Below are positions 1 to 64,000 of a stretch of DNA of 64,000 bases, piece by piece. The notes below the pieces were generated by a model that was given only the letters and a program-made list of their open reading frames with translations, had not been told where the DNA came from and searched no databases. The stretch spans positions 62,001 through 126,000 of the forward strand of contig DASYYH010000027.1 of NCBI GenBank assembly GCA_035934015.1, written 5' to 3'. The stretch is from Candidatus Acidiferrales bacterium (GTDB lineage: Bacteria; Acidobacteriota; Terriglobia; Acidiferrales; UBA7541). Position 1 is the stretch's first letter; every line of letters begins with the position of its first letter. Position numbers and translations under genes: made by a program.

Positions 1-831
1 GGCGCAGTTGCGGAGGGTCGCCCCGATGAACCCGTGCAGCCAACTCTCCTGCGTAGGAAATTTGCAGTGGCTTTGCGTCGGTTCGTCGCTGTAATGTTCC
101 CACCCGAAGTAGCTGGGACTACTGAACGCACAGTCCAAGGAATTCCGCTCCGGCTGGAAATCCTCGCTTCCAACCTTGTGAAGTTCGACTTCCATCGTCC
201 GCCGACCGAATTGTTCAGCCATCGGAACGAGTTCCGCAGCCATCTCACGAAGCCCGTCCATAGCGTAGGTCGAGGGATCGGTTCCGATGTAACGATTCAC
301 GCGGTCGCAGGCGAGCGCTCCCAGCAGGCGACCGCCAAATCCTGCCGACATGTCCCAGACCGCGCCGCCGCTTTCTGGAAGGAGCCGATGATAAACAGCG
401 GCGGCTGCCGTGGGGCGAAAATTGGAAACGGATTGCGTGCTGGAGAAGCTCCTCAATATTTTTCGCAGCCCGCTGTCGGTGAATGCGTTCCCGAGTTTTG
501 TCCGCCGCTCGATTGCCCTGAGAAATAGCAGATCATTGCTGAACAACTCAACTGGGGTCTTCCTGTTCCCGCACCTCACAGTCCACGCAAGGGGATGATA
601 GTGCCAAGCCAGCGCGAGACCGTGCATCGTTTGCTTGATCCGCCCCTGCTTGTCGATGATCGTTGCGTGGTCGGCGACGAGAAGGTCGAGAAGGTCATGC
701 CGTTTCTCATCCCTCTTCAGTGAGTAAACGGGAAAGCCCTGTTCTCGATATTGCTCGAAATCGGCGCGGCATGACGCGAGGTCGTCATGTCGAAGGAAAG
801 GCAGCACTGCTGGTCGTGCGCTAGTGCCCAT
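1..831 (-). CDS. SAM-dependent DNA methyltransferase-like protein, 3' end cut by window edge
   Basis: This minus-strand frame is open from the ATG at 831 to the first base of the window (277 residues, no stop), so the C-terminus is missing. A glycine-rich DMSAGFGGR motif at residues 160-168 resembles the SAM-binding motif I. SPSYF at 238-242, followed by GWEHYSDEP, resembles the catalytic motif IV of amino-methyltransferases ([DNS]PP[YF]), with Ser in place of the second Pro. The ATG overlaps the stop of the upstream gene by 11 bases, which indicates one transcript and translational coupling. Overlaps of this kind and the setting next to a recombinase suggest phage or plasmid cargo. The modified base or substrate cannot be read from the sequence, and a non-DNA substrate remains possible. 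Confidence 0.6.
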   Translation of the reverse strand, partial: MGTSARPAVLPFLRHDDLASCRADFEQYREQGFPVYSLKRDEKRHDLLDLLVADHATIIDKQGRIKQTMHGLALAWHYHPLAWTVRCGNRKTPVELFSNDLLFLRAIERRTKLGNAFTDSGLRKILRSFSSTQSVSNFRPTAAAAVYHRLLPESGGAVWDMSAGFGGRLLGALACDRVNRYIGTDPSTYAMDGLREMAAELVPMAEQFGRRTMEVELHKVGSEDFQPERNSLDCAFSSPSYFGWEHYSDEPTQSHCKFPTQESWLHGFIGATLRNCA

Positions 832-1588
832 TCCGACCGTTCTCCGGCGAATCCCCAAGCATCAGCGCGTGCCGAACTCTCGCTTGCCGCACAATAGCCA
901 AACTGACTCCGCAGGCTTTTGCTGTTTCCTCGTCGGTGCCGCCGTTCTTGGCGATGAACTTGGCGATGCCATAGTGCATGTCGGCGCAGCCGCCGCAGTC
1001 TTGAGGGAAGGGTTTCTGAGTGGGTAGAATCGGCGGCAACGTGGCACTACCGTTCATCGCACTGTTTTGAGTTCTAGCTACGGCACGGCGATTTTGTTTA
1101 GCACGACTGTTCTGATTTCCGCGACTCGTCACGGCGACGGATACCTCAACTCGCCCGTGCCGCTCGCCGAACCGATCTGCCACGGCTTGCGCGAAGCTCT
1201 GAATCACTTTGGCGAAACGCTCGCCGCTTTCAAGCGGCCCAAACACCTTCGCCATCTGGTTCTCGGTGAGCATGAGCAGTGCACGCCAATCGCCTTTGGC
1301 CAATCTGGACTGTGCCTTCTGCCCTCGCGAAGAAATTTCGCTAGGCTCGCTTAGGAGTTGCTGCACGCGGCGGGGACTGACATGCAGATTTTGCTTGATC
1401 CATTCCGTCCAGCAGGGGCGTCCGGGCACAGGGACTTGCCGCCCCGGCTGCGCCCATCGCCTCCGCGCCTCCCGCAAATAGGGGACAAGCTCTCGCAGTT
1501 TCCTGAAGCCCTGAACGCACTTGTCCACCAACTCCGCGTCCGACAGCGTTCGCACGAAGTCGTCGGCTGGCTGAGCTTGAAAATCCAG
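821..1588 (-). CDS. Phage-like helix-turn-helix protein of unknown function, start uncertain
   Basis: I do not recognise a named family. The open frame extends upstream to 1951, but its first ~120 residues look non-coding (low-complexity Leu/Arg/Cys/Pro). The convincing part begins near residue 122, where AGAGGAGA precedes a CTG codon at 1588 by a few bases. A GTG at 1555 is an alternative start. From the CTG the product is 255 residues. The N-terminal part is charged and helical, with a WTEWIKQNLHVSPRRVQQLL segment like the plasmid/phage DUF3102-type helix-turn-helix. The C-terminal part has CGGCADMHYG, then a second helix-turn-helix-like stretch (DEETAKACGVSLAIVRQAR). It overlaps the downstream methyltransferase-like gene. 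A DNA-binding or regulatory role in the element is inference. Confidence 0.5.
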   Translation of the reverse strand: MDFQAQPADDFVRTLSDAELVDKCVQGFRKLRELVPYLREARRRWAQPGRQVPVPGRPCWTEWIKQNLHVSPRRVQQLLSEPSEISSRGQKAQSRLAKGDWRALLMLTENQMAKVFGPLESGERFAKVIQSFAQAVADRFGERHGRVEVSVAVTSRGNQNSRAKQNRRAVARTQNSAMNGSATLPPILPTQKPFPQDCGGCADMHYGIAKFIAKNGGTDEETAKACGVSLAIVRQARVRHALMLGDSPENGRNGH

Positions 1589-2087
1589 CGTTCTCCTCTG
1601 GGGCAGCAAACGGGGTTCTCCTGCTGCCAGTGTAAAGTCGGCAGGGGCATCGAGAAGCCAAAGGCAGAGGAGTCGCCAATAACCGATTCGACAAAGTGTG
1701 GCGCAGAGCCGAAGCAAATGCTTATCGAGCAAGGCTGCGATTTTGCAAAGACACCGGATGCAAACACCGCTTTGTAGGAATTTTCGGGGATCGGCGAACG
1801 AAGGGAACTTTGCGGCGGGCACTGAGGTGGGGGGTGATGGAGTACCCAAAGGGAGAGCTGTCACCTCAAGATCGCGCCCAAGTCGTCGATCTCGATCCAG
1901 CGCCGAAAACGTATGCCGCGTCTGTGTCTTAGTCGCTGGAGCAAACGGCATCGATCCAATTACGGATAACCTCCGCCACGCCCTTTCTTTTAGGCAGTCC
2001 CGCCGCGCTCTCGTGGCTCTGCCTCTTGCAGAAGGTCAGACGTTTAACTATAAATGAGATAGTAATTTCCCAAGAGAGGCTCTTCCC

Positions 2088-3161
2088 ATGCCACGCCTAC
2101 CTGTTGAGGTTGTCGCGAATGTGAAAAAGGCACGAGAAGCTGCCGTCCTCGCCGTCGAAATATACAACCGTCCCGCGACAGCCTTCCGTTCGGCTGCCTA
2201 TATCGTTTTGATGGTCGTTGCATGGACGGCTCTTTTTCATGCCATTTTCCTGAGAAAGCGGATGAAGCCCTATTACCGGAAAAAAGGTTCGACACGGCGT
2301 TACGAGCGGGTAGATGGTGAATACAAAACTTGGGAACTCGGTGAGTGCATTCAGCAGTTTTACAAAGATCAAAACCCCGCGCTACGAAAGAACCTCGAAT
2401 TTTTCATCGGTCTTCGGAACAAAATCGAACATCGGTTTTTACCGGAACTCGACGTTGAGATTTTTGGCGAATGTCAGGCAATGCTGATGAACTTTGAGAC
2501 GCTCCTCGCCGCCGAGTTCGGTACCAATCAGGCGTTGGTCGGAGGGCTTCCTTATGCGCTCCAATTCTCGAAGACTCTCGCGCCTACGCAGTTGGTGGCA
2601 ATGAGAGGAGCGGCGAAGCAACACCTCCAATCAGTGCGCAAATTTGTCACGAGTTTTAAGTCTTCGTTATCAGAGGACATCCAATCTGACGCTTCATATA
2701 GTTTCAAAGTCTTCCTTGTTCCGAAAGTCGGTGTCCACGCAAAGTCTTCCGATCTGGCTATTGAGTTTGTGAAATATGACCCAAGTAAGCCTGAAGAGAT
2801 GAAGCAGTACGAAAAAGTGATCGCATTGATTAAACCCAAACAGGTATCTGTCGCGAATTTTGGTGCGCTCAAAGCTAGTCAGGTAGTCAAACAGGTGGCG
2901 GCCCAATTAGGTCGCAAATTCAATATGAACTCACACCGGAAATGTTGGATGCACTTTAACACTCGACCAGCAGGAGGCAGCCCGACTCCCGAGGCATGTG
3001 ACAATCGCTATTGCTACTACGATGTTCTTCACAAGGACTACATCTACACACCCGCTTGGGTTGAGTTTCTGATAGAAAAGTTGGCGGATGCGGCGACGTA
3101 TGCAATTGTGGTCGGGGGCGCAACGCCCCCGGTCGCTGCTGTAGCGGCTGCGGGCGCGTAA
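2088..3161 (+). CDS. DUF3644 family protein with HEPN-like Rx4H motif
   Basis: The product has 357 residues. Its N-terminal segment (KAREAAVLAVEIYN at 14-27, TAFRSAAYIVLMVVAWTALFH at about 31-51) is the signature of the DUF3644 family. Residues 107-117 read IGLRNKIEHRF, giving R110-x4-H115, which fits the Rx4-6H ribonuclease motif of HEPN proteins. I recall DUF3644 being grouped with HEPN, but this should be confirmed. The rest is soluble and without recognisable motifs until a W-rich C-terminal part (TPAWVEFLIEKL), followed by an Ala/Gly/Val tail encoded partly by a strong GC hairpin. It is transcribed divergently from the 821-1588 gene. HEPN proteins often act as toxins or in phage defence by cutting RNA, so an RNase role here is plausible but unproven. 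Confidence 0.7.
   Translation: MPRLPVEVVANVKKAREAAVLAVEIYNRPATAFRSAAYIVLMVVAWTALFHAIFLRKRMKPYYRKKGSTRRYERVDGEYKTWELGECIQQFYKDQNPALRKNLEFFIGLRNKIEHRFLPELDVEIFGECQAMLMNFETLLAAEFGTNQALVGGLPYALQFSKTLAPTQLVAMRGAAKQHLQSVRKFVTSFKSSLSEDIQSDASYSFKVFLVPKVGVHAKSSDLAIEFVKYDPSKPEEMKQYEKVIALIKPKQVSVANFGALKASQVVKQVAAQLGRKFNMNSHRKCWMHFNTRPAGGSPTPEACDNRYCYYDVLHKDYIYTPAWVEFLIEKLADAATYAIVVGGATPPVAAVAAAGA
3113..3131. repeat. GC-rich hairpin at the 3' end of the DUF3644 gene
   Basis: Two perfect 8-base arms (CGGGGGCG / CGCCCCCG) flank the loop CAA inside the last codons of the DUF3644 gene. No T-run follows, so it is not a standard intrinsic terminator. It encodes part of a low-complexity tail and may mark a late addition to the gene. 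Confidence 0.6.
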
Positions 3162-3416
3162 GTGCCAGCCTGCCTTCCCGGAGTTCTTCGACGGAGCCAC
3201 CGCATCCAGCCGAATCTCCCAGCACGTAGCGCAACCAGCCTGCCTCTGCTTAGGTCTGCGCTCCCAAGGCGGCGCGGGTAGTCAGATCGACCTTGAAGGC
3301 GAACCACCCGCCGCGACATCCATCTACGCCTTCTACGAACATAGAGGATTCACGCACTGGGGCAAGGGGCGAGAAAAACTAAAACGATGAGCATTAGGTC
3401 TGCATTCGCTTGATGT
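3162..3416. other. Intergenic region between convergent DUF3644 and pnkp genes
   Basis: This is the junction between convergent genes. A plus-strand frame is open from about 3145 to a TGA at 3388-3390 (about 81 codons) and ends in IYAFYEHRGFTHWGKG. I see no start codon or ribosome binding site that would make it a gene, so it could be a remnant or chance. No clear terminator is visible. Confidence 0.4.
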
Positions 3417-5972
3417 TCAGAGCCTCGGATCGACTGGTTCGCTTTCCAGCGCGAGCACACCGAACACGCACTCATGTACTCGCCTCAGCGGCTCCCGCTC
3501 CACAAACCGTTGGAGGGCTTCGATACCCAACGCAAATTCACGCAGCGCCAGCGACCGTTTCGTGCCGAGACCTCTGGCTCGAAGGCGTTCGAGATGCTCC
3601 GGCGCGGTGTACTCAGGCCCGTAAATGATGCGCAGGTACTCCCGACCCCTGCACTTCACCGCAGGCTGCACGAGTCCGCGTCGGCTCTTCGTGACGAACT
3701 GGAGCGGCTTCACAACCATTCCTTCGCCACCGGATGCCGTCAGTTCTTCCCACCAATCAATGCCTTCCTTGATGCTAGCCTCGTCGTTGACATCGACCAC
3801 CCTGTATGGCGTCGCCAGAAGAAGCCCCGCATCGGAGGCGCACAGGCGAGCCAGTGTGGTCATGTGCCAGACGTGGTCTTTATCGGAATGCACCACTCCT
3901 TCGCTTGCCAGCAGATGAAAGGGTGCGAGCTTTAGGTCTTCCAACGAGTGAACCGTCCAGCAGTAGCGACGGTAAGCCTCAATATAGTGTTCCGCCATTG
4001 TCCGTCGTGCGTCGAATCGTCTCATTAGTTCGGACGCTTCTGGCACATGTGTGGAAGTCGCCCGCAACGAAGCTATCGATGCTGTCAGTCCTGCCCGCGC
4101 AGCCGCCCCAGTCGGAGCGTACTGCTGGCGAAGCAAATCTTGTGCTTTGGAAGACCACGGCATGAGTTCGCAATCGAGACACAGCCAATCGGTTTTAAGC
4201 TCCTCCCACAGGCCTGCCTCGCTTGCCGCCGTCTGAATTCGACGGAGGAACTCCCTCTCCAACGCACTGTCGTTGAAGAACCGCCGGCCCGTCCGCGTGT
4301 AGCAGACGCCGATTTCGTCCTGCGTTACCCCGAATCGACGCAATGCTGCGTCCCGGTCGCGGCAAGCGATCACAACCGCACGCGACCCCATGTGTTTCTG
4401 CTCGCAGATCACCCTCTCAACATGCGCCTTGCGGAAATAGTCGAATGCCTCACTCGGATGCTCTAGCAAGTCTTTCTTTTGACTGGTCTCGCTGGGCGAC
4501 ATCGTCGGCGGGAGGTAGATGAGCCACTTCGGATTGGAAGCAAAGCGGCTCATCACTTCGAGCGCGGCGATTGCATTTTCCTCGCGAACGGTGAGGTTGC
4601 CGTGAAGTCTTGTTTCGACGATGCGTTTCCCGATTACGTCGTCGATGTCGAGGACATCATCCTGCTCGTGCTGCTGCGAGAGCACAATCGCCGTCTGCGC
4701 AGACGCCAAAGGCTTCGCGGGTTCGTAGTAAACGCGACGGGCTGGCACGGACAGAATTTCCTTTTCTGGATACCGGAGCGCCGTCAGCTTGCCGCCGAAC
4801 ACACATCCTGTGTCGATGTTGATCGTGCGGTTCAACCATTGCGGTTCTGTGATTGGCGTATGCCCGTAGACCACCGAGGCGCGTCCGCGATAGTCCGCAG
4901 CCCAGTTGTAGCGAACAGGAAGCCCGAACTCGTCAGTTTCTCCAGTGGTTTCCCCGAACAAGGCAAACGAGCGGATCGCCCCAGAACCGCGCCCTTGCAT
5001 CTCTTCCTTCATTCCAGCGTGGGCTACAACCAGCTTTCCGTCGTCGAGGACATAGTGGCTGATGAGGCTGTCGAGGAATTCCGCGACCTTTCTCTTGAAT
5101 TCCGGCGACTCGGCGTCAAGCTGCGCCACGGAGTCAGCAAGCCCGTGCGCCAGCTTCACGTCCTTGCCTCTTAGCTTTTGGAGAAGTTTCATGTCGTGAT
5201 TTCCGGGCACGCACAGCGCTGTACCAGCTTCCACCATGCCCATTACCAAGCGCAGCACGTCGGGAATCTTCGGTCCGCGGTCTACGAGGTCGCCAATGAA
5301 GATCGCCTTGCGGCTCTCAGGCACTCTCACCTGATAACCATGGCCGTTCTTCTCGACCGAGTAACCGAGGTTCGTCATCAACTCCTGCAACTCGTCGAGG
5401 CAGCCATGCACGTCGCCGATGATGTCGAAAGGCCCGTGTTCGTTGCGCCGATTCGTCCACATGGGCTGGCGCTCGATCTCCAATCCGTCTAGTTCCTCTG
5501 GCGACCTGAAGATGTGGACTCCACGGAAGCCTTCCCGTTCGAGTCCACGCAGAGACCGACGCAACTGCTGCGCCTGATTGCGGACGACGTGGGAGCCGAA
5601 ATCGCGGTTCGGTCTGCTTCGATTCCGCTCGTGGCAGAGCTTTTCGGGAAAATCGAACACGATGGCGATTGGCAGCACGTGAAATTCGCGTGCCAACGCG
5701 ACGAGCGGCTTTCGCGAGTCCTGCTGCACGTTTGTCGCGTCAACGACGGTCAGCCGTCCAGCAGCGAGCCGCTTGCGGGCGATGAAGTGGAGAACTTCGA
5801 ACGCTTCTTTCGTCGCGGTCTGGTCGTTTTCATCGTCCGACACCAATCCGCGACAGTAGTCGGACGACAGCACCTCGGTCGGCTTGAAGTGCTGCACCGC
5901 AAAGGTGGACTTTCCGCAGCCTGACGGGCCGACGAGCAAGACGAGCGATAGTTCGGGAACCGTGATCTTCAT
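3417..5972 (-). CDS. pnkp: Polynucleotide kinase-phosphatase-ligase of bacterial RNA repair (Pnkp)
   Basis: The product has 851 residues, close to the ~870 of Clostridium thermocellum Pnkp, and contains all three catalytic modules. The 5'-kinase has P-loop GPSGCGKS at 15-22. The metallophosphatase, which removes 2',3'-cyclic phosphate ends, has GDVHGC 186-191, GDLVDRG 227-233, GNHD 257-260, AHAG 317-320 and YGHTP 369-373. The ligase/adenylyltransferase has nucleophile K526 in KHMG and a motif IV-like GGEGMVVKP at 748-756. The family repairs RNA cut by ribotoxins, working as a heterotetramer with Hen1. The start at 5972 is chosen because it gives the family N-terminus and overlaps the hen1 stop as ATGA; the frame is open for 36 more codons upstream. 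Every expected catalytic motif is present, so it should be active. Confidence 0.95.
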   Translation of the reverse strand: MKITVPELSLVLLVGPSGCGKSTFAVQHFKPTEVLSSDYCRGLVSDDENDQTATKEAFEVLHFIARKRLAAGRLTVVDATNVQQDSRKPLVALAREFHVLPIAIVFDFPEKLCHERNRSRPNRDFGSHVVRNQAQQLRRSLRGLEREGFRGVHIFRSPEELDGLEIERQPMWTNRRNEHGPFDIIGDVHGCLDELQELMTNLGYSVEKNGHGYQVRVPESRKAIFIGDLVDRGPKIPDVLRLVMGMVEAGTALCVPGNHDMKLLQKLRGKDVKLAHGLADSVAQLDAESPEFKRKVAEFLDSLISHYVLDDGKLVVAHAGMKEEMQGRGSGAIRSFALFGETTGETDEFGLPVRYNWAADYRGRASVVYGHTPITEPQWLNRTINIDTGCVFGGKLTALRYPEKEILSVPARRVYYEPAKPLASAQTAIVLSQQHEQDDVLDIDDVIGKRIVETRLHGNLTVREENAIAALEVMSRFASNPKWLIYLPPTMSPSETSQKKDLLEHPSEAFDYFRKAHVERVICEQKHMGSRAVVIACRDRDAALRRFGVTQDEIGVCYTRTGRRFFNDSALEREFLRRIQTAASEAGLWEELKTDWLCLDCELMPWSSKAQDLLRQQYAPTGAAARAGLTASIASLRATSTHVPEASELMRRFDARRTMAEHYIEAYRRYCWTVHSLEDLKLAPFHLLASEGVVHSDKDHVWHMTTLARLCASDAGLLLATPYRVVDVNDEASIKEGIDWWEELTASGGEGMVVKPLQFVTKSRRGLVQPAVKCRGREYLRIIYGPEYTAPEHLERLRARGLGTKRSLALREFALGIEALQRFVEREPLRRVHECVFGVLALESEPVDPRL

Positions 5973-7369
5973 TGCCGGAACACGCCCATCTGCGTCGGTG
6001 CGCCGACCGCTTGATCCTCTTCGCCCACTGGCTTGAATTCCACGGAGTATCCGAACTGTTTGCCGATCCGAGACGCCCATTTCTGGAACTGCTCACGAGT
6101 CCACTCGAAGCGGTGGTCGCGGTGGCGGAACTGCCCAGCCGGAAGCGTCTCGAACTTCACGTTGTATTCCGAGTTTGGAGTGGTCAACACCACCGTCTGC
6201 GGGCGAGCAAACTCGAAGAGGACGCGCTCGAACGCAGCGAGCCGTGGCTCGTCGAGATGTTCGATGACCTCGACGACGGCGGCAGCGTCGAAGCCGGACA
6301 TTCGCTTGTCCCGGTACATGAGCGAACCCTGAATGAGTTTGATCCGTTCCTTCTGCTTCGGCGGCATCGTGTCTAGGTGCAGTCGGTCGGAGGCTACTTC
6401 GAGACTCCGGTAGGACACGTCCATTCCAACAATCTCCTCGAACTGCCTGTCCTTCAGCAGTTCGCGGATGAGCTTGCCTTCTCCACAGCCCAGATCAAGC
6501 ACACGTTTCGCATCGCTCGCCTTGAGTTCCGACGCTACCTGCTGGAGCCGAGCATCGTGGAGACGGAGCGGAGCCTCGACGGCTTGCTCCTGTTCCTCTT
6601 TCGTTTCCTGCTCAGCGTCTGGATCAGCGGATTCGTCTTCGGTGAGCCGCGCCAGAGCTTCCCGTGTCAGCGTTCGGAATCCGCGCAGGTAGCGGTTGAC
6701 GATTGCTTCGCGTTCCGGGTGGGACTGGAGCCATCCCTCGCCGTGCCGCAACAGTTTCTCGACCTCGTCCTTTCCAACCCAGTAGTGCTTGTCGGCGTCG
6801 AGCACCGGGATCAGGACGTAGAGATGCGTCAGCAGGTCTTGCAGCGTGACTTCCCTCGCGATCTCGACCGTGTAGTACGGACTCTCGCCCCACTCTGGAA
6901 ACTTCTCATCAAGCGGATGATGTTCGGCGCTCACAGAGTAGCCGAGCGGCTCGAACAGACGTCGCACGAACGCCTCACCGCCACGGCAAGGCATCGCGGC
7001 GATTCTTGCGCTGAGTGGCAAAGGCACAGTCACGAGTTCCGGGCGACCCTTGCTGTTCCCCGCCAGCGCGGAGCCAAAGACCCGTGCGATTGCGACGCTC
7101 ATAAACGAAGAAGCCACATAGGGGCGGTCGTTGACATACTGCTCAAGCATCCCGCCCTCACCGGACGGGCCGCGCCGCGTCCTGACAAGCCCCACCGGGT
7201 CAACGTCGAGTAGCAGTGCTGCTGTGCAGCGATCTGCTGATGCCTGCGGGTAGAACACGTGCGCTTTCCCGAAGGAAAGCTCGAACGTCTGCAAGCGACC
7301 CGGATTCTTGTGGAGCAGGTACCCCAAGTCGGTCGCCGGAGCCTTCGTGTTAGCGATTGTCAGGAGCAT
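5969..7369 (-). CDS. hen1: RNA 3'-terminal ribose 2'-O-methyltransferase Hen1
   Basis: The product has 466 residues with the bacterial Hen1 layout. An N-terminal ligase-activating domain (about 1-240, opening MLLTIANT, PATDLGYLLHKNP) is joined by an acidic Glu/Asp/Gln linker to a C-terminal methyltransferase with LDLGCGEG at 291-298. The metal ligands of the Hen1 family are seen as EVIEHL 367-372 (E367, E370, H371) and RHRDHRFEW 415-423. It methylates the ribose 2'-O at the 3' end of cut RNA before Pnkp ligates, which makes the repaired site resistant to re-cleavage. Its stop overlaps the pnkp start (ATGA). The ATG at 7369 matches the family start. A GTG at 7528 would overlap the stop of the upstream gene (GTGA) and add 53 residues. 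Confidence 0.95.
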   Translation of the reverse strand: MLLTIANTKAPATDLGYLLHKNPGRLQTFELSFGKAHVFYPQASADRCTAALLLDVDPVGLVRTRRGPSGEGGMLEQYVNDRPYVASSFMSVAIARVFGSALAGNSKGRPELVTVPLPLSARIAAMPCRGGEAFVRRLFEPLGYSVSAEHHPLDEKFPEWGESPYYTVEIAREVTLQDLLTHLYVLIPVLDADKHYWVGKDEVEKLLRHGEGWLQSHPEREAIVNRYLRGFRTLTREALARLTEDESADPDAEQETKEEQEQAVEAPLRLHDARLQQVASELKASDAKRVLDLGCGEGKLIRELLKDRQFEEIVGMDVSYRSLEVASDRLHLDTMPPKQKERIKLIQGSLMYRDKRMSGFDAAAVVEVIEHLDEPRLAAFERVLFEFARPQTVVLTTPNSEYNVKFETLPAGQFRHRDHRFEWTREQFQKWASRIGKQFGYSVEFKPVGEEDQAVGAPTQMGVFRQ

Positions 7370-7524
7370 AACTGAACAGCCATTATGCCGGAAGAAGGAT
7401 CGAATTACTCGCCGTCCCAACAGTTCGCCGAGTTCTCGCATCTCGCATCCGCCACCGATGAAGCATGCGCGGTCTGGCGAAGTAGCTACCTGCGGCTGTA
7501 TTTCCTTGTCGCCTCGTCCATCGC

Positions 7525-7833
7525 TCACTCCTCCTGCAAAGGCTTCGGCGATTCGTTCCGGTCGAGCCTTAGGATCAGGATGTCCTCGACGACCTCGAAA
7601 CCGCTGGGCGTCAGGCCCTTTCCCAGCGCCTCGCGGATCATCGCCAACTCGTCCGGCTCCAAGCCTTGGATGAAAATGTCCGTGCGCACTATCTCAGGTT
7701 TGCGAAGCAGGCTGCTCTTGTAGCCAGCGGGAGGGTTGGCTATCACCCACCGCTCCTGCATCTGGACAGTCCACGTATGCCAGACAGCCTTTACCTTCGG
7801 CGGCGCGTAGATCGGGCAGATAAGCTTTCTCAT
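7525..7833 (-). CDS. Small protein of unknown function upstream of hen1
   Basis: This 102-residue product belongs to no family I recognise. It opens MRKLICPIYAPPKVKAVWHTWTV, continues with WVIANPPAGYKSSLL, and ends in a beta-alpha-beta-like part (DILILRLDRNE). There is no signal peptide or membrane segment. Its ATG overlaps the stop of the upstream 320-residue gene (ATGA), and its stop TGA overlaps a GTG in the hen1 frame, so it belongs to the same coupled operon. Its position suggests an accessory part of the RNA-repair unit; that is inferred from context only. Confidence 0.75.
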   Translation of the reverse strand: MRKLICPIYAPPKVKAVWHTWTVQMQERWVIANPPAGYKSSLLRKPEIVRTDIFIQGLEPDELAMIREALGKGLTPSGFEVVEDILILRLDRNESPKPLQEE

Positions 7834-8792
7834 AGCGTGTCTACCTCGCTGAGGCTTCGGGCCGAAGCAGCCTTAGCTTGAGCCTTGAACAGCGGGCATA
7901 GATCGTCGTGATTGTCCGAACCCTCGCATTCCGCGATGCAGTTGCATCCTTCGTAGCGGCCGGGGTCGGAAGGCTTTGCCACAGCCTTAGTCTTCTCGGC
8001 GAGAGGACATGTGTCTGCGTGGTAGTCCAGTTCCTCAATCTGGGCGTAGCATTCACACCCCTCGTAGCGGGTGTAGCGGTCGGGGTTGGTTTTGGTTTTG
8101 CCTCTTCCCGCTTCCAAGCTTGAGACCGCTGGAGGGTTTTCGCAGAGGTGGGATTTATCCCGAGAGAGAGCGGCACCACACTGCTTGCAGTTTTTGGGTT
8201 TTCGGTTCTTGGTTTTGCTGTTGTCTTTCTCTTCGGTCTGCGCGGCAGGCGGCGCAGCCGCCGCAGGTTTTGCTTCTGGCGCAGCCGCATGCTCAGTCGC
8301 AGAGGCAGAGGCAAACCCAACCTCAAACCCAAACCCATACGCATTGGGCAAAGGTCGGGCAACTTCGGGCAAATCCGGGCAAACTTGGGCGACCTCTCGG
8401 CAAGCCTCGACTTCCTCAGCCAACTGCTTCGCCCTCCCGAGCTTGCCTGCGGCAGACCGGACAGACCGGATGTGCTCCCGATGCGCCTTGATCTCTTCGC
8501 GCTCGGCTTCCGGCAGGCCCTCCAGATGCAGCCTGTTAATGACCGCGCTGGCGAAGCTCACCGCAGCCGGGGCTGTCATCGGCTCGCCCTTGGCGTCAAG
8601 CTTGCTGCGTTGGTTGACCGCCGCGTCCAGTCCGCCCACTATGGCGTCCAACTCAAACCTGATCAGCCACGACTGAAGCTGAGGCTCGGGCAGTTGCCCG
8701 ATGCCCGGCAGCGTCTCGGCCCAGTAAGCCCGGACAATCTCCGCCGCCTCCCCGTGTTGCTTCAACTTTTCCAAAATGTCTGCTTTGCTCAT
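7830..8792 (-). CDS. Cys/His tandem-repeat protein of unknown function heading the RNA-repair operon
   Basis: The product has 320 residues. Residues 1-145 are helical and soluble. Residues 160-200 are an Ala/Pro/Lys-rich linker. The C-terminal third carries CKQCGAALSRDKSHLC (202-217), then two copies of a YEGCxC ... H ... CPL unit (about 242-270 and 279-308), each with spaced Cys and His that could bind zinc. I do not recognise the family. The start codon ATG at 8792 is preceded by a gene-free region that should hold the operon promoter. Its stop overlaps the next gene (ATGA), giving the order this gene, 102-residue gene, hen1, pnkp. RNA binding or target recognition for the repair enzymes is a reasonable guess. 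Confidence 0.75.
   Translation of the reverse strand: MSKADILEKLKQHGEAAEIVRAYWAETLPGIGQLPEPQLQSWLIRFELDAIVGGLDAAVNQRSKLDAKGEPMTAPAAVSFASAVINRLHLEGLPEAEREEIKAHREHIRSVRSAAGKLGRAKQLAEEVEACREVAQVCPDLPEVARPLPNAYGFGFEVGFASASATEHAAAPEAKPAAAAPPAAQTEEKDNSKTKNRKPKNCKQCGAALSRDKSHLCENPPAVSSLEAGRGKTKTNPDRYTRYEGCECYAQIEELDYHADTCPLAEKTKAVAKPSDPGRYEGCNCIAECEGSDNHDDLCPLFKAQAKAASARSLSEVDTL
7869..8069 (-). repeat. In-gene tandem repeat encoding two Cys/His units
   Basis: Two diverged copies (7983-8069 and 7869-7958) of a ~29-codon unit share the pattern RYEGCxC, a conserved His nine or ten residues later, then four residues and CPL. They look like an internal duplication of a small metal-binding module. Confidence 0.65.
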
Positions 8793-9150
8793 ATCACACC
8801 TATTGTTTGTCCTTCAGCTTGCGAGGCTGCATCACTTGCGCGGGTAGATTTGGGGAAGCCGGGTGTGATGAGACGGCTTCCCCGACGCTTGTAAGCGCCC
8901 GCATTTAGAGATACTCGGATTGAGGGAAGTTCTAAGGTTTGCGCTTTGTGCGTGACCCCAGAAGAATCCCAGCCTGCTCGCGGCGGTCTGACCGCACGCC
9001 GCCTAAAGAATGAATCGAAAAGACGAGGTCCTTAGCCGGAATCAGGATTCGCACCGTCAATTTCCCAGTGTTGATGCGTTTTTTCGATCTTGAAAGGTCA
9101 CCAGCGTACTTGCAGAGCAAATACGCGATCCCTCTTATGAGGGAGGAATC
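8793..9150. promoter_or_regulatory. Divergent intergenic region between the RNA-repair operon and small regulator genes
   Basis: This 358-base region should hold promoters in both directions: leftward for the repair operon and rightward for the 9151 gene. I could not assign -35/-10 boxes with confidence. A minus-strand frame (8932-9237) crosses part of it but lacks convincing coding character. Confidence 0.4.
9129..9144 (+). promoter_or_regulatory. Inverted repeat overlapping the ribosome binding site of the 9151 gene
   Basis: TCCCTC and GAGGGA are perfect 6-base arms around TTAT. The right arm is part of the purine-rich GAGGGAGG ribosome binding site in front of the GTG at 9151. It could act as an operator or as a hairpin that hides the binding site. 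Confidence 0.45.
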
Positions 9151-9402
9151 GTGAGTCGATACGCCGAAATCAAGAAGGCAACTGCTCAAGTCGTGGACGT
9201 CCGAGTCGTAACGAAGGCGAGCACGGCAACAGCGCATGCGGCGATCCGAGATGTGATTGTCGGGAACCCGACCCTCTCGTACCAGCAGATCGCGGACATG
9301 CTCGGCTGCTCTCGCTGGCTGGTTTACCGCGTCGCCGTGGAGTTCGGGGTCAGGCGACCGAGAGGCACGGGCAGTACGGCTCGACGCAAGGAGGAACAGT
9401 GA
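9151..9402 (+). CDS. Small helix-turn-helix protein
   Basis: The product has 83 residues, with a GTG start preceded by GAGGGAGG. The central part LSYQQIADMLGCSRWLVYRVAVEFGV (about 43-68) reads as a helix-turn-helix, and the C-terminus is basic (RRPRGTGSTARRKEEQ). The stop overlaps the GTG of the next gene. It is likely a DNA-binding regulator or excisionase-type factor of the integrated element. Its exact role is unknown. Confidence 0.7.
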   Translation: MSRYAEIKKATAQVVDVRVVTKASTATAHAAIRDVIVGNPTLSYQQIADMLGCSRWLVYRVAVEFGVRRPRGTGSTARRKEEQ

Positions 9403-9650
9403 AGCGCAGGAAGTATTTCGGCCGGGAACAGGCGTTCGAGGTCATTTGGCAGAACGCGGATCGCGAAGGAATGTGGCTCGCCGATGCCGCCAGCTTGGCA
9501 GCAGAGTTTGACGTGTCGGAAGACGAAGCCCACTCGGTGCTCAGTGAGCTTTGCGACCGCCGCCTCATCGAGAAGGTCTACAAGCAGACGTATGTCATCG
9601 TAAATTGGCGAGAGAGGAATGATCCTGACGGGCCATCGGAAAGCTTCTAG
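9399..9650 (+). CDS. Small winged-helix-like protein
   Basis: The product has 83 residues. It starts at a GTG at 9399 that overlaps the previous stop (GTGA) and is preceded by AAGGAGGAA, a strong ribosome binding site. The middle (LADAASLAAEFDVSEDEAHSVLSELCDRRLIEKVY) resembles a small winged helix, with a beta strand (TYVIVNW) after it. I do not recognise a family. The tight coupling to the 9151 gene suggests a two-gene regulatory unit of the element. Confidence 0.65.
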   Translation: MKRRKYFGREQAFEVIWQNADREGMWLADAASLAAEFDVSEDEAHSVLSELCDRRLIEKVYKQTYVIVNWRERNDPDGPSESF

Positions 9651-9877
9651 TATTGGCTACTCAACGAGACTGAGCCTGTACACCAAAGGGGATCGTTCCT
9701 GCCGACCAGTTCACGGTGTCATAACCGCCCAATTTGGTCGGGAACAAGATGAAGTTAACGTCCAACGGCGCTTTTCGGGCCACCCCCCCACGCCTGCCGA
9801 CAACGTCCGACACGCGAAGTTCCGCGAGTCGTTGCTCGCCGGGAAGTCGCTGAAGCCGAACGCCCGAGGATGGCGGA
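9651..9877. other. Gap between convergent small-regulator genes and the integrase
   Basis: I see no gene here and no clear stem-loop with a T-run. It separates the rightward 9399 gene from the 3' end of the leftward integrase. Confidence 0.4.
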
Positions 9878-11050
9878 TCAATCCGCAGCGACCGCTTTCT
9901 TGCGGTGGTAGTCCACCGCGTTCGCCGCGTTCCGGGCCTTCTCGTCCTTCGTCTTCAGGGCTTGAGCATACAATTTCAAAACATCAAGGCTCTCATGCCC
10001 GATCCAAACGCGCAGGGTCAGCAAGTCCACATCCGGCTGGCGCAGCATGTTCGTCGCCCATGTGTCCCTGCAACGATGCAAGATCGCGCCCTCGACGCCA
10101 GCACGCTTGGCTACGCGCTGGATGATCCGCAGCAAGTGTCGGTTGACCTTACCGCATTTCGCCGGGAACACAAGCACATCCTTCGCGCCTCGCTTCGCCT
10201 TGAGTGCTGCGATCAGCGAATCCGATAGCGGGATGCGCCGCGTGCCAGCAGTCGTCTTGGGCTTCCAGCCGTATTCCAGCTTGGCGTGAATCCACACGGT
10301 TTTGGCAGCGTAGTCGATGTCGCCCCATTGCAGGTGCGCGGCTTCCATGTTCCTGCACCCGGAGCCTAGCATGAACCTGATGAAGAGAGCCTCGTCTTCG
10401 TCCGCCGCGCAAAGCATCGCCTCAACCTCTTCATCGGAGTACGGCGCAGGCTCGGTGTCTGGGAAGTCGGGCCAATCGTCTGATGTGAGCAGACCCCTGA
10501 CGGACAGCAGCGGGTTCTTCTTAAGCATCGTGGTTGCTGACATAAGGTCGCCGACGACAGTCCAAGGCATGTAGCCCTCCGAGTACAGCCAGTCCCGATA
10601 CGCCAACATATCGTGGCGATCCAAGTTCGCGACGTGCTCCTTCTTACGTTGTGTCCGGCAGAACTCAGCGAAGCGTCGAAGCTCCTGAGCCTTCACGCGG
10701 ACAGTCTTGGCGACGTGGTTGTTCTCGGCCCAAAGCAAGTCGATATACTTCTCGGCGGCGTCGGCAATCCCAACGCGCCCGTCAAGTGGCGGGATTACCT
10801 TCACCGGGACGCGCTTGAGAGACGGCGTGTTCAGGGAGGGATCAGAGAGCCGAAGCTCCTTCTCCAACGCCAGCTTTCTTGCGCCCGCGAAGTCCGTGCC
10901 TTTCGGGAGCGTTTCCCAGACGCGCTTCATGTTGTCCCCTGTGTAGCGGATGATGAACGACGTGCGGTCTTTCGGATAGATTCCCCGTGAATCGGTCTTG
11001 TGGTACTTCCCGCGTTCGTCGCGGGTGTAAAGCGAAACTTTGGTGTTCAC
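9878..11050 (-). CDS. int: Tyrosine recombinase (site-specific integrase)
   Basis: The product has 390 residues. The N-terminal arm and core-binding part (about 90-180) have the usual SAM-like helices (ADAAEKYIDLL, DMLAYRDWLYSEGY). The catalytic domain shows the expected residues: R233 in SGCRNMEAAHL, a Lys near 257-263, H325-x-x-R328 in LHRCRDTWATNML, G351-H352 and the nucleophile Y361 in LKLYAQ. It lies between the cargo and the 3' end of the tRNA-Lys gene, the usual position for an element that integrates into a tRNA gene. It should catalyse integration and excision of the element to its left. The other attachment site is not visible in the window. Confidence 0.93.
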   Translation of the reverse strand: MNTKVSLYTRDERGKYHKTDSRGIYPKDRTSFIIRYTGDNMKRVWETLPKGTDFAGARKLALEKELRLSDPSLNTPSLKRVPVKVIPPLDGRVGIADAAEKYIDLLWAENNHVAKTVRVKAQELRRFAEFCRTQRKKEHVANLDRHDMLAYRDWLYSEGYMPWTVVGDLMSATTMLKKNPLLSVRGLLTSDDWPDFPDTEPAPYSDEEVEAMLCAADEDEALFIRFMLGSGCRNMEAAHLQWGDIDYAAKTVWIHAKLEYGWKPKTTAGTRRIPLSDSLIAALKAKRGAKDVLVFPAKCGKVNRHLLRIIQRVAKRAGVEGAILHRCRDTWATNMLRQPDVDLLTLRVWIGHESLDVLKLYAQALKTKDEKARNAANAVDYHRKKAVAAD

Positions 11051-11074
11051 TGCGTTTTCCCCTATTTATGCGCC

Positions 11075-11088
11075 GGGGCTTAAGCCCC
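11075..11088. repeat. 14-base perfect palindrome upstream of the integrase
   Basis: GGGGCTTAAGCCCC lies 25 bases upstream of the integrase ATG, between it and the tRNA. It could be an operator for the integrase gene or part of the recombination site. No T-run follows on either strand. Confidence 0.45.
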
Positions 11089-11176
11089 TCTAGGAGAAAT
11101 ACTGTCTGGCGGGGAAAATCAGGGGTTTGGGTAGCACGGTAGCAGAAAAACGGCGCAACCCTTTTGCTTTGAAGAT

Positions 11177-11251
11177 TGGTAGGGGCGGTGGGGATCGAAC
11201 CCACGACCTTCGGCTTAAAAGGCCGCTGCTCTACCACTGAGCTACGCCCCT
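11177..11251 (-). tRNA. tRNA-Lys (anticodon UUU), attachment target of the element
   Basis: On the minus strand the gene begins AGGGGCGTAGCTCAG and ends CGCCCCTACCA. The acceptor stem AGGGGCG/CGCCCCT pairs fully, the anticodon loop is CTTTTAA (anticodon TTT, Lys), the T arm is GTGGG TTCGATC CCCAC, and the CCA is encoded. The 3' end faces the integrase. Confidence 0.95.
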
Positions 11252-11400
11252 AAAAAATAGGAGTGAACGATATTAACGTGAGCGAGGCGCGACCGCAACC
11301 GAAGCCGCACGCAAGAATCACAAAGCATCGAGGAGTTCGGCCAAATCAGCTGCTCTCCAGAAGCTCGCGCGGGAAACGGGCTCGATTGTTCGCGATGAAA
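11252..11400. other. Short intergenic region upstream of tRNA-Lys
   Basis: It holds the tRNA-Lys promoter region (leftward) and the 3' side of the hibernation factor gene. No gene is seen. Confidence 0.4.
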
Positions 11401-11766
11401 TCAGGACACAAAACTCTTGTTGAGAGCAGGAGATCGTTTCTCCCGTTTGCGCTTCCATTCATAATCCTTGCGCAGCTTGCCCATGTGTTTTTTGAGTTGC
11501 GCAATGACTTCGCCGAACGCAGCGCGCACGCTTCCCACGACATCATCAGCTTCTCCGGTGGCGTGGAGGGTCCCGGTGGGCAACGACAAATTCAGGGAAA
11601 GCGCGAAGCTATTGCGATGAGGAATCCGTTCAAAAGCTCCATGCAATTGCACTAAATCGGGCGCAAATCGCTTAAGAAATTTCTCCAATTTTACGGCGTT
11701 GGAATCCAGTTCTCGTTCGGTCTGTTCGCGCAGCTCTGCCTGCTTGTAGCTGAATGAGGTTTTCAT
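11401..11766 (-). CDS. Ribosome hibernation-promoting factor / RaiA-like protein
   Basis: The product has 121 residues, the size of the short HPF/YfiA forms. It opens MKTSFSYKQAEL, has a SLNLSLPTGTLHATGEADDVVGSVRAAFGEVIAQLKKHMGKL core typical of the beta-alpha-beta-beta-beta-alpha fold, and ends with a basic tail (WKRKREKR). The family binds the 30S decoding region and stores ribosomes as inactive dimers or monomers in stationary phase. The ATG at 11766 has a good GAGGAG ribosome binding site; the frame is open 13 codons further upstream. The divergence from E. coli HPF makes the exact subtype uncertain. Confidence 0.75.
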   Translation of the reverse strand: MKTSFSYKQAELREQTERELDSNAVKLEKFLKRFAPDLVQLHGAFERIPHRNSFALSLNLSLPTGTLHATGEADDVVGSVRAAFGEVIAQLKKHMGKLRKDYEWKRKREKRSPALNKSFVS

Positions 11767-11963
11767 GGGAAACTCCTCGGTTGTTAAACGCGGAAGGGAG
11801 GGCAAAAAATCTGTTCATGGCGTCGCCCACAAACCAAGAATAGCAGCGCAGCGGAGGGGGTGCAAGTCCCGGCTTACGGGAATGCGAAGAAAGCTTTGCT
11901 GACCGGTAGGTCAGTGAACCATCTCTTTTTATCGCGTGGATGCTGACCCTGCGGCAGGCTTTT

Positions 11964-12422
11964 CTACTTCTTGAACAAGTCTTCAAAAGCCTTGCGAGCG
12001 TCATCGGGGCGGCCGTTGGACGCTGGCGCGGGACTGGGACTTGTCGCGTAAGTGACTGGTGAAGTGTCCTTTTCCACGGTCATGCGAAACTCGAAAAATG
12101 CGCACTCATTCTTGGCATCTTTTCGCGGGATGCGTTCAGGCACAGGCTGCGTGCACTCGAATTGCGCGCCCGTGTCGAAATGAACGCATTGCTTGCAGCA
12201 GTGCAGCTCGGAGTGGCACTTCGGGCACTGCCCATTCTGGTCGAAGCCTGGCGCCAGGATGTTTCCGCAATTCGAACAGCGGGCGCGCATCACGGTCCCG
12301 ACCATGCGCGGCGTGCGCGGGCCCATCTGCTCCTGGCGAGGGCGCGGCTCCGGCGAATGTTCCTTTTTCTTATCTTCGCGATCGCGCTCGCTATATCCCT
12401 TCTGCTTATACTTCCGTTCCAT
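11964..12422 (-). CDS. Zinc-ribbon protein of unknown function
   Basis: The product has 152 residues. It begins with a highly charged segment (MERKYKQKGYSERDREDKKKEH). A zinc-ribbon core follows: CSNCGN, then CPKCHSELHCCKQCVHFD, then further Cys in FECTQP and NECAFFEF. This pattern suggests one or two bound metal ions. The C-terminus is a Ser/Pro/Ala-rich linker ending in a short amphipathic helix (DDARKAFEDLFKK). I do not recognise a named family. It is transcribed in the same direction as the downstream hibernation factor but separated by about 200 bases. Confidence 0.7.
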   Translation of the reverse strand: MERKYKQKGYSERDREDKKKEHSPEPRPRQEQMGPRTPRMVGTVMRARCSNCGNILAPGFDQNGQCPKCHSELHCCKQCVHFDTGAQFECTQPVPERIPRKDAKNECAFFEFRMTVEKDTSPVTYATSPSPAPASNGRPDDARKAFEDLFKK

Positions 12423-12715
12423 AGATTTCCTCCGGGATACTACTCATGATATTCCCAAAAAACATTGCGGAATCGCAGAAAAATCACTCGCGAACGATGC
12501 CAGGCCAAATCAAAGGCGATTCCGAGCCGCAAATCTTCCAGTCATGGAATGCGTTTTCACTGAAGCCGCAGAAACATCTCCAAACAGTTCGCGAGCAAAA
12601 CATTCTTCGCAGCCATGAAATATCTCGTCTTTTTGCCAAAGTAAACGCCGGCTGAAATTAAAAACGAGCTTTCGGGGAACCTTCCGACTGGCGCTCCAAA
12701 AGGAGTACAACCATT
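12423..12715. other. Gene-free spacer between hpnE and the zinc-ribbon gene
   Basis: About 293 bases after the last hopanoid gene. It is less GC-rich by eye than its neighbours. I see no convincing gene and no strong terminator hairpin. It should hold the promoter of the zinc-ribbon gene. Confidence 0.4.
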
Positions 12716-14140
12716 TTACTCCTTTGCCCACCAATGGCAAATGCCTTCCACGGCCAAGTCCGGAATTAGGATCTTTCGCGGAGCGCCAGAGGCAGCGAGC
12801 AAAGCCTCTGCTGCCAAATATCCGCTGCGCACAGCGCCCTCCATAGTCGCAGGCCAGCCAGTCTGCGTCCAATCCCCTGCGAGAAAAAAATTGTCGTTCT
12901 TTGTTTTCTGCTCCGGGCGAAAAGCATCGGAGCCCGGCTCGGGCGAAAATGTCGCGTTCACTTCCTTCACGACGGTCGCTTTTTGCAGTTTCGCGCTACG
13001 TGTCGCAGGCAGCGCCTCCTGCAGCTCCGTCACGCAAAGGTCGATGATTTCCTGGCGAGAGCGCGGGATCAAATCATACGAGGCGCTAATCACAAGCTGA
13101 AGATACTGGCCGGGTTCGCGCGACGGCGTGCTTGCTGATTTTTCGACAGGGCCATAAAGCATCGATTTATTGAAAACCCATTGAACGGTGTGGTCGAGGA
13201 GGGTAAGAAACGGCTTGTCCAGCACTTCGCGGTCGTACCAAAGATGCACGCCAGTGATGGGAGATGTGCGCAAATGGCTGAGCGCGGCGAATTCGGGCCG
13301 GCTCTTGATTTCTTCCGGAAGGATCTGGAGCAGGCCGTCATGCGGAACGGCCAAGATGCACGCATCGGCGCGCATCTCGCTGCCGTCGTCCATCGCAAGT
13401 GACTGAAATCTGCCCTGCCTGAAGCGGATGCCTCGCACGGTGGCGCGCGTTTTGACCTCGCCGCCACGGCGCTCGATCGCTTCGCGACAACCTGCGTAAA
13501 GCTCTCCCAGCGGCACTGAAGGTATGCCGAGCACGTACCCTTTGCGATTGGCGAGAAATGCCTTCCAGAAAACGTCGACGCCGTAGTGCGCATCCGTGCG
13601 TTCCAATTCTTCGTCGAGCGCGCTGACCAGCACAACACGCCAGAAGCGCGCAATCGCGTCCTCCGTCTGACCGTTGCGCCGCAGCCAATCGAGCATCGAA
13701 ACGCCATGAACATCGGCCGGACGCCCGCCGGAGCGCACAATCGCGAGCATGGCGCGGGCGATGGAGCGCTTGTCTCTGAAAGAAAGCGCGCCAAACCGCA
13801 AGAATGAAAAGCTGGTGTGAAACGGCGCGGGAAGCGGCGAGGAATAAATCGAACTGACGCTGCCGTTTCGGTCGGCAAAATACAGGCGGCTATAGTTCCG
13901 GATTTTCGATTCCGCTCCAACGCGGCGGTAAAAATCAGCGAGGTTCGTGCAGCAGCCGAGAGTCACGTGCTGGCAATTGTCAACATGGCTGCCATCGGGA
14001 AGGGCATAGGAAGTCGCACGCCCGCCCAGATAGGGGCGTTTTTCCACCAGATGAACGCGCAGGTCGGCGTCAGCGAGAGCTGTGGCCGCCGACAGTCCCG
14101 CCAGACCTCCGCCGACGATGATCACTGTTTCGCAGCGCAT
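12716..14140 (-). CDS. hpnE: Hydroxysqualene dehydroxylase HpnE
   Basis: The product is a 474-residue FAD-dependent amine-oxidase-fold protein. The N-terminal dinucleotide motif VIIVGGGLAGLSAA is followed by EKRPYLGGRATSY, and the C-terminal FAD motif is NFFLAGDWTQTGWPATMEGAVRSG. This is the phytoene-desaturase-like family of hopanoid clusters. HpnE reduces hydroxysqualene to squalene, the last of three steps (HpnD, HpnC, HpnE) that replace squalene synthase. The ATG at 14140 is preferred because GGGGAGAGAG precedes it; an in-frame TTG at 14152 is the alternative. It overlaps the end of hpnD by about 70 bases and is the last gene of the operon. Confidence 0.92.
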   Translation of the reverse strand: MRCETVIIVGGGLAGLSAATALADADLRVHLVEKRPYLGGRATSYALPDGSHVDNCQHVTLGCCTNLADFYRRVGAESKIRNYSRLYFADRNGSVSSIYSSPLPAPFHTSFSFLRFGALSFRDKRSIARAMLAIVRSGGRPADVHGVSMLDWLRRNGQTEDAIARFWRVVLVSALDEELERTDAHYGVDVFWKAFLANRKGYVLGIPSVPLGELYAGCREAIERRGGEVKTRATVRGIRFRQGRFQSLAMDDGSEMRADACILAVPHDGLLQILPEEIKSRPEFAALSHLRTSPITGVHLWYDREVLDKPFLTLLDHTVQWVFNKSMLYGPVEKSASTPSREPGQYLQLVISASYDLIPRSRQEIIDLCVTELQEALPATRSAKLQKATVVKEVNATFSPEPGSDAFRPEQKTKNDNFFLAGDWTQTGWPATMEGAVRSGYLAAEALLAASGAPRKILIPDLAVEGICHWWAKE

Positions 14141-15011
14141 CTCTCTCCCCAAGCCAACCCATCCGCGCCCGGATCAGAATCCATACTTTTTCCGGGGTCG
14201 AAAGCCGCGGGGGCGGCGGAGCGAGAACCGCAAAGTTCCGCCGCTCGATCTTTTCCAGAATTCCGGAATAAATCCGTGCCATGGCCCACAGTGCAGCGTG
14301 GCTATCTTCGCTCACCAATCCGAGCAACGGCCAGCCTTCGCGGTAAAATTGCCAGGCGCGGTCACTTTCGAATTGCACCAACGGCGCGATTGCCGCGCTT
14401 GCATTCGCATCACCTAGCTGCTGAGGGTCGCACTGGAAGCGAGCAAAGTCTTCGTTGGGCAGGTAAACACGCCCCATGGCATGGTCGCGCGGAAGGTCAC
14501 GCAAAATGTTCGTCAATTGAAATGCGATGCCGAGCTTTTCAGCAAGCTCCGGGGCGTGCGGGTCAGAAAAACCAAAAACGTAAAGGCAGCACAGGCCGAC
14601 AGTCCCTGCGACACGATAACAGTATTCGCGCAAAGCATCGAAGGTCTGATACGAGGAAATCGTCAGGTCCATCTCCGCGCCGGAAATCAAATCATGAAGA
14701 TAGAGCTGTGGAATCGCGTAGGCCGAAACCGCATGGCGGAGCGCGGGCCATACAGGATCGTCCTGGCTGCCGCCAGCCAATCCCTTATCCATTTCCGCGC
14801 GCCGCTCGCTCAGGCGCCGGCACTTGTCTTCGATGGTTCCCGGCTCGTCCGAGATATCGTCCACGCCGCGCATGAAGGCATACAGCGCGCATAGCGCATC
14901 GCGCTTCGCGGCCGGCAGCAGCATAAACCCGTAGTAAAAATTGCGCGCGGCTGCACGGGCGATTTTTCGACAATGATCGTAAGAGGCAGAAACAGCGACG
15001 TTATCAGGCAT
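14070..15011 (-). CDS. hpnD: Presqualene diphosphate synthase HpnD
   Basis: The product has 313 residues of the trans-isoprenyl diphosphate (squalene/phytoene synthase) fold. The first Asp-rich motif is MRGVDDISDE and the second is LTNILRDLPRD; NFYYGFMLLP and YCYRVAGTVGL are typical of the family. It condenses two farnesyl diphosphates to presqualene diphosphate. The ATG at 15011 overlaps the hpnC stop by 8 bases, and the open frame before it has no coding character. The C-terminal ~20 residues (NSDHRRRRSGGTVGGHSSR) lie in the long overlap with hpnE and look like read-through of sequence selected in the hpnE frame. Confidence 0.92.
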   Translation of the reverse strand: MPDNVAVSASYDHCRKIARAAARNFYYGFMLLPAAKRDALCALYAFMRGVDDISDEPGTIEDKCRRLSERRAEMDKGLAGGSQDDPVWPALRHAVSAYAIPQLYLHDLISGAEMDLTISSYQTFDALREYCYRVAGTVGLCCLYVFGFSDPHAPELAEKLGIAFQLTNILRDLPRDHAMGRVYLPNEDFARFQCDPQQLGDANASAAIAPLVQFESDRAWQFYREGWPLLGLVSEDSHAALWAMARIYSGILEKIERRNFAVLAPPPPRLSTPEKVWILIRARMGWLGERDALRNSDHRRRRSGGTVGGHSSR

Positions 15012-15984
15012 GCCGACCGGCAATCGAGGCGCTTTCGGTTTTTGAGCCGCCATCCTTGGGATGGCCTGACGACGAGCCAAACTTCGCGAGAAGCCGCGAG
15101 AGCATGGCGCGCCCGAGGAGCCGGGCCTGCACGCGGCGGTCAAGAGCAGGGCGATGATTCAGCGTGTCGTAACCCATGGATTCGATGGCATCGAGAACCG
15201 CACAGCCGCCGCGATTGAAGAGTTCGAGGTCCACGCGAAATTCCTTCGAGACACGCTCCGCCAAGGGCGCTCCGATTGCGAAAAGAGCACGCGTCCGTGC
15301 GATTAGATCCTTCATCAGCGCGATATAACGCGAGTCGAATCGCCTGGAAACGATATCATCTTGCGAGACGCCGTGGGACGCGGCAATCTCCAAGGGAATA
15401 TAGATGCGGCCTTTTTCAAGGTCGCGCCCGACGTCCTGCCAGAAATTAGCGAGCTGTAAAGCCGTGCACGTTGCGTCGGAAAGCGATTGGCGCTCAGCGT
15501 CACCATAGCCCATGAGGTAAAGGACGAGCCGGCCGACCGGATTCGCCGAGTAACGGCAATACTCGATGACGTCGTCCCATTTCGCATAGCGGTGAACGGC
15601 CTGATCCTGCCGGAAGGCGATGAGCAAATCACGAAACGGATCGATGGGAATGCGGCATTCGCGCGCGGTTTCGCCCACAGCAATCAAAACAGGGTGAGTC
15701 GCGGCGCCGCGATACGCTCGCTCAAGCTCTTCCTGCCAGCCATTCAGCAGTTCGACCGCACGGCGAGGATCGGGAACTTCGTCGCCCAAATCATCAGCCC
15801 AGCGGCAATAGGCGTAGACATTATAAAAATGCTGATGCAGACGCTCTGGCAGCAACCAAGAGACGACGCGAAAATTTTCGTAGTGATGCGTGGCAAGCCA
15901 GCGCGTATAGCGCTGCGCTTCGGACGGAGCGCAATTTTCGGGAGGCAAGTTTCGCGCGATTTCCAGTTCGTACTGTCCGAGCAT
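15004..15984 (-). CDS. hpnC: Hydroxysqualene synthase HpnC
   Basis: The product has 326 residues of the squalene/phytoene synthase fold, paralogous to the next gene. The Asp-rich motifs are CRWADDLGDE and LANFWQDVGRDLEKGR; HHYENFRVVSWLLP and YCRYSANPVGRLVLYLMGY are the HpnC-type signatures. HpnC converts presqualene diphosphate to hydroxysqualene. It overlaps hpnD by 8 bases and starts 17 bases after the stop of the upstream dehydrogenase gene, so it belongs to the same transcript. Confidence 0.92.
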   Translation of the reverse strand: MLGQYELEIARNLPPENCAPSEAQRYTRWLATHHYENFRVVSWLLPERLHQHFYNVYAYCRWADDLGDEVPDPRRAVELLNGWQEELERAYRGAATHPVLIAVGETARECRIPIDPFRDLLIAFRQDQAVHRYAKWDDVIEYCRYSANPVGRLVLYLMGYGDAERQSLSDATCTALQLANFWQDVGRDLEKGRIYIPLEIAASHGVSQDDIVSRRFDSRYIALMKDLIARTRALFAIGAPLAERVSKEFRVDLELFNRGGCAVLDAIESMGYDTLNHRPALDRRVQARLLGRAMLSRLLAKFGSSSGHPKDGGSKTESASIAGRHA

Positions 15985-16001
15985 GGAGGAGCCCCGACTG
16001 A

Positions 16002-17066
16002 TTAAGCCCAGGGATTGACCGCCGTCTTCAATTCACCGTTGCGATGCTTCATGTGTTCGAAAACGCGCGGCAATTCGGCCAACGGAATTTCGCCAGTGAC
16101 GAAATCATCGGCGCGAACTTCCCCGCGCGAGATCGTGTCGAGCGCTTCGCGAATGAATCGCGGCGTGTGATGGAACGTAGCCTTGATGGTGATTTCCGAG
16201 TAATGCAGGAGCGCGGGATCGAAATGCACCTGCGTTCCATGCGGGCAGCCGCCGAACAGGTTCACTCTCCCGCCTTTTCTCACCATCTGCATGGCCCATT
16301 GCCAGGTCATGGCCGAACCGACGGCTTCGACAACGGCATCCGCGCCGCGGCCGCCTTCCGTCAACTGACGCACCAACTGCACCGGGCTGTCGATTTCAGA
16401 AACGTCAAACGCGGCGTAGGCGCCCAGGCGCTCCGCGGCCTGGATCTGATTCTTGCGTTTGCCGAGGGCAATCACGCGAACATCGCGTTCTGAAAGAACG
16501 CGAATGAACTTCAGGCCAATCGGCCCACAGCCGACGATGACCGCCGTATCGCCCGCTTGAATATTTGTCTCGTGAATTCCGCGCAGCACGCAGGCGAGAG
16601 GTTCGACCATCGCGGCGTCCCGAAAACTGACATGGTCGGGAATCTCTAAGAGATTTTGGCGCACAATCCGGCCAGGAATCCGCACGTACTCCGCGTAAGC
16701 GCCGTTATTGAACAGCAGGTCTTCACACAAATTCGGCTGGCCCTTGCGGCAATAGAGACATGAGCCGCACGGCGCAGAATTGGAGGGCACAACGCGCATG
16801 CCATTGTGAATCGTGCCCGCCACTGCCGAACCGGTTTCCTGCACAATGCCGGCCAGCTCGTGGCCAAAAATTGCCGGCGGGTGAATCATGCGCGGATGCG
16901 AGCCCTGCTTCCAGACCTTGAGGTCCGTGCCGCACGTCAGAGCCACCTGCACACGCACCAAAATCTCATCTTCGCCGACCGCAGGAATGCCGACGCGCTC
17001 GACCTTCAAATCTTCACGGCCATAGAGGACCGCCGCTGTCATTACCCCGTTGGAATCCGTCTTCAT
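16002..17066 (-). CDS. Zinc-dependent medium-chain dehydrogenase in the hopanoid operon (second copy)
   Basis: The product is a 354-residue zinc-binding MDR alcohol dehydrogenase. The catalytic zinc site is LTCGTDLKVW and FGHELAG, the structural zinc is CGSCLYCRKGQPNLC, and the nucleotide-binding motif is VIVGCGPIGLKFIRVL. The closest described relatives by pattern are polyol (sorbitol), galactitol-phosphate and threonine dehydrogenases. Its ATG overlaps the stop of the first MDR gene (ATGA). The position between hpnG and hpnC implies work on a hopanoid or its ribosyl side chain, for example interconversion of the ribosylhopane aldehyde and alcohol, but this is inference. Confidence 0.85.
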   Translation of the reverse strand: MKTDSNGVMTAAVLYGREDLKVERVGIPAVGEDEILVRVQVALTCGTDLKVWKQGSHPRMIHPPAIFGHELAGIVQETGSAVAGTIHNGMRVVPSNSAPCGSCLYCRKGQPNLCEDLLFNNGAYAEYVRIPGRIVRQNLLEIPDHVSFRDAAMVEPLACVLRGIHETNIQAGDTAVIVGCGPIGLKFIRVLSERDVRVIALGKRKNQIQAAERLGAYAAFDVSEIDSPVQLVRQLTEGGRGADAVVEAVGSAMTWQWAMQMVRKGGRVNLFGGCPHGTQVHFDPALLHYSEITIKATFHHTPRFIREALDTISRGEVRADDFVTGEIPLAELPRVFEHMKHRNGELKTAVNPWA

Positions 17067-18169
17067 GAATGCACAATCACCACTTTCAAAGTATCTTCTT
17101 TAGGATGCGCCGCCAATTCCAGCGCTTCCGCAATGCGTTCGGTCGGGAACCGGTGAGAAACCAGTTGCGCCACAGGCATTCGCCGCTCGAACACTATCTC
17201 AGCATACTCCTGTTGCTCGGTAATTGATGCGCTATAACTTCCGAGAATTTCCTTCTCTTCAATCCCCACCGCCGCCGCCGGGAATTCGATGCGCAACACG
17301 GGATCATTATGGGCAAACAACATGACGCGGCCACCGGGCCGTGCCATGGCAAGCGCTTCGACGACAAGTTTCGGGTGCGGCGCCGCAAGCAAGACGACGT
17401 CAGCGCCTCTGCCTCGCGTGCGCTCGCGGACTTGCGTCTCTATACTATCTGATGCCGGATCGAAACTGGCCGTTGCGCCGAGCGCCAGGCTTGCAGCGCG
17501 CCGCGCCGGCAAAGGATCGGTTGTGACGATCTCCGCACCTTTCAGTTTACACAAGCCCGTCAAGAGCATGCCGATCGGCCCCTGGCCGATCACGACAGCG
17601 AATTCCCCGTCTGCAACGCGCGCTTTCCAGACGGCCTTGGCCGCTGTATTGACCGGCTCGATGAATGTCGCTTCTTCAAACGTGATATCTGCGGGAAGCG
17701 CTAACATGCCGCGCTCGACAATCCAGGGCATCGCGCGAACATACTGCCCGAATCCGCCGCCATTCGGCGTGAAGCCCGCGGTTAGGCCCACTTTCTTATA
17801 TTGCGAGCATTGCGAGAATAGTTTGCGCTCACAGTAAAAGCACTTTTCGCACGGGACATGATGAAAGCTGACCACGCGGTCGCCCGGCTTGAATTTGCGC
17901 ACGCCGCGGCCGACTTCGACGACCGTGCCCGCAAGTTCGTGTCCGAAGATTTGCGGAGGCTCCGCAAAACCGTGCGCGATTTTCTTAATATCGGTTCCGC
18001 AGATTCCGCATGCGGCGACACGAAACAAAACTTCTCCTTCGCCGATTTCAGGAATGGGAACTTCTTCGCAAACAACGCAGCCCTTGCCGCGATACACTCC
18101 AGCGAGCATTTTGCCGCTGGCGCGATTCTCGCGCGAATTACTTCCTATGTGCGCCGTCGTGGAACTCAT
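17063..18169 (-). CDS. Zinc-dependent medium-chain dehydrogenase in the hopanoid operon (first copy)
   Basis: The product has 368 residues of the same MDR family as its neighbour. The catalytic site is ACGICGTDIKK and FGHELAGTVVEVGRG, the structural zinc is CEKCFYCERKLFSQC, and the Rossmann motif is VVIGQGPIGMLLTGL. It has a ~20-residue polar N-terminal extension, so an internal ATG (MLAGVYRGKG) may be the real start. The ATG at 18169 overlaps the hpnG stop (ATGA). The two MDR proteins differ enough to have different substrates or to form a heteromer. An action on the hopanoid side chain is a guess from position. Confidence 0.85.
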   Translation of the reverse strand: MSSTTAHIGSNSRENRASGKMLAGVYRGKGCVVCEEVPIPEIGEGEVLFRVAACGICGTDIKKIAHGFAEPPQIFGHELAGTVVEVGRGVRKFKPGDRVVSFHHVPCEKCFYCERKLFSQCSQYKKVGLTAGFTPNGGGFGQYVRAMPWIVERGMLALPADITFEEATFIEPVNTAAKAVWKARVADGEFAVVIGQGPIGMLLTGLCKLKGAEIVTTDPLPARRAASLALGATASFDPASDSIETQVRERTRGRGADVVLLAAPHPKLVVEALAMARPGGRVMLFAHNDPVLRIEFPAAAVGIEEKEILGSYSASITEQQEYAEIVFERRMPVAQLVSHRFPTERIAEALELAAHPKEDTLKVVIVHS

Positions 18170-18930
18170 TTGTGATACGCCTCGGCCATTTCCATTTGCG
18201 AAGCGGGATGCTTGGCGATGTCTGCCACGTAAGCATCCAAGACTTGCGCCAGTTTTGTTGCTGCCAACCGGCTATTGCGGCCAACGCGGACAAGGCCCGG
18301 CAATTTGTGCGGCGCGCGCGCAAGAGCCCGCGCTAGCTTCGATCGATCCAACCCTCCGTGTTCATTCAAGAAAGATTGAAAATCCATCGGCAGATTTTCG
18401 TCAGCCGAGTCGCTGATCGCGCGAATGGCAATCGCGGGAATACCGCTTGCAGAAGCCTCCGCGAGAATCGCGAAGCTCTCCATGTCAACCGCTTCCGCCA
18501 TGCTGCTCAGCCGCGCCTTCCCTTCCGCCGTGAGAATCATGCTGGCTGCCGAGAGCAAGTGCTCCACGGCGATGAGTCCATGCCTCTGCGCGGCGACAAA
18601 GAGATCCGTGTTGCAATCCATCTTTCTTCCAGTTTCCAAATCCTTCGCACTGCGCGCGGCAAAGACACCTCCGATCCCAAGCGCAGGCCGCAAGGCGCCT
18701 GCAAGGCCCGATGAAATGCAGACGTCCGGCTTCCATTTCAAGGCTTCGGCAGCAACTCTTTTCGCGTGGATGGGGCCAACGCCGGTCAGCACAACGCGCG
18801 CCACCGCGTTACCAACCGCGCACTCATAAACCGGGAAAGCCACTCCCGCAACGCTGTCAAAAGAGCGCACGCCTCGCCACGGAGCGAATTCCACATCAAG
18901 AGCGAATGTGATCAGGATTTTCAAGGCCAT
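18166..18930 (-). CDS. hpnG: Hopanoid-associated phosphorylase/nucleosidase HpnG
   Basis: The product has 254 residues of the purine-nucleoside phosphorylase/MTA nucleosidase fold. It opens KILITFALDVEFAPWRGVRSF, contains ARVVLTGVGPIHAKRVAAEAL and CISSGLAGALRPALGIGG, then AEAVDMESFAILAEASASGIPAIAIRAISDSADE, the substrate-binding part of the family. HpnG removes adenine from adenosylhopane to give a ribosylhopane (or its phosphate). It lies three bases after hpnA and overlaps the next MDR gene (ATGA). Confidence 0.9.
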   Translation of the reverse strand: MALKILITFALDVEFAPWRGVRSFDSVAGVAFPVYECAVGNAVARVVLTGVGPIHAKRVAAEALKWKPDVCISSGLAGALRPALGIGGVFAARSAKDLETGRKMDCNTDLFVAAQRHGLIAVEHLLSAASMILTAEGKARLSSMAEAVDMESFAILAEASASGIPAIAIRAISDSADENLPMDFQSFLNEHGGLDRSKLARALARAPHKLPGLVRVGRNSRLAATKLAQVLDAYVADIAKHPASQMEMAEAYHK

Positions 18931-18933
18931 TGT

Positions 18934-19959
18934 TCAAGCGGCAGAAGCCCGCGCTTCCTGCTTACGTCTTGGGAGATTTACATATCCGTGCTCAGCATAC
19001 CATCCTACGGCGCGCTCGAGCGCACCTTCGACAGAACCAGGCTGGTAGCCTAATTCCTGGCGCGCCTTCGAGTCGCTGACAAACATCGTATGCCGCGCGA
19101 TACGAACGCCTTCCAGCGGAATGCGCGGCTCTCGACCGGCGACGCGCGAAAAGGCCGCGTCAGCATAGGCGGCGAAAAGCGCAATCGAGTGAGAAATTTT
19201 TCGTGTCGGCGCGGCGACGTTTGTGATCTTCGCAAGCGCGTCGAGCAATTCCTTAAGCGTCATATTGCGTCCGCCGAGCAAATAGCGTTCGCCAATTTTC
19301 CCGAGCCGTGCCGCTTGAAGATGGCCTTCGGCGACGTCTTCGACGGGCGCGAAATTCAAGCCTGTGTCTATATAAGCCGGCATCTTGCCGCGCAGAAAAT
19401 CCAAAATGATCTTACCGGTCGGCGTGGGCTTCCAGTCGCCGGGACCGACGGGCGTCGTCGGATTCACGATCACCACTGGCAAACCCTCGTGCGCGGCGCG
19501 CAGCGCCTCTTGCTCCGCGAGCAGCTTCGATTTCTTGTAATTTCCGATCATCTCATCGACCGTCGTCCGATTCGTTTCGTCCGGCACAGCATTGCCCCGA
19601 GGCACGGCAATCGTGGCAACGGTACTCGTATGAATGAAACGCTGGACTCGCGCACGTAAAGCCGCGGCAAGAAGATTTTTCGTTCCTGTTACGTTGCTTT
19701 CGTAAATTTCCTGAGGATTGCGGGCCCAGAGGCGGTAATCCGCAGCGACATGGTAGACCTGTTCAATCCCGGCGAGGGCGCGAACGAGCGAAGATTCGTC
19801 GCGCAAGTCGCCTTCGACCCATTCGACCTCAACCCCGGCCAGCGACTGACGCTGGCTCCCTCTGCGCGCGAGCGCCCGAACAGTTTCACCGGAAGCAGCC
19901 AGGCGACGGGCAACGTGGGAACCCACGAACCCGGTCGCGCCGGTAACCAACGTCCTCAT
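18934..19959 (-). CDS. hpnA: Hopanoid-associated sugar epimerase HpnA
   Basis: The product is a 341-residue extended short-chain dehydrogenase. The NAD(P)-binding motif is LVTGATGFVGSHVARRL at the N-terminus, with DLRDESSL next. Its active-site region reads HTSTVATIAVP followed by the Tyr-x3-Lys pair in GNYKKSKLLAEQEAL. It matches the HpnA family found in hopanoid clusters, whose precise reaction is not settled (a sugar or polyol side chain is the usual proposal). The start ATG overlaps the hpnH stop (ATGA). Confidence 0.9.
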   Translation of the reverse strand: MRTLVTGATGFVGSHVARRLAASGETVRALARRGSQRQSLAGVEVEWVEGDLRDESSLVRALAGIEQVYHVAADYRLWARNPQEIYESNVTGTKNLLAAALRARVQRFIHTSTVATIAVPRGNAVPDETNRTTVDEMIGNYKKSKLLAEQEALRAAHEGLPVVIVNPTTPVGPGDWKPTPTGKIILDFLRGKMPAYIDTGLNFAPVEDVAEGHLQAARLGKIGERYLLGGRNMTLKELLDALAKITNVAAPTRKISHSIALFAAYADAAFSRVAGREPRIPLEGVRIARHTMFVSDSKARQELGYQPGSVEGALERAVGWYAEHGYVNLPRRKQEARASAA

Positions 19960-21107
19960 AGAATACGGAAGGCCTCTTCCTTTTCGCGAGCTTGCGCGCC
20001 TGCGGCAGGGTCATAAGTTGCAGTTAAATTCGCCGTGTGGCCGTTTCCGTTCGTCTTCGGGACGCGATTACCATGGCCATTTGCACCTTTGCGGCCTCCG
20101 AGGCGTCCGGAAACCTGCCACTGAAGCATTTTCCAGGTATCGCCGAATTTGTGATTTCCGCCGAGCACAGCGGAAGCCTCGTATCCCGATTGCACCATGC
20201 AGTTTTCGCAGCGAGGGTCGCGGCCGTAGCCGTATTTTTCCCACGGTGTGTTGTTGATCAGGTCACCGAAGGTTTTGTGGTGCTCGTCCGTCATCAAATA
20301 GCACGGCCCTTTCCATCCGCGCGGGTTGTAGGTCGGATTGCCCCACGCCGTGCACATCAAATCGCGTTCGCCACGGAGGAATTCCATATAAATCGGCGAC
20401 GTAATGACGTTGAACTGCTCCAGAAGCTTGCTCGCGCGCTGGAATTTTTCGTTCACGTCCTGGCGCGACATGAAAATGTCCTTTGTCTGCACCGATGCGT
20501 ACGAATACGCAGGCGAGAGCATGTTGCCATCCACTCCCAGCGTGCGCAGAAAGGCGAAGAGTTCAGCAACTTCCTCGATGTCCGTCTCTTTGTAAATCGT
20601 CGTATTCGAGCAAACAAGGAAGCCGGCGGCTTTGGCCGCTTTGATTCCCTCAATAGCTTGGCGGAAGACGCCGTCACGTTCCACGCAAAGATCGTGCGTC
20701 TTCTCCAAGCCATCCAGGTGCACATTGAAGAAGAAGCGGGACGTCGGCTTGAATTCGCTCAGCCGTTTTTGGATGAACATGCCGTTGGTGCAAAGATAGA
20801 TGTTCTTTTTGCGCGCCAAAATTTCCTTCACCAGGCGGCCAATCTCCGGATAAATCAAAGGCTCCCCGCCACAAATGGAAACGATGGGCGCGCCGCAGTC
20901 CTCAAGCGCGGCAATGCACTGCTCCACAGTCAGCATTTCATTGATCGTGCCTTTATATTCGCGGATGCGACCACAGCCGGTGCACGTCAGATTGCAAGCG
21001 TGCAGCGGCTCGAGCATCATGACCAGCGGAAATTTCTTCTCTCCGCGAATGGCCTTCCCGGCCAGATATTTCGTCAGGTTCGCCGTCAAACTTAGCGGAA
21101 ACCTCAT
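19956..21107 (-). CDS. hpnH: Radical SAM adenosylhopane synthase HpnH
   Basis: The product has 383 residues. The radical SAM iron-sulfur site is C38-x3-C42-x2-C45 (CNLTCTGC), followed by the glycine-rich SICGGEPLIYPEI. The C-terminal part has further Cys (GPCYLMTDEHHKTF and RDPRCENCMVQSGYEASAV), typical of HpnH. It joins the 5'-deoxyadenosyl radical to diploptene, giving adenosylhopane, the first step of side-chain extension. The last ~50 residues are an Asn/Gly/His-rich tail likely without catalytic function. Its start overlaps the shc stop (ATGA). Confidence 0.94.
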   Translation of the reverse strand: MRFPLSLTANLTKYLAGKAIRGEKKFPLVMMLEPLHACNLTCTGCGRIREYKGTINEMLTVEQCIAALEDCGAPIVSICGGEPLIYPEIGRLVKEILARKKNIYLCTNGMFIQKRLSEFKPTSRFFFNVHLDGLEKTHDLCVERDGVFRQAIEGIKAAKAAGFLVCSNTTIYKETDIEEVAELFAFLRTLGVDGNMLSPAYSYASVQTKDIFMSRQDVNEKFQRASKLLEQFNVITSPIYMEFLRGERDLMCTAWGNPTYNPRGWKGPCYLMTDEHHKTFGDLINNTPWEKYGYGRDPRCENCMVQSGYEASAVLGGNHKFGDTWKMLQWQVSGRLGGRKGANGHGNRVPKTNGNGHTANLTATYDPAAGAQAREKEEAFRIL

Positions 21108-23143
21108 CGTTTGCCCCCATGTCCATTGCGATAAATAAATTCACTGGCGTTAAATTGAAACGGTTTCAGACTATTTTGTGGGCCTCTGCGCATGTTGCGA
21201 TATCGCGCCAGCGCATAGAGCGGGAAAGAATTCCGGTACAGATGGTATTTCAAGTAAAACACGCAAGGGAAGCCTGTGCCAGTAAACGCATCTTCATCCC
21301 AGGAACCATCTTCATTCTGATGTTCGATGAGCCATTCTACGGCCCGCTGCACGGCAGGATCATCCGGAGACACAACAGCGAGCAAGCCGATTAGACCCCA
21401 CGCCGTTTGCGACGCAGTGCTCGGTCCCTGTCCCTTCAGCGATGGATCGACGTAGGAAAGCGGCGTTTCGCCAAATCCTCCATCCGCATTCTGCACCTTT
21501 TTCAGCCAATCAACGGCGCGATGCCCTTCTACGCTTTCTCCCAATCCTGCAACTTCGAGAGCGCGCAGTACGCCGCTCGTTCCGTAGACATAATTGGAAC
21601 CCCAGCGTCCATACCAAGCGCCTTCCGGCGTTTGCTCACGTTGCAGGTACTGAAAGGCCCTGCGAATCGCCGGGTGAGAAGCGGACCAGCCGTATTTCGC
21701 CAGGCATTCGATCGAGCGAGCCGCAACATCGGCGGTCGAAGGATCGATCATGGCGTTGTGATCCGCGAACGGAATCTGTGTCAGCAGGACGTGGTCGTTG
21801 TCGCGGTCAAACGCACCCCATCCTCCATCGCGATTCTGCATGCTCAGCAGCCATGTCAATCCGCGGCGTGCCGCCTGTTCAAAGCGCACAGGCTCGGAGT
21901 GTTCCACCGGCTGCAGTGCCATCAACACAAACGCCGTGTCGTCAACATCCGGGTAAAAGTCATTGCGAAACTCGAAAGCCCAGCCGCCCGGCGGCGCGTC
22001 TTTGTTCTTCACTTGCCAGTCGCCAGGTCCCAAAATCTGATGATCGATCAGCCATTGCGAAGCGGTTTGCAGCGCTGGATGCGCCGAGTCGACACCCGCC
22101 TCTTCGAGCGACACCATGGCGATCGCAGTGTCCCACACCGGCGAAATGCACGGCTGCATGCGTAGTGTGTCGTTCTCCTCGATTTCGAATGTGGAAACCC
22201 AGCCCATTTCGCGCATGATCAATGGATCTTCCGGGGGATAGCCCAGCGTGAGCATGGCATAAATCGAATGCGCCATAGCGGGGAAAATTGTCGCAAGACC
22301 TTCGGTGCGCTCGATATGTTGGAACATCCATCGCTTGGCCTCTTCGACAGCGCGCCGGCGAAATGGTTTCCACGGCAGCGCTTCGTGAATCTTCAGTATG
22401 CGGTCGATAGCGAGAAATAGATTGCGCCAGGAGATGATTTTCCGGCTCCATGCGAGCGCCTTGTGCTTGTTCTTGGGATCCAGGAAGAGCTCGTCCACAC
22501 TCGGCATCTTCCCGGCTTTCCAATCCGGCTTCAGCGCATAAATAATCGTCAGCGGCACGACAATCGCACGGGTCCACGAAGACATGTCGTACAAATTCAC
22601 GAAAAACCAATTCGGCAGCAGCAAAAGCTCAGGTGGAATTGCCGGGACCATATCCCAGCCAATCGCGCCGGTCATGGCGAGATAAAAGCGGACATAAGAA
22701 TTGGTGGACTCCAGCCCGCCCAATTCGTGGATGGCCTTTCGCGCGCGCGAGAGGTGAGGGGAATCGGCAGAGTCGCCCGCGAGTCGCAGTGCAAAGTAGG
22801 CTTTCACGCTCGTATTCAGCTCAGCGGGCCCATCGGGGTAGATATTCCAGCCGCCATTTGAAAGCTGCTTTTTGCGAAGGTAATTGGCCAGCATCCGGAC
22901 TTTGTCGCTCTTGATGTCTCTGCGAAGGTAGTTCAGCAGAATATGGTCGGACTCTAGAGTCGTGTCAGCTTCCAGTTCGCCCCACCAGTACCCATCCGCC
23001 GTCTGCAGCGACAACAAGTGCTGCACGCTCCGCTCAACAGCGTCCGCAACTCGCGAATCGTGTTTACCTTCGTGGACACGAACGCGCTTCACCGCCGTCG
23101 CAGTTTGTATTTGAGCTTCCGGCATTTGCATGCCTTCGGACAT
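21104..23143 (-). CDS. shc: Squalene-hopene cyclase
   Basis: The product has 679 residues of the class II triterpene cyclase family. The catalytic DVDDTA is at 399-404, which matches the DxDDTA protonation motif. QW repeats are seen across the protein (for example NGGWNIYPDG, DGGWGAFDRDND, DGGFGET, DGSWDE), and the C-terminal GTGFPCVFYLKYHLYRNSFPL is the family signature. It cyclises squalene to hopene/hopanol, a membrane-rigidifying lipid, and acts at the cytoplasmic membrane. The ATG at 23143 follows GGAAGG at good spacing; a TTG at 23185 would add 14 poorly conserved residues. It is the first gene of the operon. Confidence 0.96.
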   Translation of the reverse strand: MSEGMQMPEAQIQTATAVKRVRVHEGKHDSRVADAVERSVQHLLSLQTADGYWWGELEADTTLESDHILLNYLRRDIKSDKVRMLANYLRKKQLSNGGWNIYPDGPAELNTSVKAYFALRLAGDSADSPHLSRARKAIHELGGLESTNSYVRFYLAMTGAIGWDMVPAIPPELLLLPNWFFVNLYDMSSWTRAIVVPLTIIYALKPDWKAGKMPSVDELFLDPKNKHKALAWSRKIISWRNLFLAIDRILKIHEALPWKPFRRRAVEEAKRWMFQHIERTEGLATIFPAMAHSIYAMLTLGYPPEDPLIMREMGWVSTFEIEENDTLRMQPCISPVWDTAIAMVSLEEAGVDSAHPALQTASQWLIDHQILGPGDWQVKNKDAPPGGWAFEFRNDFYPDVDDTAFVLMALQPVEHSEPVRFEQAARRGLTWLLSMQNRDGGWGAFDRDNDHVLLTQIPFADHNAMIDPSTADVAARSIECLAKYGWSASHPAIRRAFQYLQREQTPEGAWYGRWGSNYVYGTSGVLRALEVAGLGESVEGHRAVDWLKKVQNADGGFGETPLSYVDPSLKGQGPSTASQTAWGLIGLLAVVSPDDPAVQRAVEWLIEHQNEDGSWDEDAFTGTGFPCVFYLKYHLYRNSFPLYALARYRNMRRGPQNSLKPFQFNASEFIYRNGHGGKR

Positions 23144-23491
23144 CGTTTCAACCTTCCCGACCAGAAATCCCACGCCAAGCCGCAATCCCTATTTGGATTG
23201 CGCGCCCGCGCTTCAGTTTGCGGGCACGAAAACACAGCAACAACTCCACGGGCTACGCGCCGCCCCGCGCAATTAAGTGATTATCGCCGCAAGGCTCTTC
23301 CGCGGCGGACACGCTTCCGGATGTAAGATGCCGCCAAGTCCCAGGACGTATCCCGCACAGCCTTGCAATAAAGTGCTATTCAAGAATGAGCTACAAATGC
23401 AAGAACTTACACACACGCTCCCCTCAAATTATCACTGGTGCATAGTACCCCGGTCAACACAAAAAGACATCCATGATTCGGTAGACGAATC
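23144..23491. promoter_or_regulatory. Leader and promoter region of the hopanoid operon
   Basis: About 348 bases between the start of shc and the stop of the upstream P-loop gene, with no gene that I can support. The promoter for the nine-gene hopanoid operon should lie here. A CGCCGC/GCGGCG inverted repeat (23285-23290 and 23302-23307) is the only clear structure, of unknown meaning. Confidence 0.45.
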
Positions 23492-24100
23492 TTAACTATT
23501 CAGGGTGTTGCCGATAAACCGGCGCAGTCCCGCCCCAAGAGGCTTGCCGAAGGGTTGCAGGTACACCGGGCTCGCGACAATTTGGGTTGATTCGATTCCC
23601 CGCCAAGGTTCGCCAAACATGGGGAAGCGCAAGACCACGGCAGCCGCTTGGCCGAGCGCCTCGCGTGCAGACGGCTTGAAATCCCTTCGACGAGGGTCCA
23701 AAACGAGCAGGGTCAAAGATGGGCGCAGATATCCTAAGGCAGAATTGCCTTCAATGAGAACCGCCTGAGCGCCCGCGATCAGTTGCTTGATTTCGCGCAT
23801 AGCTACCGCGAGATACCCTGCGCGAATTTCGATCAAAAACGATCGATTCGCTCCCGCAGCAAGGTACCGCGACGTGTCCGACTTCCCTTCCCTGTCACTT
23901 TCTGCTTGAAACGCATAGCCCGCGCCGCCGGCGATTTGTTCCGTGTGGTGGCGGGTTATTTTTAATGCAAGCCAATCCTGCTCCGGGAATCCCCGAATAA
24001 TATCGACGCCGAGTGCCGTCTTGCCAACGCCGCTGCATTGTCCGGCGATCAAAATGATTCGAGGCGACTCGCGTCCGCCGCCAATCACTCGGCGCGACAT
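23492..24100 (-). CDS. P-loop NTPase, MobB/DUF1611-like
   Basis: The product has 202 residues. The Walker A motif GQCSGVGKT is at 20-28, followed by LALKITRHHTEQ and AVLIEGNSALGYLRPSLTLLVLDP, the latter reading as a Walker B-like strand. The pattern resembles MobB, the nucleotide-binding partner in molybdenum cofactor synthesis, but no other molybdenum cofactor gene is present. The ATG at 24100 lies four bases after the lpxD stop; the frame is open further upstream inside lpxD without coding character. The close spacing to lpxD suggests cotranscription. Function unknown. Confidence 0.6.
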   Translation of the reverse strand: MSRRVIGGGRESPRIILIAGQCSGVGKTALGVDIIRGFPEQDWLALKITRHHTEQIAGGAGYAFQAESDREGKSDTSRYLAAGANRSFLIEIRAGYLAVAMREIKQLIAGAQAVLIEGNSALGYLRPSLTLLVLDPRRRDFKPSAREALGQAAAVVLRFPMFGEPWRGIESTQIVASPVYLQPFGKPLGAGLRRFIGNTLNS

Positions 24101-24104
24101 CGCG

Positions 24105-25124
24105 CTATTTCGCGTCACGCTTCTCTTCCAGTCTGCGAACTCGTTCTGCCAATTCGGGCAACCGCGCAAATTGCGCATATTGCTTTTTGAATTCGCCGAG
24201 TGGACGCGCCGGCGTGCCCCAAACCATTTGACCTTCACGGACCGTTTTGCCATTCAGGATGCCCGACTGCCCGCCCAAAATCGCTCCATCTTCGACTTTG
24301 CAGTGTTCGCCGAGTCCTGCTTGCCCGCCGATCAAAACATGCCGGCCAATGTCGCAGCTTCCCGAAATTCCCGTTTGTGCCGCGATAACCGTATGCTCTC
24401 CGACGCGCACGTTGTGCGCGATATGCACCAGATTATCCACCTTCACTCCTCGCTCGATGCGCGTCGTACCCAGCGACCCGCGTGCGATCGTCGAATTGCT
24501 CCCGATTTCAACATCATTGTCAATCTCGACGCCGCCGAGCTGCGGAAATTTCCAATTTTTTCCTTCGCCGTAGACGTATCCGAAACCGTCTCCACCGATG
24601 ACTGCTCCTGCATGAACAATCACGCGGTTCGCCAATTTCGCGCCAGCGTAGAGCGTAACGCGCGGATACAACCGGCATGACTCTCCAATCTTCGCGCCAC
24701 GTCCCACAAAGCAAAATGCTCCGATCTCCGTTCCTGCTCCAACAACCACACCCTCTTCGATCACAACGTACGGGCCGATATGCGCGCTCGCCGAGACCGT
24801 TGCCGAACCATCGATCAGAGCGGTGGGATGAACTCTTGAGGCGATTGGCTGCTGTTCCAGCATCCATGCAGCCGCTTTGGCAAACGCCAGCTTCGGCTCG
24901 CGCACGACGATGAGCGTTTTCCCGGGGAGCTTCATCCCTTCGCGCACCAGCGCACATCGGGCGGCCGAGGACTCGCAACGGGGCAGGTGCTTCGCGGCGT
25001 CGACATAGATTAAATCCTCCGCGCTCGCATCCTCCGGGCGGGCCAACCCGGAAATTACCACCCTCGCATCGCCCTCCACGGTCGCTTGCAAATGATCCGC
25101 AAGTTCCTGTGCGGTTCGCTTCAT
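24105..25124 (-). CDS. lpxD: UDP-3-O-acylglucosamine N-acyltransferase LpxD
   Basis: The product has 339 residues. An N-terminal uridine-binding domain (DLIYVDAAKHLP) is followed by a long left-handed beta-helix of hexapeptide repeats (about 100-290: IDGSATVSASAHIGPYVVIEEGVVVG, IGGDGFGYV, NLVHIAHNVRVGEHTVIA). The HIAHNV segment carries the catalytic His of the family. A C-terminal helical tail (LPELAERVRRLEEK) matches LpxD trimers. It adds the N-linked acyl chain in lipid A synthesis. The ATG at 25124 has GAGGAGAAAAATC in front. It confirms a Gram-negative outer membrane. Confidence 0.95.
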   Translation of the reverse strand: MKRTAQELADHLQATVEGDARVVISGLARPEDASAEDLIYVDAAKHLPRCESSAARCALVREGMKLPGKTLIVVREPKLAFAKAAAWMLEQQPIASRVHPTALIDGSATVSASAHIGPYVVIEEGVVVGAGTEIGAFCFVGRGAKIGESCRLYPRVTLYAGAKLANRVIVHAGAVIGGDGFGYVYGEGKNWKFPQLGGVEIDNDVEIGSNSTIARGSLGTTRIERGVKVDNLVHIAHNVRVGEHTVIAAQTGISGSCDIGRHVLIGGQAGLGEHCKVEDGAILGGQSGILNGKTVREGQMVWGTPARPLGEFKKQYAQFARLPELAERVRRLEEKRDAK

Positions 25125-25196
25125 GATTTTTCTCCTCATCAAACTCTTTCACGCATTACGAAAATCATGCTTTATTGCTCGGTCTTTCGCAAAACT

Positions 25197-26102
25197 CTAG
25201 CGGGCATACAGCGGCGGCTCTCCCGGCGGACGATTTTTCCATCTCTTGTGCACCCAGAGCCATTGATCGGGATGGGCGCGAATGTAGTTCTCGATGGCCT
25301 GATTGAACCGAAGCGTGTTCTCGCGAATATCCGCATCTTCATCGTTCGATTGCACGAGCTTCACGGCCGGTTCAAAGCGCAGAGAATATTTCCGTTCAGA
25401 ATCGTCCCAGGAGATAAACCCGGGAACGACAGCGGCGCCTGTCCGCGACGCGACGCGCGCAAGTCCCGTTGTAGTTGCAGCGGGAACGCCAAAAAAGTCG
25501 ACGAAAATCCCTTCATCGAGGGAGGTGTTTTGATCCGCGAGGATTCCGATCGTGCCGCCGCTGTGGAGAACCCGCAGGATGACGCGTGCGGAATTATTTT
25601 TCTCGATCGGCTGATTGCCGGAAAGGCACCGATAGCGATTGATGAGTGCGTTGACGCGCGAATTATCGATCGCACGCGCAAGGAACGATAGAGGATTCCC
25701 ATAAACTGCCTGCGCGAAGGGCGCGATTTCCCACGCGCTCATATGGCCGGTGAGAAAAATCACTCCCTTGCCCAGCCGCCGCGCGGCTTCAAAATTCTCG
25801 AAGCCATCGATCACGACGAGCCTCTCGATATTCTCGCGCGACCAATCCGGAAAATGCGCGAACTCCGCCGCCATCCAGCCGAGATGACGCGCCATGCTTC
25901 GAATCGTTTGCCGGCGTTGCGCGTCGGACCAGTCTGGAAATGCGAGACGAAGATTTACAAGCGCAGCGTGCCGCAGCGGCGGCCGGCACAGCAAAAGAAA
26001 CCGGGCGATCTGCGCAGCAACAGCGCGTGCCAACGGCCGCGGAAGGAGCCCCAAAAATTTTAGAATCGTCCAGGCTGCGGCATATTCGCACCATTCACGC
26101 AT
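25197..26102 (-). CDS. Lipid A biosynthesis acyltransferase (LpxL/HtrB-like)
   Basis: The product has 301 residues of the lysophospholipid/lauroyl acyltransferase family. The catalytic HX4D/E appears as FLTGHMSAWEI, with Glu as the acid. GTIGILADQNTSLDEGIFVDFFG and a C-terminal YIRAHPDQWLWVHKRWKNRPP are the standard LpxL signatures. A short hydrophobic N-terminal helix should anchor it to the inner membrane. It adds a secondary acyl chain to lipid A precursor or a similar envelope lipid. The ATG at 26102 is preferred over a GTG at 26120. It lies 72 bases upstream of lpxD in the same direction. Confidence 0.88.
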   Translation of the reverse strand: MREWCEYAAAWTILKFLGLLPRPLARAVAAQIARFLLLCRPPLRHAALVNLRLAFPDWSDAQRRQTIRSMARHLGWMAAEFAHFPDWSRENIERLVVIDGFENFEAARRLGKGVIFLTGHMSAWEIAPFAQAVYGNPLSFLARAIDNSRVNALINRYRCLSGNQPIEKNNSARVILRVLHSGGTIGILADQNTSLDEGIFVDFFGVPAATTTGLARVASRTGAAVVPGFISWDDSERKYSLRFEPAVKLVQSNDEDADIRENTLRFNQAIENYIRAHPDQWLWVHKRWKNRPPGEPPLYAR

Positions 26103-26187
26103 CGCGCGCCATTCTGTCACAGACGTTTTCCGCGAACCAGCGCTGCTTCTTCAGAGTTGACCGACTCGTCTGATACACTCAGCCGCG

Positions 26188-27891
26188 ATGGAAATGAGAC
26201 GCGCATGGCCCCACCGAAAAATCGCCGCGGCAGTGGCCGCGCTGGCCGTTTTGCTCGTTTGCCTTTTCACGGGACTCTCCGCCATCGGCCTCGTTGGTCC
26301 CGATGAACCGCGCTACGCCTGGATCGCGCGAACCATGGCGCACAACGGCAATTGGATCACGCCGTATCTCTACGGAGCGCCCTGGTTTGAAAAGCCGATT
26401 TTCTATTATTGGGCCGCGGCCATTGGATTCAAACTCGTGCCTTCGCTGGAGTGGGCCGCGCGTTTGCCCTCGGCGTTCGCTGCGCTCGTCGCAGCTCTCG
26501 CTACGGCTTGGCTGGGGTGGAAGCGGTATGGCGAGCGAACGGCCTGGGCAATTCTGCTGATCTTCCCAACGTGCGCCGGCATCATTGCCTTCTCGCGCGC
26601 GGCTGCTCCTGACATGCTGTTCACAGCAAGCCTGGCGGTCGCACTCGTCTGCGCCACGAGTGTTTTGGAAAAGCAGGGATTATTTTGTGCATTTGACGGA
26701 AACGCTCAAAAAAATTCGCTGAGTTCGGGATCCCTCCGCGATAAGTTGCCCTTGATTTTTCTAGGAGTCTGGCTCGGCTTCGCGACACTCGCGAAAGGAC
26801 CAGCCGCGCTAATTTTGTCCGGCGGAAGCGTCCTCCTATGGGCCATCGTAACGCGGCACCTGAAAAAAGCGATCCGGCTGCTTCATCCTCTCGCGATTCT
26901 ATCTTTCTGTGTTGTTGCATTGCCCTGGTATGCCTTGTGCGCGTATTACAATCCCAGTTTTTTTCACACGTTCATCCTCTTGCATAATTTTCAACGCTAC
27001 CTCACACCCGTCTTCCAGCATCGCCAGCCATTCTGGTTCTTCGGTCCAATTGTCCTCATCGGCCTGTTACCGTGGACAGCGCTGCTGATTGGCGCGGCAA
27101 TCGACGGCCGCCGCATCTTTCGTGAGGGCTCATGGCGAAATTCTTTTGGATTTTTCGTCGCCTGCTGGGCGATCCTCCCATTCGTATTTTTCAGCTTTTC
27201 GCGATCGAAACTACCCGAATACATCTTGCCTATATTTCCGCCGCTGGTCCTTCTGCTTGGGCATTCCTTTATTCGCGCCATCGACAAGGCTCCGCGAACC
27301 GCCCAATGGCTCGGCGTGGCTACGGGCACAATGTGGGCGATTCTCGGAATTGCAGGCGCGGTTGGCTTTCAGAAGCTGCCGCCCTATGAGCCGCCGTACG
27401 CGAGCGGCACGCACAAGCTGGCTGTGGTTGCAATCTTGATCGGTGTGTTCACCGGCGTGGCCGTCGAATGCCTCAGCCTGGCTCGCCGCGCGTGGTACGC
27501 GCTGGTGTTCACGTCGCTTGTATGCGCGGCCTCGGTTTTGGTCGCCGGCGTGCGCATTTTGCCGGAGCTCGACCCTTTGCTTTCCACGCGCCCGCTCGCG
27601 CATGAAATTCAGCATTTGCTTCCGTCGCGTTCGGCCTCTCCCGATTCGCAACTTTATTCTGTTGGCAATGTCAACCGCAACTGCGGCTATGGCCTTCGCT
27701 TCTATTTAGGCCTCGATAAAATTGCGCAGTTCACGCCAGGGGGAGCGCACGAGGATTTTGTGCTCTTGAGTGGAGACGGTGACATGACATTGAACTACCT
27801 GGGAATCATTCACCGCAAAATCATTGCGAAGTTCCTTCCCTATTGTTGGGTCGAGTCGTTGCCCTCACAACAGACTTCGGGGGCAAAGTAG
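26188..27891 (+). CDS. ArnT/PMT-family membrane glycosyltransferase
   Basis: The product has 567 residues and about ten or more hydrophobic membrane segments. The first periplasmic loop has LVGPDEPRYAWIARTM and GNWITPYLYGAPWFEKPIFYY, the signature of the GT83/PMT (ArnT-like) family that transfers sugars from polyprenyl phosphate at the periplasmic face. Its position next to lpxL- and lpxD-type genes fits modification of lipid A or another envelope glycoconjugate. The start is divergent from the acyltransferase gene. The sugar and acceptor cannot be told. Confidence 0.85.
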   Translation: MEMRRAWPHRKIAAAVAALAVLLVCLFTGLSAIGLVGPDEPRYAWIARTMAHNGNWITPYLYGAPWFEKPIFYYWAAAIGFKLVPSLEWAARLPSAFAALVAALATAWLGWKRYGERTAWAILLIFPTCAGIIAFSRAAAPDMLFTASLAVALVCATSVLEKQGLFCAFDGNAQKNSLSSGSLRDKLPLIFLGVWLGFATLAKGPAALILSGGSVLLWAIVTRHLKKAIRLLHPLAILSFCVVALPWYALCAYYNPSFFHTFILLHNFQRYLTPVFQHRQPFWFFGPIVLIGLLPWTALLIGAAIDGRRIFREGSWRNSFGFFVACWAILPFVFFSFSRSKLPEYILPIFPPLVLLLGHSFIRAIDKAPRTAQWLGVATGTMWAILGIAGAVGFQKLPPYEPPYASGTHKLAVVAILIGVFTGVAVECLSLARRAWYALVFTSLVCAASVLVAGVRILPELDPLLSTRPLAHEIQHLLPSRSASPDSQLYSVGNVNRNCGYGLRFYLGLDKIAQFTPGGAHEDFVLLSGDGDMTLNYLGIIHRKIIAKFLPYCWVESLPSQQTSGAK

Positions 27892-27894
27892 CAG

Positions 27895-28830
27895 TTATTG
27901 CGCTGGTTGTCCGCCGGGCGGCAGGTTCTGCAGGAAAAAACTCACAACCTTGTTTTCGTAATCCCGCCGCCCTTCGTCGCTCATCTCCGCGTACGTCAGC
28001 GAATCTACCAGATGATCTTTGGGCCCGGGAGCGGCCTCAAACATGTGCAGAGTTTCTTTATCCAGCTCCGCCTTATCCGTCGATTCGATGAACAGCTTAG
28101 GAATTCCCTGCAGCCTTCCGAGCTGATCCGTCAATGGGCGAACAGAACTGTACTGGCGATTCAGGAGTCGAAAGCCAATCAAACAAAATGTCCTTGCAAG
28201 AGGAAGCGAACCAAGCCCCGCGTGTCCCACTTGAATAAGAAGGAAATCGGATGGCTGGTTGTACACCGAATCCACGGCGACGGCTTCGATCTTCGACTCT
28301 CGGATCGCAGCCGAAAGCGCCGCATAGGCGCCGAGATCCGTGCCCCAGACACCGAAGCGTGCCCTGTCGATATCATCGCGCTGCTCGAGGCCGTGAATCG
28401 CCGCGAGCAATTCCTGAGTTTCCTGATAGCCCAGCGTCGTCCGGCCGGGAACAGCGCCATGGCCAATGAAATCGAAAAGAAACACGTTGAACTGGTGCTC
28501 CTGAAGAGCCGTCACGAGCGTCAGAATATCCGCCCTCTGCGATCCATATCCGTGACACAAAACAATCGTTGGCGCGCGCATCAAGCCGGGGAAAAACCAT
28601 CCTTCGCGCGAGCCCGCACCGGGGATCGTGAAGTTGTATGTCGTCGGGTGACCCATCAGCAGAGTGACGTCTACGTTCGCCGGGTTCCGTGGCGGGGTCA
28701 AAACTTGATAGAGCAAGTAGCCGGAGATCGTCGTGGCAGCGAGGAAAACGAACAGCGCCAGGGCTAGGAGCGATCCCAGAACGCGTATGATACGCGCAAT
28801 CACTCCACGCAGATTGGGCAAACGGCTCAT
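27895..28830 (-). CDS. Membrane-anchored alpha/beta hydrolase with Asp in the nucleophile position
   Basis: The product has 311 residues. An N-terminal membrane anchor (VLGSLLALALFVFLAATTISGYLLY, about 17-41) is followed by an alpha/beta-hydrolase fold: oxyanion-hole strand IVLCHGYGSQ, then FLFDFIGHG. The nucleophile elbow reads GTDLG (D165) where most serine hydrolases have GxSxG. A possible acid is D252 (ESTDK) and His H273 (PKDH). Asp nucleophiles occur in dehalogenases and epoxide hydrolases, so the reaction may differ from esterase, or the protein may be inactive. It converges with the glycosyltransferase gene, with only three bases between the stops. Confidence 0.75.
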   Translation of the reverse strand: MSRLPNLRGVIARIIRVLGSLLALALFVFLAATTISGYLLYQVLTPPRNPANVDVTLLMGHPTTYNFTIPGAGSREGWFFPGLMRAPTIVLCHGYGSQRADILTLVTALQEHQFNVFLFDFIGHGAVPGRTTLGYQETQELLAAIHGLEQRDDIDRARFGVWGTDLGAYAALSAAIRESKIEAVAVDSVYNQPSDFLLIQVGHAGLGSLPLARTFCLIGFRLLNRQYSSVRPLTDQLGRLQGIPKLFIESTDKAELDKETLHMFEAAPGPKDHLVDSLTYAEMSDEGRRDYENKVVSFFLQNLPPGGQPAQ

Positions 28831-29070
28831 TCTAAATTGATGACGTCCCCCACGTGAACGCGCGGAGTGTAGCATATTTGGCCGCTGTCGCCAGATCGGC
28901 GCAAGAAGTGCGCGGGCAATTGATTAACGAGCTGGAATGAGCTTTTTTTTGCGCCAACGCAAGAATCCGGTGGGGGCGCACTTAATCTTCTGCGAACCCT
29001 GGTCAGGTTTCACTGACATCGCAGACGAAGCGCGGCTATAATTGCAGTTTAGGAGCAAAACGGAACGTCT
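28831..29070. promoter_or_regulatory. Divergent promoter region, hydrolase and GNAT genes
   Basis: About 240 bases between divergent genes, without a gene of its own. A run of T at 28938-28945 follows a weak AGCT..AGCT repeat, too short to call a terminator. Confidence 0.35.
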
Positions 29071-30003
29071 ATGCAGGTCGTCGACCTCCGGCAAGTTTAT
29101 TCTCGAACGCTCGAACCGCTCTTGCTGGAAGAAAGCGAACAGTGGCGCAAGGACCTCTACTGGGATTACCGGCCCTCACAACAACTCATTCGAAAATTCA
29201 TCGATTCCCGTTCTCTGGCTGGCTATGCGGCGTTTGAAGGAAAGCAGCCTGTCGGTTACGGTTTCTATGTCTTCGAAGAGCAGAAGGGTCTAATCGGAGG
29301 ATTGTTTGCGTCTCCGCGCTTCGACCAGCTCGCCATCAGCAAGAAATTGCTCTTGGAAATGTTCGATTCCTTGCGCGCGACTCCGTTCATCGAACGCATC
29401 GAGGCGCAGCTGATGCCCTTTGGCGTCGCTCTCGATGGTTTCCTGACCGAGCATCGTTTCCGCCTGCATCGCCGTCAGTTCATGCTTCTCGAGATGGCGA
29501 AGAGCGCCGCTGCTGAGGCCGTCCCGCAGAATGGATTGCGGCTGGAGCATTGGACCGATCGCTTCCTCGAGCCCTGCGCTCATCTGATTCAGCGCGCATA
29601 CGCAGATCACATCGATAGCGAGATCAACGATCAGTATCGGACAGAAGCCGGCGCGATGAAATTTCTTCGCAATATAGTATTACTGCCCGGCTGCGGCCAA
29701 TTTTTCCCCGAAGCTTCGTTTATCCTTCGCCCCGGCCCTACGGAGAAGCCCATTGGGATGATACTGACTTCCACCGTCGCCCCCGGCGTTGGCCATACGA
29801 CGCAGATTTGCGTCTTGCCGGGCTATCAGAAAAATGGACTGGGGCGCCGTTTGATGGAGGCTTCGCTTGCCGCGTTACGCCTGCAAGGGTATCGCGCGCT
29901 TTCTCTGACGGTGACGTCGGCAAACGTGAATGCTGTTCGCCTCTATGAGAATCTGGGTTTTCGCACTGTGCAGACATTCGCCGCGGGCGTCTGGGAACCC
30001 TGA
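29071..30003 (+). CDS. Two-domain GNAT acetyltransferase
   Basis: The product has 310 residues with two GNAT-like halves. The second half is the convincing one: HTTQICVLPGYQKNGLGRRLMEASL holds the acetyl-CoA motif (Q/R-x-x-G-x-G/A), and SLTVTSANVNAVRLYENLGFRTVQTF is the typical C-terminal part. The first half (residues about 1-140) has the fold but a less clear acetyl-CoA motif and may be degenerate. The target is unknown. It converges with nrdR, with four bases between the stops. Confidence 0.8.
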   Translation: MQVVDLRQVYSRTLEPLLLEESEQWRKDLYWDYRPSQQLIRKFIDSRSLAGYAAFEGKQPVGYGFYVFEEQKGLIGGLFASPRFDQLAISKKLLLEMFDSLRATPFIERIEAQLMPFGVALDGFLTEHRFRLHRRQFMLLEMAKSAAAEAVPQNGLRLEHWTDRFLEPCAHLIQRAYADHIDSEINDQYRTEAGAMKFLRNIVLLPGCGQFFPEASFILRPGPTEKPIGMILTSTVAPGVGHTTQICVLPGYQKNGLGRRLMEASLAALRLQGYRALSLTVTSANVNAVRLYENLGFRTVQTFAAGVWEP

Positions 30004-30007
30004 CGAT

Positions 30008-30472
30008 TCATTTTCTCGCGCGATCTTTGAGCAGATTCTTCAATTCCGACATAAATTCCTTCACATCCTTGAAATCCAAGTAAACCGACGCGAATCGCAC
30101 GTAAGCAACTTTGTCGAGCTTCTTCAGGCGATTCATCAGAAGCTCGCCAATCTCAGAAGTCGTCCGCTCGCGATCTTTTGCCTCATTGACGTATCGTTCC
30201 GCCTCGTCCACCAGTCCTTCGAGCTTTGCTGTCGGTACAGGCCGCTTTTCGCAGGCGCGCAGCAATCCTTGAAGGATTTTGTGCCGGTCGAATTTTTCGC
30301 GGCGGCCATCTTTCTTGATGACCATGTAGGGAATCTCGTCGATGCGTTCGTACGTCGTAAAACGCTTTCCGCATTTCAAGCATTCGCGCCGCCGCCGGAT
30401 TAGATCTCCGGCGCGGCCTTCGCGCGAGTCCACCACTTTGTCGTCCAGATGCGAGCAGAAAGGGCACTTCAC
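30008..30472 (-). CDS. nrdR: Ribonucleotide reductase repressor NrdR
   Basis: The product has 154 residues, the usual NrdR length. The N-terminal zinc ribbon is CPFC...CLKC (residues 3-6 and 31-34), followed by an ATP-cone (PYMVIKKDGRREKFDRHKILQGLLRACEKRPV) that senses ATP/dATP. NrdR binds NrdR boxes upstream of ribonucleotide reductase genes, none of which lie in this window. The start is a GTG at 30472 that overlaps the upstream stop (GTGA) and gives the conserved KCPFC opening. Confidence 0.95.
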   Translation of the reverse strand: MKCPFCSHLDDKVVDSREGRAGDLIRRRRECLKCGKRFTTYERIDEIPYMVIKKDGRREKFDRHKILQGLLRACEKRPVPTAKLEGLVDEAERYVNEAKDRERTTSEIGELLMNRLKKLDKVAYVRFASVYLDFKDVKEFMSELKNLLKDRARK

Positions 30473-31593
30473 CGGCGCGTCTCCCTGAGGTCTTTGGCGA
30501 TATCCGCCAGCGTGGCGTGCTTGCCGCGCGCTTCGTCTTCCGATTCTTCCCGCGCCAGTTGTCGCAGACTTCCCATCGACCACCCCTCATGGATCAGCAA
30601 CGGCACGCCGATTAGGCTCACTGCAGCAAACGTCAGCAGCCATGCAAGAATCGCGATTGCCGCAGCCGGCTCCTTTTCTACCCCAAGAATGATTGTCAGC
30701 GCAAGAAACGTCGCCAGTTGCATTCCTCCGCCGACAGCAGGCAGCTGCAACACGGATCCGACCATCGTGAATGCCAGCACCAGCAGCGCAGCGCGAAATT
30801 CGAAATATCCAAGTTGCGCACGGAAACTGAGAATGATCCACCAGTAGACCAGCGCCACAACCAGCCAATGAATTGTCGTATATCCCACAGCGGCCAAAAC
30901 GTCCGCGGGCGAACGAATGGCCTGCAGCCCTTCGCTGAATCCGTCCACCATCGTCGCAATTTTTCCGCGCCATCCCGGATGGCTCCGCAGAGGTTCAAGG
31001 CGCGACTGCAAACCTCGCGCTCCATGCAGGCGAAAATATGTCAGCGCGCCAATCATTACGAGAAACCCCGCGAATAGCACCCATCCGGCCAGCCGCGCAT
31101 CGTGAAGAAGAGCCCCTCCATCTGCTTCCGGCGACGTAACCGCGCGGGGCGGCAACGCGAGAAGAACAAGAATTGCCATCACGGCCGTCGCGCCCGCGTC
31201 GAAGATTCGCTCCAAAACGTAGACGCCGAAGCTGCTCGTCACGGGCAGACGATCTTTGCGCGCAATCAAGAGCGGCCGGATTGGTTCTCCTGCGCGACCC
31301 AGAAGGAATATCGCCGCAAAGCCCATCAGCGTCGCACTATAAACATGAGGGAAAGTGGGCCGACCCATGTAACGCGAAAAATGGACCCATCGCAACGCAC
31401 GGACGGCATAGGAGACAAAGATTGTCGCCAGCGACAGAACCAGAAGAGCGACATTCGCGCTGCTCAATGACGCGCCGAGCTTCTGCCAGTCGAAGCCGCC
31501 GAGCATTGTCGCGCCGCGAAATCGGTAAAATAGCGCGACAAATATCAGAAGTCCGATGACAACCCAAATCGCTCTCTGCCAATGTCTCCGCAT
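30469..31593 (-). CDS. Lysylphosphatidylglycerol synthase TM-region (UPF0104) family membrane protein
   Basis: The product has 374 residues and seven or eight hydrophobic segments. Family signatures include RALRWVHFSRYMG, GFAAIFLLGRAGEPIRPLLIARKD and GGGMQLATFLALTIILGVE. Relatives are the transmembrane flippase part of MprF and related lipid-transport proteins. No aminoacyltransferase domain is attached, so a lipid translocase role is more likely than lysyl transfer. The C-terminus is a charged cytoplasmic tail. It overlaps nrdR by four bases, so nrdR is probably expressed from this gene's promoter. Confidence 0.82.
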   Translation of the reverse strand: MRRHWQRAIWVVIGLLIFVALFYRFRGATMLGGFDWQKLGASLSSANVALLVLSLATIFVSYAVRALRWVHFSRYMGRPTFPHVYSATLMGFAAIFLLGRAGEPIRPLLIARKDRLPVTSSFGVYVLERIFDAGATAVMAILVLLALPPRAVTSPEADGGALLHDARLAGWVLFAGFLVMIGALTYFRLHGARGLQSRLEPLRSHPGWRGKIATMVDGFSEGLQAIRSPADVLAAVGYTTIHWLVVALVYWWIILSFRAQLGYFEFRAALLVLAFTMVGSVLQLPAVGGGMQLATFLALTIILGVEKEPAAAIAILAWLLTFAAVSLIGVPLLIHEGWSMGSLRQLAREESEDEARGKHATLADIAKDLRETRR

Positions 31594-31825
31594 GGTGGCG
31601 CGTCAACGTATCAGCAAGGTTTACACAAGGTCAAGCGAAGCCACAATCGGCGAAATAAGAATGCGCACGCAAATGACATTGATTGCGGAGCACAAACATT
31701 CAATCTGCTTGTCTTGCAGTCACGCCCCAGCTAAGATGCCGTCACCATGCGGAACTTTTCGGCCTCCAATTGCGTTTCATAGATTGTGAGGCTGAAGGTG
31801 ATGCCACTTGCGAGGACAATGACGA

Positions 31826-32395
31826 TTGGAGCCGGATGCTCAACTGGTGCAGCGCTGCCTGCGGGGCGAGGGTCCAGCGTGGGAAGAGCTTGTCCGCCGC
31901 CATACGCGCCGCGTTTACAATCTGTGCTACCGCTTCACCGGCAATCCAACCGAAGCCGAGGATTTGAGCCAGGAAGTATTTCTTCGCATTTACCGGACTT
32001 TGGCCAGTTATCGGACCGCCTATGGCGGGTTCCCAACATGGCTTACCAGCGTGACGCGCAATTTGCTCGTGGACCACTATCGCCGGACTCGCCGCGACCG
32101 CGCGACCGACGCGCTCGAAGACGTGATGCCCAAAGTCGAGGAGAAACATTCGCCGGTCCGCACTCCCGACAAAGCCGCTATGGCGCGCGAATTGAGCGAG
32201 CAGGTTCAGCACGGCCTTTCGCGCCTTTCTCCGGAACTTCGCGAAGCAATTATCTTGCGCGACCTGCAGGGTTTGGAATACAACGAGATTCAAGAAGTCC
32301 TTTCAGTGCCCGAAGGAACCGTGAAGTCGAGGATCAATCGGGGAAGAATCGAGCTGGCGCGTATACTCCAAGAAATGGGGATTCGGCCGGAGTAA
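31826..32395 (+). CDS. ECF-type RNA polymerase sigma factor
   Basis: The product has 189 residues with sigma region 2 (YNLCYRFTGNPTEAEDLSQEVFLRIYRTL) and region 4 (LSPELREAIILRDLQGLEYNEIQEVLSVPEGTVKSRINRGR), separated by a linker, as in ECF sigma factors. The start is a TTG at 31826 because a TGA stop lies in frame two codons upstream; GAGGA precedes it. It is followed 22 bases later by an anti-sigma gene, the standard arrangement for envelope-stress sensing. The target promoters are not known; self-regulation is likely for this family. Confidence 0.93.
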   Translation: MEPDAQLVQRCLRGEGPAWEELVRRHTRRVYNLCYRFTGNPTEAEDLSQEVFLRIYRTLASYRTAYGGFPTWLTSVTRNLLVDHYRRTRRDRATDALEDVMPKVEEKHSPVRTPDKAAMARELSEQVQHGLSRLSPELREAIILRDLQGLEYNEIQEVLSVPEGTVKSRINRGRIELARILQEMGIRPE

Positions 32396-32417
32396 TGTTT
32401 CAAGGCGAGTGAAGCAA

Positions 32418-33062
32418 ATGAATTGGACTTGCGTACAAATCGAGGAGCGGCTCAGCGATTATCTGGACGGCCTGCTGCCGGAATCTGAGCGGCGGGAGTT
32501 CCGGGCGCACGTCGATTCCTGCTCGAACTGCGCGCCATTGCTGGCGCAAGTCACGCACGTCGTCAACCGTCTTCGCGCCATCGAGGAAGAGCAGCCGCCT
32601 GCTGCGCTCATCTCCAAGATTCTCGACCAGACGCTCGGCCCGCGCAAGGCTGCGCGCAATTGGCTGGGCTGGATTCCGCTCTTGTGGCAGCCGCGCTTTG
32701 CCACCGGCCTCGTTACTGTGCTGGCCACTCTCATCATCGTGTTTCACGCCATGGGCGTAAACCCATCGAACGTCACGGCCGCGAGCTTGAATCCCGTCAA
32801 CTTGTATCATTCTGCGGACCGCCGTGCGCACCTCGTGTTCGCGCGCAGCGTAAAATTCGTGAATGATCTTCGCATCGTGTACGAAATTCAGTCGCGGCTG
32901 CAGCCGGCCAGCGGCCCGGCGCCAAATCAACAGGCGCCTTCCGCGACTCCGGTACAACCTGAACCCAAATCCCCGCGCCAATCCCAAGACTCCAGAGCCA
33001 ACGGCAGATTCGCACTCGTCGCCGCGGTCCTGGCGGATATGCCGGGAGGGAGCTCTCGATGA
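32418..33062 (+). CDS. Zinc-finger anti-sigma factor with one membrane segment
   Basis: The product has 214 residues. The N-terminal zf-HC2 (ZAS) motif is HVDSCSNC (H-x3-C-x2-C), preceded by RLSDYLDGLLPESER, which binds the sigma factor. A membrane segment (about 92-112, FATGLVTVLATLIIVFHAMG) separates it from a periplasmic Gln/Pro/Ser-rich part. The ATG at 32418 gives the usual opening MNWTC; a GTG at 32409 is possible. The stop overlaps the next gene (ATGA). Confidence 0.9.
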   Translation: MNWTCVQIEERLSDYLDGLLPESERREFRAHVDSCSNCAPLLAQVTHVVNRLRAIEEEQPPAALISKILDQTLGPRKAARNWLGWIPLLWQPRFATGLVTVLATLIIVFHAMGVNPSNVTAASLNPVNLYHSADRRAHLVFARSVKFVNDLRIVYEIQSRLQPASGPAPNQQAPSATPVQPEPKSPRQSQDSRANGRFALVAAVLADMPGGSSR

Positions 33063-33661
33063 ATTGTGCCGTCCACACCGACGTTCAAGCCACTGGATAC
33101 TGCCGCAATTGTGGCAAAGCGCTTTGCGGGCAGTGCGCGCGCGAAGTGCGCGGGGCTCTTTACTGTGAGGAGTGCCTCTCGCGCCTGGTCGTCGGTCCGC
33201 CTCCGGCGCTGCCCGTGGTTCAACCCGGTCCCAATCCAGGAGTGGCCTGTGCCTTGGGTTTTGTTCCCGGACTCGGCGCTGTTTATAACGGCGAGTACGT
33301 GAAGGGACTTATTCACGTCGTCATTTTTGGCGGCCTGATCGCCATGATGAACAGCAGCTCGATACCCGACAGCACGCTCGCCATCGTGATTGTGCTTTTC
33401 GTCGCGTTCTGCTGCTACATGCCGATCGAGGCTTACCGCACGGCCCGCGCAAAACAAATGGGAGAGAAATCCCCCAGCCTTTTTGCCGAAGGAGAGGGCT
33501 CCAGGCCTATCGGCGCGTATGTGTTGATCATTCTTGGTACTTTGTTCCTGCTTGGTTCGTTCGGCTTGCTCAGTTCCATATATGTTTGGAGATTTTGGCC
33601 GCTTGCGCTGATTGCTCTAGGCGCATTTCTGATTTGGAAGCGGGCACAGCCTCATCCATAG
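33059..33661 (+). CDS. Membrane protein with N-terminal B-box-type zinc finger
   Basis: The product has 200 residues. The N-terminus is a B-box-like zinc finger (CAVHTDVQATGYCRNCGKALC ... CEECL), followed by a Pro-rich linker and about four hydrophobic segments (VACALGFVPGLGAVYNGEYVKGLIHVVIFG, TLAIVIVLFVAFCCYMPI, GAYVLIILGTLFLLGSFGLL, WRFWPLALIALGAFLIW). A fold like this is common in acidobacterial sigma/anti-sigma neighbourhoods. It is coupled to the anti-sigma gene (ATGA) and precedes the LiaI-like gene by 13 bases. Function unknown. Confidence 0.75.
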   Translation: MNCAVHTDVQATGYCRNCGKALCGQCAREVRGALYCEECLSRLVVGPPPALPVVQPGPNPGVACALGFVPGLGAVYNGEYVKGLIHVVIFGGLIAMMNSSSIPDSTLAIVIVLFVAFCCYMPIEAYRTARAKQMGEKSPSLFAEGEGSRPIGAYVLIILGTLFLLGSFGLLSSIYVWRFWPLALIALGAFLIWKRAQPHP

Positions 33662-33674
33662 GGAGACACGCATT

Positions 33675-33956
33675 ATGGCGTACTGGAGAACATGCAATTG
33701 CGCTCGTTGCCGCATTCGCGGCTTGATGGGCCCGGCCATTCTGATCACCATCGGCGTGATTTTTTTCATCGGCCAATATAACTGGGATTATTCTTTTGAA
33801 AGGCTGTGGCCGGTGATCTTGATTGTCATCGGCGTTGTGAGACTCTTGTCCGACACCGCGTCAATGGAAGGCCATGTCGATCGCATGGGCTGGCAAGTTC
33901 CGCCGCCCGGCGCTCCTCCTCAAAATCCCCCGCAGCCGCCGCAACCGCCTCGATGA
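33675..33956 (+). CDS. LiaI/LiaF-like (DUF5668) small membrane protein
   Basis: The product has 93 residues. Two hydrophobic hairpin segments (LMGPAILITIGVIFFIGQYNW and LWPVILIVIGVVRLL) are the LiaF/DUF5668 transmembrane signature, and the C-terminus is Pro/Gln-rich. The N-terminal WRTCNCARCRIRG may bind metal or be cytoplasmic. It overlaps the next gene (ATGA). LiaF-type proteins sense envelope damage, which agrees with the sigma/anti-sigma context. Confidence 0.75.
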   Translation: MAYWRTCNCARCRIRGLMGPAILITIGVIFFIGQYNWDYSFERLWPVILIVIGVVRLLSDTASMEGHVDRMGWQVPPPGAPPQNPPQPPQPPR

Positions 33957-35314
33957 GCTATTACTACCATCGGCGGCGTTCGATTTTCAGCGGATTGATT
34001 TTGATTCTTTTCGGTGTGATTTTCCTGCTTTACGAATTTCACCCCGAATTCCCCATCGGCCATTTGTTCCGCCGCTACTGGCCATTGATTCTGATCGTCT
34101 GGGGCATCGCCCACCTCATCGAACATCTCCTGGCCACCCGCACGGGCGGCCCCAGGCCCGCCGGAATTTCCGGCGGAGAGATCGCGCTCATGATCGTGCT
34201 GTTCATGGTCGTCGCAAGCATTGCTGGATTTGACTGGGTGCGCAAACAGAATCCCGATATTAATTTTGATATGGGGGACGTCTTTGACCATTCCTACGAC
34301 TGGAGCAACGATTTGCCCGCCGTCTCCGCGAAGCCGAATGAAGTCATCTCGATCCTTACTCAGCGCGGCAACATCGCTATAAGTCCGAGCTCGGATTCTG
34401 AAATCCATGTTTCCGTGCACAAGAGCGCGCGAGCTTCGAATGAAAATGACGCCAGGCGCCTCGCGGACAAGATCACCGTCGCTGTGAATCCCACTGGCGA
34501 CGGCTTTCAGATTCAGCCTCAGGTGACTGGCGGAGAAACTTCGGACGTGCGCGTAGATCTCGACATTCGCTTGCCTGTTCAGTCGAGCATTACCTCCCAT
34601 ACGACTCGTGGCGATATCACTGTGGCGCAGATGAGAGGGCCGCTCACGATCCATTCGCAAAGCGGGGATCTGGAGATCCACGACATCGCCGGCGACGTCA
34701 ACGCCGAGATGGCTCACGGCGACGTCCGCGCGAATAACATCAAGGGCAATGTTCGTCTCACGGGCAGCGGAGGAGAAGTTGACCTCTCTGGTGTTTCAGG
34801 CGATGCAACAATCGAAGGCGATTTCTATGGCCCGATTCGCGCGCAAAAAGTCGACAAAACGGTCCGCTATACTTCATCCCGCACCAGCCTCACGCTGGCC
34901 CACTTGACTGGCCAATTAGAGATGGATTCAGGTGACTTGACGATTTCCGATCAGCCCGGTGGCGTTCAACTGCGAACCTCGAACAAAGACGTCACGCTGG
35001 AAAATGTCGCGGGGAGAATCGATCTGACAGATCAGCGCGGAGATGTCGAAGTCACTTTCAAGCAGCCGCCGCGCGACGAAATTTTAATCGCCGATCAGTC
35101 CGGCAATATCGACCTCACGCTTCCGGCGCAGTCCAGTTTCGAAATCTCCGCCGTATCTCGCAAAGGAGAAATCGACAACGACTTCGGCAGTTCCGGCTTG
35201 AAGTCTGGCAATAACGGCGACACAACCGTTTTGCAAGGAGTCTACGGCACGCATGGCCCGCACATCACACTCAACACAACCTACGGAACAATTTCGATCC
35301 ACAAGGCCCAGTAA
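33953..35314 (+). CDS. Membrane-anchored DUF4097 beta-repeat protein
   Basis: The product has 453 residues. Two LiaF-like membrane segments (GLILILFGVIFLLYEFHP, WPLILIVWGIAHLIEHLL) and a third (LMIVLFMVVASIAGFDWV) precede a long beta-strand repeat of DUF4097 type (about 180-450), with many short GDI/GDV turns. This resembles the LiaF/putative adhesin proteins found next to ECF sigma factors. The beta-solenoid is most likely exported. The ATG at 33953 overlaps the previous stop; an open frame upstream has no coding character. It is the last gene of the sigma module. Confidence 0.82.
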   Translation: MSYYYHRRRSIFSGLILILFGVIFLLYEFHPEFPIGHLFRRYWPLILIVWGIAHLIEHLLATRTGGPRPAGISGGEIALMIVLFMVVASIAGFDWVRKQNPDINFDMGDVFDHSYDWSNDLPAVSAKPNEVISILTQRGNIAISPSSDSEIHVSVHKSARASNENDARRLADKITVAVNPTGDGFQIQPQVTGGETSDVRVDLDIRLPVQSSITSHTTRGDITVAQMRGPLTIHSQSGDLEIHDIAGDVNAEMAHGDVRANNIKGNVRLTGSGGEVDLSGVSGDATIEGDFYGPIRAQKVDKTVRYTSSRTSLTLAHLTGQLEMDSGDLTISDQPGGVQLRTSNKDVTLENVAGRIDLTDQRGDVEVTFKQPPRDEILIADQSGNIDLTLPAQSSFEISAVSRKGEIDNDFGSSGLKSGNNGDTTVLQGVYGTHGPHITLNTTYGTISIHKAQ

Positions 35315-35335
35315 GGCGCCTTTCGTTTTTGCAGA

Positions 35336-36640
35336 CTAATTGCCTTTACCCAGCTTCACGAGTCCTTCAAGAAGCTCAAAAAACTCCGGAAACGATATCT
35401 CCACGCAGTCCGCATCGCGGATCACGGTTTCTCCTTCCGCCCCGAGCGCCGCAATGGAGAACGCCATGGCGATGCGATGATCATCATGTGGATCAATCGT
35501 CGCTCCGCGCAAGCGTCCGCCGGACCGTCCCTTCACGCGCAAGCCATCCGGAAATTCTTCTACCTGTGCGCCCATCCCGCGCAGATTTTCAGCGACCGTC
35601 GCAATCCGGTCGCTTTCTTTCACACGCAACTCCTGCGCGTCGCGAATCTCGATTCCTTCCTCCGTGAAGGGGGCGAGCGCCGCAAGCACGGGCAATTCGT
35701 CGATCAGCCGCGCGGCCATCGCGCCGCAAACCTTGCCGCCCCGCACAGGGCCGTGCTTTACATGGACATCGCCAACCAGTTCGCCTTCTCGTATTCCCAG
35801 CGCCACCACGGACACCGGCGCGCCCATGGACGCCAGGAAATCCAGTATCGCCGTTCGCGTCGGATTCAATCCGACGCCCTGAATGGTCATCTCCGTATCC
35901 GGCACAATAAGCGCAGCGCAGAGGAAAAAAGCTGCGGCTGACAAATCTCCCGGCACCGTCAGCGGCCGTCCAACGAGCTTCGGCCCGCCTTGAATCGAAA
36001 TCGCACCATCGCGGCGTCCGATTTTCGCACCCATCTCGCGCAAAATCAGTTCGGTGTGATCGCGCGTGGGCACCGGCTCGTGCACGATCGTTTCCCCATC
36101 GGCGAAAAGCCCGGCGAGCAAGAGCGCTGACTTTACCTGTGCACTGGCAATTTTCTGCATGAACTCGATCCCGCGCAGCTTCCCGCCGCGGATCTCCAGC
36201 GGCGCAAACTCCCCCTCCCGCGCAGAGATTTGCGCGCCCATTTCCCGCAAAGGCTCGATGACGCGCCGCATCGGGCGGCTTCGAAGCGAACGATCCCCCG
36301 TCAGTTCTGATGCGAAATCCTGTCCCGCCAGTGCCCCCGCCAGCAATCGCATCGTCGTCCCGCTGTTCCCCGCGTCGAGCGCCTTTCGCGGCGCTTTCCA
36401 GCCCGCCAAGCCCTTTCCTTCGATGATTACGCCATTGCCCTTTTCTTCGATCTGCACGCCCAGTCCGCGCAAGCAATTCAACGTACTCCGGCAGTCGGCC
36501 GCCGCGGAAAAGTTGGCAATTTCGCTTCGCCCTTCGGCGAGAGATGCCACAATTGCATACCGGTGCGAGATGGACTTATCGCCAGGCACCATCAGCACAC
36601 CGCTGAACGCCTGCGCTGGACGAATTCGTTTCTTCGCCAC
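35336..36640 (-). CDS. aroA: 3-phosphoshikimate 1-carboxyvinyltransferase AroA
   Basis: The product has 434 residues of the EPSP synthase family. Signatures include VPGDKSISHRYAI near the N-terminus, LDAGNSGTTMRLLAG, DRSLRSRPM, the RVKESDRI motif and DPHDDHRIAMAF near the C-terminus. It joins phosphoenolpyruvate to shikimate-3-phosphate in aromatic amino acid synthesis. The GTG at 36640 is preferred because conserved sequence starts just after it; the frame stays open to 36709 without coding character. It is convergent with the sigma module and divergent from the S55 gene. Confidence 0.94.
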   Translation of the reverse strand: MAKKRIRPAQAFSGVLMVPGDKSISHRYAIVASLAEGRSEIANFSAAADCRSTLNCLRGLGVQIEEKGNGVIIEGKGLAGWKAPRKALDAGNSGTTMRLLAGALAGQDFASELTGDRSLRSRPMRRVIEPLREMGAQISAREGEFAPLEIRGGKLRGIEFMQKIASAQVKSALLLAGLFADGETIVHEPVPTRDHTELILREMGAKIGRRDGAISIQGGPKLVGRPLTVPGDLSAAAFFLCAALIVPDTEMTIQGVGLNPTRTAILDFLASMGAPVSVVALGIREGELVGDVHVKHGPVRGGKVCGAMAARLIDELPVLAALAPFTEEGIEIRDAQELRVKESDRIATVAENLRGMGAQVEEFPDGLRVKGRSGGRLRGATIDPHDDHRIAMAFSIAALGAEGETVIRDADCVEISFPEFFELLEGLVKLGKGN

Positions 36641-36800
36641 GTTAAAATAGTAGCACGCCGTTTCGAAACAACCCCAAGCCGCTCTTCCGTGTCCAATTAG
36701 AGTGCGCATGCAGCCGCGCGAAAAGGAGCACCCAGCCCGCCGTTACCGCGACATCACAGTCGCGCAACGCGCATTGCTTCGCACAACGGCGCGGGTTATC

Positions 36801-38615
36801 ATGAAAAGTCTTATGCGCCTGCGACCTGGTTTTTGGTTGGCCGCTCCACTTGTTGTTTTTCTAGCCCTTCCTGCTGTGGCTCAGGAAAATCCAGCAATTT
36901 TCCCTCTGAGCGGCGTCAAACCTGGAATGAAGGGCGTTGCCTATACCATATTTTCAGGCGACCAAATTGAGAAACTGGATGTTACTGTCCTGGGCGTCCT
37001 CAAGAACGCCATGGGCCCCCAGCAGGACATAATCCTTGTAGAACTGGCCGGCGCCGATGTTGCAAAGACCGGCGTCGTCGCAGGCATGAGCGGCAGCCCG
37101 GTGTATTTCGATGACAAGCTGGCCGGAGCGATCTCCCTGAAGATCGGCCTCTTCTCCAAAGATCCCATTGCTGGCGTCACTCCCATTCAAAGCATGCTCG
37201 ATATCCAGAAAGCCATGGCGCAGCCAGATGCTCAGGCCGCTGCAGGCGCCGCGCCGCAAGTCCCATACGGTCCCGCAATGCAAGGTACAACGCCCACCGT
37301 CAATCAGGGTCCGATGAAAGTTCCATTGGGCGGCGGCCAATTTCTTACTCCGATCGAGACGCCTCTCATTTTTTCCGGTGTCCTCCCCGAAGCGCTATCG
37401 CGTTTTTCCTCCAATTTCCAGGCTCTGGGAATGAGCGCGATGGCAGGTGGAACGATCCCACCCACTCCCCAAGACGCGCAGATTCACCCGGGCGACATGG
37501 TTGGCTTGGATCTGATCTCAGGAGACATGTCCGTTGCCGCGGGATGCACGGTCACGGCGATTATTCACGGTCGCGTATTTGTCTGCGGCCATCCGTTCCA
37601 GGACCTCGGCGCAGTAGCTCTACCCATGAGCCGCGCTTATGTGGTCACCACATTGGCGTCCTCTCTGGAATCCACGAAAATCATGAATACGGGCGGCGTA
37701 ATCGGGACTTTTCAGCAGGATACATCCACCGGCGTGGTCGGCCAGCTCGGCGGCGGTCCGCCGACGATCCCCGTGGACGTCAATCTCACAACGCCGACCC
37801 AGCAGCGCCATTTCCATTTCAGGATCATCCAGAATCCGAAGCTCACACCTGTGCTGGTCGCCATGGCTGCTTACAATGGAGTTGTTTCCAACACAGCCTA
37901 TTCCGAGGGCACGACCCTGCAAATGAACGGGAACATTGATTTGGCTGGGCATCCCTCCGTCAACCTGCGCGGTATGTTTGCCCCCTCGGAGACAGGAGTG
38001 CCCGACGGATTCCAGATTGCCATGACCGTTGAAGCGGCCTTCGGCATTATCTATGCCAACCCATACGAGCAGCCCAAGATCTCCAAGGTCACGGTGAATG
38101 TTGACAGCCTGTCAAACAGCCGCTGGTCTCAAATCGAAGGCGCCTGGAGCGACAAGAGCGAAGTTGCCCCGGGAGAAAAACTCAACATTAAGGTTCTTCT
38201 TCGGCCCTATCGGGGGACGCCTTATTTGCGCGAAGTTCCCATAACTGTCCCGGCGCAAGCATCCCGCGGCAACCTTCAGATACTCGTGAGCGATGCTTCG
38301 TCGCTCGATCGCATGCGCGAGCTATTCGGTGGCGCGGTGCAAAATCGCCTGCGCGATCTGGACGAGCTGATTCGCATCATCAATCGCGAAAGGCAGAACG
38401 ATTCCCTTTACGTTACGCTGCTCCAGAACACGCCCACGCTGCTTGTCGAGGACAAAGAGCTTCCTGACGTGCCTGCGTCGGAAATCAACGTTCTCGATCA
38501 GCGCCGCGCACCCGGTGGAGCGCAATTGCTCTACCAGTCCGTCATTGGCAAAAATTCTGTTCCGATGAATCAAGTCATTGCTGGCCAGCAGTATCTTTCG
38601 ATCACGGTAAAGTGA
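36801..38615 (+). CDS. SpoIVB peptidase S55-domain exported protein
   Basis: The product has 604 residues. A signal peptide (FWLAAPLVVFLALPAVAQ) leads to a S55-type domain: KPGMKGVAYTIFSGD and VVAGMSGSPVYFDDKLAGAI, where the SGSP motif at 97-100 carries the likely serine nucleophile. The rest is long and beta-rich. The S55 family is best known from SpoIVB of sporulating bacteria, but this organism has no sign of sporulation in the window. Cleavage of a secreted or membrane protein, or a non-catalytic PDZ-like use, is possible. It precedes the beta-propeller gene by 31 bases and is likely cotranscribed. Confidence 0.8.
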   Translation: MKSLMRLRPGFWLAAPLVVFLALPAVAQENPAIFPLSGVKPGMKGVAYTIFSGDQIEKLDVTVLGVLKNAMGPQQDIILVELAGADVAKTGVVAGMSGSPVYFDDKLAGAISLKIGLFSKDPIAGVTPIQSMLDIQKAMAQPDAQAAAGAAPQVPYGPAMQGTTPTVNQGPMKVPLGGGQFLTPIETPLIFSGVLPEALSRFSSNFQALGMSAMAGGTIPPTPQDAQIHPGDMVGLDLISGDMSVAAGCTVTAIIHGRVFVCGHPFQDLGAVALPMSRAYVVTTLASSLESTKIMNTGGVIGTFQQDTSTGVVGQLGGGPPTIPVDVNLTTPTQQRHFHFRIIQNPKLTPVLVAMAAYNGVVSNTAYSEGTTLQMNGNIDLAGHPSVNLRGMFAPSETGVPDGFQIAMTVEAAFGIIYANPYEQPKISKVTVNVDSLSNSRWSQIEGAWSDKSEVAPGEKLNIKVLLRPYRGTPYLREVPITVPAQASRGNLQILVSDASSLDRMRELFGGAVQNRLRDLDELIRIINRERQNDSLYVTLLQNTPTLLVEDKELPDVPASEINVLDQRRAPGGAQLLYQSVIGKNSVPMNQVIAGQQYLSITVK

Positions 38616-38646
38616 ACCCCATTACCGTAAGGAGTGCGAGGTAAAC

Positions 38647-40962
38647 ATGCGGCGAGTCACACTCGTGTCCATTTTGTGCGCGGCGCTGCTCTGCGCCGTT
38701 GCTGCTCACGCGGAGCACACGCGCTTTTGGAGCCAGTCCACCTTCGACGAATTTGAAAAGGGCACGCACAAAGGTGTCGCGCTTCGCAGCGATGGCATGC
38801 TTATGCCCGCTCCGGACTTCAAATCCTTCGCCGATCCCAATCTCGCCTACGTCTGGGCGCTCGTCGTAGATTCCCGCGGCCGTGTCTACGCTGCAGGAGG
38901 TTCGGACGCGAAAGTCGTTCGTCTCAGCGCAACGGAAAAGCCCGTCACGGTTTTTGAATCCACGGAACTCGAAGCGCAAGCTCTTGCCGTCGATAAGAGC
39001 GACAATCTCTACGTCGGCACCTCGCCGGACGGCAAAATCTATAAAATCACTCCGGACGGCCAGCACACCGTCTTCTTCGATCCCAAATCGAAATACATCT
39101 GGGCACTGGCGTTTGACTCTCATGGCGTCCTCTTCGCAGGAACAGGGGATAAGGGCGATGTTTTTGCCGTCGCTCCGGACGGCAAAGGCCAGCTCTTTTA
39201 CAAGAGCGAAGAATCGCACGCGCGCTCTCTCGCGTTTGACCGCGGTGGCAATCTGCTCATCGGTACGGATCCAAGCGGCCTGATTATCCGCGTCCCCGTG
39301 GCATCGCGCGGCGCCGATGGCATTCCCACGGCTGGCAGCGCTTTTGTAATTTACGAAACGGCCAAGAAAGAAGTGACTGCTCTGACGACCGATGCCGACG
39401 GGAACATTTATGCTTCTGCGGTCGGAAACAAGCCAATTCGCCAGACGGGCGCTTTCACAGGAATATCTCCGGCTGCGTCACAACTCGCAGCCGCCTTTGC
39501 CGCCGCGGCGGCTCGTTCGGCTTCAAATGCCCAGCAACCGGCACAAAACGCCGCGAATCCTGCTGCGGCGGCCGCAATGCCGCCTCTCATCTTGCCCACG
39601 CTGCCCAATGCCTCTGGCGGGAGTGAAGTCTATCGCATTGCAACGGACGGCTCGCCCGAATCCCTCTGGTCTTCACCCCAGGATATTGTCTATTCGCTCG
39701 CCTTTTCGCCCGAAAATCATCTTCTTCTCGGCACAGGCAATCACGGCGAAGTCATCGAACTTGATGGCAATCTTCTTTTCTCGTCGCTCGCCACCGCCGA
39801 CGCTTCGCAGGTCACTTCTCTTGTGGCCGGACCCGGCCACGCGATTTACGTAGCCACCGCGAACCCCGGAAAAATCTTCACCCTAGGCCCGGCTTACGCT
39901 GCCGAAGGAACTTTCACATCGGACACATTCGACGCCAAAATCTTTTCGCACTGGGGCCGCCTGACGTGGTGGGGTGACAACAGCTCCGGAAAAATCGAGT
40001 TTTATGCCCGGTCAGGCAATACCTCCGATCCCGACAATTACTGGAGTCCCTGGGCCGGGCCCTATTCGAATCTCTCCGGCGAAACCGTTCAATGCCCACC
40101 TGCCCGATTCATTCAATGGAAGGCTGTTTTTCAGGCCGCCGGAAGCCAGAGTCAGCCTACTTTGTCGTGGGTCAAGCTCGCCTACTTGCGAAAGAACGTT
40201 GCTCCAGTGATTGATGGCATCGCTATCCAGGACCCTGGTTTGCGAGCACAGGGCTTTCCGGGCCAAGCGGCCATAGGGTCGCAACCGACTCCTGTACAAC
40301 TGCGAGCCCCGCGCACCGGCCGTGAGAGCGATGTGAATTTCGTGGATGCGGGCAGTTTTCAGCAGCGCGAGCCGAGATTCTCTCAGTTGCCGCAGGGCTT
40401 CAGTGCCAAGGGATACCAGACTGTCGTCTGGGCTGCCCATGACGACAACGACGACGAAATCGTTTATTCGCTCTACTACCGCGGCGAAGGCGAAAAAGAT
40501 TGGAAGCTGTTAAAAGAAAATATCCACAGCAATTATTATTCCTGGGACACGAATTCCATGCCCGACGGCGCTTATTACTTGAAGCTCGTCGCTTCCGACG
40601 CGCCTTCGAATCCGCAAGGGCAGGCTCTCACCGCGGAAATGGTCAGCGATCGCTTCCAGATAGACAACACTCCGCCTGCGGTCGAAAACATCCATGCCGA
40701 GCCTTCCAGCGGCGATTGGCACGTGCGCTTCACGGCACACGATGCGGGCAGTGCCATTTCGCGAGCTTCCTATAGCGTCGACGCCGGCACGTGGCAAACC
40801 ATCTTCCCTGTCGGCCAGCTCACCGACGCGCCCGTCGAGAGCTACGACATCGCGTTGCAAAACCTGAAGCCCGGCGAGCACACTGTGGCTGTCCGCGTCT
40901 TCGATCAGTTCGAAAACACAGCCGCCGGCAAAGTCACTTTCACCATCCCTGGCGCGCACTAG
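38647..40962 (+). CDS. Exported beta-propeller-like protein of unknown function
   Basis: The product has 771 residues with a signal peptide (VSILCAALLCAVAAHA). The N-terminal two-thirds hold repeated blades such as YVWALVVDSRGRVYAAGG, ALAVDKSDNLYVGTSPDGKIYKI, WALAFDSHGVLFAGTGDKG and SLAFDRGGNLLIGTDPSG, as in seven-bladed propellers. An Ala/Asn/Pro linker at about 275-310 splits the propeller, and the C-terminus (about 560-771) looks like Ig-like or fibronectin-like strands. The 31-base gap to the S55 gene suggests a joint unit, possibly substrate or partner. No enzyme motif is seen. Confidence 0.75.
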   Translation: MRRVTLVSILCAALLCAVAAHAEHTRFWSQSTFDEFEKGTHKGVALRSDGMLMPAPDFKSFADPNLAYVWALVVDSRGRVYAAGGSDAKVVRLSATEKPVTVFESTELEAQALAVDKSDNLYVGTSPDGKIYKITPDGQHTVFFDPKSKYIWALAFDSHGVLFAGTGDKGDVFAVAPDGKGQLFYKSEESHARSLAFDRGGNLLIGTDPSGLIIRVPVASRGADGIPTAGSAFVIYETAKKEVTALTTDADGNIYASAVGNKPIRQTGAFTGISPAASQLAAAFAAAAARSASNAQQPAQNAANPAAAAAMPPLILPTLPNASGGSEVYRIATDGSPESLWSSPQDIVYSLAFSPENHLLLGTGNHGEVIELDGNLLFSSLATADASQVTSLVAGPGHAIYVATANPGKIFTLGPAYAAEGTFTSDTFDAKIFSHWGRLTWWGDNSSGKIEFYARSGNTSDPDNYWSPWAGPYSNLSGETVQCPPARFIQWKAVFQAAGSQSQPTLSWVKLAYLRKNVAPVIDGIAIQDPGLRAQGFPGQAAIGSQPTPVQLRAPRTGRESDVNFVDAGSFQQREPRFSQLPQGFSAKGYQTVVWAAHDDNDDEIVYSLYYRGEGEKDWKLLKENIHSNYYSWDTNSMPDGAYYLKLVASDAPSNPQGQALTAEMVSDRFQIDNTPPAVENIHAEPSSGDWHVRFTAHDAGSAISRASYSVDAGTWQTIFPVGQLTDAPVESYDIALQNLKPGEHTVAVRVFDQFENTAAGKVTFTIPGAH

Positions 40963-40996
40963 AAGCGGATTAATCCCAAGAATGGGGGTCGCGAAG

Positions 40997-42130
40997 CTAG
41001 TCGTTCGCCTGCGCGAGGTAATATCCGAGCCTCGCGCGAACAATCAATTGCGGGCGGTCAACTCTCACTTCGATCTGATGAACCCCGGGCTGGACAGCCC
41101 CTTGCAGTTGATAGCTCAGCCTGTACTGCGAATGAAGCTCGTCAGCAATCTGGCTTAGATCAACCTGAATGTTGCGGTCCTTGAAGGGGTGGTAATAAGC
41201 GCCACCTGTGAATGCCACGGCCGCAGCCATCGCATGACTTTTTCGTATGTGCGTGAAACGCTGGACGAGAAACACCGCCACACTCAATAAATCCATTCCC
41301 CCACCCACTCCGCCAGCCGCTCCCGGTGCAGCCATCGGCTGTTCTGTAGTCGTGGCAATGCGCTTCTCCTTATCCTCCTCGATTTCTGCACCTTCTACAG
41401 GATCATTGCGCAAATCCGCCGCTGTGCTGCTGAGTCCAATCGTGTAAATGCTGATGTTCGCGTGCTGCGCCACCTGCAACACTGCTCCCAATTTATGTTT
41501 GCTGCCGCTGTCTTGCGCTTCCGCGATCACCAGCAGCACGCGATGGCTCGTGTCCGGCTGCTTCGCGAGCAACAGCGCCCCCTCCAGCATCGCGTCGTAC
41601 AGATGCATGTTGTCGTCCGCAAACGGAAGTCTCTGAATCGCTTTTTCCACTGCATCGTGGTCGCTGGTAAACGGCTGCACCATCTCCGGCGTGTCGCCCG
41701 CGCCAATCACCGTGGCCACGCCGTCCTCCGCCATCAGCGTCTCTGTGACCACGATGCCGTTGCTACGAATCTCCTGCGCCATCATCCCGATGTGCGAGCT
41801 TGTCTCAATCACCAACGCCAGCGCGAGAGGACGGTCGTCCAAGCCCCAGCGGTCGATATGCTGTTCCACTCCGTTGTCGAAAACCTGAAAATCCTTTCGC
41901 TGCAGGTCCAGGACAAAATTACCCTGCTTGTCTTCCACGGTCACCGGCGTCGTGATCTCATTCACTTGCCTCCGAATTGTGGGTGCGCTGGGATTAACTT
42001 TCTGCTGCGAGGGGTTCTGTTTGGGGATTGCGTTTTGCGCGGGAGTCTGCCGCTCCCGTGCGTTTGTTGGCGGTATGCTGCTCAACAGAAGCAATAGGCC
42101 AAACAGCGAAAGCTGCGTCGTTCGACGCAT
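40997..42130 (-). CDS. VWFA-related Acidobacteria-type secreted protein
   Basis: The product has 377 residues with a signal peptide (SLFGLLLLLSSIPPTNA). A conserved NEITTPVTVEDKQGNFVLDLQRKDFQVFDNGVEQ segment leads into a von Willebrand A domain, as in the VWFA-related family abundant in Acidobacteria (TIGR03436). The MIDAS motif is ETSSH (LALVIETSSH) instead of DxSxS, so metal binding may be altered. A Gly-rich stretch interrupts the domain near residues 265-275. The C-terminus (LSYQLQGAVQPGVHQIEVRVDRP) is the usual family tail. It is convergent with the beta-propeller gene. Role unknown; matrix or cell-surface binding is typical of the fold. Confidence 0.85.
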   Translation of the reverse strand: MRRTTQLSLFGLLLLLSSIPPTNARERQTPAQNAIPKQNPSQQKVNPSAPTIRRQVNEITTPVTVEDKQGNFVLDLQRKDFQVFDNGVEQHIDRWGLDDRPLALALVIETSSHIGMMAQEIRSNGIVVTETLMAEDGVATVIGAGDTPEMVQPFTSDHDAVEKAIQRLPFADDNMHLYDAMLEGALLLAKQPDTSHRVLLVIAEAQDSGSKHKLGAVLQVAQHANISIYTIGLSSTAADLRNDPVEGAEIEEDKEKRIATTTEQPMAAPGAAGGVGGGMDLLSVAVFLVQRFTHIRKSHAMAAAVAFTGGAYYHPFKDRNIQVDLSQIADELHSQYRLSYQLQGAVQPGVHQIEVRVDRPQLIVRARLGYYLAQAND

Positions 42131-42241
42131 CTCCGCATTCTACGCGCCCGCCCGGCCGAGAGCCAGCCCGCCCAAAACCTGCTCTGCACGCTACGGATCG
42201 TTATGCAATAATGCCAATTTGTCTGAAAGCGAGGAGATTTC

Positions 42242-42637
42242 ATGCTGCCGGATGCCAGCAATGGGATCATCCATAAGCAAAGCAGTCATTCGGTCGATGA
42301 AACGCTCGAAAAACTCAGGAGTATTTTGCAAGCGAAAGCCGTCAAGCTCTTCGCCGTGATTGACCACTCCGGTGAAGCACAAAAGGCCGGGCTGAAAATG
42401 CGCCCCACCAAGCTGGCAATTTTTGGTAGTCCCAAGGCAGGAACGCCCCTCATGCTGGCCGCACCAACAATCGCCATTGACCTTCCCTTGAAAATTTTGA
42501 TTTGGGAGGACGCCAAGGGCAAAGTCTGGGTTTCCTATAACGGTTCGGCCTACTTGCAACAGCGGCACAGCTTGCCCAAGGCGCTGCTGCAAAATATATC
42601 CGTTGTCGAAACTTTAGCGGCGGCAATTGCCGGATAA
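42242..42637 (+). CDS. DUF302 family protein
   Basis: The product has 131 residues of the DUF302 fold: HSVDETLEKLRSILQAKAVKLFAVIDHSGEAQKAGLKMRPTKLAIFGSPKAGTPLM is the family signature, with PLKILIWEDAKGKVWVSYN after it. The family may bind small hydrophobic or lipid ligands; its function is not settled. The ATG at 42242 follows GCGAGGAGATTTC, a good ribosome binding site. It precedes the dehydratase gene by 50 bases. Confidence 0.85.
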   Translation: MLPDASNGIIHKQSSHSVDETLEKLRSILQAKAVKLFAVIDHSGEAQKAGLKMRPTKLAIFGSPKAGTPLMLAAPTIAIDLPLKILIWEDAKGKVWVSYNGSAYLQQRHSLPKALLQNISVVETLAAAIAG

Positions 42638-42687
42638 TTCCAAGCGTTGAGAATTTTTCAAAATAATCTATAGAGCAGAGGTCGAAG

Positions 42688-43680
42688 ATGACAGCGCCAC
42701 AGATTGAAAAAGCCGTCGAATCACCCGCACCGGATCTCGCAACGATCCGCGCTGCGCACGAGCGCATTCGCGCGCACATTCATCGCACGCCGGTATTCAC
42801 TTCGGAGACGCTCGACGCCATGACCGGCGCTCAACTCTTTTTCAAATGCGAGAATCTGCAAAAAACCGGTTCTTTCAAATTTCGCGGCGCAACGAACGCC
42901 GTTTTTTCGCTCACCGAGGAAGAAGCCAGGCGCGGCGTCGTCACGGTTTCCTCCGGCAATCATGCCGGTGCGATTTCTCTTGCCGCGCGCCGCCGCAGAA
43001 TTCCTGCATGGATCGTCATGCCGCGCAACGCCCCGCGCGCAAAGCGCGTCGCAGTGGAGTCCTACGGCGGCCAGGTCACTGAGTGCGAATACGACATCGC
43101 ATCGCGCGACTCTGTTTGCAAGCAAGTCCAGGAAAAAACCGGCGCGATTCTCATTCATCCGTACAACAACGCGCGCGTCATCGCCGGCCAGGGCACTGCG
43201 GCTCTCGAGCTTCTCGAAGACGTTCTCGACCTCGACATTGTCATCGCTCCAGTCAGCGGCGGAGGACTCTTGAGTGGCACGGCCATCGCCGCAAAATCTG
43301 TGCGGCCGCAAATTCGTGTCGTGGGTGCAGAACCGAAAAATGCCGACGATGCGTATCGCTCCCTTGCCGCGGGCAAGATCGAATCTGCTGCAAAAACGGA
43401 AACTATCGCCGATGGTCTGCGAGCCGTGCTCTGCCCGCTCACGTTTTCGATTCTTCGCCAGCACATCGACGAAATCGCTCTCGTCACCGAAGAGGAAATC
43501 ATCGCCACCATGCGTCTGCTCTGGGAGCGCTTGAAACTGATCGTCGAACCTTCCGGCGCTGTCTCTGCGGGAATCGTACTCCACAACAAGATCGCTGCAC
43601 GCGGCAAGCGCATTGGAATCATTCTTTCCGGTGGGAACCTCGACCTCGATCAAATCCCATTCTCGCACCCGGCCGCGTAA
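42688..43680 (+). CDS. PLP-dependent threonine/serine dehydratase
   Basis: The product has 330 residues of the fold-type II PLP family. The PLP lysine is K64 in GSFKFRGA, the SSGNHAGA loop follows, and the phosphate-binding glycine loop is PVSGGGLLSGTA. The C-terminal FSGG-like motif is ILSGGNLDLDQI. There is no ACT regulatory domain, so this is the short form, either a catabolic threonine dehydratase or a serine racemase/dehydratase. The substrate cannot be told from sequence alone. Confidence 0.88.
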   Translation: MTAPQIEKAVESPAPDLATIRAAHERIRAHIHRTPVFTSETLDAMTGAQLFFKCENLQKTGSFKFRGATNAVFSLTEEEARRGVVTVSSGNHAGAISLAARRRRIPAWIVMPRNAPRAKRVAVESYGGQVTECEYDIASRDSVCKQVQEKTGAILIHPYNNARVIAGQGTAALELLEDVLDLDIVIAPVSGGGLLSGTAIAAKSVRPQIRVVGAEPKNADDAYRSLAAGKIESAAKTETIADGLRAVLCPLTFSILRQHIDEIALVTEEEIIATMRLLWERLKLIVEPSGAVSAGIVLHNKIAARGKRIGIILSGGNLDLDQIPFSHPAA

Positions 43681-43686
43681 GCGCCT

Positions 43687-44064
43687 CTATTCCTCGAATG
43701 GTTTCCAATCGGTCGGCGGAAATGATATCTGCCAGAACCCCGGAACGCTGTGATCGAACTCCACCGGGACTTGAAACCCTTCTCCAAGCGCTTGCGGCAT
43801 CCGCGTCACGCGGCAACCGATTCGCTGGTGCGTGTGCGCATGCTCCAGAACGAATCTCGCATTCGGCGCAAACCTCTCCGGACAGTGGACCAGCGCTCCG
43901 TGGTCATTGACGTTCAAAGTGAATGCGGTCACGGCAGGCGGCTTGCCTTCGATGCTCAGGTGAAGCTTCACGCCCACCCGCAGCGTGACGCGCTGGCTGC
44001 GCCGTCGCTCTTCTCCCGGCGCCAGTTGATCTTTTTCGGTTTGGGCAGAATTCTCCGTATTCAT
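43687..44064 (-). CDS. PilZ-domain protein
   Basis: The product has 125 residues with one PilZ domain. The RxxxR motif appears in ERRRSQR, and the usual D/NxSxxG reads NVNDHGAL, with Asn where Ser is expected. Cyclic di-GMP binding is therefore possible but not assured. It converges with the dehydratase gene and is 70 bases from a second PilZ gene on the same strand. Role in c-di-GMP signalling is inferred from the fold. Confidence 0.8.
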   Translation of the reverse strand: MNTENSAQTEKDQLAPGEERRRSQRVTLRVGVKLHLSIEGKPPAVTAFTLNVNDHGALVHCPERFAPNARFVLEHAHTHQRIGCRVTRMPQALGEGFQVPVEFDHSVPGFWQISFPPTDWKPFEE

Positions 44065-44134
44065 GCCGCGGGCTTTCCTATTCGATTAAGATGGGGATGT
44101 GTTCTAAGGACAGCAGGCCTGCACCAAACTAAAG

Positions 44135-44488
44135 CTAGAGATCGATTCCCCAGAAATCCATCTCCGGCTCGATTAGCTCCACGCCCAGCTCCCATCCATC
44201 GACTCCCTGTTTGCCCTGATACACGACAATCGCTCCGAGGGTTCGGTGATTCGCCAGGTTCGTAAGCCGCAGGTGCCGTTCCAGAGGCATGGCCCGCGGG
44301 CTCACCAGCAGGCAGCCATAGAAGTTCACGATTCGCGTGTGTGCGTTCTCGTGTTGCGCGCGCCCCTGCTGATTTTCTGACCATTCCAGTGCGATGGGAA
44401 CCTGCGAATTCATCCGCGGTCCGCGTCGCTTTTCTCGCATTTTCCCTTCCAGTGATGCAACTCGGCGTGTCTGCCCTGAGGTAGTCAT
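44135..44488 (-). CDS. Second PilZ-domain protein
   Basis: The product has 117 residues. The RxxxR motif is in KRRGPR, but the second motif is VNFYGCLL with neither the D/N nor the Ser of the canonical D/NxSxxG. This suggests a PilZ domain that no longer binds c-di-GMP or binds it differently. It is in tandem with the gene at 43687-44064. The duplicated pair may come from one ancestral gene. Confidence 0.72.
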   Translation of the reverse strand: MTTSGQTRRVASLEGKMREKRRGPRMNSQVPIALEWSENQQGRAQHENAHTRIVNFYGCLLVSPRAMPLERHLRLTNLANHRTLGAIVVYQGKQGVDGWELGVELIEPEMDFWGIDL

Positions 44489-44661
44489 CGTGATACCCGC
44501 TAAATAGAAGCTAATGCTTTTATTTACAATCGATTACGTACCAGCCACTTCGGCGGTCACGTTAGTTCAAAGGAGGCTATATCCGGCAATCGTCTGCGTC
44601 AATGGTACTCAATCTGAGGAAAAGCCTGTTCGAATGGCCTGTTTCGGGAATTTGGACGTGT

Positions 44662-47600
44662 TTAGGTCTGCTCTGGTCTGAGATTTCCCGGGGCCTCTCC
44701 AGTGCGTTTCACGCCCGGGACCAGCAAAGGCTCCTCGCCCAGATGCCCCACGGGAGCCGGCTCTAGAGCGCGCTTACGCTCTCCGCGGCCAAGCCACGTC
44801 TGGAAAGTATCCATGTACGTGTAAAACACAGGAGTCAGATACAGCGTCACGATTTGCGCAAAGACCAATCCGCCGACGACGCACATACCCAATGGCCGCC
44901 GCGAATCCGCGCCCTCGCCCGTTCCCAGCGCGATCGGAATCGTACCCATGATCGCCGCCATCGTGGTCATCATGATTGGCCGGAACCGGATCAGGCATCC
45001 TTCCACGGCCGCTTCCGCCGGTGTCGTGTGCCCTGCCTTTTCCAACTCAATCGCAAAGTCCACCATCATGATCGCGTTTTTCTTCACGATTCCGATCAGC
45101 ATGATGATTCCCACGAACCCGTACAAATCGAGTTGCATGTGGAACAACATCAAAGCCCCCAAGCCTCCAAACGCCGCCGCCGGCAAGCCTGAAAGAATCG
45201 TGATCGGATGAATGAAGCTCTCATACAAGATGCCGAGCACGATGTAAATGACGAGAATCGCCATGACCAGCAACAGACCCAAGCCAGTCAGAGATTGTTG
45301 GAACGCTTGGGCGGTTCCTTGGAAACTTCCGGTAACGGTCAGCGGCAAGGTATCCGCGGCTACTTTCTGGATTTCATTTACTGCCTGCCCCAGCGAAACG
45401 CCCGGCACCAGATTGAACGAAACCGTAACGGACGGCATTTGCCCCAAATGGTTCACGGTCAATGGTCCCAGGCTTGTGCTTATGCTAGAAACCGCATTCA
45501 GCGGCACAAGCTGCCCGCCGGTCGAGTGAATGTAAAGATAGGACAGCATCTGCGGGTCTTCTTGATACTGCGGCTCGAGTTCCATGACGACCCAGTATTC
45601 ATTGGTTGGGGCATAGATCGTCGAAATCCATCTTTGGCCGTATGCCGTATTCAGGGCGTCTTCGATTTGCTCCGGACTTACGCCGAGCGCCATGGCTTTG
45701 TCTCGGTCGATGTGAATATCGACTTGTGGGCTCTTGATTTGCAAATCCGTGGTCACATCGGCCAGTCCGGGCAGACCCTTCATCTTGTCGCTCATGATCT
45801 GCGCATACTTATAAAGCTGATCCGTGTCTGGACTCACGAGCGAGTATTGATACTGGCTCTTGGTCAGTTGTCCGCCGATGCGAATTGCGGGTGGATTCTG
45901 AAGATATACGCGCAGCCCGGGAATGCTGTTCAGCTTTGGCTCCATCTCCTGAATGACGTCGGGGATGGTCATGTGACGCTCGAAAATGGGCCGAATTTCA
46001 TGGATCACGGCGCCAAGTATCGCCACTTGCCCGTACTTCGCATTCAGATGCTCATAGGTCGGGCTGTCCGTCCAGGGCCGTTCGGAACGGGAGTACAAAT
46101 GGTCATAGAATTGTCCGATATTCAGTCCGGACGTTCCCGAGGCTTGGATGCTCGAGAAAAATTGCCGTGTGTTGGGATCCGCCTTCACGATCTCGTTCAG
46201 TTTCTTCTGATGCGCCTTCATGGCGTCGAAGGAAATGCCCTGCACCGCCTCGGCAAAACCAACCACCTCGTCCTGGTCCTCGTCCGGCAAAAATCCCTTC
46301 GGGATCACCCAAAACTGCCACGCTGTCGCAAAAAGCAGTCCCACCCCGATTACCATCACGGTCACGCGATGTCTCATCGACCATCGCAGCGTGACCTCGT
46401 ACCATCGGAGCATCGCGTCGAACATCCGCTCCAGGGCGTTGTATAACCTTCCGTGGCCGCTCTCGCCTATGTGGGGTCGCAGGAACCGGCTGCACAGCAT
46501 CGGCGTCAGCGTCAGCGACACGACGCCCGAGACCAGAATAGACGAAATAATCACCACGGCGAATTCGTGCAGCAACCGGCCGAGAATTCCCGCCATGAAA
46601 AATACCGGCAGGAAAACGGCTGCCAGGGATAGCGTCATGGAAACAATCGTGAACCCGATTTCCCGCGAGCCATTCACTGACGCTTCAAGCACTCCCTCGC
46701 CGTTTTCCATGTGCCGGACGATGTTTTCCAGCATCACGATCGCGTCGTCCACAACGAAGCCCACCGATAGCGTCAGCGCCAGCAGCGATAAGTTGTCAAC
46801 CGTGTAGTCCAGCAGATACATCACGGCAAACGTGCCGATGATCGACATCGGCAGCGCCATGCTGGGGATAATCGTCGCCCAGGCATTACGCAGGAAAAGA
46901 AAAATCACCAGGATGACCAGGAAAATTGCCAGCACCAACGTGAACTTCACGTCGTTCACCGACTGGTTGATGGAAATCGACCGGTCGTGCTCAATCGTCA
47001 AAATCATCGACGGCGGCATGATTTGGCGAAAGCCGGGCAGCAGCTTCTTGATGGCGTTGTCGATTTCGATCGTATTCGTGCCCGGTTGCTTCTGAATCGC
47101 CAGGATGACTCCCGGCACTGCGTTAATCCAGTTCGCCAGTTTCGCATCGCGAACGCTGTCGTACACGTGCCCGATCTCGTCCAGTCTCACCGGTGCGCCG
47201 TTTCGATACGCCACGATGAGCTGGCGGTACGGCGCCGCACTCATCATTTGTCCGTTCGCATGCACCGTGAATGCCTTGTGCGCTCCGTAAAGCGTTCCCG
47301 TTGGCATGTTGACGTTCGCGTTTTGAACCGCTTGCTCCGCTTCATCGATGCCAATCTGCCGGCTCGCCATTTCCATTGGGTCCAGCTGGATTCGTACCGC
47401 GTAGGGCGTCGATCCGTAAACCGACACTTGCGCCACGCCGCTGACCATCGAAATCTGGTTTCCTAGCAGCGTCTCAGCGTACTCATCGACTTCCGAGATC
47501 GGTAGCGTTGGAGACGTTGCACCGAGGAAAAGAACAGGCTGATCGGCGGGATTCACTTTGCGGAACGTCGGCGGTGTCGGCATGTTCGGCGGCAATTGAT

Positions 47601-47949
47601 TCGCCGCTGCCGTGATAGCCGCTTGTACGTCCTGCGCCGCCCCGTCAATGTTGCGGCTCAGATCGAATTGCAAGGTGATTGATGTAGATCCCAGCGCGCT
47701 CGTCGAATTCATTGAATCCAGGCCAGGAATCGTTGTGAACTGCTTCTCGAGTGGCGTCGCAATCGCCGATGCCATGGTCTCTGGACTGGCGCCGGCGAGA
47801 TTCGCAGACACGGTGATCGACGGAAAATCGACGTTCGGCAAATCGCTCACAGCCAGGTCGCGATAGGCCACCATGCCGAAAATCAGCACAGCCGCCATCA
47901 CCAGGCACGTCATCACCGGCCGTTTGATGAAATTTTCTGCGATCTGCAT
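44662..47949 (-). CDS. RND-family efflux transporter permease (AcrB/MdtB-like)
   Basis: The product has 1095 residues, within the AcrB family range. It opens NFIKRPVMTCLVMAAVLIFGMVAY and has the usual twelve membrane segments, with SLLALTLSVGFVVDDAIVMLENI carrying the Asp pair of TM4 and GFVGIIMLIGIVKKNAIMMVDFA the TM10 signature. It is the inner-membrane pump of a tripartite system and is driven by protons. The membrane-fusion gene ends 17 bases before its start, so the two form an operon. No outer-membrane TolC-type gene lies beside it. The substrate cannot be read. Confidence 0.94.
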   Translation of the reverse strand: MQIAENFIKRPVMTCLVMAAVLIFGMVAYRDLAVSDLPNVDFPSITVSANLAGASPETMASAIATPLEKQFTTIPGLDSMNSTSALGSTSITLQFDLSRNIDGAAQDVQAAITAAANQLPPNMPTPPTFRKVNPADQPVLFLGATSPTLPISEVDEYAETLLGNQISMVSGVAQVSVYGSTPYAVRIQLDPMEMASRQIGIDEAEQAVQNANVNMPTGTLYGAHKAFTVHANGQMMSAAPYRQLIVAYRNGAPVRLDEIGHVYDSVRDAKLANWINAVPGVILAIQKQPGTNTIEIDNAIKKLLPGFRQIMPPSMILTIEHDRSISINQSVNDVKFTLVLAIFLVILVIFLFLRNAWATIIPSMALPMSIIGTFAVMYLLDYTVDNLSLLALTLSVGFVVDDAIVMLENIVRHMENGEGVLEASVNGSREIGFTIVSMTLSLAAVFLPVFFMAGILGRLLHEFAVVIISSILVSGVVSLTLTPMLCSRFLRPHIGESGHGRLYNALERMFDAMLRWYEVTLRWSMRHRVTVMVIGVGLLFATAWQFWVIPKGFLPDEDQDEVVGFAEAVQGISFDAMKAHQKKLNEIVKADPNTRQFFSSIQASGTSGLNIGQFYDHLYSRSERPWTDSPTYEHLNAKYGQVAILGAVIHEIRPIFERHMTIPDVIQEMEPKLNSIPGLRVYLQNPPAIRIGGQLTKSQYQYSLVSPDTDQLYKYAQIMSDKMKGLPGLADVTTDLQIKSPQVDIHIDRDKAMALGVSPEQIEDALNTAYGQRWISTIYAPTNEYWVVMELEPQYQEDPQMLSYLYIHSTGGQLVPLNAVSSISTSLGPLTVNHLGQMPSVTVSFNLVPGVSLGQAVNEIQKVAADTLPLTVTGSFQGTAQAFQQSLTGLGLLLVMAILVIYIVLGILYESFIHPITILSGLPAAAFGGLGALMLFHMQLDLYGFVGIIMLIGIVKKNAIMMVDFAIELEKAGHTTPAEAAVEGCLIRFRPIMMTTMAAIMGTIPIALGTGEGADSRRPLGMCVVGGLVFAQIVTLYLTPVFYTYMDTFQTWLGRGERKRALEPAPVGHLGEEPLLVPGVKRTGEAPGNLRPEQT

Positions 47950-47966
47950 GTTGTTGCCGTCGTCCC

Positions 47967-49073
47967 CTACAGGCTCGTCCTGATCTTCACCTTAGAACCT
48001 TGGATCAGTCGCACTTGCCCGTCCGTCACAACTGTCTCTCCGGCCTTCATTCCTTCTGCGATCACCGTCAATCCATCCACCGTCCGCGTCACTTTCACGG
48101 TTCGCAAATCGACGGTCATATCCGGCTTGACGACAAAAAGATAGTCGCCATCTTGCCCCGTCATCACCGCCTGCGACGGGACTACAATCGCATTTTCCTG
48201 CTCCGACAGTCGCAGCACAACGTTTACGAATTCGCCCGGCCACAGCCGAAAATGAGAGTTCGCAAACGTACCAATGAGTTGAACTGTGCCGGTTGTCGGA
48301 TCAACCGTGTTGTTCACGAAAGTCAGGTATCCGCCCTCCGGCGCCGAACTATCGGACGGCGTGGCCTGCACGGGCAGCTTCCCTTTCGCCATGTAATTCT
48401 TGATCTCTTCGAGATACTGCTGCGGCACTGCGAAGTTGATGTACAGCGGAGAAATCTCGTTGATCACGACAAGAATCGGAACGTCGTCGGCCTTCACCAC
48501 GGTTCCCGGATATACCAGCTGTGCTCCGGTCCGTCCGCTGATCGGCGCGTAAATTGAGCAATACGAAACGTTCAACTTTGCCGCTTGCACGGCCGCTTCA
48601 TCCGCTTGCACCGCCGCTTTGTCGGCTGCTTCTGTCGCAAGCTGTTGGTCCAATTGCTCCTTCGGGACTACACCCGAATCGAAAAGTTTTTGGTAACGCT
48701 CCGCTTCCACGCTGGCGAGCTCCGCATTCGCCTTGTCCTTCGCCAAATTCGCCTGCGCGAGTTGCAGCGCCGCCTGAAACGGACGGTCGTCCAGGCTGAC
48801 CAGCAAATCGCCTTTCATGACGTATTGCCCTTGCGTGTAGTGCACCGCGCTGACGATTCCCGCAACTTGCGATTCAATCGAAACCGTGGAATACGCCTGC
48901 CCCGTGCCAATCGCATGCAGCTCGACGGGCATCGTCTTCTCCATGCTCTGCGCTACCATCACAGGGACGACCGGAACATCCGGGGGTGGCGCCGCATGCT
49001 CGGTGCAGCCTGCCATCCCAGCAAGAATCAAAAAAAACGGGGGGAGAAGATTTGATTTCAAAAATTTTCTCAT
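47967..49073 (-). CDS. Efflux RND periplasmic adaptor (membrane-fusion lipoprotein)
   Basis: The product has 368 residues. The N-terminus is a lipoprotein signal ending in LAGMAGC, so it should be tethered to the membrane. SIESQVAGIVSAVHYTQGQYVMKGDLLVSLDDRPFQAAL is the lipoyl-like domain, ANLAKDKANAELASVEAERYQKLFDSGVVPKEQLDQQ is the coiled-coil hairpin, and YCSIYAPISGRTGAQLVYPGTVV is the second lipoyl half. It is the adaptor for the RND permease directly downstream. Confidence 0.92.
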   Translation of the reverse strand: MRKFLKSNLLPPFFLILAGMAGCTEHAAPPPDVPVVPVMVAQSMEKTMPVELHAIGTGQAYSTVSIESQVAGIVSAVHYTQGQYVMKGDLLVSLDDRPFQAALQLAQANLAKDKANAELASVEAERYQKLFDSGVVPKEQLDQQLATEAADKAAVQADEAAVQAAKLNVSYCSIYAPISGRTGAQLVYPGTVVKADDVPILVVINEISPLYINFAVPQQYLEEIKNYMAKGKLPVQATPSDSSAPEGGYLTFVNNTVDPTTGTVQLIGTFANSHFRLWPGEFVNVVLRLSEQENAIVVPSQAVMTGQDGDYLFVVKPDMTVDLRTVKVTRTVDGLTVIAEGMKAGETVVTDGQVRLIQGSKVKIRTSL

Positions 49074-49391
49074 TTTTCTCCGTAAATGTTTGTAGACAAC
49101 TCCACGATTACTTGCCGCGGATCACCAACTGCTTTTGCAGTGTGTCCTCTCGACTCTAGCTGACCCAGCGCGGCCAGTCGAATGTTCTCATTCTTCCATA
49201 TATCTGACGTTCCTTGATGCGTTTACGTTGCAGCCGGCGGACCAGACTTTTTGTTTCTTTTTTTGCTTCTTGGGGCTGCCCCTGGCCTGCGTCTGTGCTA
49301 GGATTTGGTGTTTGAGTCGGCGCTCCAAACACGGTTCGAGCCGCCGACGGCACTCATAATCATCGAAAGCCTCTTGGAAAGAGAAAAACGG
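49074..49391. promoter_or_regulatory. Divergent intergenic region, RND operon and nuoF
   Basis: About 318 bases that should hold the promoters of the RND operon (leftward) and nuoF (rightward). I could see no operator repeat that would mark a TetR/MarR-type regulator, and no regulator gene is adjacent. Confidence 0.4.
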
Positions 49392-50750
49392 ATGGAAAAC
49401 ACCCAGGCCTCGCGCAACGGGAAACCTTACCTCCTGCCGGATAAGGCGCTCAAGAATCTCGACGAGTATATCGCTATTGGCGGCCTTCAGGCGCTCAAGA
49501 AAGCCTATTCGATGCCGCGGGAAGCCGTCATCGCCGAAATAAAAAAATCCGGCTTGCGCGGGCGCGGCGGCGCTGGTTTTCCGGTTGGCATCAAATGGTC
49601 CAGCATCGCCGGCGATTCTTGCGCCACCAAGTATGTCGCGTGCAACGCCACCGAAGGCGAACCCGGCACATTCAAAGACCGCATGTTGATGCGCCGCAAT
49701 CCGTATCAAGTTCTCGAGGGCGTCGCCATCGCCGCTTATGCGATGAATGCCAGGAAAGCCTTCATCGCCATGAAGCATACTTTCGACGAAGCCATCGAGC
49801 GCACCGCGCAGGCGCACAAGGAAATGACCGCGCGGAATGCGCTCGGTGAAATTCCCATCGAATTCGTTTACGGTCCCGAGGATTATTTGCTCGGCGAAGA
49901 AAAAGCCATGCTCGAAGTCATCGAAGGCCGCGAAGCAATGCCGCGCGAAATGGATTTCCCTCCGTACATTCTTGGCCTGTTCGCGGGCTATCCATCGTGC
50001 ATTCCGGGTCAGACGAATCCAACACTCGTCAATAATTGCGAGTCGATGTCATCCGTAACACACATCATTCGCAATGGCGCCGACTGGTTCCGCTCCATGG
50101 GCACCGCCGACACGCCCGGCCACACTATCTTCACGCTTTCCGGCGACGTGCAGCGCGAAGGCCTCTACGAATTGCCCATGGGCACCACCATGCGTGAGCT
50201 CATCGAAAAATCCGGCGGCGGATTGAAACCCGGCCGCAAACTCAAGGCAATTTTTTCCGGCGTCGCCAGCGCGGGACTTTATCCCGAAGCCGTCGATACG
50301 CCGCTCGATTTCGGCTCCATGCGCAGCGCTGGCTCCGGCCTCGGCTCGGCCGGATTCATGGTTTACGACAATTCGAATTGCATGGTGCAAGTCGCGTATT
50401 GCTTTTCAAAATTCCTGTGGATCGAATCCTGCGGCCAGTGCCGCTCCTGCAAAGAAGGAACGCAAGAAGCGACCGAACGCCTCGAAAAACTAATCAATGG
50501 CACAGGCAACGAAATCGATGTCGAAGCCATTCTCCAGGCTTCTACCAACGCGCCGCGCGGCAATCGCTGCTTTCTGCCCACGGAACATTCGCTGATCATT
50601 CCCAGCATCGTGCACACATTCCAGCGCGAATTCGAAGAGCACTATAATCGCGGCTGCCAGAATTGCCGCGTGCCCGTGCTGCCGAAGATGCACGACTTTG
50701 ACGAGCAAAAGCACGAATTCCACTACACGCACGGCCGTCTGACTCCCTGA
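49392..50750 (+). CDS. nuoF: NADH-quinone oxidoreductase subunit F (NuoF), isolated copy
   Basis: The product has 452 residues. The FMN/NADH-binding segments are GLRGRGGAGFPVGIKW and ACNATEGEPGTFKDRML, and the 4Fe-4S cluster N3 ligands are in ESCGQCRSCKEGT with a later Cys in NRCFLPTEHS. It is the NADH-oxidising subunit of complex I. The frame is open from 49305, but MENTQ at 49392 is the first Met before conserved sequence. Unusually, no nuoE, nuoG or other complex I genes are next to it in the window. Confidence 0.92.
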   Translation: MENTQASRNGKPYLLPDKALKNLDEYIAIGGLQALKKAYSMPREAVIAEIKKSGLRGRGGAGFPVGIKWSSIAGDSCATKYVACNATEGEPGTFKDRMLMRRNPYQVLEGVAIAAYAMNARKAFIAMKHTFDEAIERTAQAHKEMTARNALGEIPIEFVYGPEDYLLGEEKAMLEVIEGREAMPREMDFPPYILGLFAGYPSCIPGQTNPTLVNNCESMSSVTHIIRNGADWFRSMGTADTPGHTIFTLSGDVQREGLYELPMGTTMRELIEKSGGGLKPGRKLKAIFSGVASAGLYPEAVDTPLDFGSMRSAGSGLGSAGFMVYDNSNCMVQVAYCFSKFLWIESCGQCRSCKEGTQEATERLEKLINGTGNEIDVEAILQASTNAPRGNRCFLPTEHSLIIPSIVHTFQREFEEHYNRGCQNCRVPVLPKMHDFDEQKHEFHYTHGRLTP

Positions 50751-50889
50751 TCGAATTCCCGCGCATCGAGTTCACCGCGCCGAGGTGCATTCCAGTAAAC
50801 TCGCCTGATATTTTTATCGCGTCGTTTCACACCGCAAGGCATCCTATTGGCAGCGATTTCGGCCCATTCCAACGAGGAGTATCCGACAC

Positions 50890-51255
50890 ATGAAACGCAT
50901 TGCCTTGTTTGCGGCGATTTTTCTGGCCGTATTGGCCACCTCGGCAAACCCGCGCACGTTCCGGGGACAAATCATGGACAGCCAGTGCGCATATAACGTT
51001 CACTCAACGACCGCTTCGCACAAAGAGATGTCGCGAATCTACGGCGGACTGACCGCGCGGGACTGCACGATTATGTGCGTTGAAAAAAATGATGGCCGCT
51101 ACGTGTTCTTGGACCGCGATGGCAAGACCGCGTACAAATTGTCTTCGGACCAGAACGATTTGAAACAGTACGCCGGAAAGAAAGTCGAAATTGCCGGCGA
51201 AGTCGGTCCGAAAAAAGATTTCATCAACGTAACGCATATCAAAGCGCTCGAATAA
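50890..51255 (+). CDS. Small secreted protein (DUF5818-like)
   Basis: The product has 121 residues with a signal peptide (IALFAAIFLAVLATSA). The mature part holds RTFRGQIMDSQCAYN, CTIMCVEKNDGRYVFLDRDGKTAYKLSS and KKVEIAGEVGPKKDFINVTHI, a small beta-barrel-like pattern (OB-like) seen in acidobacterial secreted proteins. Two or three Cys may form a disulfide. Function unknown. CAACGAGGAGT precedes the ATG by a short spacing. Confidence 0.75.
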   Translation: MKRIALFAAIFLAVLATSANPRTFRGQIMDSQCAYNVHSTTASHKEMSRIYGGLTARDCTIMCVEKNDGRYVFLDRDGKTAYKLSSDQNDLKQYAGKKVEIAGEVGPKKDFINVTHIKALE

Positions 51256-51333
51256 CGACTCTGTACAATCGTGCGTGCGGTTCTGCACTCGCTCGCAGGC
51301 CGCGCGCAAGTTGCGTCGTTCCGCTGAACGCCA

Positions 51334-52065
51334 TCAGTGTTCTCCCAGTGCGTACCGCACCACAGCGAGCGCGGCGATCACGGCTGTTTCCGTGCGGAGT
51401 ATTTCGCGGCCTAGCGACGCCTCGCGAAATCCATTCTTCGACGCTGCTGCGAATTCCGCGTCTGTCCAGCCGCCTTCCGGACCAATCGCCAGGCAAATTT
51501 CCTGCTCATGCGCCCCCCATAAGACTTTTTGCAGCTGTGGCGCGTCCGGCCGCTCGGAGAGCAGAATTCTTGTTCCGCCGCCCGCTTCGCAGAAAGCGTC
51601 CTCGGAAGTTGCAATCGGCAGAAGTTCGGGCGGCCGCAGCCTTCGCGATTGCTGCGCCGACTCCAGCAGAATTTTTCGCCAGCGTTCTGCTCGCTTCCTC
51701 GCCGCCAGAATCAGCGCCTTTTCGCTGCGCACCGCTGCCAACGGAATGATCTTGCTCACGCACAGTTCCGTGGCTTTTTCCAGGCACCATTCCATGCGGT
51801 CGAATTTCACAATGGAGAGCAGGAGACTGATTTTCAATTCCGGCTCCACTGCGGCAATCGGCTCGACGAGCGAAAATTCGATCGCGCCATGCGTGCGTCC
51901 CGACGCGACTTTTTCGACGCGCGCAAGCCATACGGTCTTGCCGTCGCTCAATTCGTAAAGCTGCCCTGGCTCGGCGCGCAGGACGCGTCCCAGATGCTCC
52001 GCCGCTTCACCGCGAAGTTCGGCGCGCAGGCCCTCGAATTTGTCAACAAAGAATCGGCGGCGCAT
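51334..52065 (-). CDS. rsmE: 16S rRNA (uracil1498-N3)-methyltransferase RsmE
   Basis: The product has 243 residues of the SPOUT (knotted) methyltransferase family: MRRRFFVDKF, then EWCLEKATELCVSKIIPLAAVRSE, and the knot signature LAIGPEGGWTDAEFAAA followed by LGREILRTETAVIAAL. It methylates U1498 of 16S rRNA. It begins 14 bases after the dnaJ stop and continues the hrcA-grpE-dnaJ operon, a common arrangement. Confidence 0.94.
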   Translation of the reverse strand: MRRRFFVDKFEGLRAELRGEAAEHLGRVLRAEPGQLYELSDGKTVWLARVEKVASGRTHGAIEFSLVEPIAAVEPELKISLLLSIVKFDRMEWCLEKATELCVSKIIPLAAVRSEKALILAARKRAERWRKILLESAQQSRRLRPPELLPIATSEDAFCEAGGGTRILLSERPDAPQLQKVLWGAHEQEICLAIGPEGGWTDAEFAAASKNGFREASLGREILRTETAVIAALAVVRYALGEH

Positions 52066-52079
52066 CTTGTTCTGGCAGG

Positions 52080-53225
52080 CTAGCTGAAGATGTCCTTCAC
52101 TTTGTCGAAGAAGGACGAAGAGCGCTCGATGGGGCGATTTTCGACTTTGGCGACGCGATGCAACTGCTCGAAGATGGCCTTCTGCTCTTTGGTCAGCTTC
52201 GACGGAATCACGACGCGCACGTTGACGTAGAGATCGCCCTTGCCACCGTGAGGGTCGGGCAGGCCCTTGCCCTTCTTGCGGAAAAGCGTGCCGGGCTGCG
52301 TGCCTTCGGGAATGGTGAGCTTTTCCTCGTCATTCAGAGTGGGAATGGTGATTTCCGCGCCGAGCGCAGCTTGCGCAACAGTGATGGGAATATTGCAGTA
52401 GAGATCCGCGCCGCGGCGTTCGAAGAAGGAATGCTCCTTCACTTCGATGAAAACGTACAAATCGCCCGGCGGGCCGCCGTTCGTTCCTGGCTCGCCTTCG
52501 TTGCCGACGCGCAAGCGCATGCCGTTGTCGACGCCGGCGGGAATGGCGATTTCGATGGTGTGCGCGCGCTCGATGCGGCCCTGGCCGCGGCATTCCACGC
52601 AGCTTTCTTTGATGACTTTGCCTTCGCCGTGGCATGAGGGGCATGTGCGCGAGACGGCGAAAAATCCCTGCTGATAATGCAACTGACCGCGACCTTTGCA
52701 AGCCTCGCAAATCTCCATCTTTGTGCCGGGCTTCGCGCCAGTGCCGTGGCAGGCGGAGCAATTTTCCATGCGCGGGATTTTGATTTTGGTTTTCACGCCC
52801 GCAGCGGCATCTTCGAAGGAAAGTTTCAGGTCGTAACGCAAATCCGCGCCGCGCTGCGCCCGCGGACGTCCGCCGCGGCGCTGGCCGCCGCCTCCGCCCA
52901 AAATATCCTGGAAGCCGAAGATGTCGCCGAAGACGTCCTGAAACTGCTCGAAAATCGAGCCGAAGTTGCTGGAATCGAAGACCTGGCTGGTGACTCCGGC
53001 GTGGCCGTAGCGGTCGTACGCGGCGCGCTTCTGCGCGTCGGAGAGAACGCTATAGGCTCCGCTGGCTTCGCGAAACATATGTTCCGCTTCGGCTTTATTT
53101 TCGGGATTGCGGTCGGGATGGTACTTCAACGCCGCCTTGCGGTAGGCGCTCTTGATTTCCTCGGCGGTCGCGCTGCGGCTGACGCTGAGAATTTCGTAGT
53201 AATCCCTTTTCGTGCTCGATGGCAT
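52080..53225 (-). CDS. dnaJ: Chaperone protein DnaJ
   Basis: The product has 381 residues with the full type I layout. The J-domain ([17 protein letters not shown]..., with HPD in KYHPDRN) is followed by a Gly/Phe-rich linker, four zinc-binding CxxCxGxG repeats ([32 protein letters not shown]) and the substrate-binding C-terminal domains. It stimulates DnaK. No dnaK is in the window. It lies between grpE and rsmE. Confidence 0.96.
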
Positions 53226-53269
53226 TGGTTGTCCCGTTTACGCCGGTTCCGATGATTTCAATACGGCGC

Positions 53270-53875
53270 TCAATTGGCTCGAGAATTAGATGCTGCTTCC
53301 TCGCCCTCCGGATTCGAAGCGACGCGCACCATCGCGGGCCGCAGCACCTTGCCGTGAAAGACGTAACCCGCCTGCAATTCTTCGAGGACTGCGCCATCCG
53401 GTTTTTCCGTGGTTTTGACGTGTTCGATGGCGTGATGGAAATTCGGATCGAAGGGCTTGCCTTCTGTCTCGATTTTTTGCAGGCCTTGCTTGGCGAGGAC
53501 GTCGAACAATTGCCTGCGGATCAGTTGCACGCCTTTGCGAAATTCGTCGTGCGCCGCGTCGCGATGCGCGGCGATGGCGCGGTCGAAGCCATCGAGAACG
53601 GGCAGCAGATGCTCGATGAGCGTCTCCGCGCCGCGATGGCGATCCTGATGGCGCTCGCGGTCGATGCGCTTGCGGTAATTGTCGAAATCGGCCTGCAAAC
53701 GCTGGAGCGTGTTTTTCAAATCAAGTTTCTCGGCGACCAAGCGCTCGATTTCGCGGTTGACGGCGGTTTCGAGCGGCGACGGACTGTCTTCGCTGGACGC
53801 GGGGTCATTCTTCGGATCCGCGGCGTCGCCGGCAGCTAGATGCTGATCTTTTTCCGAATTGTTTCGCCGGTTCAC
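53270..53875 (-). CDS. grpE: Nucleotide exchange factor GrpE
   Basis: The product has 201 residues. A disordered acidic N-terminus (SSEDSPSPLE) precedes a long coiled coil (NREIERLVAEKLDLKNTLQRLQADFDNYRKRIDRE) and the beta-wing domain (PFDPNFHHAIEH, VLEELQAGYVFHGKVLRPAMVRV). It releases ADP from DnaK. The start is a GTG at 53875 overlapping the hrcA stop (GTGA), and dnaJ follows 44 bases later. Confidence 0.95.
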   Translation of the reverse strand: MNRRNNSEKDQHLAAGDAADPKNDPASSEDSPSPLETAVNREIERLVAEKLDLKNTLQRLQADFDNYRKRIDRERHQDRHRGAETLIEHLLPVLDGFDRAIAAHRDAAHDEFRKGVQLIRRQLFDVLAKQGLQKIETEGKPFDPNFHHAIEHVKTTEKPDGAVLEELQAGYVFHGKVLRPAMVRVASNPEGEEAASNSRAN

Positions 53876-54945
53876 GACGACTTCTCCTTCTCCGAATCTT
53901 CCGAGAAAAATTGCGACATCAGCGCGACGACGGTGATCACGCGCTCGTAGTGCATGCGCATCGGGCCGAGAATGCCGACCGTTCCCTGCGCTCGCTCGCC
54001 CGGGCGGCCGGACTCGCCGCGCGTGTAGGGCGCGCTGACGAGCGCGAGATGCTTGCCTGCACTGGACATTTTTTCCACGCCAAGCTCGATGTGCACCGGC
54101 TCGGGCGTCTCGATGCAGCCGCTGAGCAATGCGAGCAGACGATCGCGCTCCTCGATGGCGCTGAGCAGTTCGCCGAGCTGCTCCTGATCTTGAAATTCCG
54201 GCGCCGTCGCAAACTGCGCTGCGCCGCCGATGTAGATCACGCGGTCGGAATCCTCAGCGAGCAATTTCGGATCGCACAACATCAGCGCGCTGCTGGCAAG
54301 TTTTTCGTAGCGCTCGCGGTCGCGTTTCAACTGCGCCTTCAAATCGGCGCAGATCGCTTCGAGCGTCCAGCGCGGGTAATGCTTGTTGAGATATTCCGCG
54401 ATGTGGTCCAGTTCACCCTGTTGAAATGTGCGCTCGGGGCGAATGCATTTGTCGCGCGTCATGCCGCCGCTGGTGACGAGCACGACGAGCACGCGGCCGT
54501 CGGGCAGAACCAGAAAACGGATGTGCTCGACGACGGTGCGCGCAAGCGGCGGCGAAACGATGATTCCCAGTCCGCGCGAAACGGCGGCGAGGACATGGCT
54601 GGCGCGTTCCATCACGCCTTCCGGCGTCGTCGCGGAATCGAGCTCGCGGCGAATCCATTCGCGATCCTCGACGCGCGGCGTGGCCTGCATGGCGATTTGC
54701 TCGACGTAAAAACGATACGCCGAAGCCGTCGGCACGCGCCCCGCGGAAGTGTGCGGCTGATAGAGATAGCCTTCGTCTTCGAGGTCGGCCATGATGTTGC
54801 GCATCGTGGCGGAGCTGAGCTGCTCGGCGTGCATGCGCACAATCGTGCGCGAAGAAACCGGCTCGCCGGTTTCGATGTATGCGCGGACGACTTCCGCGAG
54901 CACCTGACGATGGCGTTTTTGCTGTAGCGCGGGAACGGTTGTCAT
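53872..54945 (-). CDS. hrcA: Heat-inducible transcription repressor HrcA
   Basis: The product has 357 residues. The N-terminal winged helix (LAEVVRAYIETGEPVSSRTIVRMHAEQLSSATMRNIMADLEDEGYLYQPHTSAGRVPTASAYRFYV) and the C-terminal sensing domain with IGILGPMRMHYERVITVV-type end are typical of HrcA. It represses heat-shock operons through CIRCE sites. I could not find the CIRCE consensus upstream of this gene. It is the first gene of the operon hrcA-grpE-dnaJ-rsmE. Confidence 0.94.
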   Translation of the reverse strand: MTTVPALQQKRHRQVLAEVVRAYIETGEPVSSRTIVRMHAEQLSSATMRNIMADLEDEGYLYQPHTSAGRVPTASAYRFYVEQIAMQATPRVEDREWIRRELDSATTPEGVMERASHVLAAVSRGLGIIVSPPLARTVVEHIRFLVLPDGRVLVVLVTSGGMTRDKCIRPERTFQQGELDHIAEYLNKHYPRWTLEAICADLKAQLKRDRERYEKLASSALMLCDPKLLAEDSDRVIYIGGAAQFATAPEFQDQEQLGELLSAIEERDRLLALLSGCIETPEPVHIELGVEKMSSAGKHLALVSAPYTRGESGRPGERAQGTVGILGPMRMHYERVITVVALMSQFFSEDSEKEKSS

Positions 54946-55149
54946 TCTTTCCGGACCATTGCGACCATTACAGGCAGCTTGCCTGTTCGAATCATTCTCG
55001 AATGCCTATTTTTAGTGTAAACGCCGCGCGCAGAAGCGTCAACTTAGGCACGGACCTAGCGTATGCTCATCGGGAAACGGTACGACTTAATGTCAACGGG
55101 CACCCTTATATGGGGCTATTCGTCGCCGTAACAAAACCAGAAGTCTCAG
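54946..55149. promoter_or_regulatory. Promoter region of the hrcA operon
   Basis: About 204 bases between hrcA and the Sel1 gene. ACAGGCA..TGCCTGT (54970-54986, loop GCT) lies some 25 bases upstream of the hrcA ATG and could be an operator. CIRCE (TTAGCACTC-N9-GAGTGCTAA) is absent. Confidence 0.45.
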
Positions 55150-55824
55150 TTACGGATCACCTGCGCTCTTGCGAACGGCGCGCAGCATGTCTCGCGCCGC
55201 TGGATGGTCGTTGTCGACATTTGCTCGTTGGAATAATTTTCTAGCGTTCGGAATTGAAGCTCTCACGCCCTTGCCTTCGAGATACGCAATCCCGAGAAAG
55301 AAGAATGCGTCCTCTCTTGATGCTTCGCATAGGTTCTCCCCTTTTGTTGCCCTGCGAAAACATCGAACTGCTGCTGTGGGATTCTTCCTAACCCCTCTTC
55401 CCCAGAAATAGTGAATCCCGAGCTGGACCAGGGCATCCTCGTCGCCTGTGGCAATGGATTTTCGGAACCATCTAACAGCTGCCTCTAATTTTCGGTTTTC
55501 CCGATACGTCATTGCAATATTACTCGCAGCGCAGGCATCTCCGGCGTGAAATGCTTTTCTAAACCAGTAGAGTGCTTCCTGAACATTCTTTGTCACACCG
55601 TTCCCGTCACTGAATAGAATCCCTAGGTTATTTTGGGCGGACGCAACACCATGCTCTGCCGCGCGCCGAAGCCATTGCGCGGCTCTTCGAGCGGAGCGCC
55701 TAACAATAACCTTCCCTTTGTTATCTTTGCACCCGTCACCATATCGATCTGCGACGCCCCATTCCGCCTCTGGGTCGCCCCGCTTCGCTCGGGCAAGCAA
55801 GATTTGCCATTCCGAGGCGGACAT
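55150..55824 (-). CDS. Sel1-repeat (TPR-like) protein
   Basis: The product has 224 residues from the ATG at 55824; two earlier starts (55863 ATG, 55920 GTG) are possible. It contains about five Sel1-like repeats (AAQWLRRAAEHGVASAQNNLGILFSDGNGV, EALYWFRKAFHAGDACAASNIAMTYRENRKL, AAVRWFRKSIATGDEDALVQLGIHYFWGRGV, and onward). Such repeats mediate protein-protein contacts. There is no signal peptide from the chosen start. Base use is visibly more AT-rich than in the neighbours, a sign of possible transfer. Partner unknown. Confidence 0.78.
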   Translation of the reverse strand: MSASEWQILLARAKRGDPEAEWGVADRYGDGCKDNKGKVIVRRSARRAAQWLRRAAEHGVASAQNNLGILFSDGNGVTKNVQEALYWFRKAFHAGDACAASNIAMTYRENRKLEAAVRWFRKSIATGDEDALVQLGIHYFWGRGVRKNPTAAVRCFRRATKGENLCEASREDAFFFLGIAYLEGKGVRASIPNARKLFQRANVDNDHPAARDMLRAVRKSAGDP

Positions 55825-55968
55825 CTTATAGCCACCCTGGAATCCAAGGTTTCTTCGCGTCATCTTCCAAGGAAATTCAGAGTCAATCGCCTCGCGGGAT
55901 CCATCAAGTGATCGTTTCACGGTGTCCGTCTCAAAAGTCCTATGTTCCTTTACCGAACTATCCGTCTG

Positions 55969-57477
55969 CTACGAAGTGGAGTTGTCGATTTGCGCGCGCT
56001 GGAGGTGATCCGAATAGTCGACGTAAATCGTCTTCCACTCGGAGTAAAAGTCGATGGCGGCGAGGCCGGATTCGCGATGGCCGTTGCCGGTTTGTTTCGT
56101 GCCACCGAACGGCAGATGCGTCTCCGCGCCGATGGTCGGCGCATTGACGTAGACAATTCCGGTGTCGAGATCGCGCTGCGCGCGGAAGGCGTTGTTGACG
56201 TTGCGCGTGTAAATCGAGGACGAGAGGCCATACTTCACGCCATTGGCGACTTCGATGGCTTCGTCGAGGCTGCCGATGGGCATCACGGAAACGACCGGCC
56301 CGAAAATTTCCTCCTGGCTGATGCGCATTTTCGGATTGCAGTCGAGGAACACGGTCGGCTCGTGGAACCAGCCCTTGGCATATTTGCCGCTGTCGAGGCG
56401 ATGGCCGCCGGCGGCGAGTTTTGCGCCTTCGCCTTTGCCGATTTCGACGTATTTCATGACCGTTTGCAATTGGCTTTCGCTAACTGAGGGGCCCATATCG
56501 ACATCCATATCGAGACCGTTGCCGACGCGCAATTTTTTCGCGCGCGCGACGAATTTCTCCGTGAACTCGCCGTAGACTTTCTTGTGCACGGCGACGCGGC
56601 TTGCGGCTGTGCAGCGCTGGCCCGTCGTGCCGAATCCGCCCCAGATGGCGCCGTCGACAGCGAGGTCGATGTTCGCGTCGTCCATCACGAGGATGATGTT
56701 TTTGCCGCCCATTTCCAGATGCACGTGTTTGAATGCCGGCGCGCAGGCTTCGTTGATAAGGCGGCCCGTATCGGTCGAGCCGGTGAAGCTGATGAGCTTC
56801 ACGTCGGGATGCTTGACGAGCGGCGAGCCAGCGGACGAGCCAGCGCCGGAGACGATGTTGACGACGCCTTCGGGAATGCCAGCTTCTTCGAGAATCTGCA
56901 CAAGGTAATAGGTGGAAAGCGGCGTATCCTGCGCGGGCTTGATGACCACCGTATTGCCGCAGACCAGCGCTGGCATCATTTTCCACGACGGAATGGCGAT
57001 GGGAAAATTCCACGGCGTGACGAGGCCGCAAACGCCAATCGGCGAGCGCACGCTCATCGCAAATTTGCTCGGCAATTCCGAAGGCGTGGTCTGGCCGAAG
57101 AGCCTGCGGCCTTCGCCGGCCATCAGATAGGTCATGTCGATGGCTTCCTGGACGTCGCCGCGCGTCTCGGCAAGCACTTTGCCCATTTCGCGCGTCATGT
57201 CGCGGGCGATATCCTCCTTGCGGCGCACGAGAATTTCCGCGGCGCGATAGAGAATCTCCGCACGCTTCGGCGCGGGCACGAGCCGCCAGGTCTCGAACGC
57301 GCGCTTGGCCGCTTCGACGGCTCGATTCACATCCTCTTCGCTGGACGCCGGAAAAATTCCCACGAGATCGTCGGTGTTCGCCGGATTGCGGTTCTCGATC
57401 GCCTTTCGGCCTACGGCGTCGACCCACTCGCCATTGATGTAATTTTTCTGCGCGTTCGGAAAGACTGCGGTTGCCAT
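55969..57477 (-). CDS. Aldehyde dehydrogenase (NAD(P)+-dependent)
   Basis: The product has 502 residues of the ALDH superfamily. The active-site Asn is N157 (PWNFP), the general base is E255 (LEMGGK) and the catalytic Cys is C289 (GQRCTAAS). The pattern [11 protein letters not shown] together with the C-terminal [12 protein letters not shown] is closest to semialdehyde-type dehydrogenases (aminoadipate/piperideine or glutarate semialdehyde). The substrate cannot be fixed. Downstream and upstream neighbours are an FAD oxidoreductase and a Sel1 protein, which give no clear pathway. Confidence 0.88.
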
Positions 57478-57634
57478 GAACGGGCCTCCTCGGAAGATTC
57501 GCCTGACTTATGAAGTTAACAGACCGCGCGAGGCAGCGTCAACGCGGCGAACGCTCGCGGTTTGGGACGGTTTCCTGCATCTCAAGCGGCAGGCAAACCT
57601 GGTATTGGATCGGCGTCGCTGCAATTTTCGAGGT

Positions 57635-59422
57635 TCAGGACGCCTCGGCGGCAGCATTTTTCCCTGCGATGCGCCCCTGCACGCTGCACCGCGCCAGGCC
57701 GTGCAAGCTGAATCCGCCCGCGCTCTCACCTGCGCAATAGAGTCCCGGAATCACATTGCCGGAAAAATCGATGACCTGGCATTTTGCGTTGATGCGGAGC
57801 CCCGCGCGCGTGTCGTGGACCACGGGCGTGGCCCAAGCGGCATAGAACGGCGGCGTGTCGACTTTGTACTTTGGCGCGGGCTTGCCGAAGTCCGCATCCT
57901 TGCCATCGTCCACGAAAGAATTGTAACGCGCGACCGTACTTTCCAGCGCGTCGCCGGGCATGGGCTTGCGCTGATGTTTGTTCACGATGGCGGCGGCCAA
58001 TTCGGCGATGCTGTTCGCGGAGAAAAAATACCCTTCGGCGATATCCACGTAGGGCGGTTCGACCGTCCACTCTTCGCGCTTCGCAGCGTTGGCGTCAAAA
58101 ATGGCCCAGATGGGCCCGCCGCCATTGACCGCATCGCCGGTGCCGGCAAGCGCGGCGTTGAGAAAATTGGCGGGGTGGTACTTGATGTCCGCAGCATTCA
58201 AATAACTTCCCTGCGTGTAAGGCCGAAGCGAGTTGTAGTTGTTGGATGTGTACGCGCCCTGCGTCTCGTCGTAGAAACGCGATCCCACCTGATTCACGAG
58301 GATCACATTCTGGTAATTGCGGACCAGAAGGCCACGCGCACGGGCGAGGTGGAATACGGGGCTTCCGGGTTCCCACCCCAGATTTCTATACCCATACTGA
58401 CACCCGATGCGGCCCGCCTTGGCGAGGCGCAGGCCAAATTCGCCCGAGTCGTTGTACGCACCCCAGAGCGACGCCCCGACGGCGAGGCCGGCCAGTTCGC
58501 CACTCGCATCCTGGAAGGAATAAGGTTCGCCAGCAACGCCGTTGTATTCCTCGGTCAGGCGCGTATCGAAAATCCTGCGGAAGTTCACGTTGCTGCTGGA
58601 GCCGCCCGTGGCAAGGATGACGCCCTTGCGCGCGAGAATGTGCAGCGTCTCGCCCTCATGCATGGCCACAATGCCCAAGATTTTCCCCGCCGAAGGCTCC
58701 CCTCGAACGAGGCTCGACATTTTGTGTTTCAAGAGAATCACCACGCCGGCCTTGCGGGCCGCGACTTCGAGCGGCCGGATGAATCCGACGCCGGAGGATT
58801 CTGTAGCGGCAATCGCGGGGTCGACCGGCTTCCCAGTCTGCATCTGCGGCCAGGCCATGGGCGCGGCGTGGTTTTCGCGCGGAGCAGAGTTTCCGTCTGC
58901 TGTTCCGCCCGCGCCGTCAGGCGCTTTTTCCACAAAGATCACGCCGTGCGCGACCAGCCATTCATAGGTCGGCGCGCTATTGTCGGCGAAAGCGCGAATG
59001 ATTTCCTTATCGTTGTAACGATAGTCGGGGAAGCCGTTGGGTTCGACAACGGACCAGTCGGTGAGGTCGCGAAATACCATGTCCGGCGAATCCTCGATGT
59101 TGTATTTCTTCTGCCGGCTCGTGCCGCCGCCGAGAGCGACGTTGCCGCCGCTGAGGATGGCGTGGCCGCCAACGTCAAAATTGGCTTCGATCAAAATGAC
59201 CTTCGCGCCGTGCTCGGCGGCTTCAATGGCTGCGGGAAGACCCGAAGCGCCCGCGCCGACCACGACGACCTCCGCTTCCTTGTCCCAATGCGGCGTCCGG
59301 CTTTGCGCTTCGCCTTCCTTGAGGCCCAGGCCAGCCAGAACCGCTGTGCCGACTCCTGCGCCCGTTGTCTTGACAAAATCGCGGCGCGACAAATTTCTCT
59401 TGTCTTCTGGATCGCCCTTCAT
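57635..59422 (-). CDS. Tat-exported FAD-dependent oxidoreductase (fumarate reductase/KSTD-like)
   Basis: The product has 595 residues. A twin-arginine signal (SRRDFVK, residues 12-18) precedes a hydrophobic stretch, so it should be exported folded with its cofactor. The FAD-binding motif EVVVVGAGASGLPAAIEAAE is at about 51-70, followed by LIEANFDVGGHAILSGGN; the C-terminal GLYCAGESAGGFSLHGL is the second FAD contact. The fold belongs to the flavocytochrome c/3-ketosteroid dehydrogenase group. The physiological electron partner and substrate are unknown. Confidence 0.85.
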   Translation of the reverse strand: MKGDPEDKRNLSRRDFVKTTGAGVGTAVLAGLGLKEGEAQSRTPHWDKEAEVVVVGAGASGLPAAIEAAEHGAKVILIEANFDVGGHAILSGGNVALGGGTSRQKKYNIEDSPDMVFRDLTDWSVVEPNGFPDYRYNDKEIIRAFADNSAPTYEWLVAHGVIFVEKAPDGAGGTADGNSAPRENHAAPMAWPQMQTGKPVDPAIAATESSGVGFIRPLEVAARKAGVVILLKHKMSSLVRGEPSAGKILGIVAMHEGETLHILARKGVILATGGSSSNVNFRRIFDTRLTEEYNGVAGEPYSFQDASGELAGLAVGASLWGAYNDSGEFGLRLAKAGRIGCQYGYRNLGWEPGSPVFHLARARGLLVRNYQNVILVNQVGSRFYDETQGAYTSNNYNSLRPYTQGSYLNAADIKYHPANFLNAALAGTGDAVNGGGPIWAIFDANAAKREEWTVEPPYVDIAEGYFFSANSIAELAAAIVNKHQRKPMPGDALESTVARYNSFVDDGKDADFGKPAPKYKVDTPPFYAAWATPVVHDTRAGLRINAKCQVIDFSGNVIPGLYCAGESAGGFSLHGLARCSVQGRIAGKNAAAEAS

Positions 59423-59474
59423 GATGGCACCCTCCAGATTCCGATTTGAATTTGCTCTCTGCCGCAGCGATCAG

Positions 59475-61874
59475 CTACGGCTTCACCGGCAAAAGCTCGA
59501 GTCGGTCGGTGGTCTGCGCTTCAACAGCCTGCCGGGAATACGTCAGCGGAAAATATTCGCCGTCGCGCCACAACGGAAGCAGGTCGGAGTAATGCGGGCT
59601 TCCGGGCTGGCCGCTTTCGCCGGGAACGTTCACGCCTTCGGAATGGTCCCAGTCGCTGAGGTCGAAAATCTCGCGATAACTCGCGCCGCCCAACTGATCG
59701 TAATTGTCCGGCAAATGCCACGTCGCATCGACGGTATTGTCGTCGCCGGGCCGCGCGACTGGCGGCGGATCGAGGAAGCTCGCGAGATCCTCGAGCGGAT
59801 CGAGCACGTGCCGAAAACGCATAAAGTGCAGCTTTCCCCAGCCCCACGATTGCGGATCGTCGCCCATTCTTTTTTGCGCGTCGGCGTAGGCTGCGTCGAG
59901 TGTCTGGCGGAAAATCTCGTCGCGCATTGAGGTCGGATTGTCGCCGAAAAATTCTGACGTGGGATGACCGAAAAGCCTTGCAAAGGTTTCCGCGCTCAGG
60001 TAGATGGGGAGGGCCGCTTTGTCTGGCGCGATGATTTTCAGCATGGCATCATGGAGTTTGCCGAGCCAGATTTCATAGAGCGCGGCCGCGGGCGAATCGC
60101 GATGGAGCGCGCCGTTCCAGCCGATAAGCAGCTTCGCATGCGGATCGTCCGCCGCTCCGCTCGCGGCCAGCACGCGCACCAATGCCTGCGCGGGCGCCGA
60201 GACGACATCATTCTGCAGCGCGGCCATGTCACCGACGTCGAGCGCATGCTCTTGCGCCGCCGAAAGCACCTGCTCAATGCGAGCGATGCGGTCGGTGCTC
60301 CATTCAAACCCAACCGCGTACGGATAATTCTCAGGAATCGTTTTGTTATTGGCCGTGGCGATGAATCCGCGCGCAGGATTAAGTTGCCGCGGCAATTGAT
60401 CGAGCGGAATGTAGCCCGCCCATTCATAGCCCGCCCAGCCCGGCGCGGGCAACAATCCACTTCCTTTTTTGCGCAGCGGGGTCAGGCCTGCGGATTGCTC
60501 ACCGATATTTCCCTGCCGGTCGCCATAGACGAAATTTTCCGGCGGCGTTTTCCAGCGCCCCATGGCGGCAAGAAATTGCGTCCAGTTGTGCGCGCGGTCC
60601 ACGGAAATTCCCGTGAGATACGGCGCTGTGCCCGGCTCGGCGCCGACCCAGTGCAGCGCGAGAGCGCGCTTTCCGTCCGACCAAAGCACCGGCCCATGCC
60701 GCGTGAACTTCAAATCCACGGTCACGTCTGCGCCGCCCTTGACGTGAAAGACTTCTTTCTCGACGCGCATGCGCGCCCAGCCCGAAGCCGTCCGATATTC
60801 GAGCGGGTCCTTCGGATTCAGCGCCTCATAAAAAAGATCTTCCTGATCGACAGGAAAAACCGTCAGTCCCCACGCGATGTCCTGATTGTGTCCAATGCTG
60901 ACGCCCGGCAGAGCGGGTTCCGTGGCTCCGATAACGTCCCAGCCCGGGGCAACCAGATGCACGACGTAGCGCAGCGATGGCAGCGCCAGCGTGCGATGCG
61001 GATCGTTGGCAACGAGCGGCTTTCCGGTTTTCGTCAGTGCGCCCGCAATCGTCCAGTCGTTGCTGCCCTCGACTTTGTCGGGAAATTGGATTCGGGAGTC
61101 CGTACCGACGAATCCGCTGATCAAATTCGGCATGAGGCCCTGAAAATCTTCGCCTGGAAATGTTTCGAGCTTCGTGGGCGGGTCAAAACCTTCGAGATCC
61201 GTCGCCTTCTGCGCGCCGACGAGAGCCACAAGCTGCGCATCTGCCAGCTCTTCCGGCGCGTTTCCCGTGACGCTCAGCGTGGCCATGCGCGTGAGGCAAT
61301 CCTCCGGCCTCCACATTTCCGGCGCAAAGCCGGCGAGCTGAAATTCAATCGGCAGCTTTGGCCCGCCGTGCGCCATGCGCCGGCGAATGTATGCATTAAT
61401 GCCTTCGGTGAACGCTTCGAGGATTTCGCGCGTATCGGGCGCGTAGCTCGCATACTCTGCTTCCATCGAACCGCGGTAGCGCAACAGACGCGCAGCAATA
61501 TCGCGCGGTAAGGCCGATTTGCCTGTAACTTCCGCGAGGCGCCCCTGCCCCGCACGCTTCCACAATTCCATCTGGAAGAGCCGGTCCTGCGCGGTGACAA
61601 ATCCCTGTGCGAAAAACAGATCATGCGTATTCTGCGCGTAAATGTGCGGCACGCCCCAGTGGTCGCGCAAGACTTCGACTGGCGCGCGAAGTCCGGCGAG
61701 ACGGAGTTGTCCGCGCGTCGTCGATAGCGCGGCGCGCGCCCTTTGCTCAAGTGAGTTCGTGGACGCGTCCTTTTGAGCTCTCGCCGAAAACGCAAATATC
61801 GCGCAGAGAAGGACAAGCGTTGGAAAACCCGCGAAGAACAAAACCGCAAATGCCAGGCGACTCGTCGGTTTCAT
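59475..61874 (-). CDS. Penicillin acylase-family (Ntn) hydrolase
   Basis: The product has 799 residues, a length normal for the penicillin/acyl-homoserine-lactone acylase family. A signal peptide (FAGFPTLVLLCAIFAFSARA) precedes an alpha chain, a linker and a beta chain whose first residue after autocleavage should be S271 in VEGSNDWTIAG. QDIAWGLTVFPVDQEDLFYE is another family signature. Family members cut amide bonds (penicillin G, AHL signals, other acyl amides). The substrate here cannot be read. It ends 52 bases before the FAD oxidoreductase gene begins and is transcribed in the same direction. Confidence 0.9.
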   Translation of the reverse strand: MKPTSRLAFAVLFFAGFPTLVLLCAIFAFSARAQKDASTNSLEQRARAALSTTRGQLRLAGLRAPVEVLRDHWGVPHIYAQNTHDLFFAQGFVTAQDRLFQMELWKRAGQGRLAEVTGKSALPRDIAARLLRYRGSMEAEYASYAPDTREILEAFTEGINAYIRRRMAHGGPKLPIEFQLAGFAPEMWRPEDCLTRMATLSVTGNAPEELADAQLVALVGAQKATDLEGFDPPTKLETFPGEDFQGLMPNLISGFVGTDSRIQFPDKVEGSNDWTIAGALTKTGKPLVANDPHRTLALPSLRYVVHLVAPGWDVIGATEPALPGVSIGHNQDIAWGLTVFPVDQEDLFYEALNPKDPLEYRTASGWARMRVEKEVFHVKGGADVTVDLKFTRHGPVLWSDGKRALALHWVGAEPGTAPYLTGISVDRAHNWTQFLAAMGRWKTPPENFVYGDRQGNIGEQSAGLTPLRKKGSGLLPAPGWAGYEWAGYIPLDQLPRQLNPARGFIATANNKTIPENYPYAVGFEWSTDRIARIEQVLSAAQEHALDVGDMAALQNDVVSAPAQALVRVLAASGAADDPHAKLLIGWNGALHRDSPAAALYEIWLGKLHDAMLKIIAPDKAALPIYLSAETFARLFGHPTSEFFGDNPTSMRDEIFRQTLDAAYADAQKRMGDDPQSWGWGKLHFMRFRHVLDPLEDLASFLDPPPVARPGDDNTVDATWHLPDNYDQLGGASYREIFDLSDWDHSEGVNVPGESGQPGSPHYSDLLPLWRDGEYFPLTYSRQAVEAQTTDRLELLPVKP

Positions 61875-61942
61875 GCGCGGGAGTATACAACTCTCCCGGG
61901 TTGAATCAATTCCGTAAAGTCTCTAGTTTAGCGGGAGCGATT

Positions 61943-62500
61943 TTAGAGACCGGGCGTCTTGGGTATGGAAGGTGAAGGACCGGCAGGATTCGCGGGCGGC
62001 TGATTTCCCGTTCCGATTGGCCGCGGCGCGCTCACGCCGGCAACATCCGAGCCGAGCCCGAGCTTCTGCAAGCTCAGCGCATCAAGCTTGCCGGTTGGAG
62101 GCAGCCCATTCGCGTCCTGGAAACGGCGCAGCGCAGCCTGTGTGTTCGCGTCCCATTTGCGGCTGGGATCTCCGGAGTAATATCCGCCGCGCTCGAGCGC
62201 CGATTGAATTTCATCCGTGCGGTCCGCGGAAGGTGCCTTCGGAAGCGTCACATGGTGGCGCCGCACCCTGCGATAGCGGCGGCGCCTTGTCGGCGTCTTG
62301 GAAAGGCTGCGCAGACTTGCGTTGCGCAGACTCCCTTTGCTTGACTTCATTTCCTTCGCGGAATTACGCCCCGAAGCGGACTTGGAAGGATGCGCCGCGC
62401 TCGCTTGGGATGGCGCGAAGCAAAAGGCGAATGCAAGCAAGGCAATTCCTGCGACGCCATGCATCGCCCACTTTCGCCAGGTTTGCCACGGGACTGTCAT
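61943..62500 (-). CDS. Exported peptidoglycan-binding-domain protein
   Basis: The product has 185 residues from the ATG at 62500, which precedes a clear signal peptide (MHGVAGIALLAFAFCFAPSQASA); a GTG at 62524 is the alternative start. A Ser/Lys/Arg-rich basic linker leads to a PG_binding_1 domain (TDEIQSALERGGYYSGDPSRKWDANTQAALRRFQDANGLPPTGKLDALSLQKLG). The C-terminus is Pro-rich. It probably binds the cell wall. It lies 47 bases after the Deg protease gene in the same direction. Confidence 0.82.
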   Translation of the reverse strand: MTVPWQTWRKWAMHGVAGIALLAFAFCFAPSQASAAHPSKSASGRNSAKEMKSSKGSLRNASLRSLSKTPTRRRRYRRVRRHHVTLPKAPSADRTDEIQSALERGGYYSGDPSRKWDANTQAALRRFQDANGLPPTGKLDALSLQKLGLGSDVAGVSAPRPIGTGNQPPANPAGPSPSIPKTPGL

Positions 62501-62547
62501 TATTTTGGCCCGATTTTCCGTCACAATTTCGTTTTTCGCTTCAACCT

Positions 62548-64000
62548 CTACTGGCCCGGCTGAGGAATTTTTCCGGCATGGAACAGAGTGTAAACCGGCC
62601 CGGTACCGTCGCCATAAATCACTTTGAAAAGGACATCTTCGCCGGGCTTCAATTTTCCGATGGCCTGTTTGTAATCCTGAATTGTATTGATAGCCACATG
62701 GTTGATTTCGACGATCACTTCGCCGCGATGGAAGCCCAGGTCTTCGGCGAAACTCGTCGGGTCGGGTTCGCTCGTGACGATCACCCCTGATTGCGCCGAC
62801 TTCATGCCCAGGTGGCGCGCCACATCGGGCGTCAGCGCCTCGACGTGAAGCCCAAAGGTCGTCGGTCCCTGCTCGACATCGGCATCCGCCGGAGTCGAAT
62901 CGTCGCCGGTATCGTCGGGGAAAATCTTATTCATGTCCGCAACATCCACGGACACATTTGCGGACCTCCCATTGCGGTAGTACGTGAGACTGACGGCACG
63001 CCCGATGGGCGTATCCACGACGGGATCAATCAAGTCGGATCCGGCGTGCACCTCATGGCCGTTGATCGCGGAAATCACGTCGCCGGGCTGAAGGCCCACC
63101 TTCGCCGCCGGGCCGCCGGGCGTCACATACTGGACCACAACGCCATAGGGCGCGGCGAGTTCTTTGTGCAGGAGCGCGTCTTGCGTCTGGTCGTCTTGGA
63201 ATTTGATTCCGATCGATCCGCGCGTCACATGGCCTTGCGTCACAAGCTGGTTGTAGACGCCCACAACTGTATTCGACGGCAATGCGAAACCCACGCCTTC
63301 GAATCCCCGGCTGCCGGTGTAAATCGCCGTGTTGATTCCGATGACTTCGCCCGCGAGATTGACCAGCGGCCCGCCCGAATTCCCGGGATTAATCGCTGCG
63401 TCGGTCTGAATGAAATTCTGGAATTGCTGCCCGATGTGTTGCCGGTTCTTGGCGCTGACGATTCCGGCGGTCACCGTGCCATTCAGCGAGAACGGGCTGC
63501 CGAACGCCAGCACCCAATCGCCGACCTTCACGCCATCGGAATTTCCCATGTGCGCCACGGGCAAGGAACGGTCCGTATCAATCTTGATCACCGCGAGATC
63601 GGTCATCTTATCGACGCCGACCACCTTCGCCGTGTAGTGCGTGTCATCACCGTCGACGGCGACTTGAATCTTCGTCGCTCCATCAATCACGTGGTCGTTC
63701 GTCAGGATGTAGCCTCTTTTGTCGACAACCACGCCGGATCCCAGGCTTCTTTCCGCTTGCTCGGTCTGGCCTGCGTCCGGGTTTTGCTTGAAAAACTTAT
63801 TGAAGAAATCCTGGAAGGAATCCTGGCCTTTTTGGCCCGGGCTCAATTTGCCTTTAGGCGTCTCGAAGACTTGCGTCGTCGAAATATTCACAATGGCGGG
63901 CTCGACGTGCGATACCACAGTGGCGAAACCATTCGAGAGATTGACGGGATCCGGAATCGTGAGCAGGGCGGGGGAAATCGGACTCACCGAGCGCGTCGCG
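62548..64000 (-). CDS. HtrA/DegP-family serine protease with two PDZ domains, N-terminus beyond window
   Basis: The frame is open through the window's right edge, so the start and signal/anchor are missing. At least 479 residues are visible. The catalytic triad is His in ILTNDHVI, Asp in MTDLAVIKID and Ser in INPGNSGGPLV. Two PDZ domains follow: GVVVQYVTPGGPAAKVGLQPGDVISAINGHEV and GVIVTSEPDPTSFAEDLGFHRGEVIVEINHV. It degrades or refolds misfolded periplasmic proteins. A GTG at 63987 could be read as a start, but the missing export signal argues that the gene continues beyond the window. Confidence 0.92.
   Translation of the reverse strand, partial: ATRSVSPISPALLTIPDPVNLSNGFATVVSHVEPAIVNISTTQVFETPKGKLSPGQKGQDSFQDFFNKFFKQNPDAGQTEQAERSLGSGVVVDKRGYILTNDHVIDGATKIQVAVDGDDTHYTAKVVGVDKMTDLAVIKIDTDRSLPVAHMGNSDGVKVGDWVLAFGSPFSLNGTVTAGIVSAKNRQHIGQQFQNFIQTDAAINPGNSGGPLVNLAGEVIGINTAIYTGSRGFEGVGFALPSNTVVGVYNQLVTQGHVTRGSIGIKFQDDQTQDALLHKELAAPYGVVVQYVTPGGPAAKVGLQPGDVISAINGHEVHAGSDLIDPVVDTPIGRAVSLTYYRNGRSANVSVDVADMNKIFPDDTGDDSTPADADVEQGPTTFGLHVEALTPDVARHLGMKSAQSGVIVTSEPDPTSFAEDLGFHRGEVIVEINHVAINTIQDYKQAIGKLKPGEDVLFKVIYGDGTGPVYTLFHAGKIPQPGQ

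Follow-up and report, generated by a model that had tools for sequence, protein, structure and literature searches.

Genes of the hopanoid operon and their two dehydrogenases

The window, that is, the whole stretch of 64,000 nucleotides that was analysed, contains one minus-strand hopanoid operon, which runs from 23185 down to 12716 in the order shc-hpnH-hpnA-hpnG-MDR1-MDR2-hpnC-hpnD-hpnE. Hopanoids are lipids of bacterial membranes that resemble sterols. Five products score above the cut-offs of their NCBIfam models: the squalene-hopene cyclase encoded by shc (hpnF; 21104..23185; TIGR01507, 742 bits), the radical SAM adenosylhopane synthase HpnH (19956..21107; TIGR03470, 428 bits), the hopanoid-associated SDR or "sugar epimerase" HpnA (18934..19959; TIGR03466, 453 bits), HpnC (15004..15984; TIGR03464, 325 bits) and HpnE (12716..14152; TIGR03467, 471 bits). 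HpnG (18166..18930; TIGR03468, 108 bits against a cut-off of 187) and HpnD (14070..15143; TIGR03465, 255 bits against a cut-off of 279) fall below theirs, but these models are still their best matches. HpnG is a divergent nucleosidase/phosphorylase that should release adenine from adenosylhopane; its cut-off of 187 bits is reached in none of the 52 HpnH-positive acidobacterial genomes. The hpnD coordinates are those of the longest reading frame, which overlaps hpnC, and the true start probably lies downstream.

Between hpnG and hpnC lie two genes for zinc MDR proteins of the polyol-dehydrogenase type, MDR1 ('a'-type, ug1; 17063..18169, 368 aa) and MDR2 ('b'-type, ug2; 16002..17066, 354 aa). 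An earlier note on this DNA had placed two zinc MDR dehydrogenases directly after hpnG, coupled to it by ATGA overlaps, and this description holds. Both reading frames are intact, and 4-nt ATGA start/stop overlaps join hpnG to MDR1 (18166-18169) and MDR1 to MDR2 (17063-17066). The shc/hpnH and hpnH/hpnA junctions are overlaps of the same kind, so that the ATGA coupling reflects a single operon and not a special link between hpnG and the MDR genes. The placement is more than chance, since two of the six ADH_N proteins in the whole genome are MDR1 and MDR2 and the arrangement recurs in many genomes. A scan for promoters and terminators returned sites no more numerous than in shuffled sequences.

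Directly upstream of the operon are lpxD-like and lipid A acyltransferase genes (window 24105-26120, minus strand). Elsewhere on the minus strand of the window, a gene for a bacterial Pnkp (kinase-phosphatase-ligase) adjoins Hen1, the two forming an RNA-repair pair (3417-6080 and 5969-7528), and a tyrosine recombinase gene (9878-11050) adjoins a tRNA-Lys(TTT) gene (11177-11251), the usual mark of an integrated element.

Both MDR1 and MDR2 match Pfam ADH_N and ADH_zinc_N well above the gathering score. The catalytic zinc ligands (C57, H77, E78 and E171 in MDR1; C45, H69, E70 and E155 in MDR2) and the four cysteines of the structural zinc lobe (C107/110/113/121 in MDR1; C100/103/106/114 in MDR2) are invariant in the family alignments; a divergent NC10 b-type protein is missing the catalytic cysteine. 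The end of beta-2 carries Asp or Glu in every MDR1 examined, and Lys, Arg or His without an acid in 14 of 15 in-cluster MDR2 proteins, the motif being Gly-Lys-Arg in the MDR2 of the window. Judged from these residues, the acidic position suggests that MDR1 is of the NAD(H) type and the Gly-Lys-Arg motif that MDR2 is of the NADP(H) type.

Confident AlphaFold models of the two proteins (pLDDT 88.7 for MDR1 and 88.0 for MDR2) match zinc polyol and alcohol dehydrogenases. The closest solved relatives include ketose reductase, xylitol dehydrogenase and sorbitol dehydrogenase, in keeping with the earlier note, which had said that relatives act on sugars and polyols. These nearest solved enzymes are generic, and the predicted folds place MDR1 and MDR2 at the family level only. 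None of the named equivalogs (Tdh, IolM, galactitol-1-P and idonate dehydrogenases) was reached, the best NCBIfam score being 162 bits against a cut-off of 450.

Distribution of MDR1 and MDR2 within the Acidobacteriota

Of 198 genomes sampled from the phylum, 52 have an HpnH that scores above the cut-off. MDR1 orthologues are sharply set apart from other proteins (at least 328 bits, the next match scoring 202) and are present in 30 of these 52 genomes and in one HpnH-negative genome, which has hpnA-MDR1-MDR2-hpnD-shc. In 30 of the 31 MDR1-positive genomes the gene adjoins hpnA or hpnG within the hopanoid cluster; in the remaining one, G061, both MDR genes lie together outside the cluster. The same in-cluster position was seen on most of the named acidobacterial contigs with a long enough HpnH flank. 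The clusters of 13 genomes, all of family f2, are split, and in each of the 13 MDR1 is found with hpnA-hpnG and MDR2 with hpnC/hpnD; these clusters may be descendants of one split. Where the cluster is not split, MDR2 is usually the next gene after MDR1.

MDR2-type genes were counted at a threshold of 180 bits to MDR2, which was set after inspection of the data; at this threshold they occur in 45 of 52 HpnH-positive and in 5 of 107 HpnH-negative genomes. Counted by family, which takes out shared ancestry only in part, the figures are 9 of 14 and 4 of 53 (Fisher p = 2.4e-5). At the low end of the range (families f47 and f66) the b-type identity is based on the tree position of one member and on an adjacent a-type match.

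MDR1 is absent from 22 of the 52 HpnH-positive genomes, and seven of these have no MDR2-type gene either (G007, G028, G054, G065, G083, G109 and G189). In G007 no hpnG was found, and in G028, which has neither MDR type, hpnH is interrupted by an in-frame TAA (L105:4942-5946). Three genomes inferred to be Chloracidobacterium have no MDR1 orthologue, and their MDR2-type homologue is only 41% identical and lies away from the cluster; Chloracidobacterium thus probably lacks MDR1. Where MDR1 is absent, no substitute reductase adjoining hpnG was seen among the neighbours whose translations were read by eye. These hpnG neighbours appear to be IPP isomerase, mevalonate-pathway, dxs, squalene/phytoene synthase-like, outer-membrane and HpnI-like glycosyltransferase genes. 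Several clusters without the pair (L108, L111, L116, L117 and similar ones) are followed, again by eye, by genes for a type 2 IPP isomerase, HMG-CoA reductase and other mevalonate-pathway enzymes.

The clusters of family f29 (L121, L122, L142 and L303) keep hpnA-MDR1-MDR2 with no hpnG between hpnA and MDR1, which rules out the pair as a strict partner of HpnG. The HpnG-model matches in f29 were rejected as hpnG; they are located elsewhere, and the one inspected, which is on the same contig, more closely resembles MTA/SAH nucleosidase or futalosine hydrolase.

The earlier note had held that its proposal would fall if most relatives producing bacteriohopanetetrol (BHT) carried the pair outside the cluster. 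In the bacterium's own class this is not the case, since of 22 HpnH-positive genomes 21 have MDR1 within the hopanoid cluster, but it does hold for other acidobacterial families and for nearly all sampled HpnH-positive genomes of other phyla.

An old a/b pair and its occurrence in other phyla

A tree of 64 MDR proteins resolves two facing clades, a (MDR1-type) and b (MDR2-type). Adjacent a-b pairs are also present outside hopanoid clusters, in families f47 and f32, in G121, on a Methylomirabilis contig and on a contig labelled Planctomycetota, where the pair is followed by a gene for a HAD-type phosphatase (L248:7760-10813). Standalone pairs are common in HpnH-negative genomes of G121's order. 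Since such pairs occur in hopanoid-free genomes (L139, L288-L291 and L302), the family must have other substrates. MDR1 and MDR2 represent an old pair, one member of the putative NAD type and the other of the putative NADP type. Two Verrucomicrobiota genomes have both types, unlinked; on their contigs L304 and L305 the MDR1 orthologue adjoins what appears by eye to be an RluD-type pseudouridine synthase gene. Among hopanoid-free genomes, G121 has the closest b-type homologue (51%), which lies divergently beside mtnB-mtnD-mtnC (L138:8240-11412). A link to methionine salvage, which would suit a 5-substituted ribose substrate, was rejected because different genes flank the 70% orthologues of this homologue in three related genomes.

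Outside the phylum, 40 HpnH-positive genomes were sampled, 38 of which have a hopene cyclase above the cut-off. An MDR1-like gene is present in four of the 40 and a b-type gene in six, and most of the 38 have neither. Another enzyme must therefore carry out the reduction there. Beyond the two clusters described below, the HpnH flanks in these phyla revealed no further MDR gene except for one weak, oppositely oriented match (L190). C35 hopanoids do not in general require the MDR pair, and its absence from HpnH-positive acidobacteria and from other phyla rules it out as the universal BHT enzyme.

Two contigs, L218 (labelled Deltaproteobacteria) and L221 (labelled Proteobacteria), carry hpnH-ispA-b-shc-dxr-hpnC-hpnD-hpnE-hpnA, in which ispA and dxr were named by eye. 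No a-type orthologue was found in either genome. The b-type proteins of these two contigs fall together with the ones from G121 and f32 (support 98/100). A single clade of all in-cluster b-types, a grouping chosen once the first tree had been inspected, was rejected (p-AU 0.0008). Under that tree, b-type genes entered hopanoid operons at least twice.

Possible roles of MDR1 and MDR2 and their relation to known systems

A role of MDR1 and MDR2 in hopanoid biosynthesis is well supported by their conserved clustering, the phylum-wide co-occurrence with HpnH and the separate recruitment of a b-type gene. The enzyme that converts ribosylhopane to BHT was still "not yet established" as of late 2025 (PMC12583986), as the earlier note had stated in proposing the pair as candidate side-chain reductases. 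That proposal gains from the position of MDR1 beside hpnA-hpnG and from the MDR2-type gene tracking side-chain capacity across the phylum; as a general answer it does not stand.

We tentatively regard the pair as soluble zinc dehydrogenases whose target is the ribose-derived end of the C35 side chain, with MDR2 as the likeliest reductase of ribosylhopane to BHT. By the published steps, HpnH couples the 5'-deoxyadenosyl group to diploptene, and HpnG takes off adenine to give ribosylhopane, the sugar of which can open to an aldehyde. MDR2, as the NADPH-type member, would most likely reduce the C-35 aldehyde to the primary alcohol of BHT, the catalytic zinc polarising the carbonyl and NADPH supplying the hydride. 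A Methylobacterium organophilum extract that reduces ribosylhopane reportedly used NADPH. MDR1, as the NAD-type member, would most likely catalyse a reversible oxidation of one hydroxyl (C-34 or C-35) at the same polyol end, alone or in sequence with MDR2. We infer the substrate of the reductase, the direction of the reaction and which of the two proteins reduces. Several points argue against this assignment. One aldehyde reduction calls for a single enzyme; where the cluster is split, hpnG has MDR1 as its companion instead of the NADP-type MDR2; Chloracidobacterium thermophilum, probably without MDR1, makes BHT (PMC5462960); f29 keeps the pair without hpnG; many HpnH-positive genomes are without MDR1 or without both genes; and the standalone pairs point to other substrates of the family.

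Another possibility, which we consider real though doubtful, is that the pair acts after BHT. One protein would use NAD+ to oxidise a secondary hydroxyl, at C-34 or C-32, and its partner would use NADPH to reduce a ketone or aldehyde; the products would be stereoisomers or a 32-oxo intermediate, and ribosylhopane would be reduced by another enzyme. Opposite coenzyme signatures suit an oxidise-then-reduce pair better than one reduction, the nearest MDR relatives oxidise secondary hydroxyls of polyols, other lineages need no pair for BHT, and a BHT 32-oxo intermediate has been proposed on the way to pentols with no gene known for it (PMC12583986). However, tetrafunctionalised BHPs are the only kind present in nearly every acidobacterial strain studied (PMC5462960), so that pentol synthesis is not the general role, and the single b-type genes of L218 and L221 have no a-type partner. 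No stereochemical data bearing on an action after BHT were found. The reductase might also be HpnA, the SDR encoded next to hpnG, with the MDR pair as an accessory. This was proposed in PMC5462960, and hpnA is present in clusters both with and without MDR genes, but we consider it unlikely, given the evidence, cited in PMC5462960, that Burkholderia cenocepacia can make BHT without hpnA and that the gene is missing from Rhodopseudomonas.

The split clusters, in which MDR2 is always beside hpnC/hpnD, together with the linking of ug2 to hpnCDE in PMC5462960 and the location of the L218 and L221 b-type gene between ispA and shc, could mean that MDR2 belongs to the squalene branch and that only MDR1 works on the side chain. 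This we hold to be very improbable: squalene can be made by HpnC, HpnD and HpnE alone (cited in PMC5462960), the split clusters all come from one family and may count as one event, and MDR2 is the usual immediate neighbour of MDR1 where the cluster is whole. There is just as slight a chance that the pair consists of general sugar-alcohol or housekeeping dehydrogenases that ride in the operon and have no hopanoid role. The standalone pairs in hopanoid-free genomes would fit such genes, but the long in-cluster conservation over several families, the co-occurrence with HpnH and the second, separate recruitment do not. A broader reading, which also seems rather unlikely to us, is that the pair is an NAD/NADP-split module for 5-substituted 5-deoxypentoses generally, that hopanoid operons acquired it on two or more occasions, and that in Acidobacteriota it serves both the reduction of ribosylhopane and the stereochemistry of the side chain. 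If it were true, this biomarker step would be carried out by unrelated enzymes in different phyla.

BHT and the compounds derived from it find wide use as bacterial biomarkers. With MDR2 as the favoured ribosylhopane reductase and MDR1 as its partner, the question of the reductase becomes testable with two small soluble candidates, each with a predicted coenzyme and a defined clade. From the absence of the pair in many HpnH-positive lineages, more than one evolutionary origin of the step is to be expected.

Both genes had been flagged as unknowns in Acidobacteria by Sinninghe Damsté et al. in 2017 (PMC5462960), which the earlier note had missed. In that study, ug1 follows hpnA-hpnG, and ug2, a Zn-binding alcohol dehydrogenase of about 350 aa, precedes hpnC. 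These positions match MDR1 and MDR2, the identity of ug1 with MDR1 being deduced from position. PMC5462960 gave no function for ug1 and ug2, treated them as two unrelated unknowns, tied ug2 to squalene synthesis (hpnCDE), and did not describe paralogue pairing, coenzyme signatures or occurrence outside clusters. What is added here is the pair structure, the predicted coenzyme split, the phylum-wide co-occurrence, the separate recruitment and the limits of the distribution. A literature search, whose reach did not extend to the primary ribosylhopane papers, found no MDR protein assigned to the conversion of ribosylhopane to BHT. The reaction proposed for the pair is that of the Methylobacterium organophilum extract, which, according to the passages citing it, reduces ribosylhopane (Bodlenner et al. 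2015, cited in PMC12583986 and PMC5358736) by an enzyme that, in the corresponding passage of PMC12583986, is not established.

MDR1 and MDR2 have the fold, catalytic zinc, structural zinc and Rossmann domain in common with the zinc polyol MDRs, such as sorbitol/xylitol dehydrogenase, the NADP(H) ketose reductase 1e3j, L-threonine dehydrogenase and the scyllo-inosose dehydrogenase IolM. They differ from these enzymes in forming clades of their own, with about 25-32% identity to the best-matching solved structures and scores far below the equivalog cut-offs.
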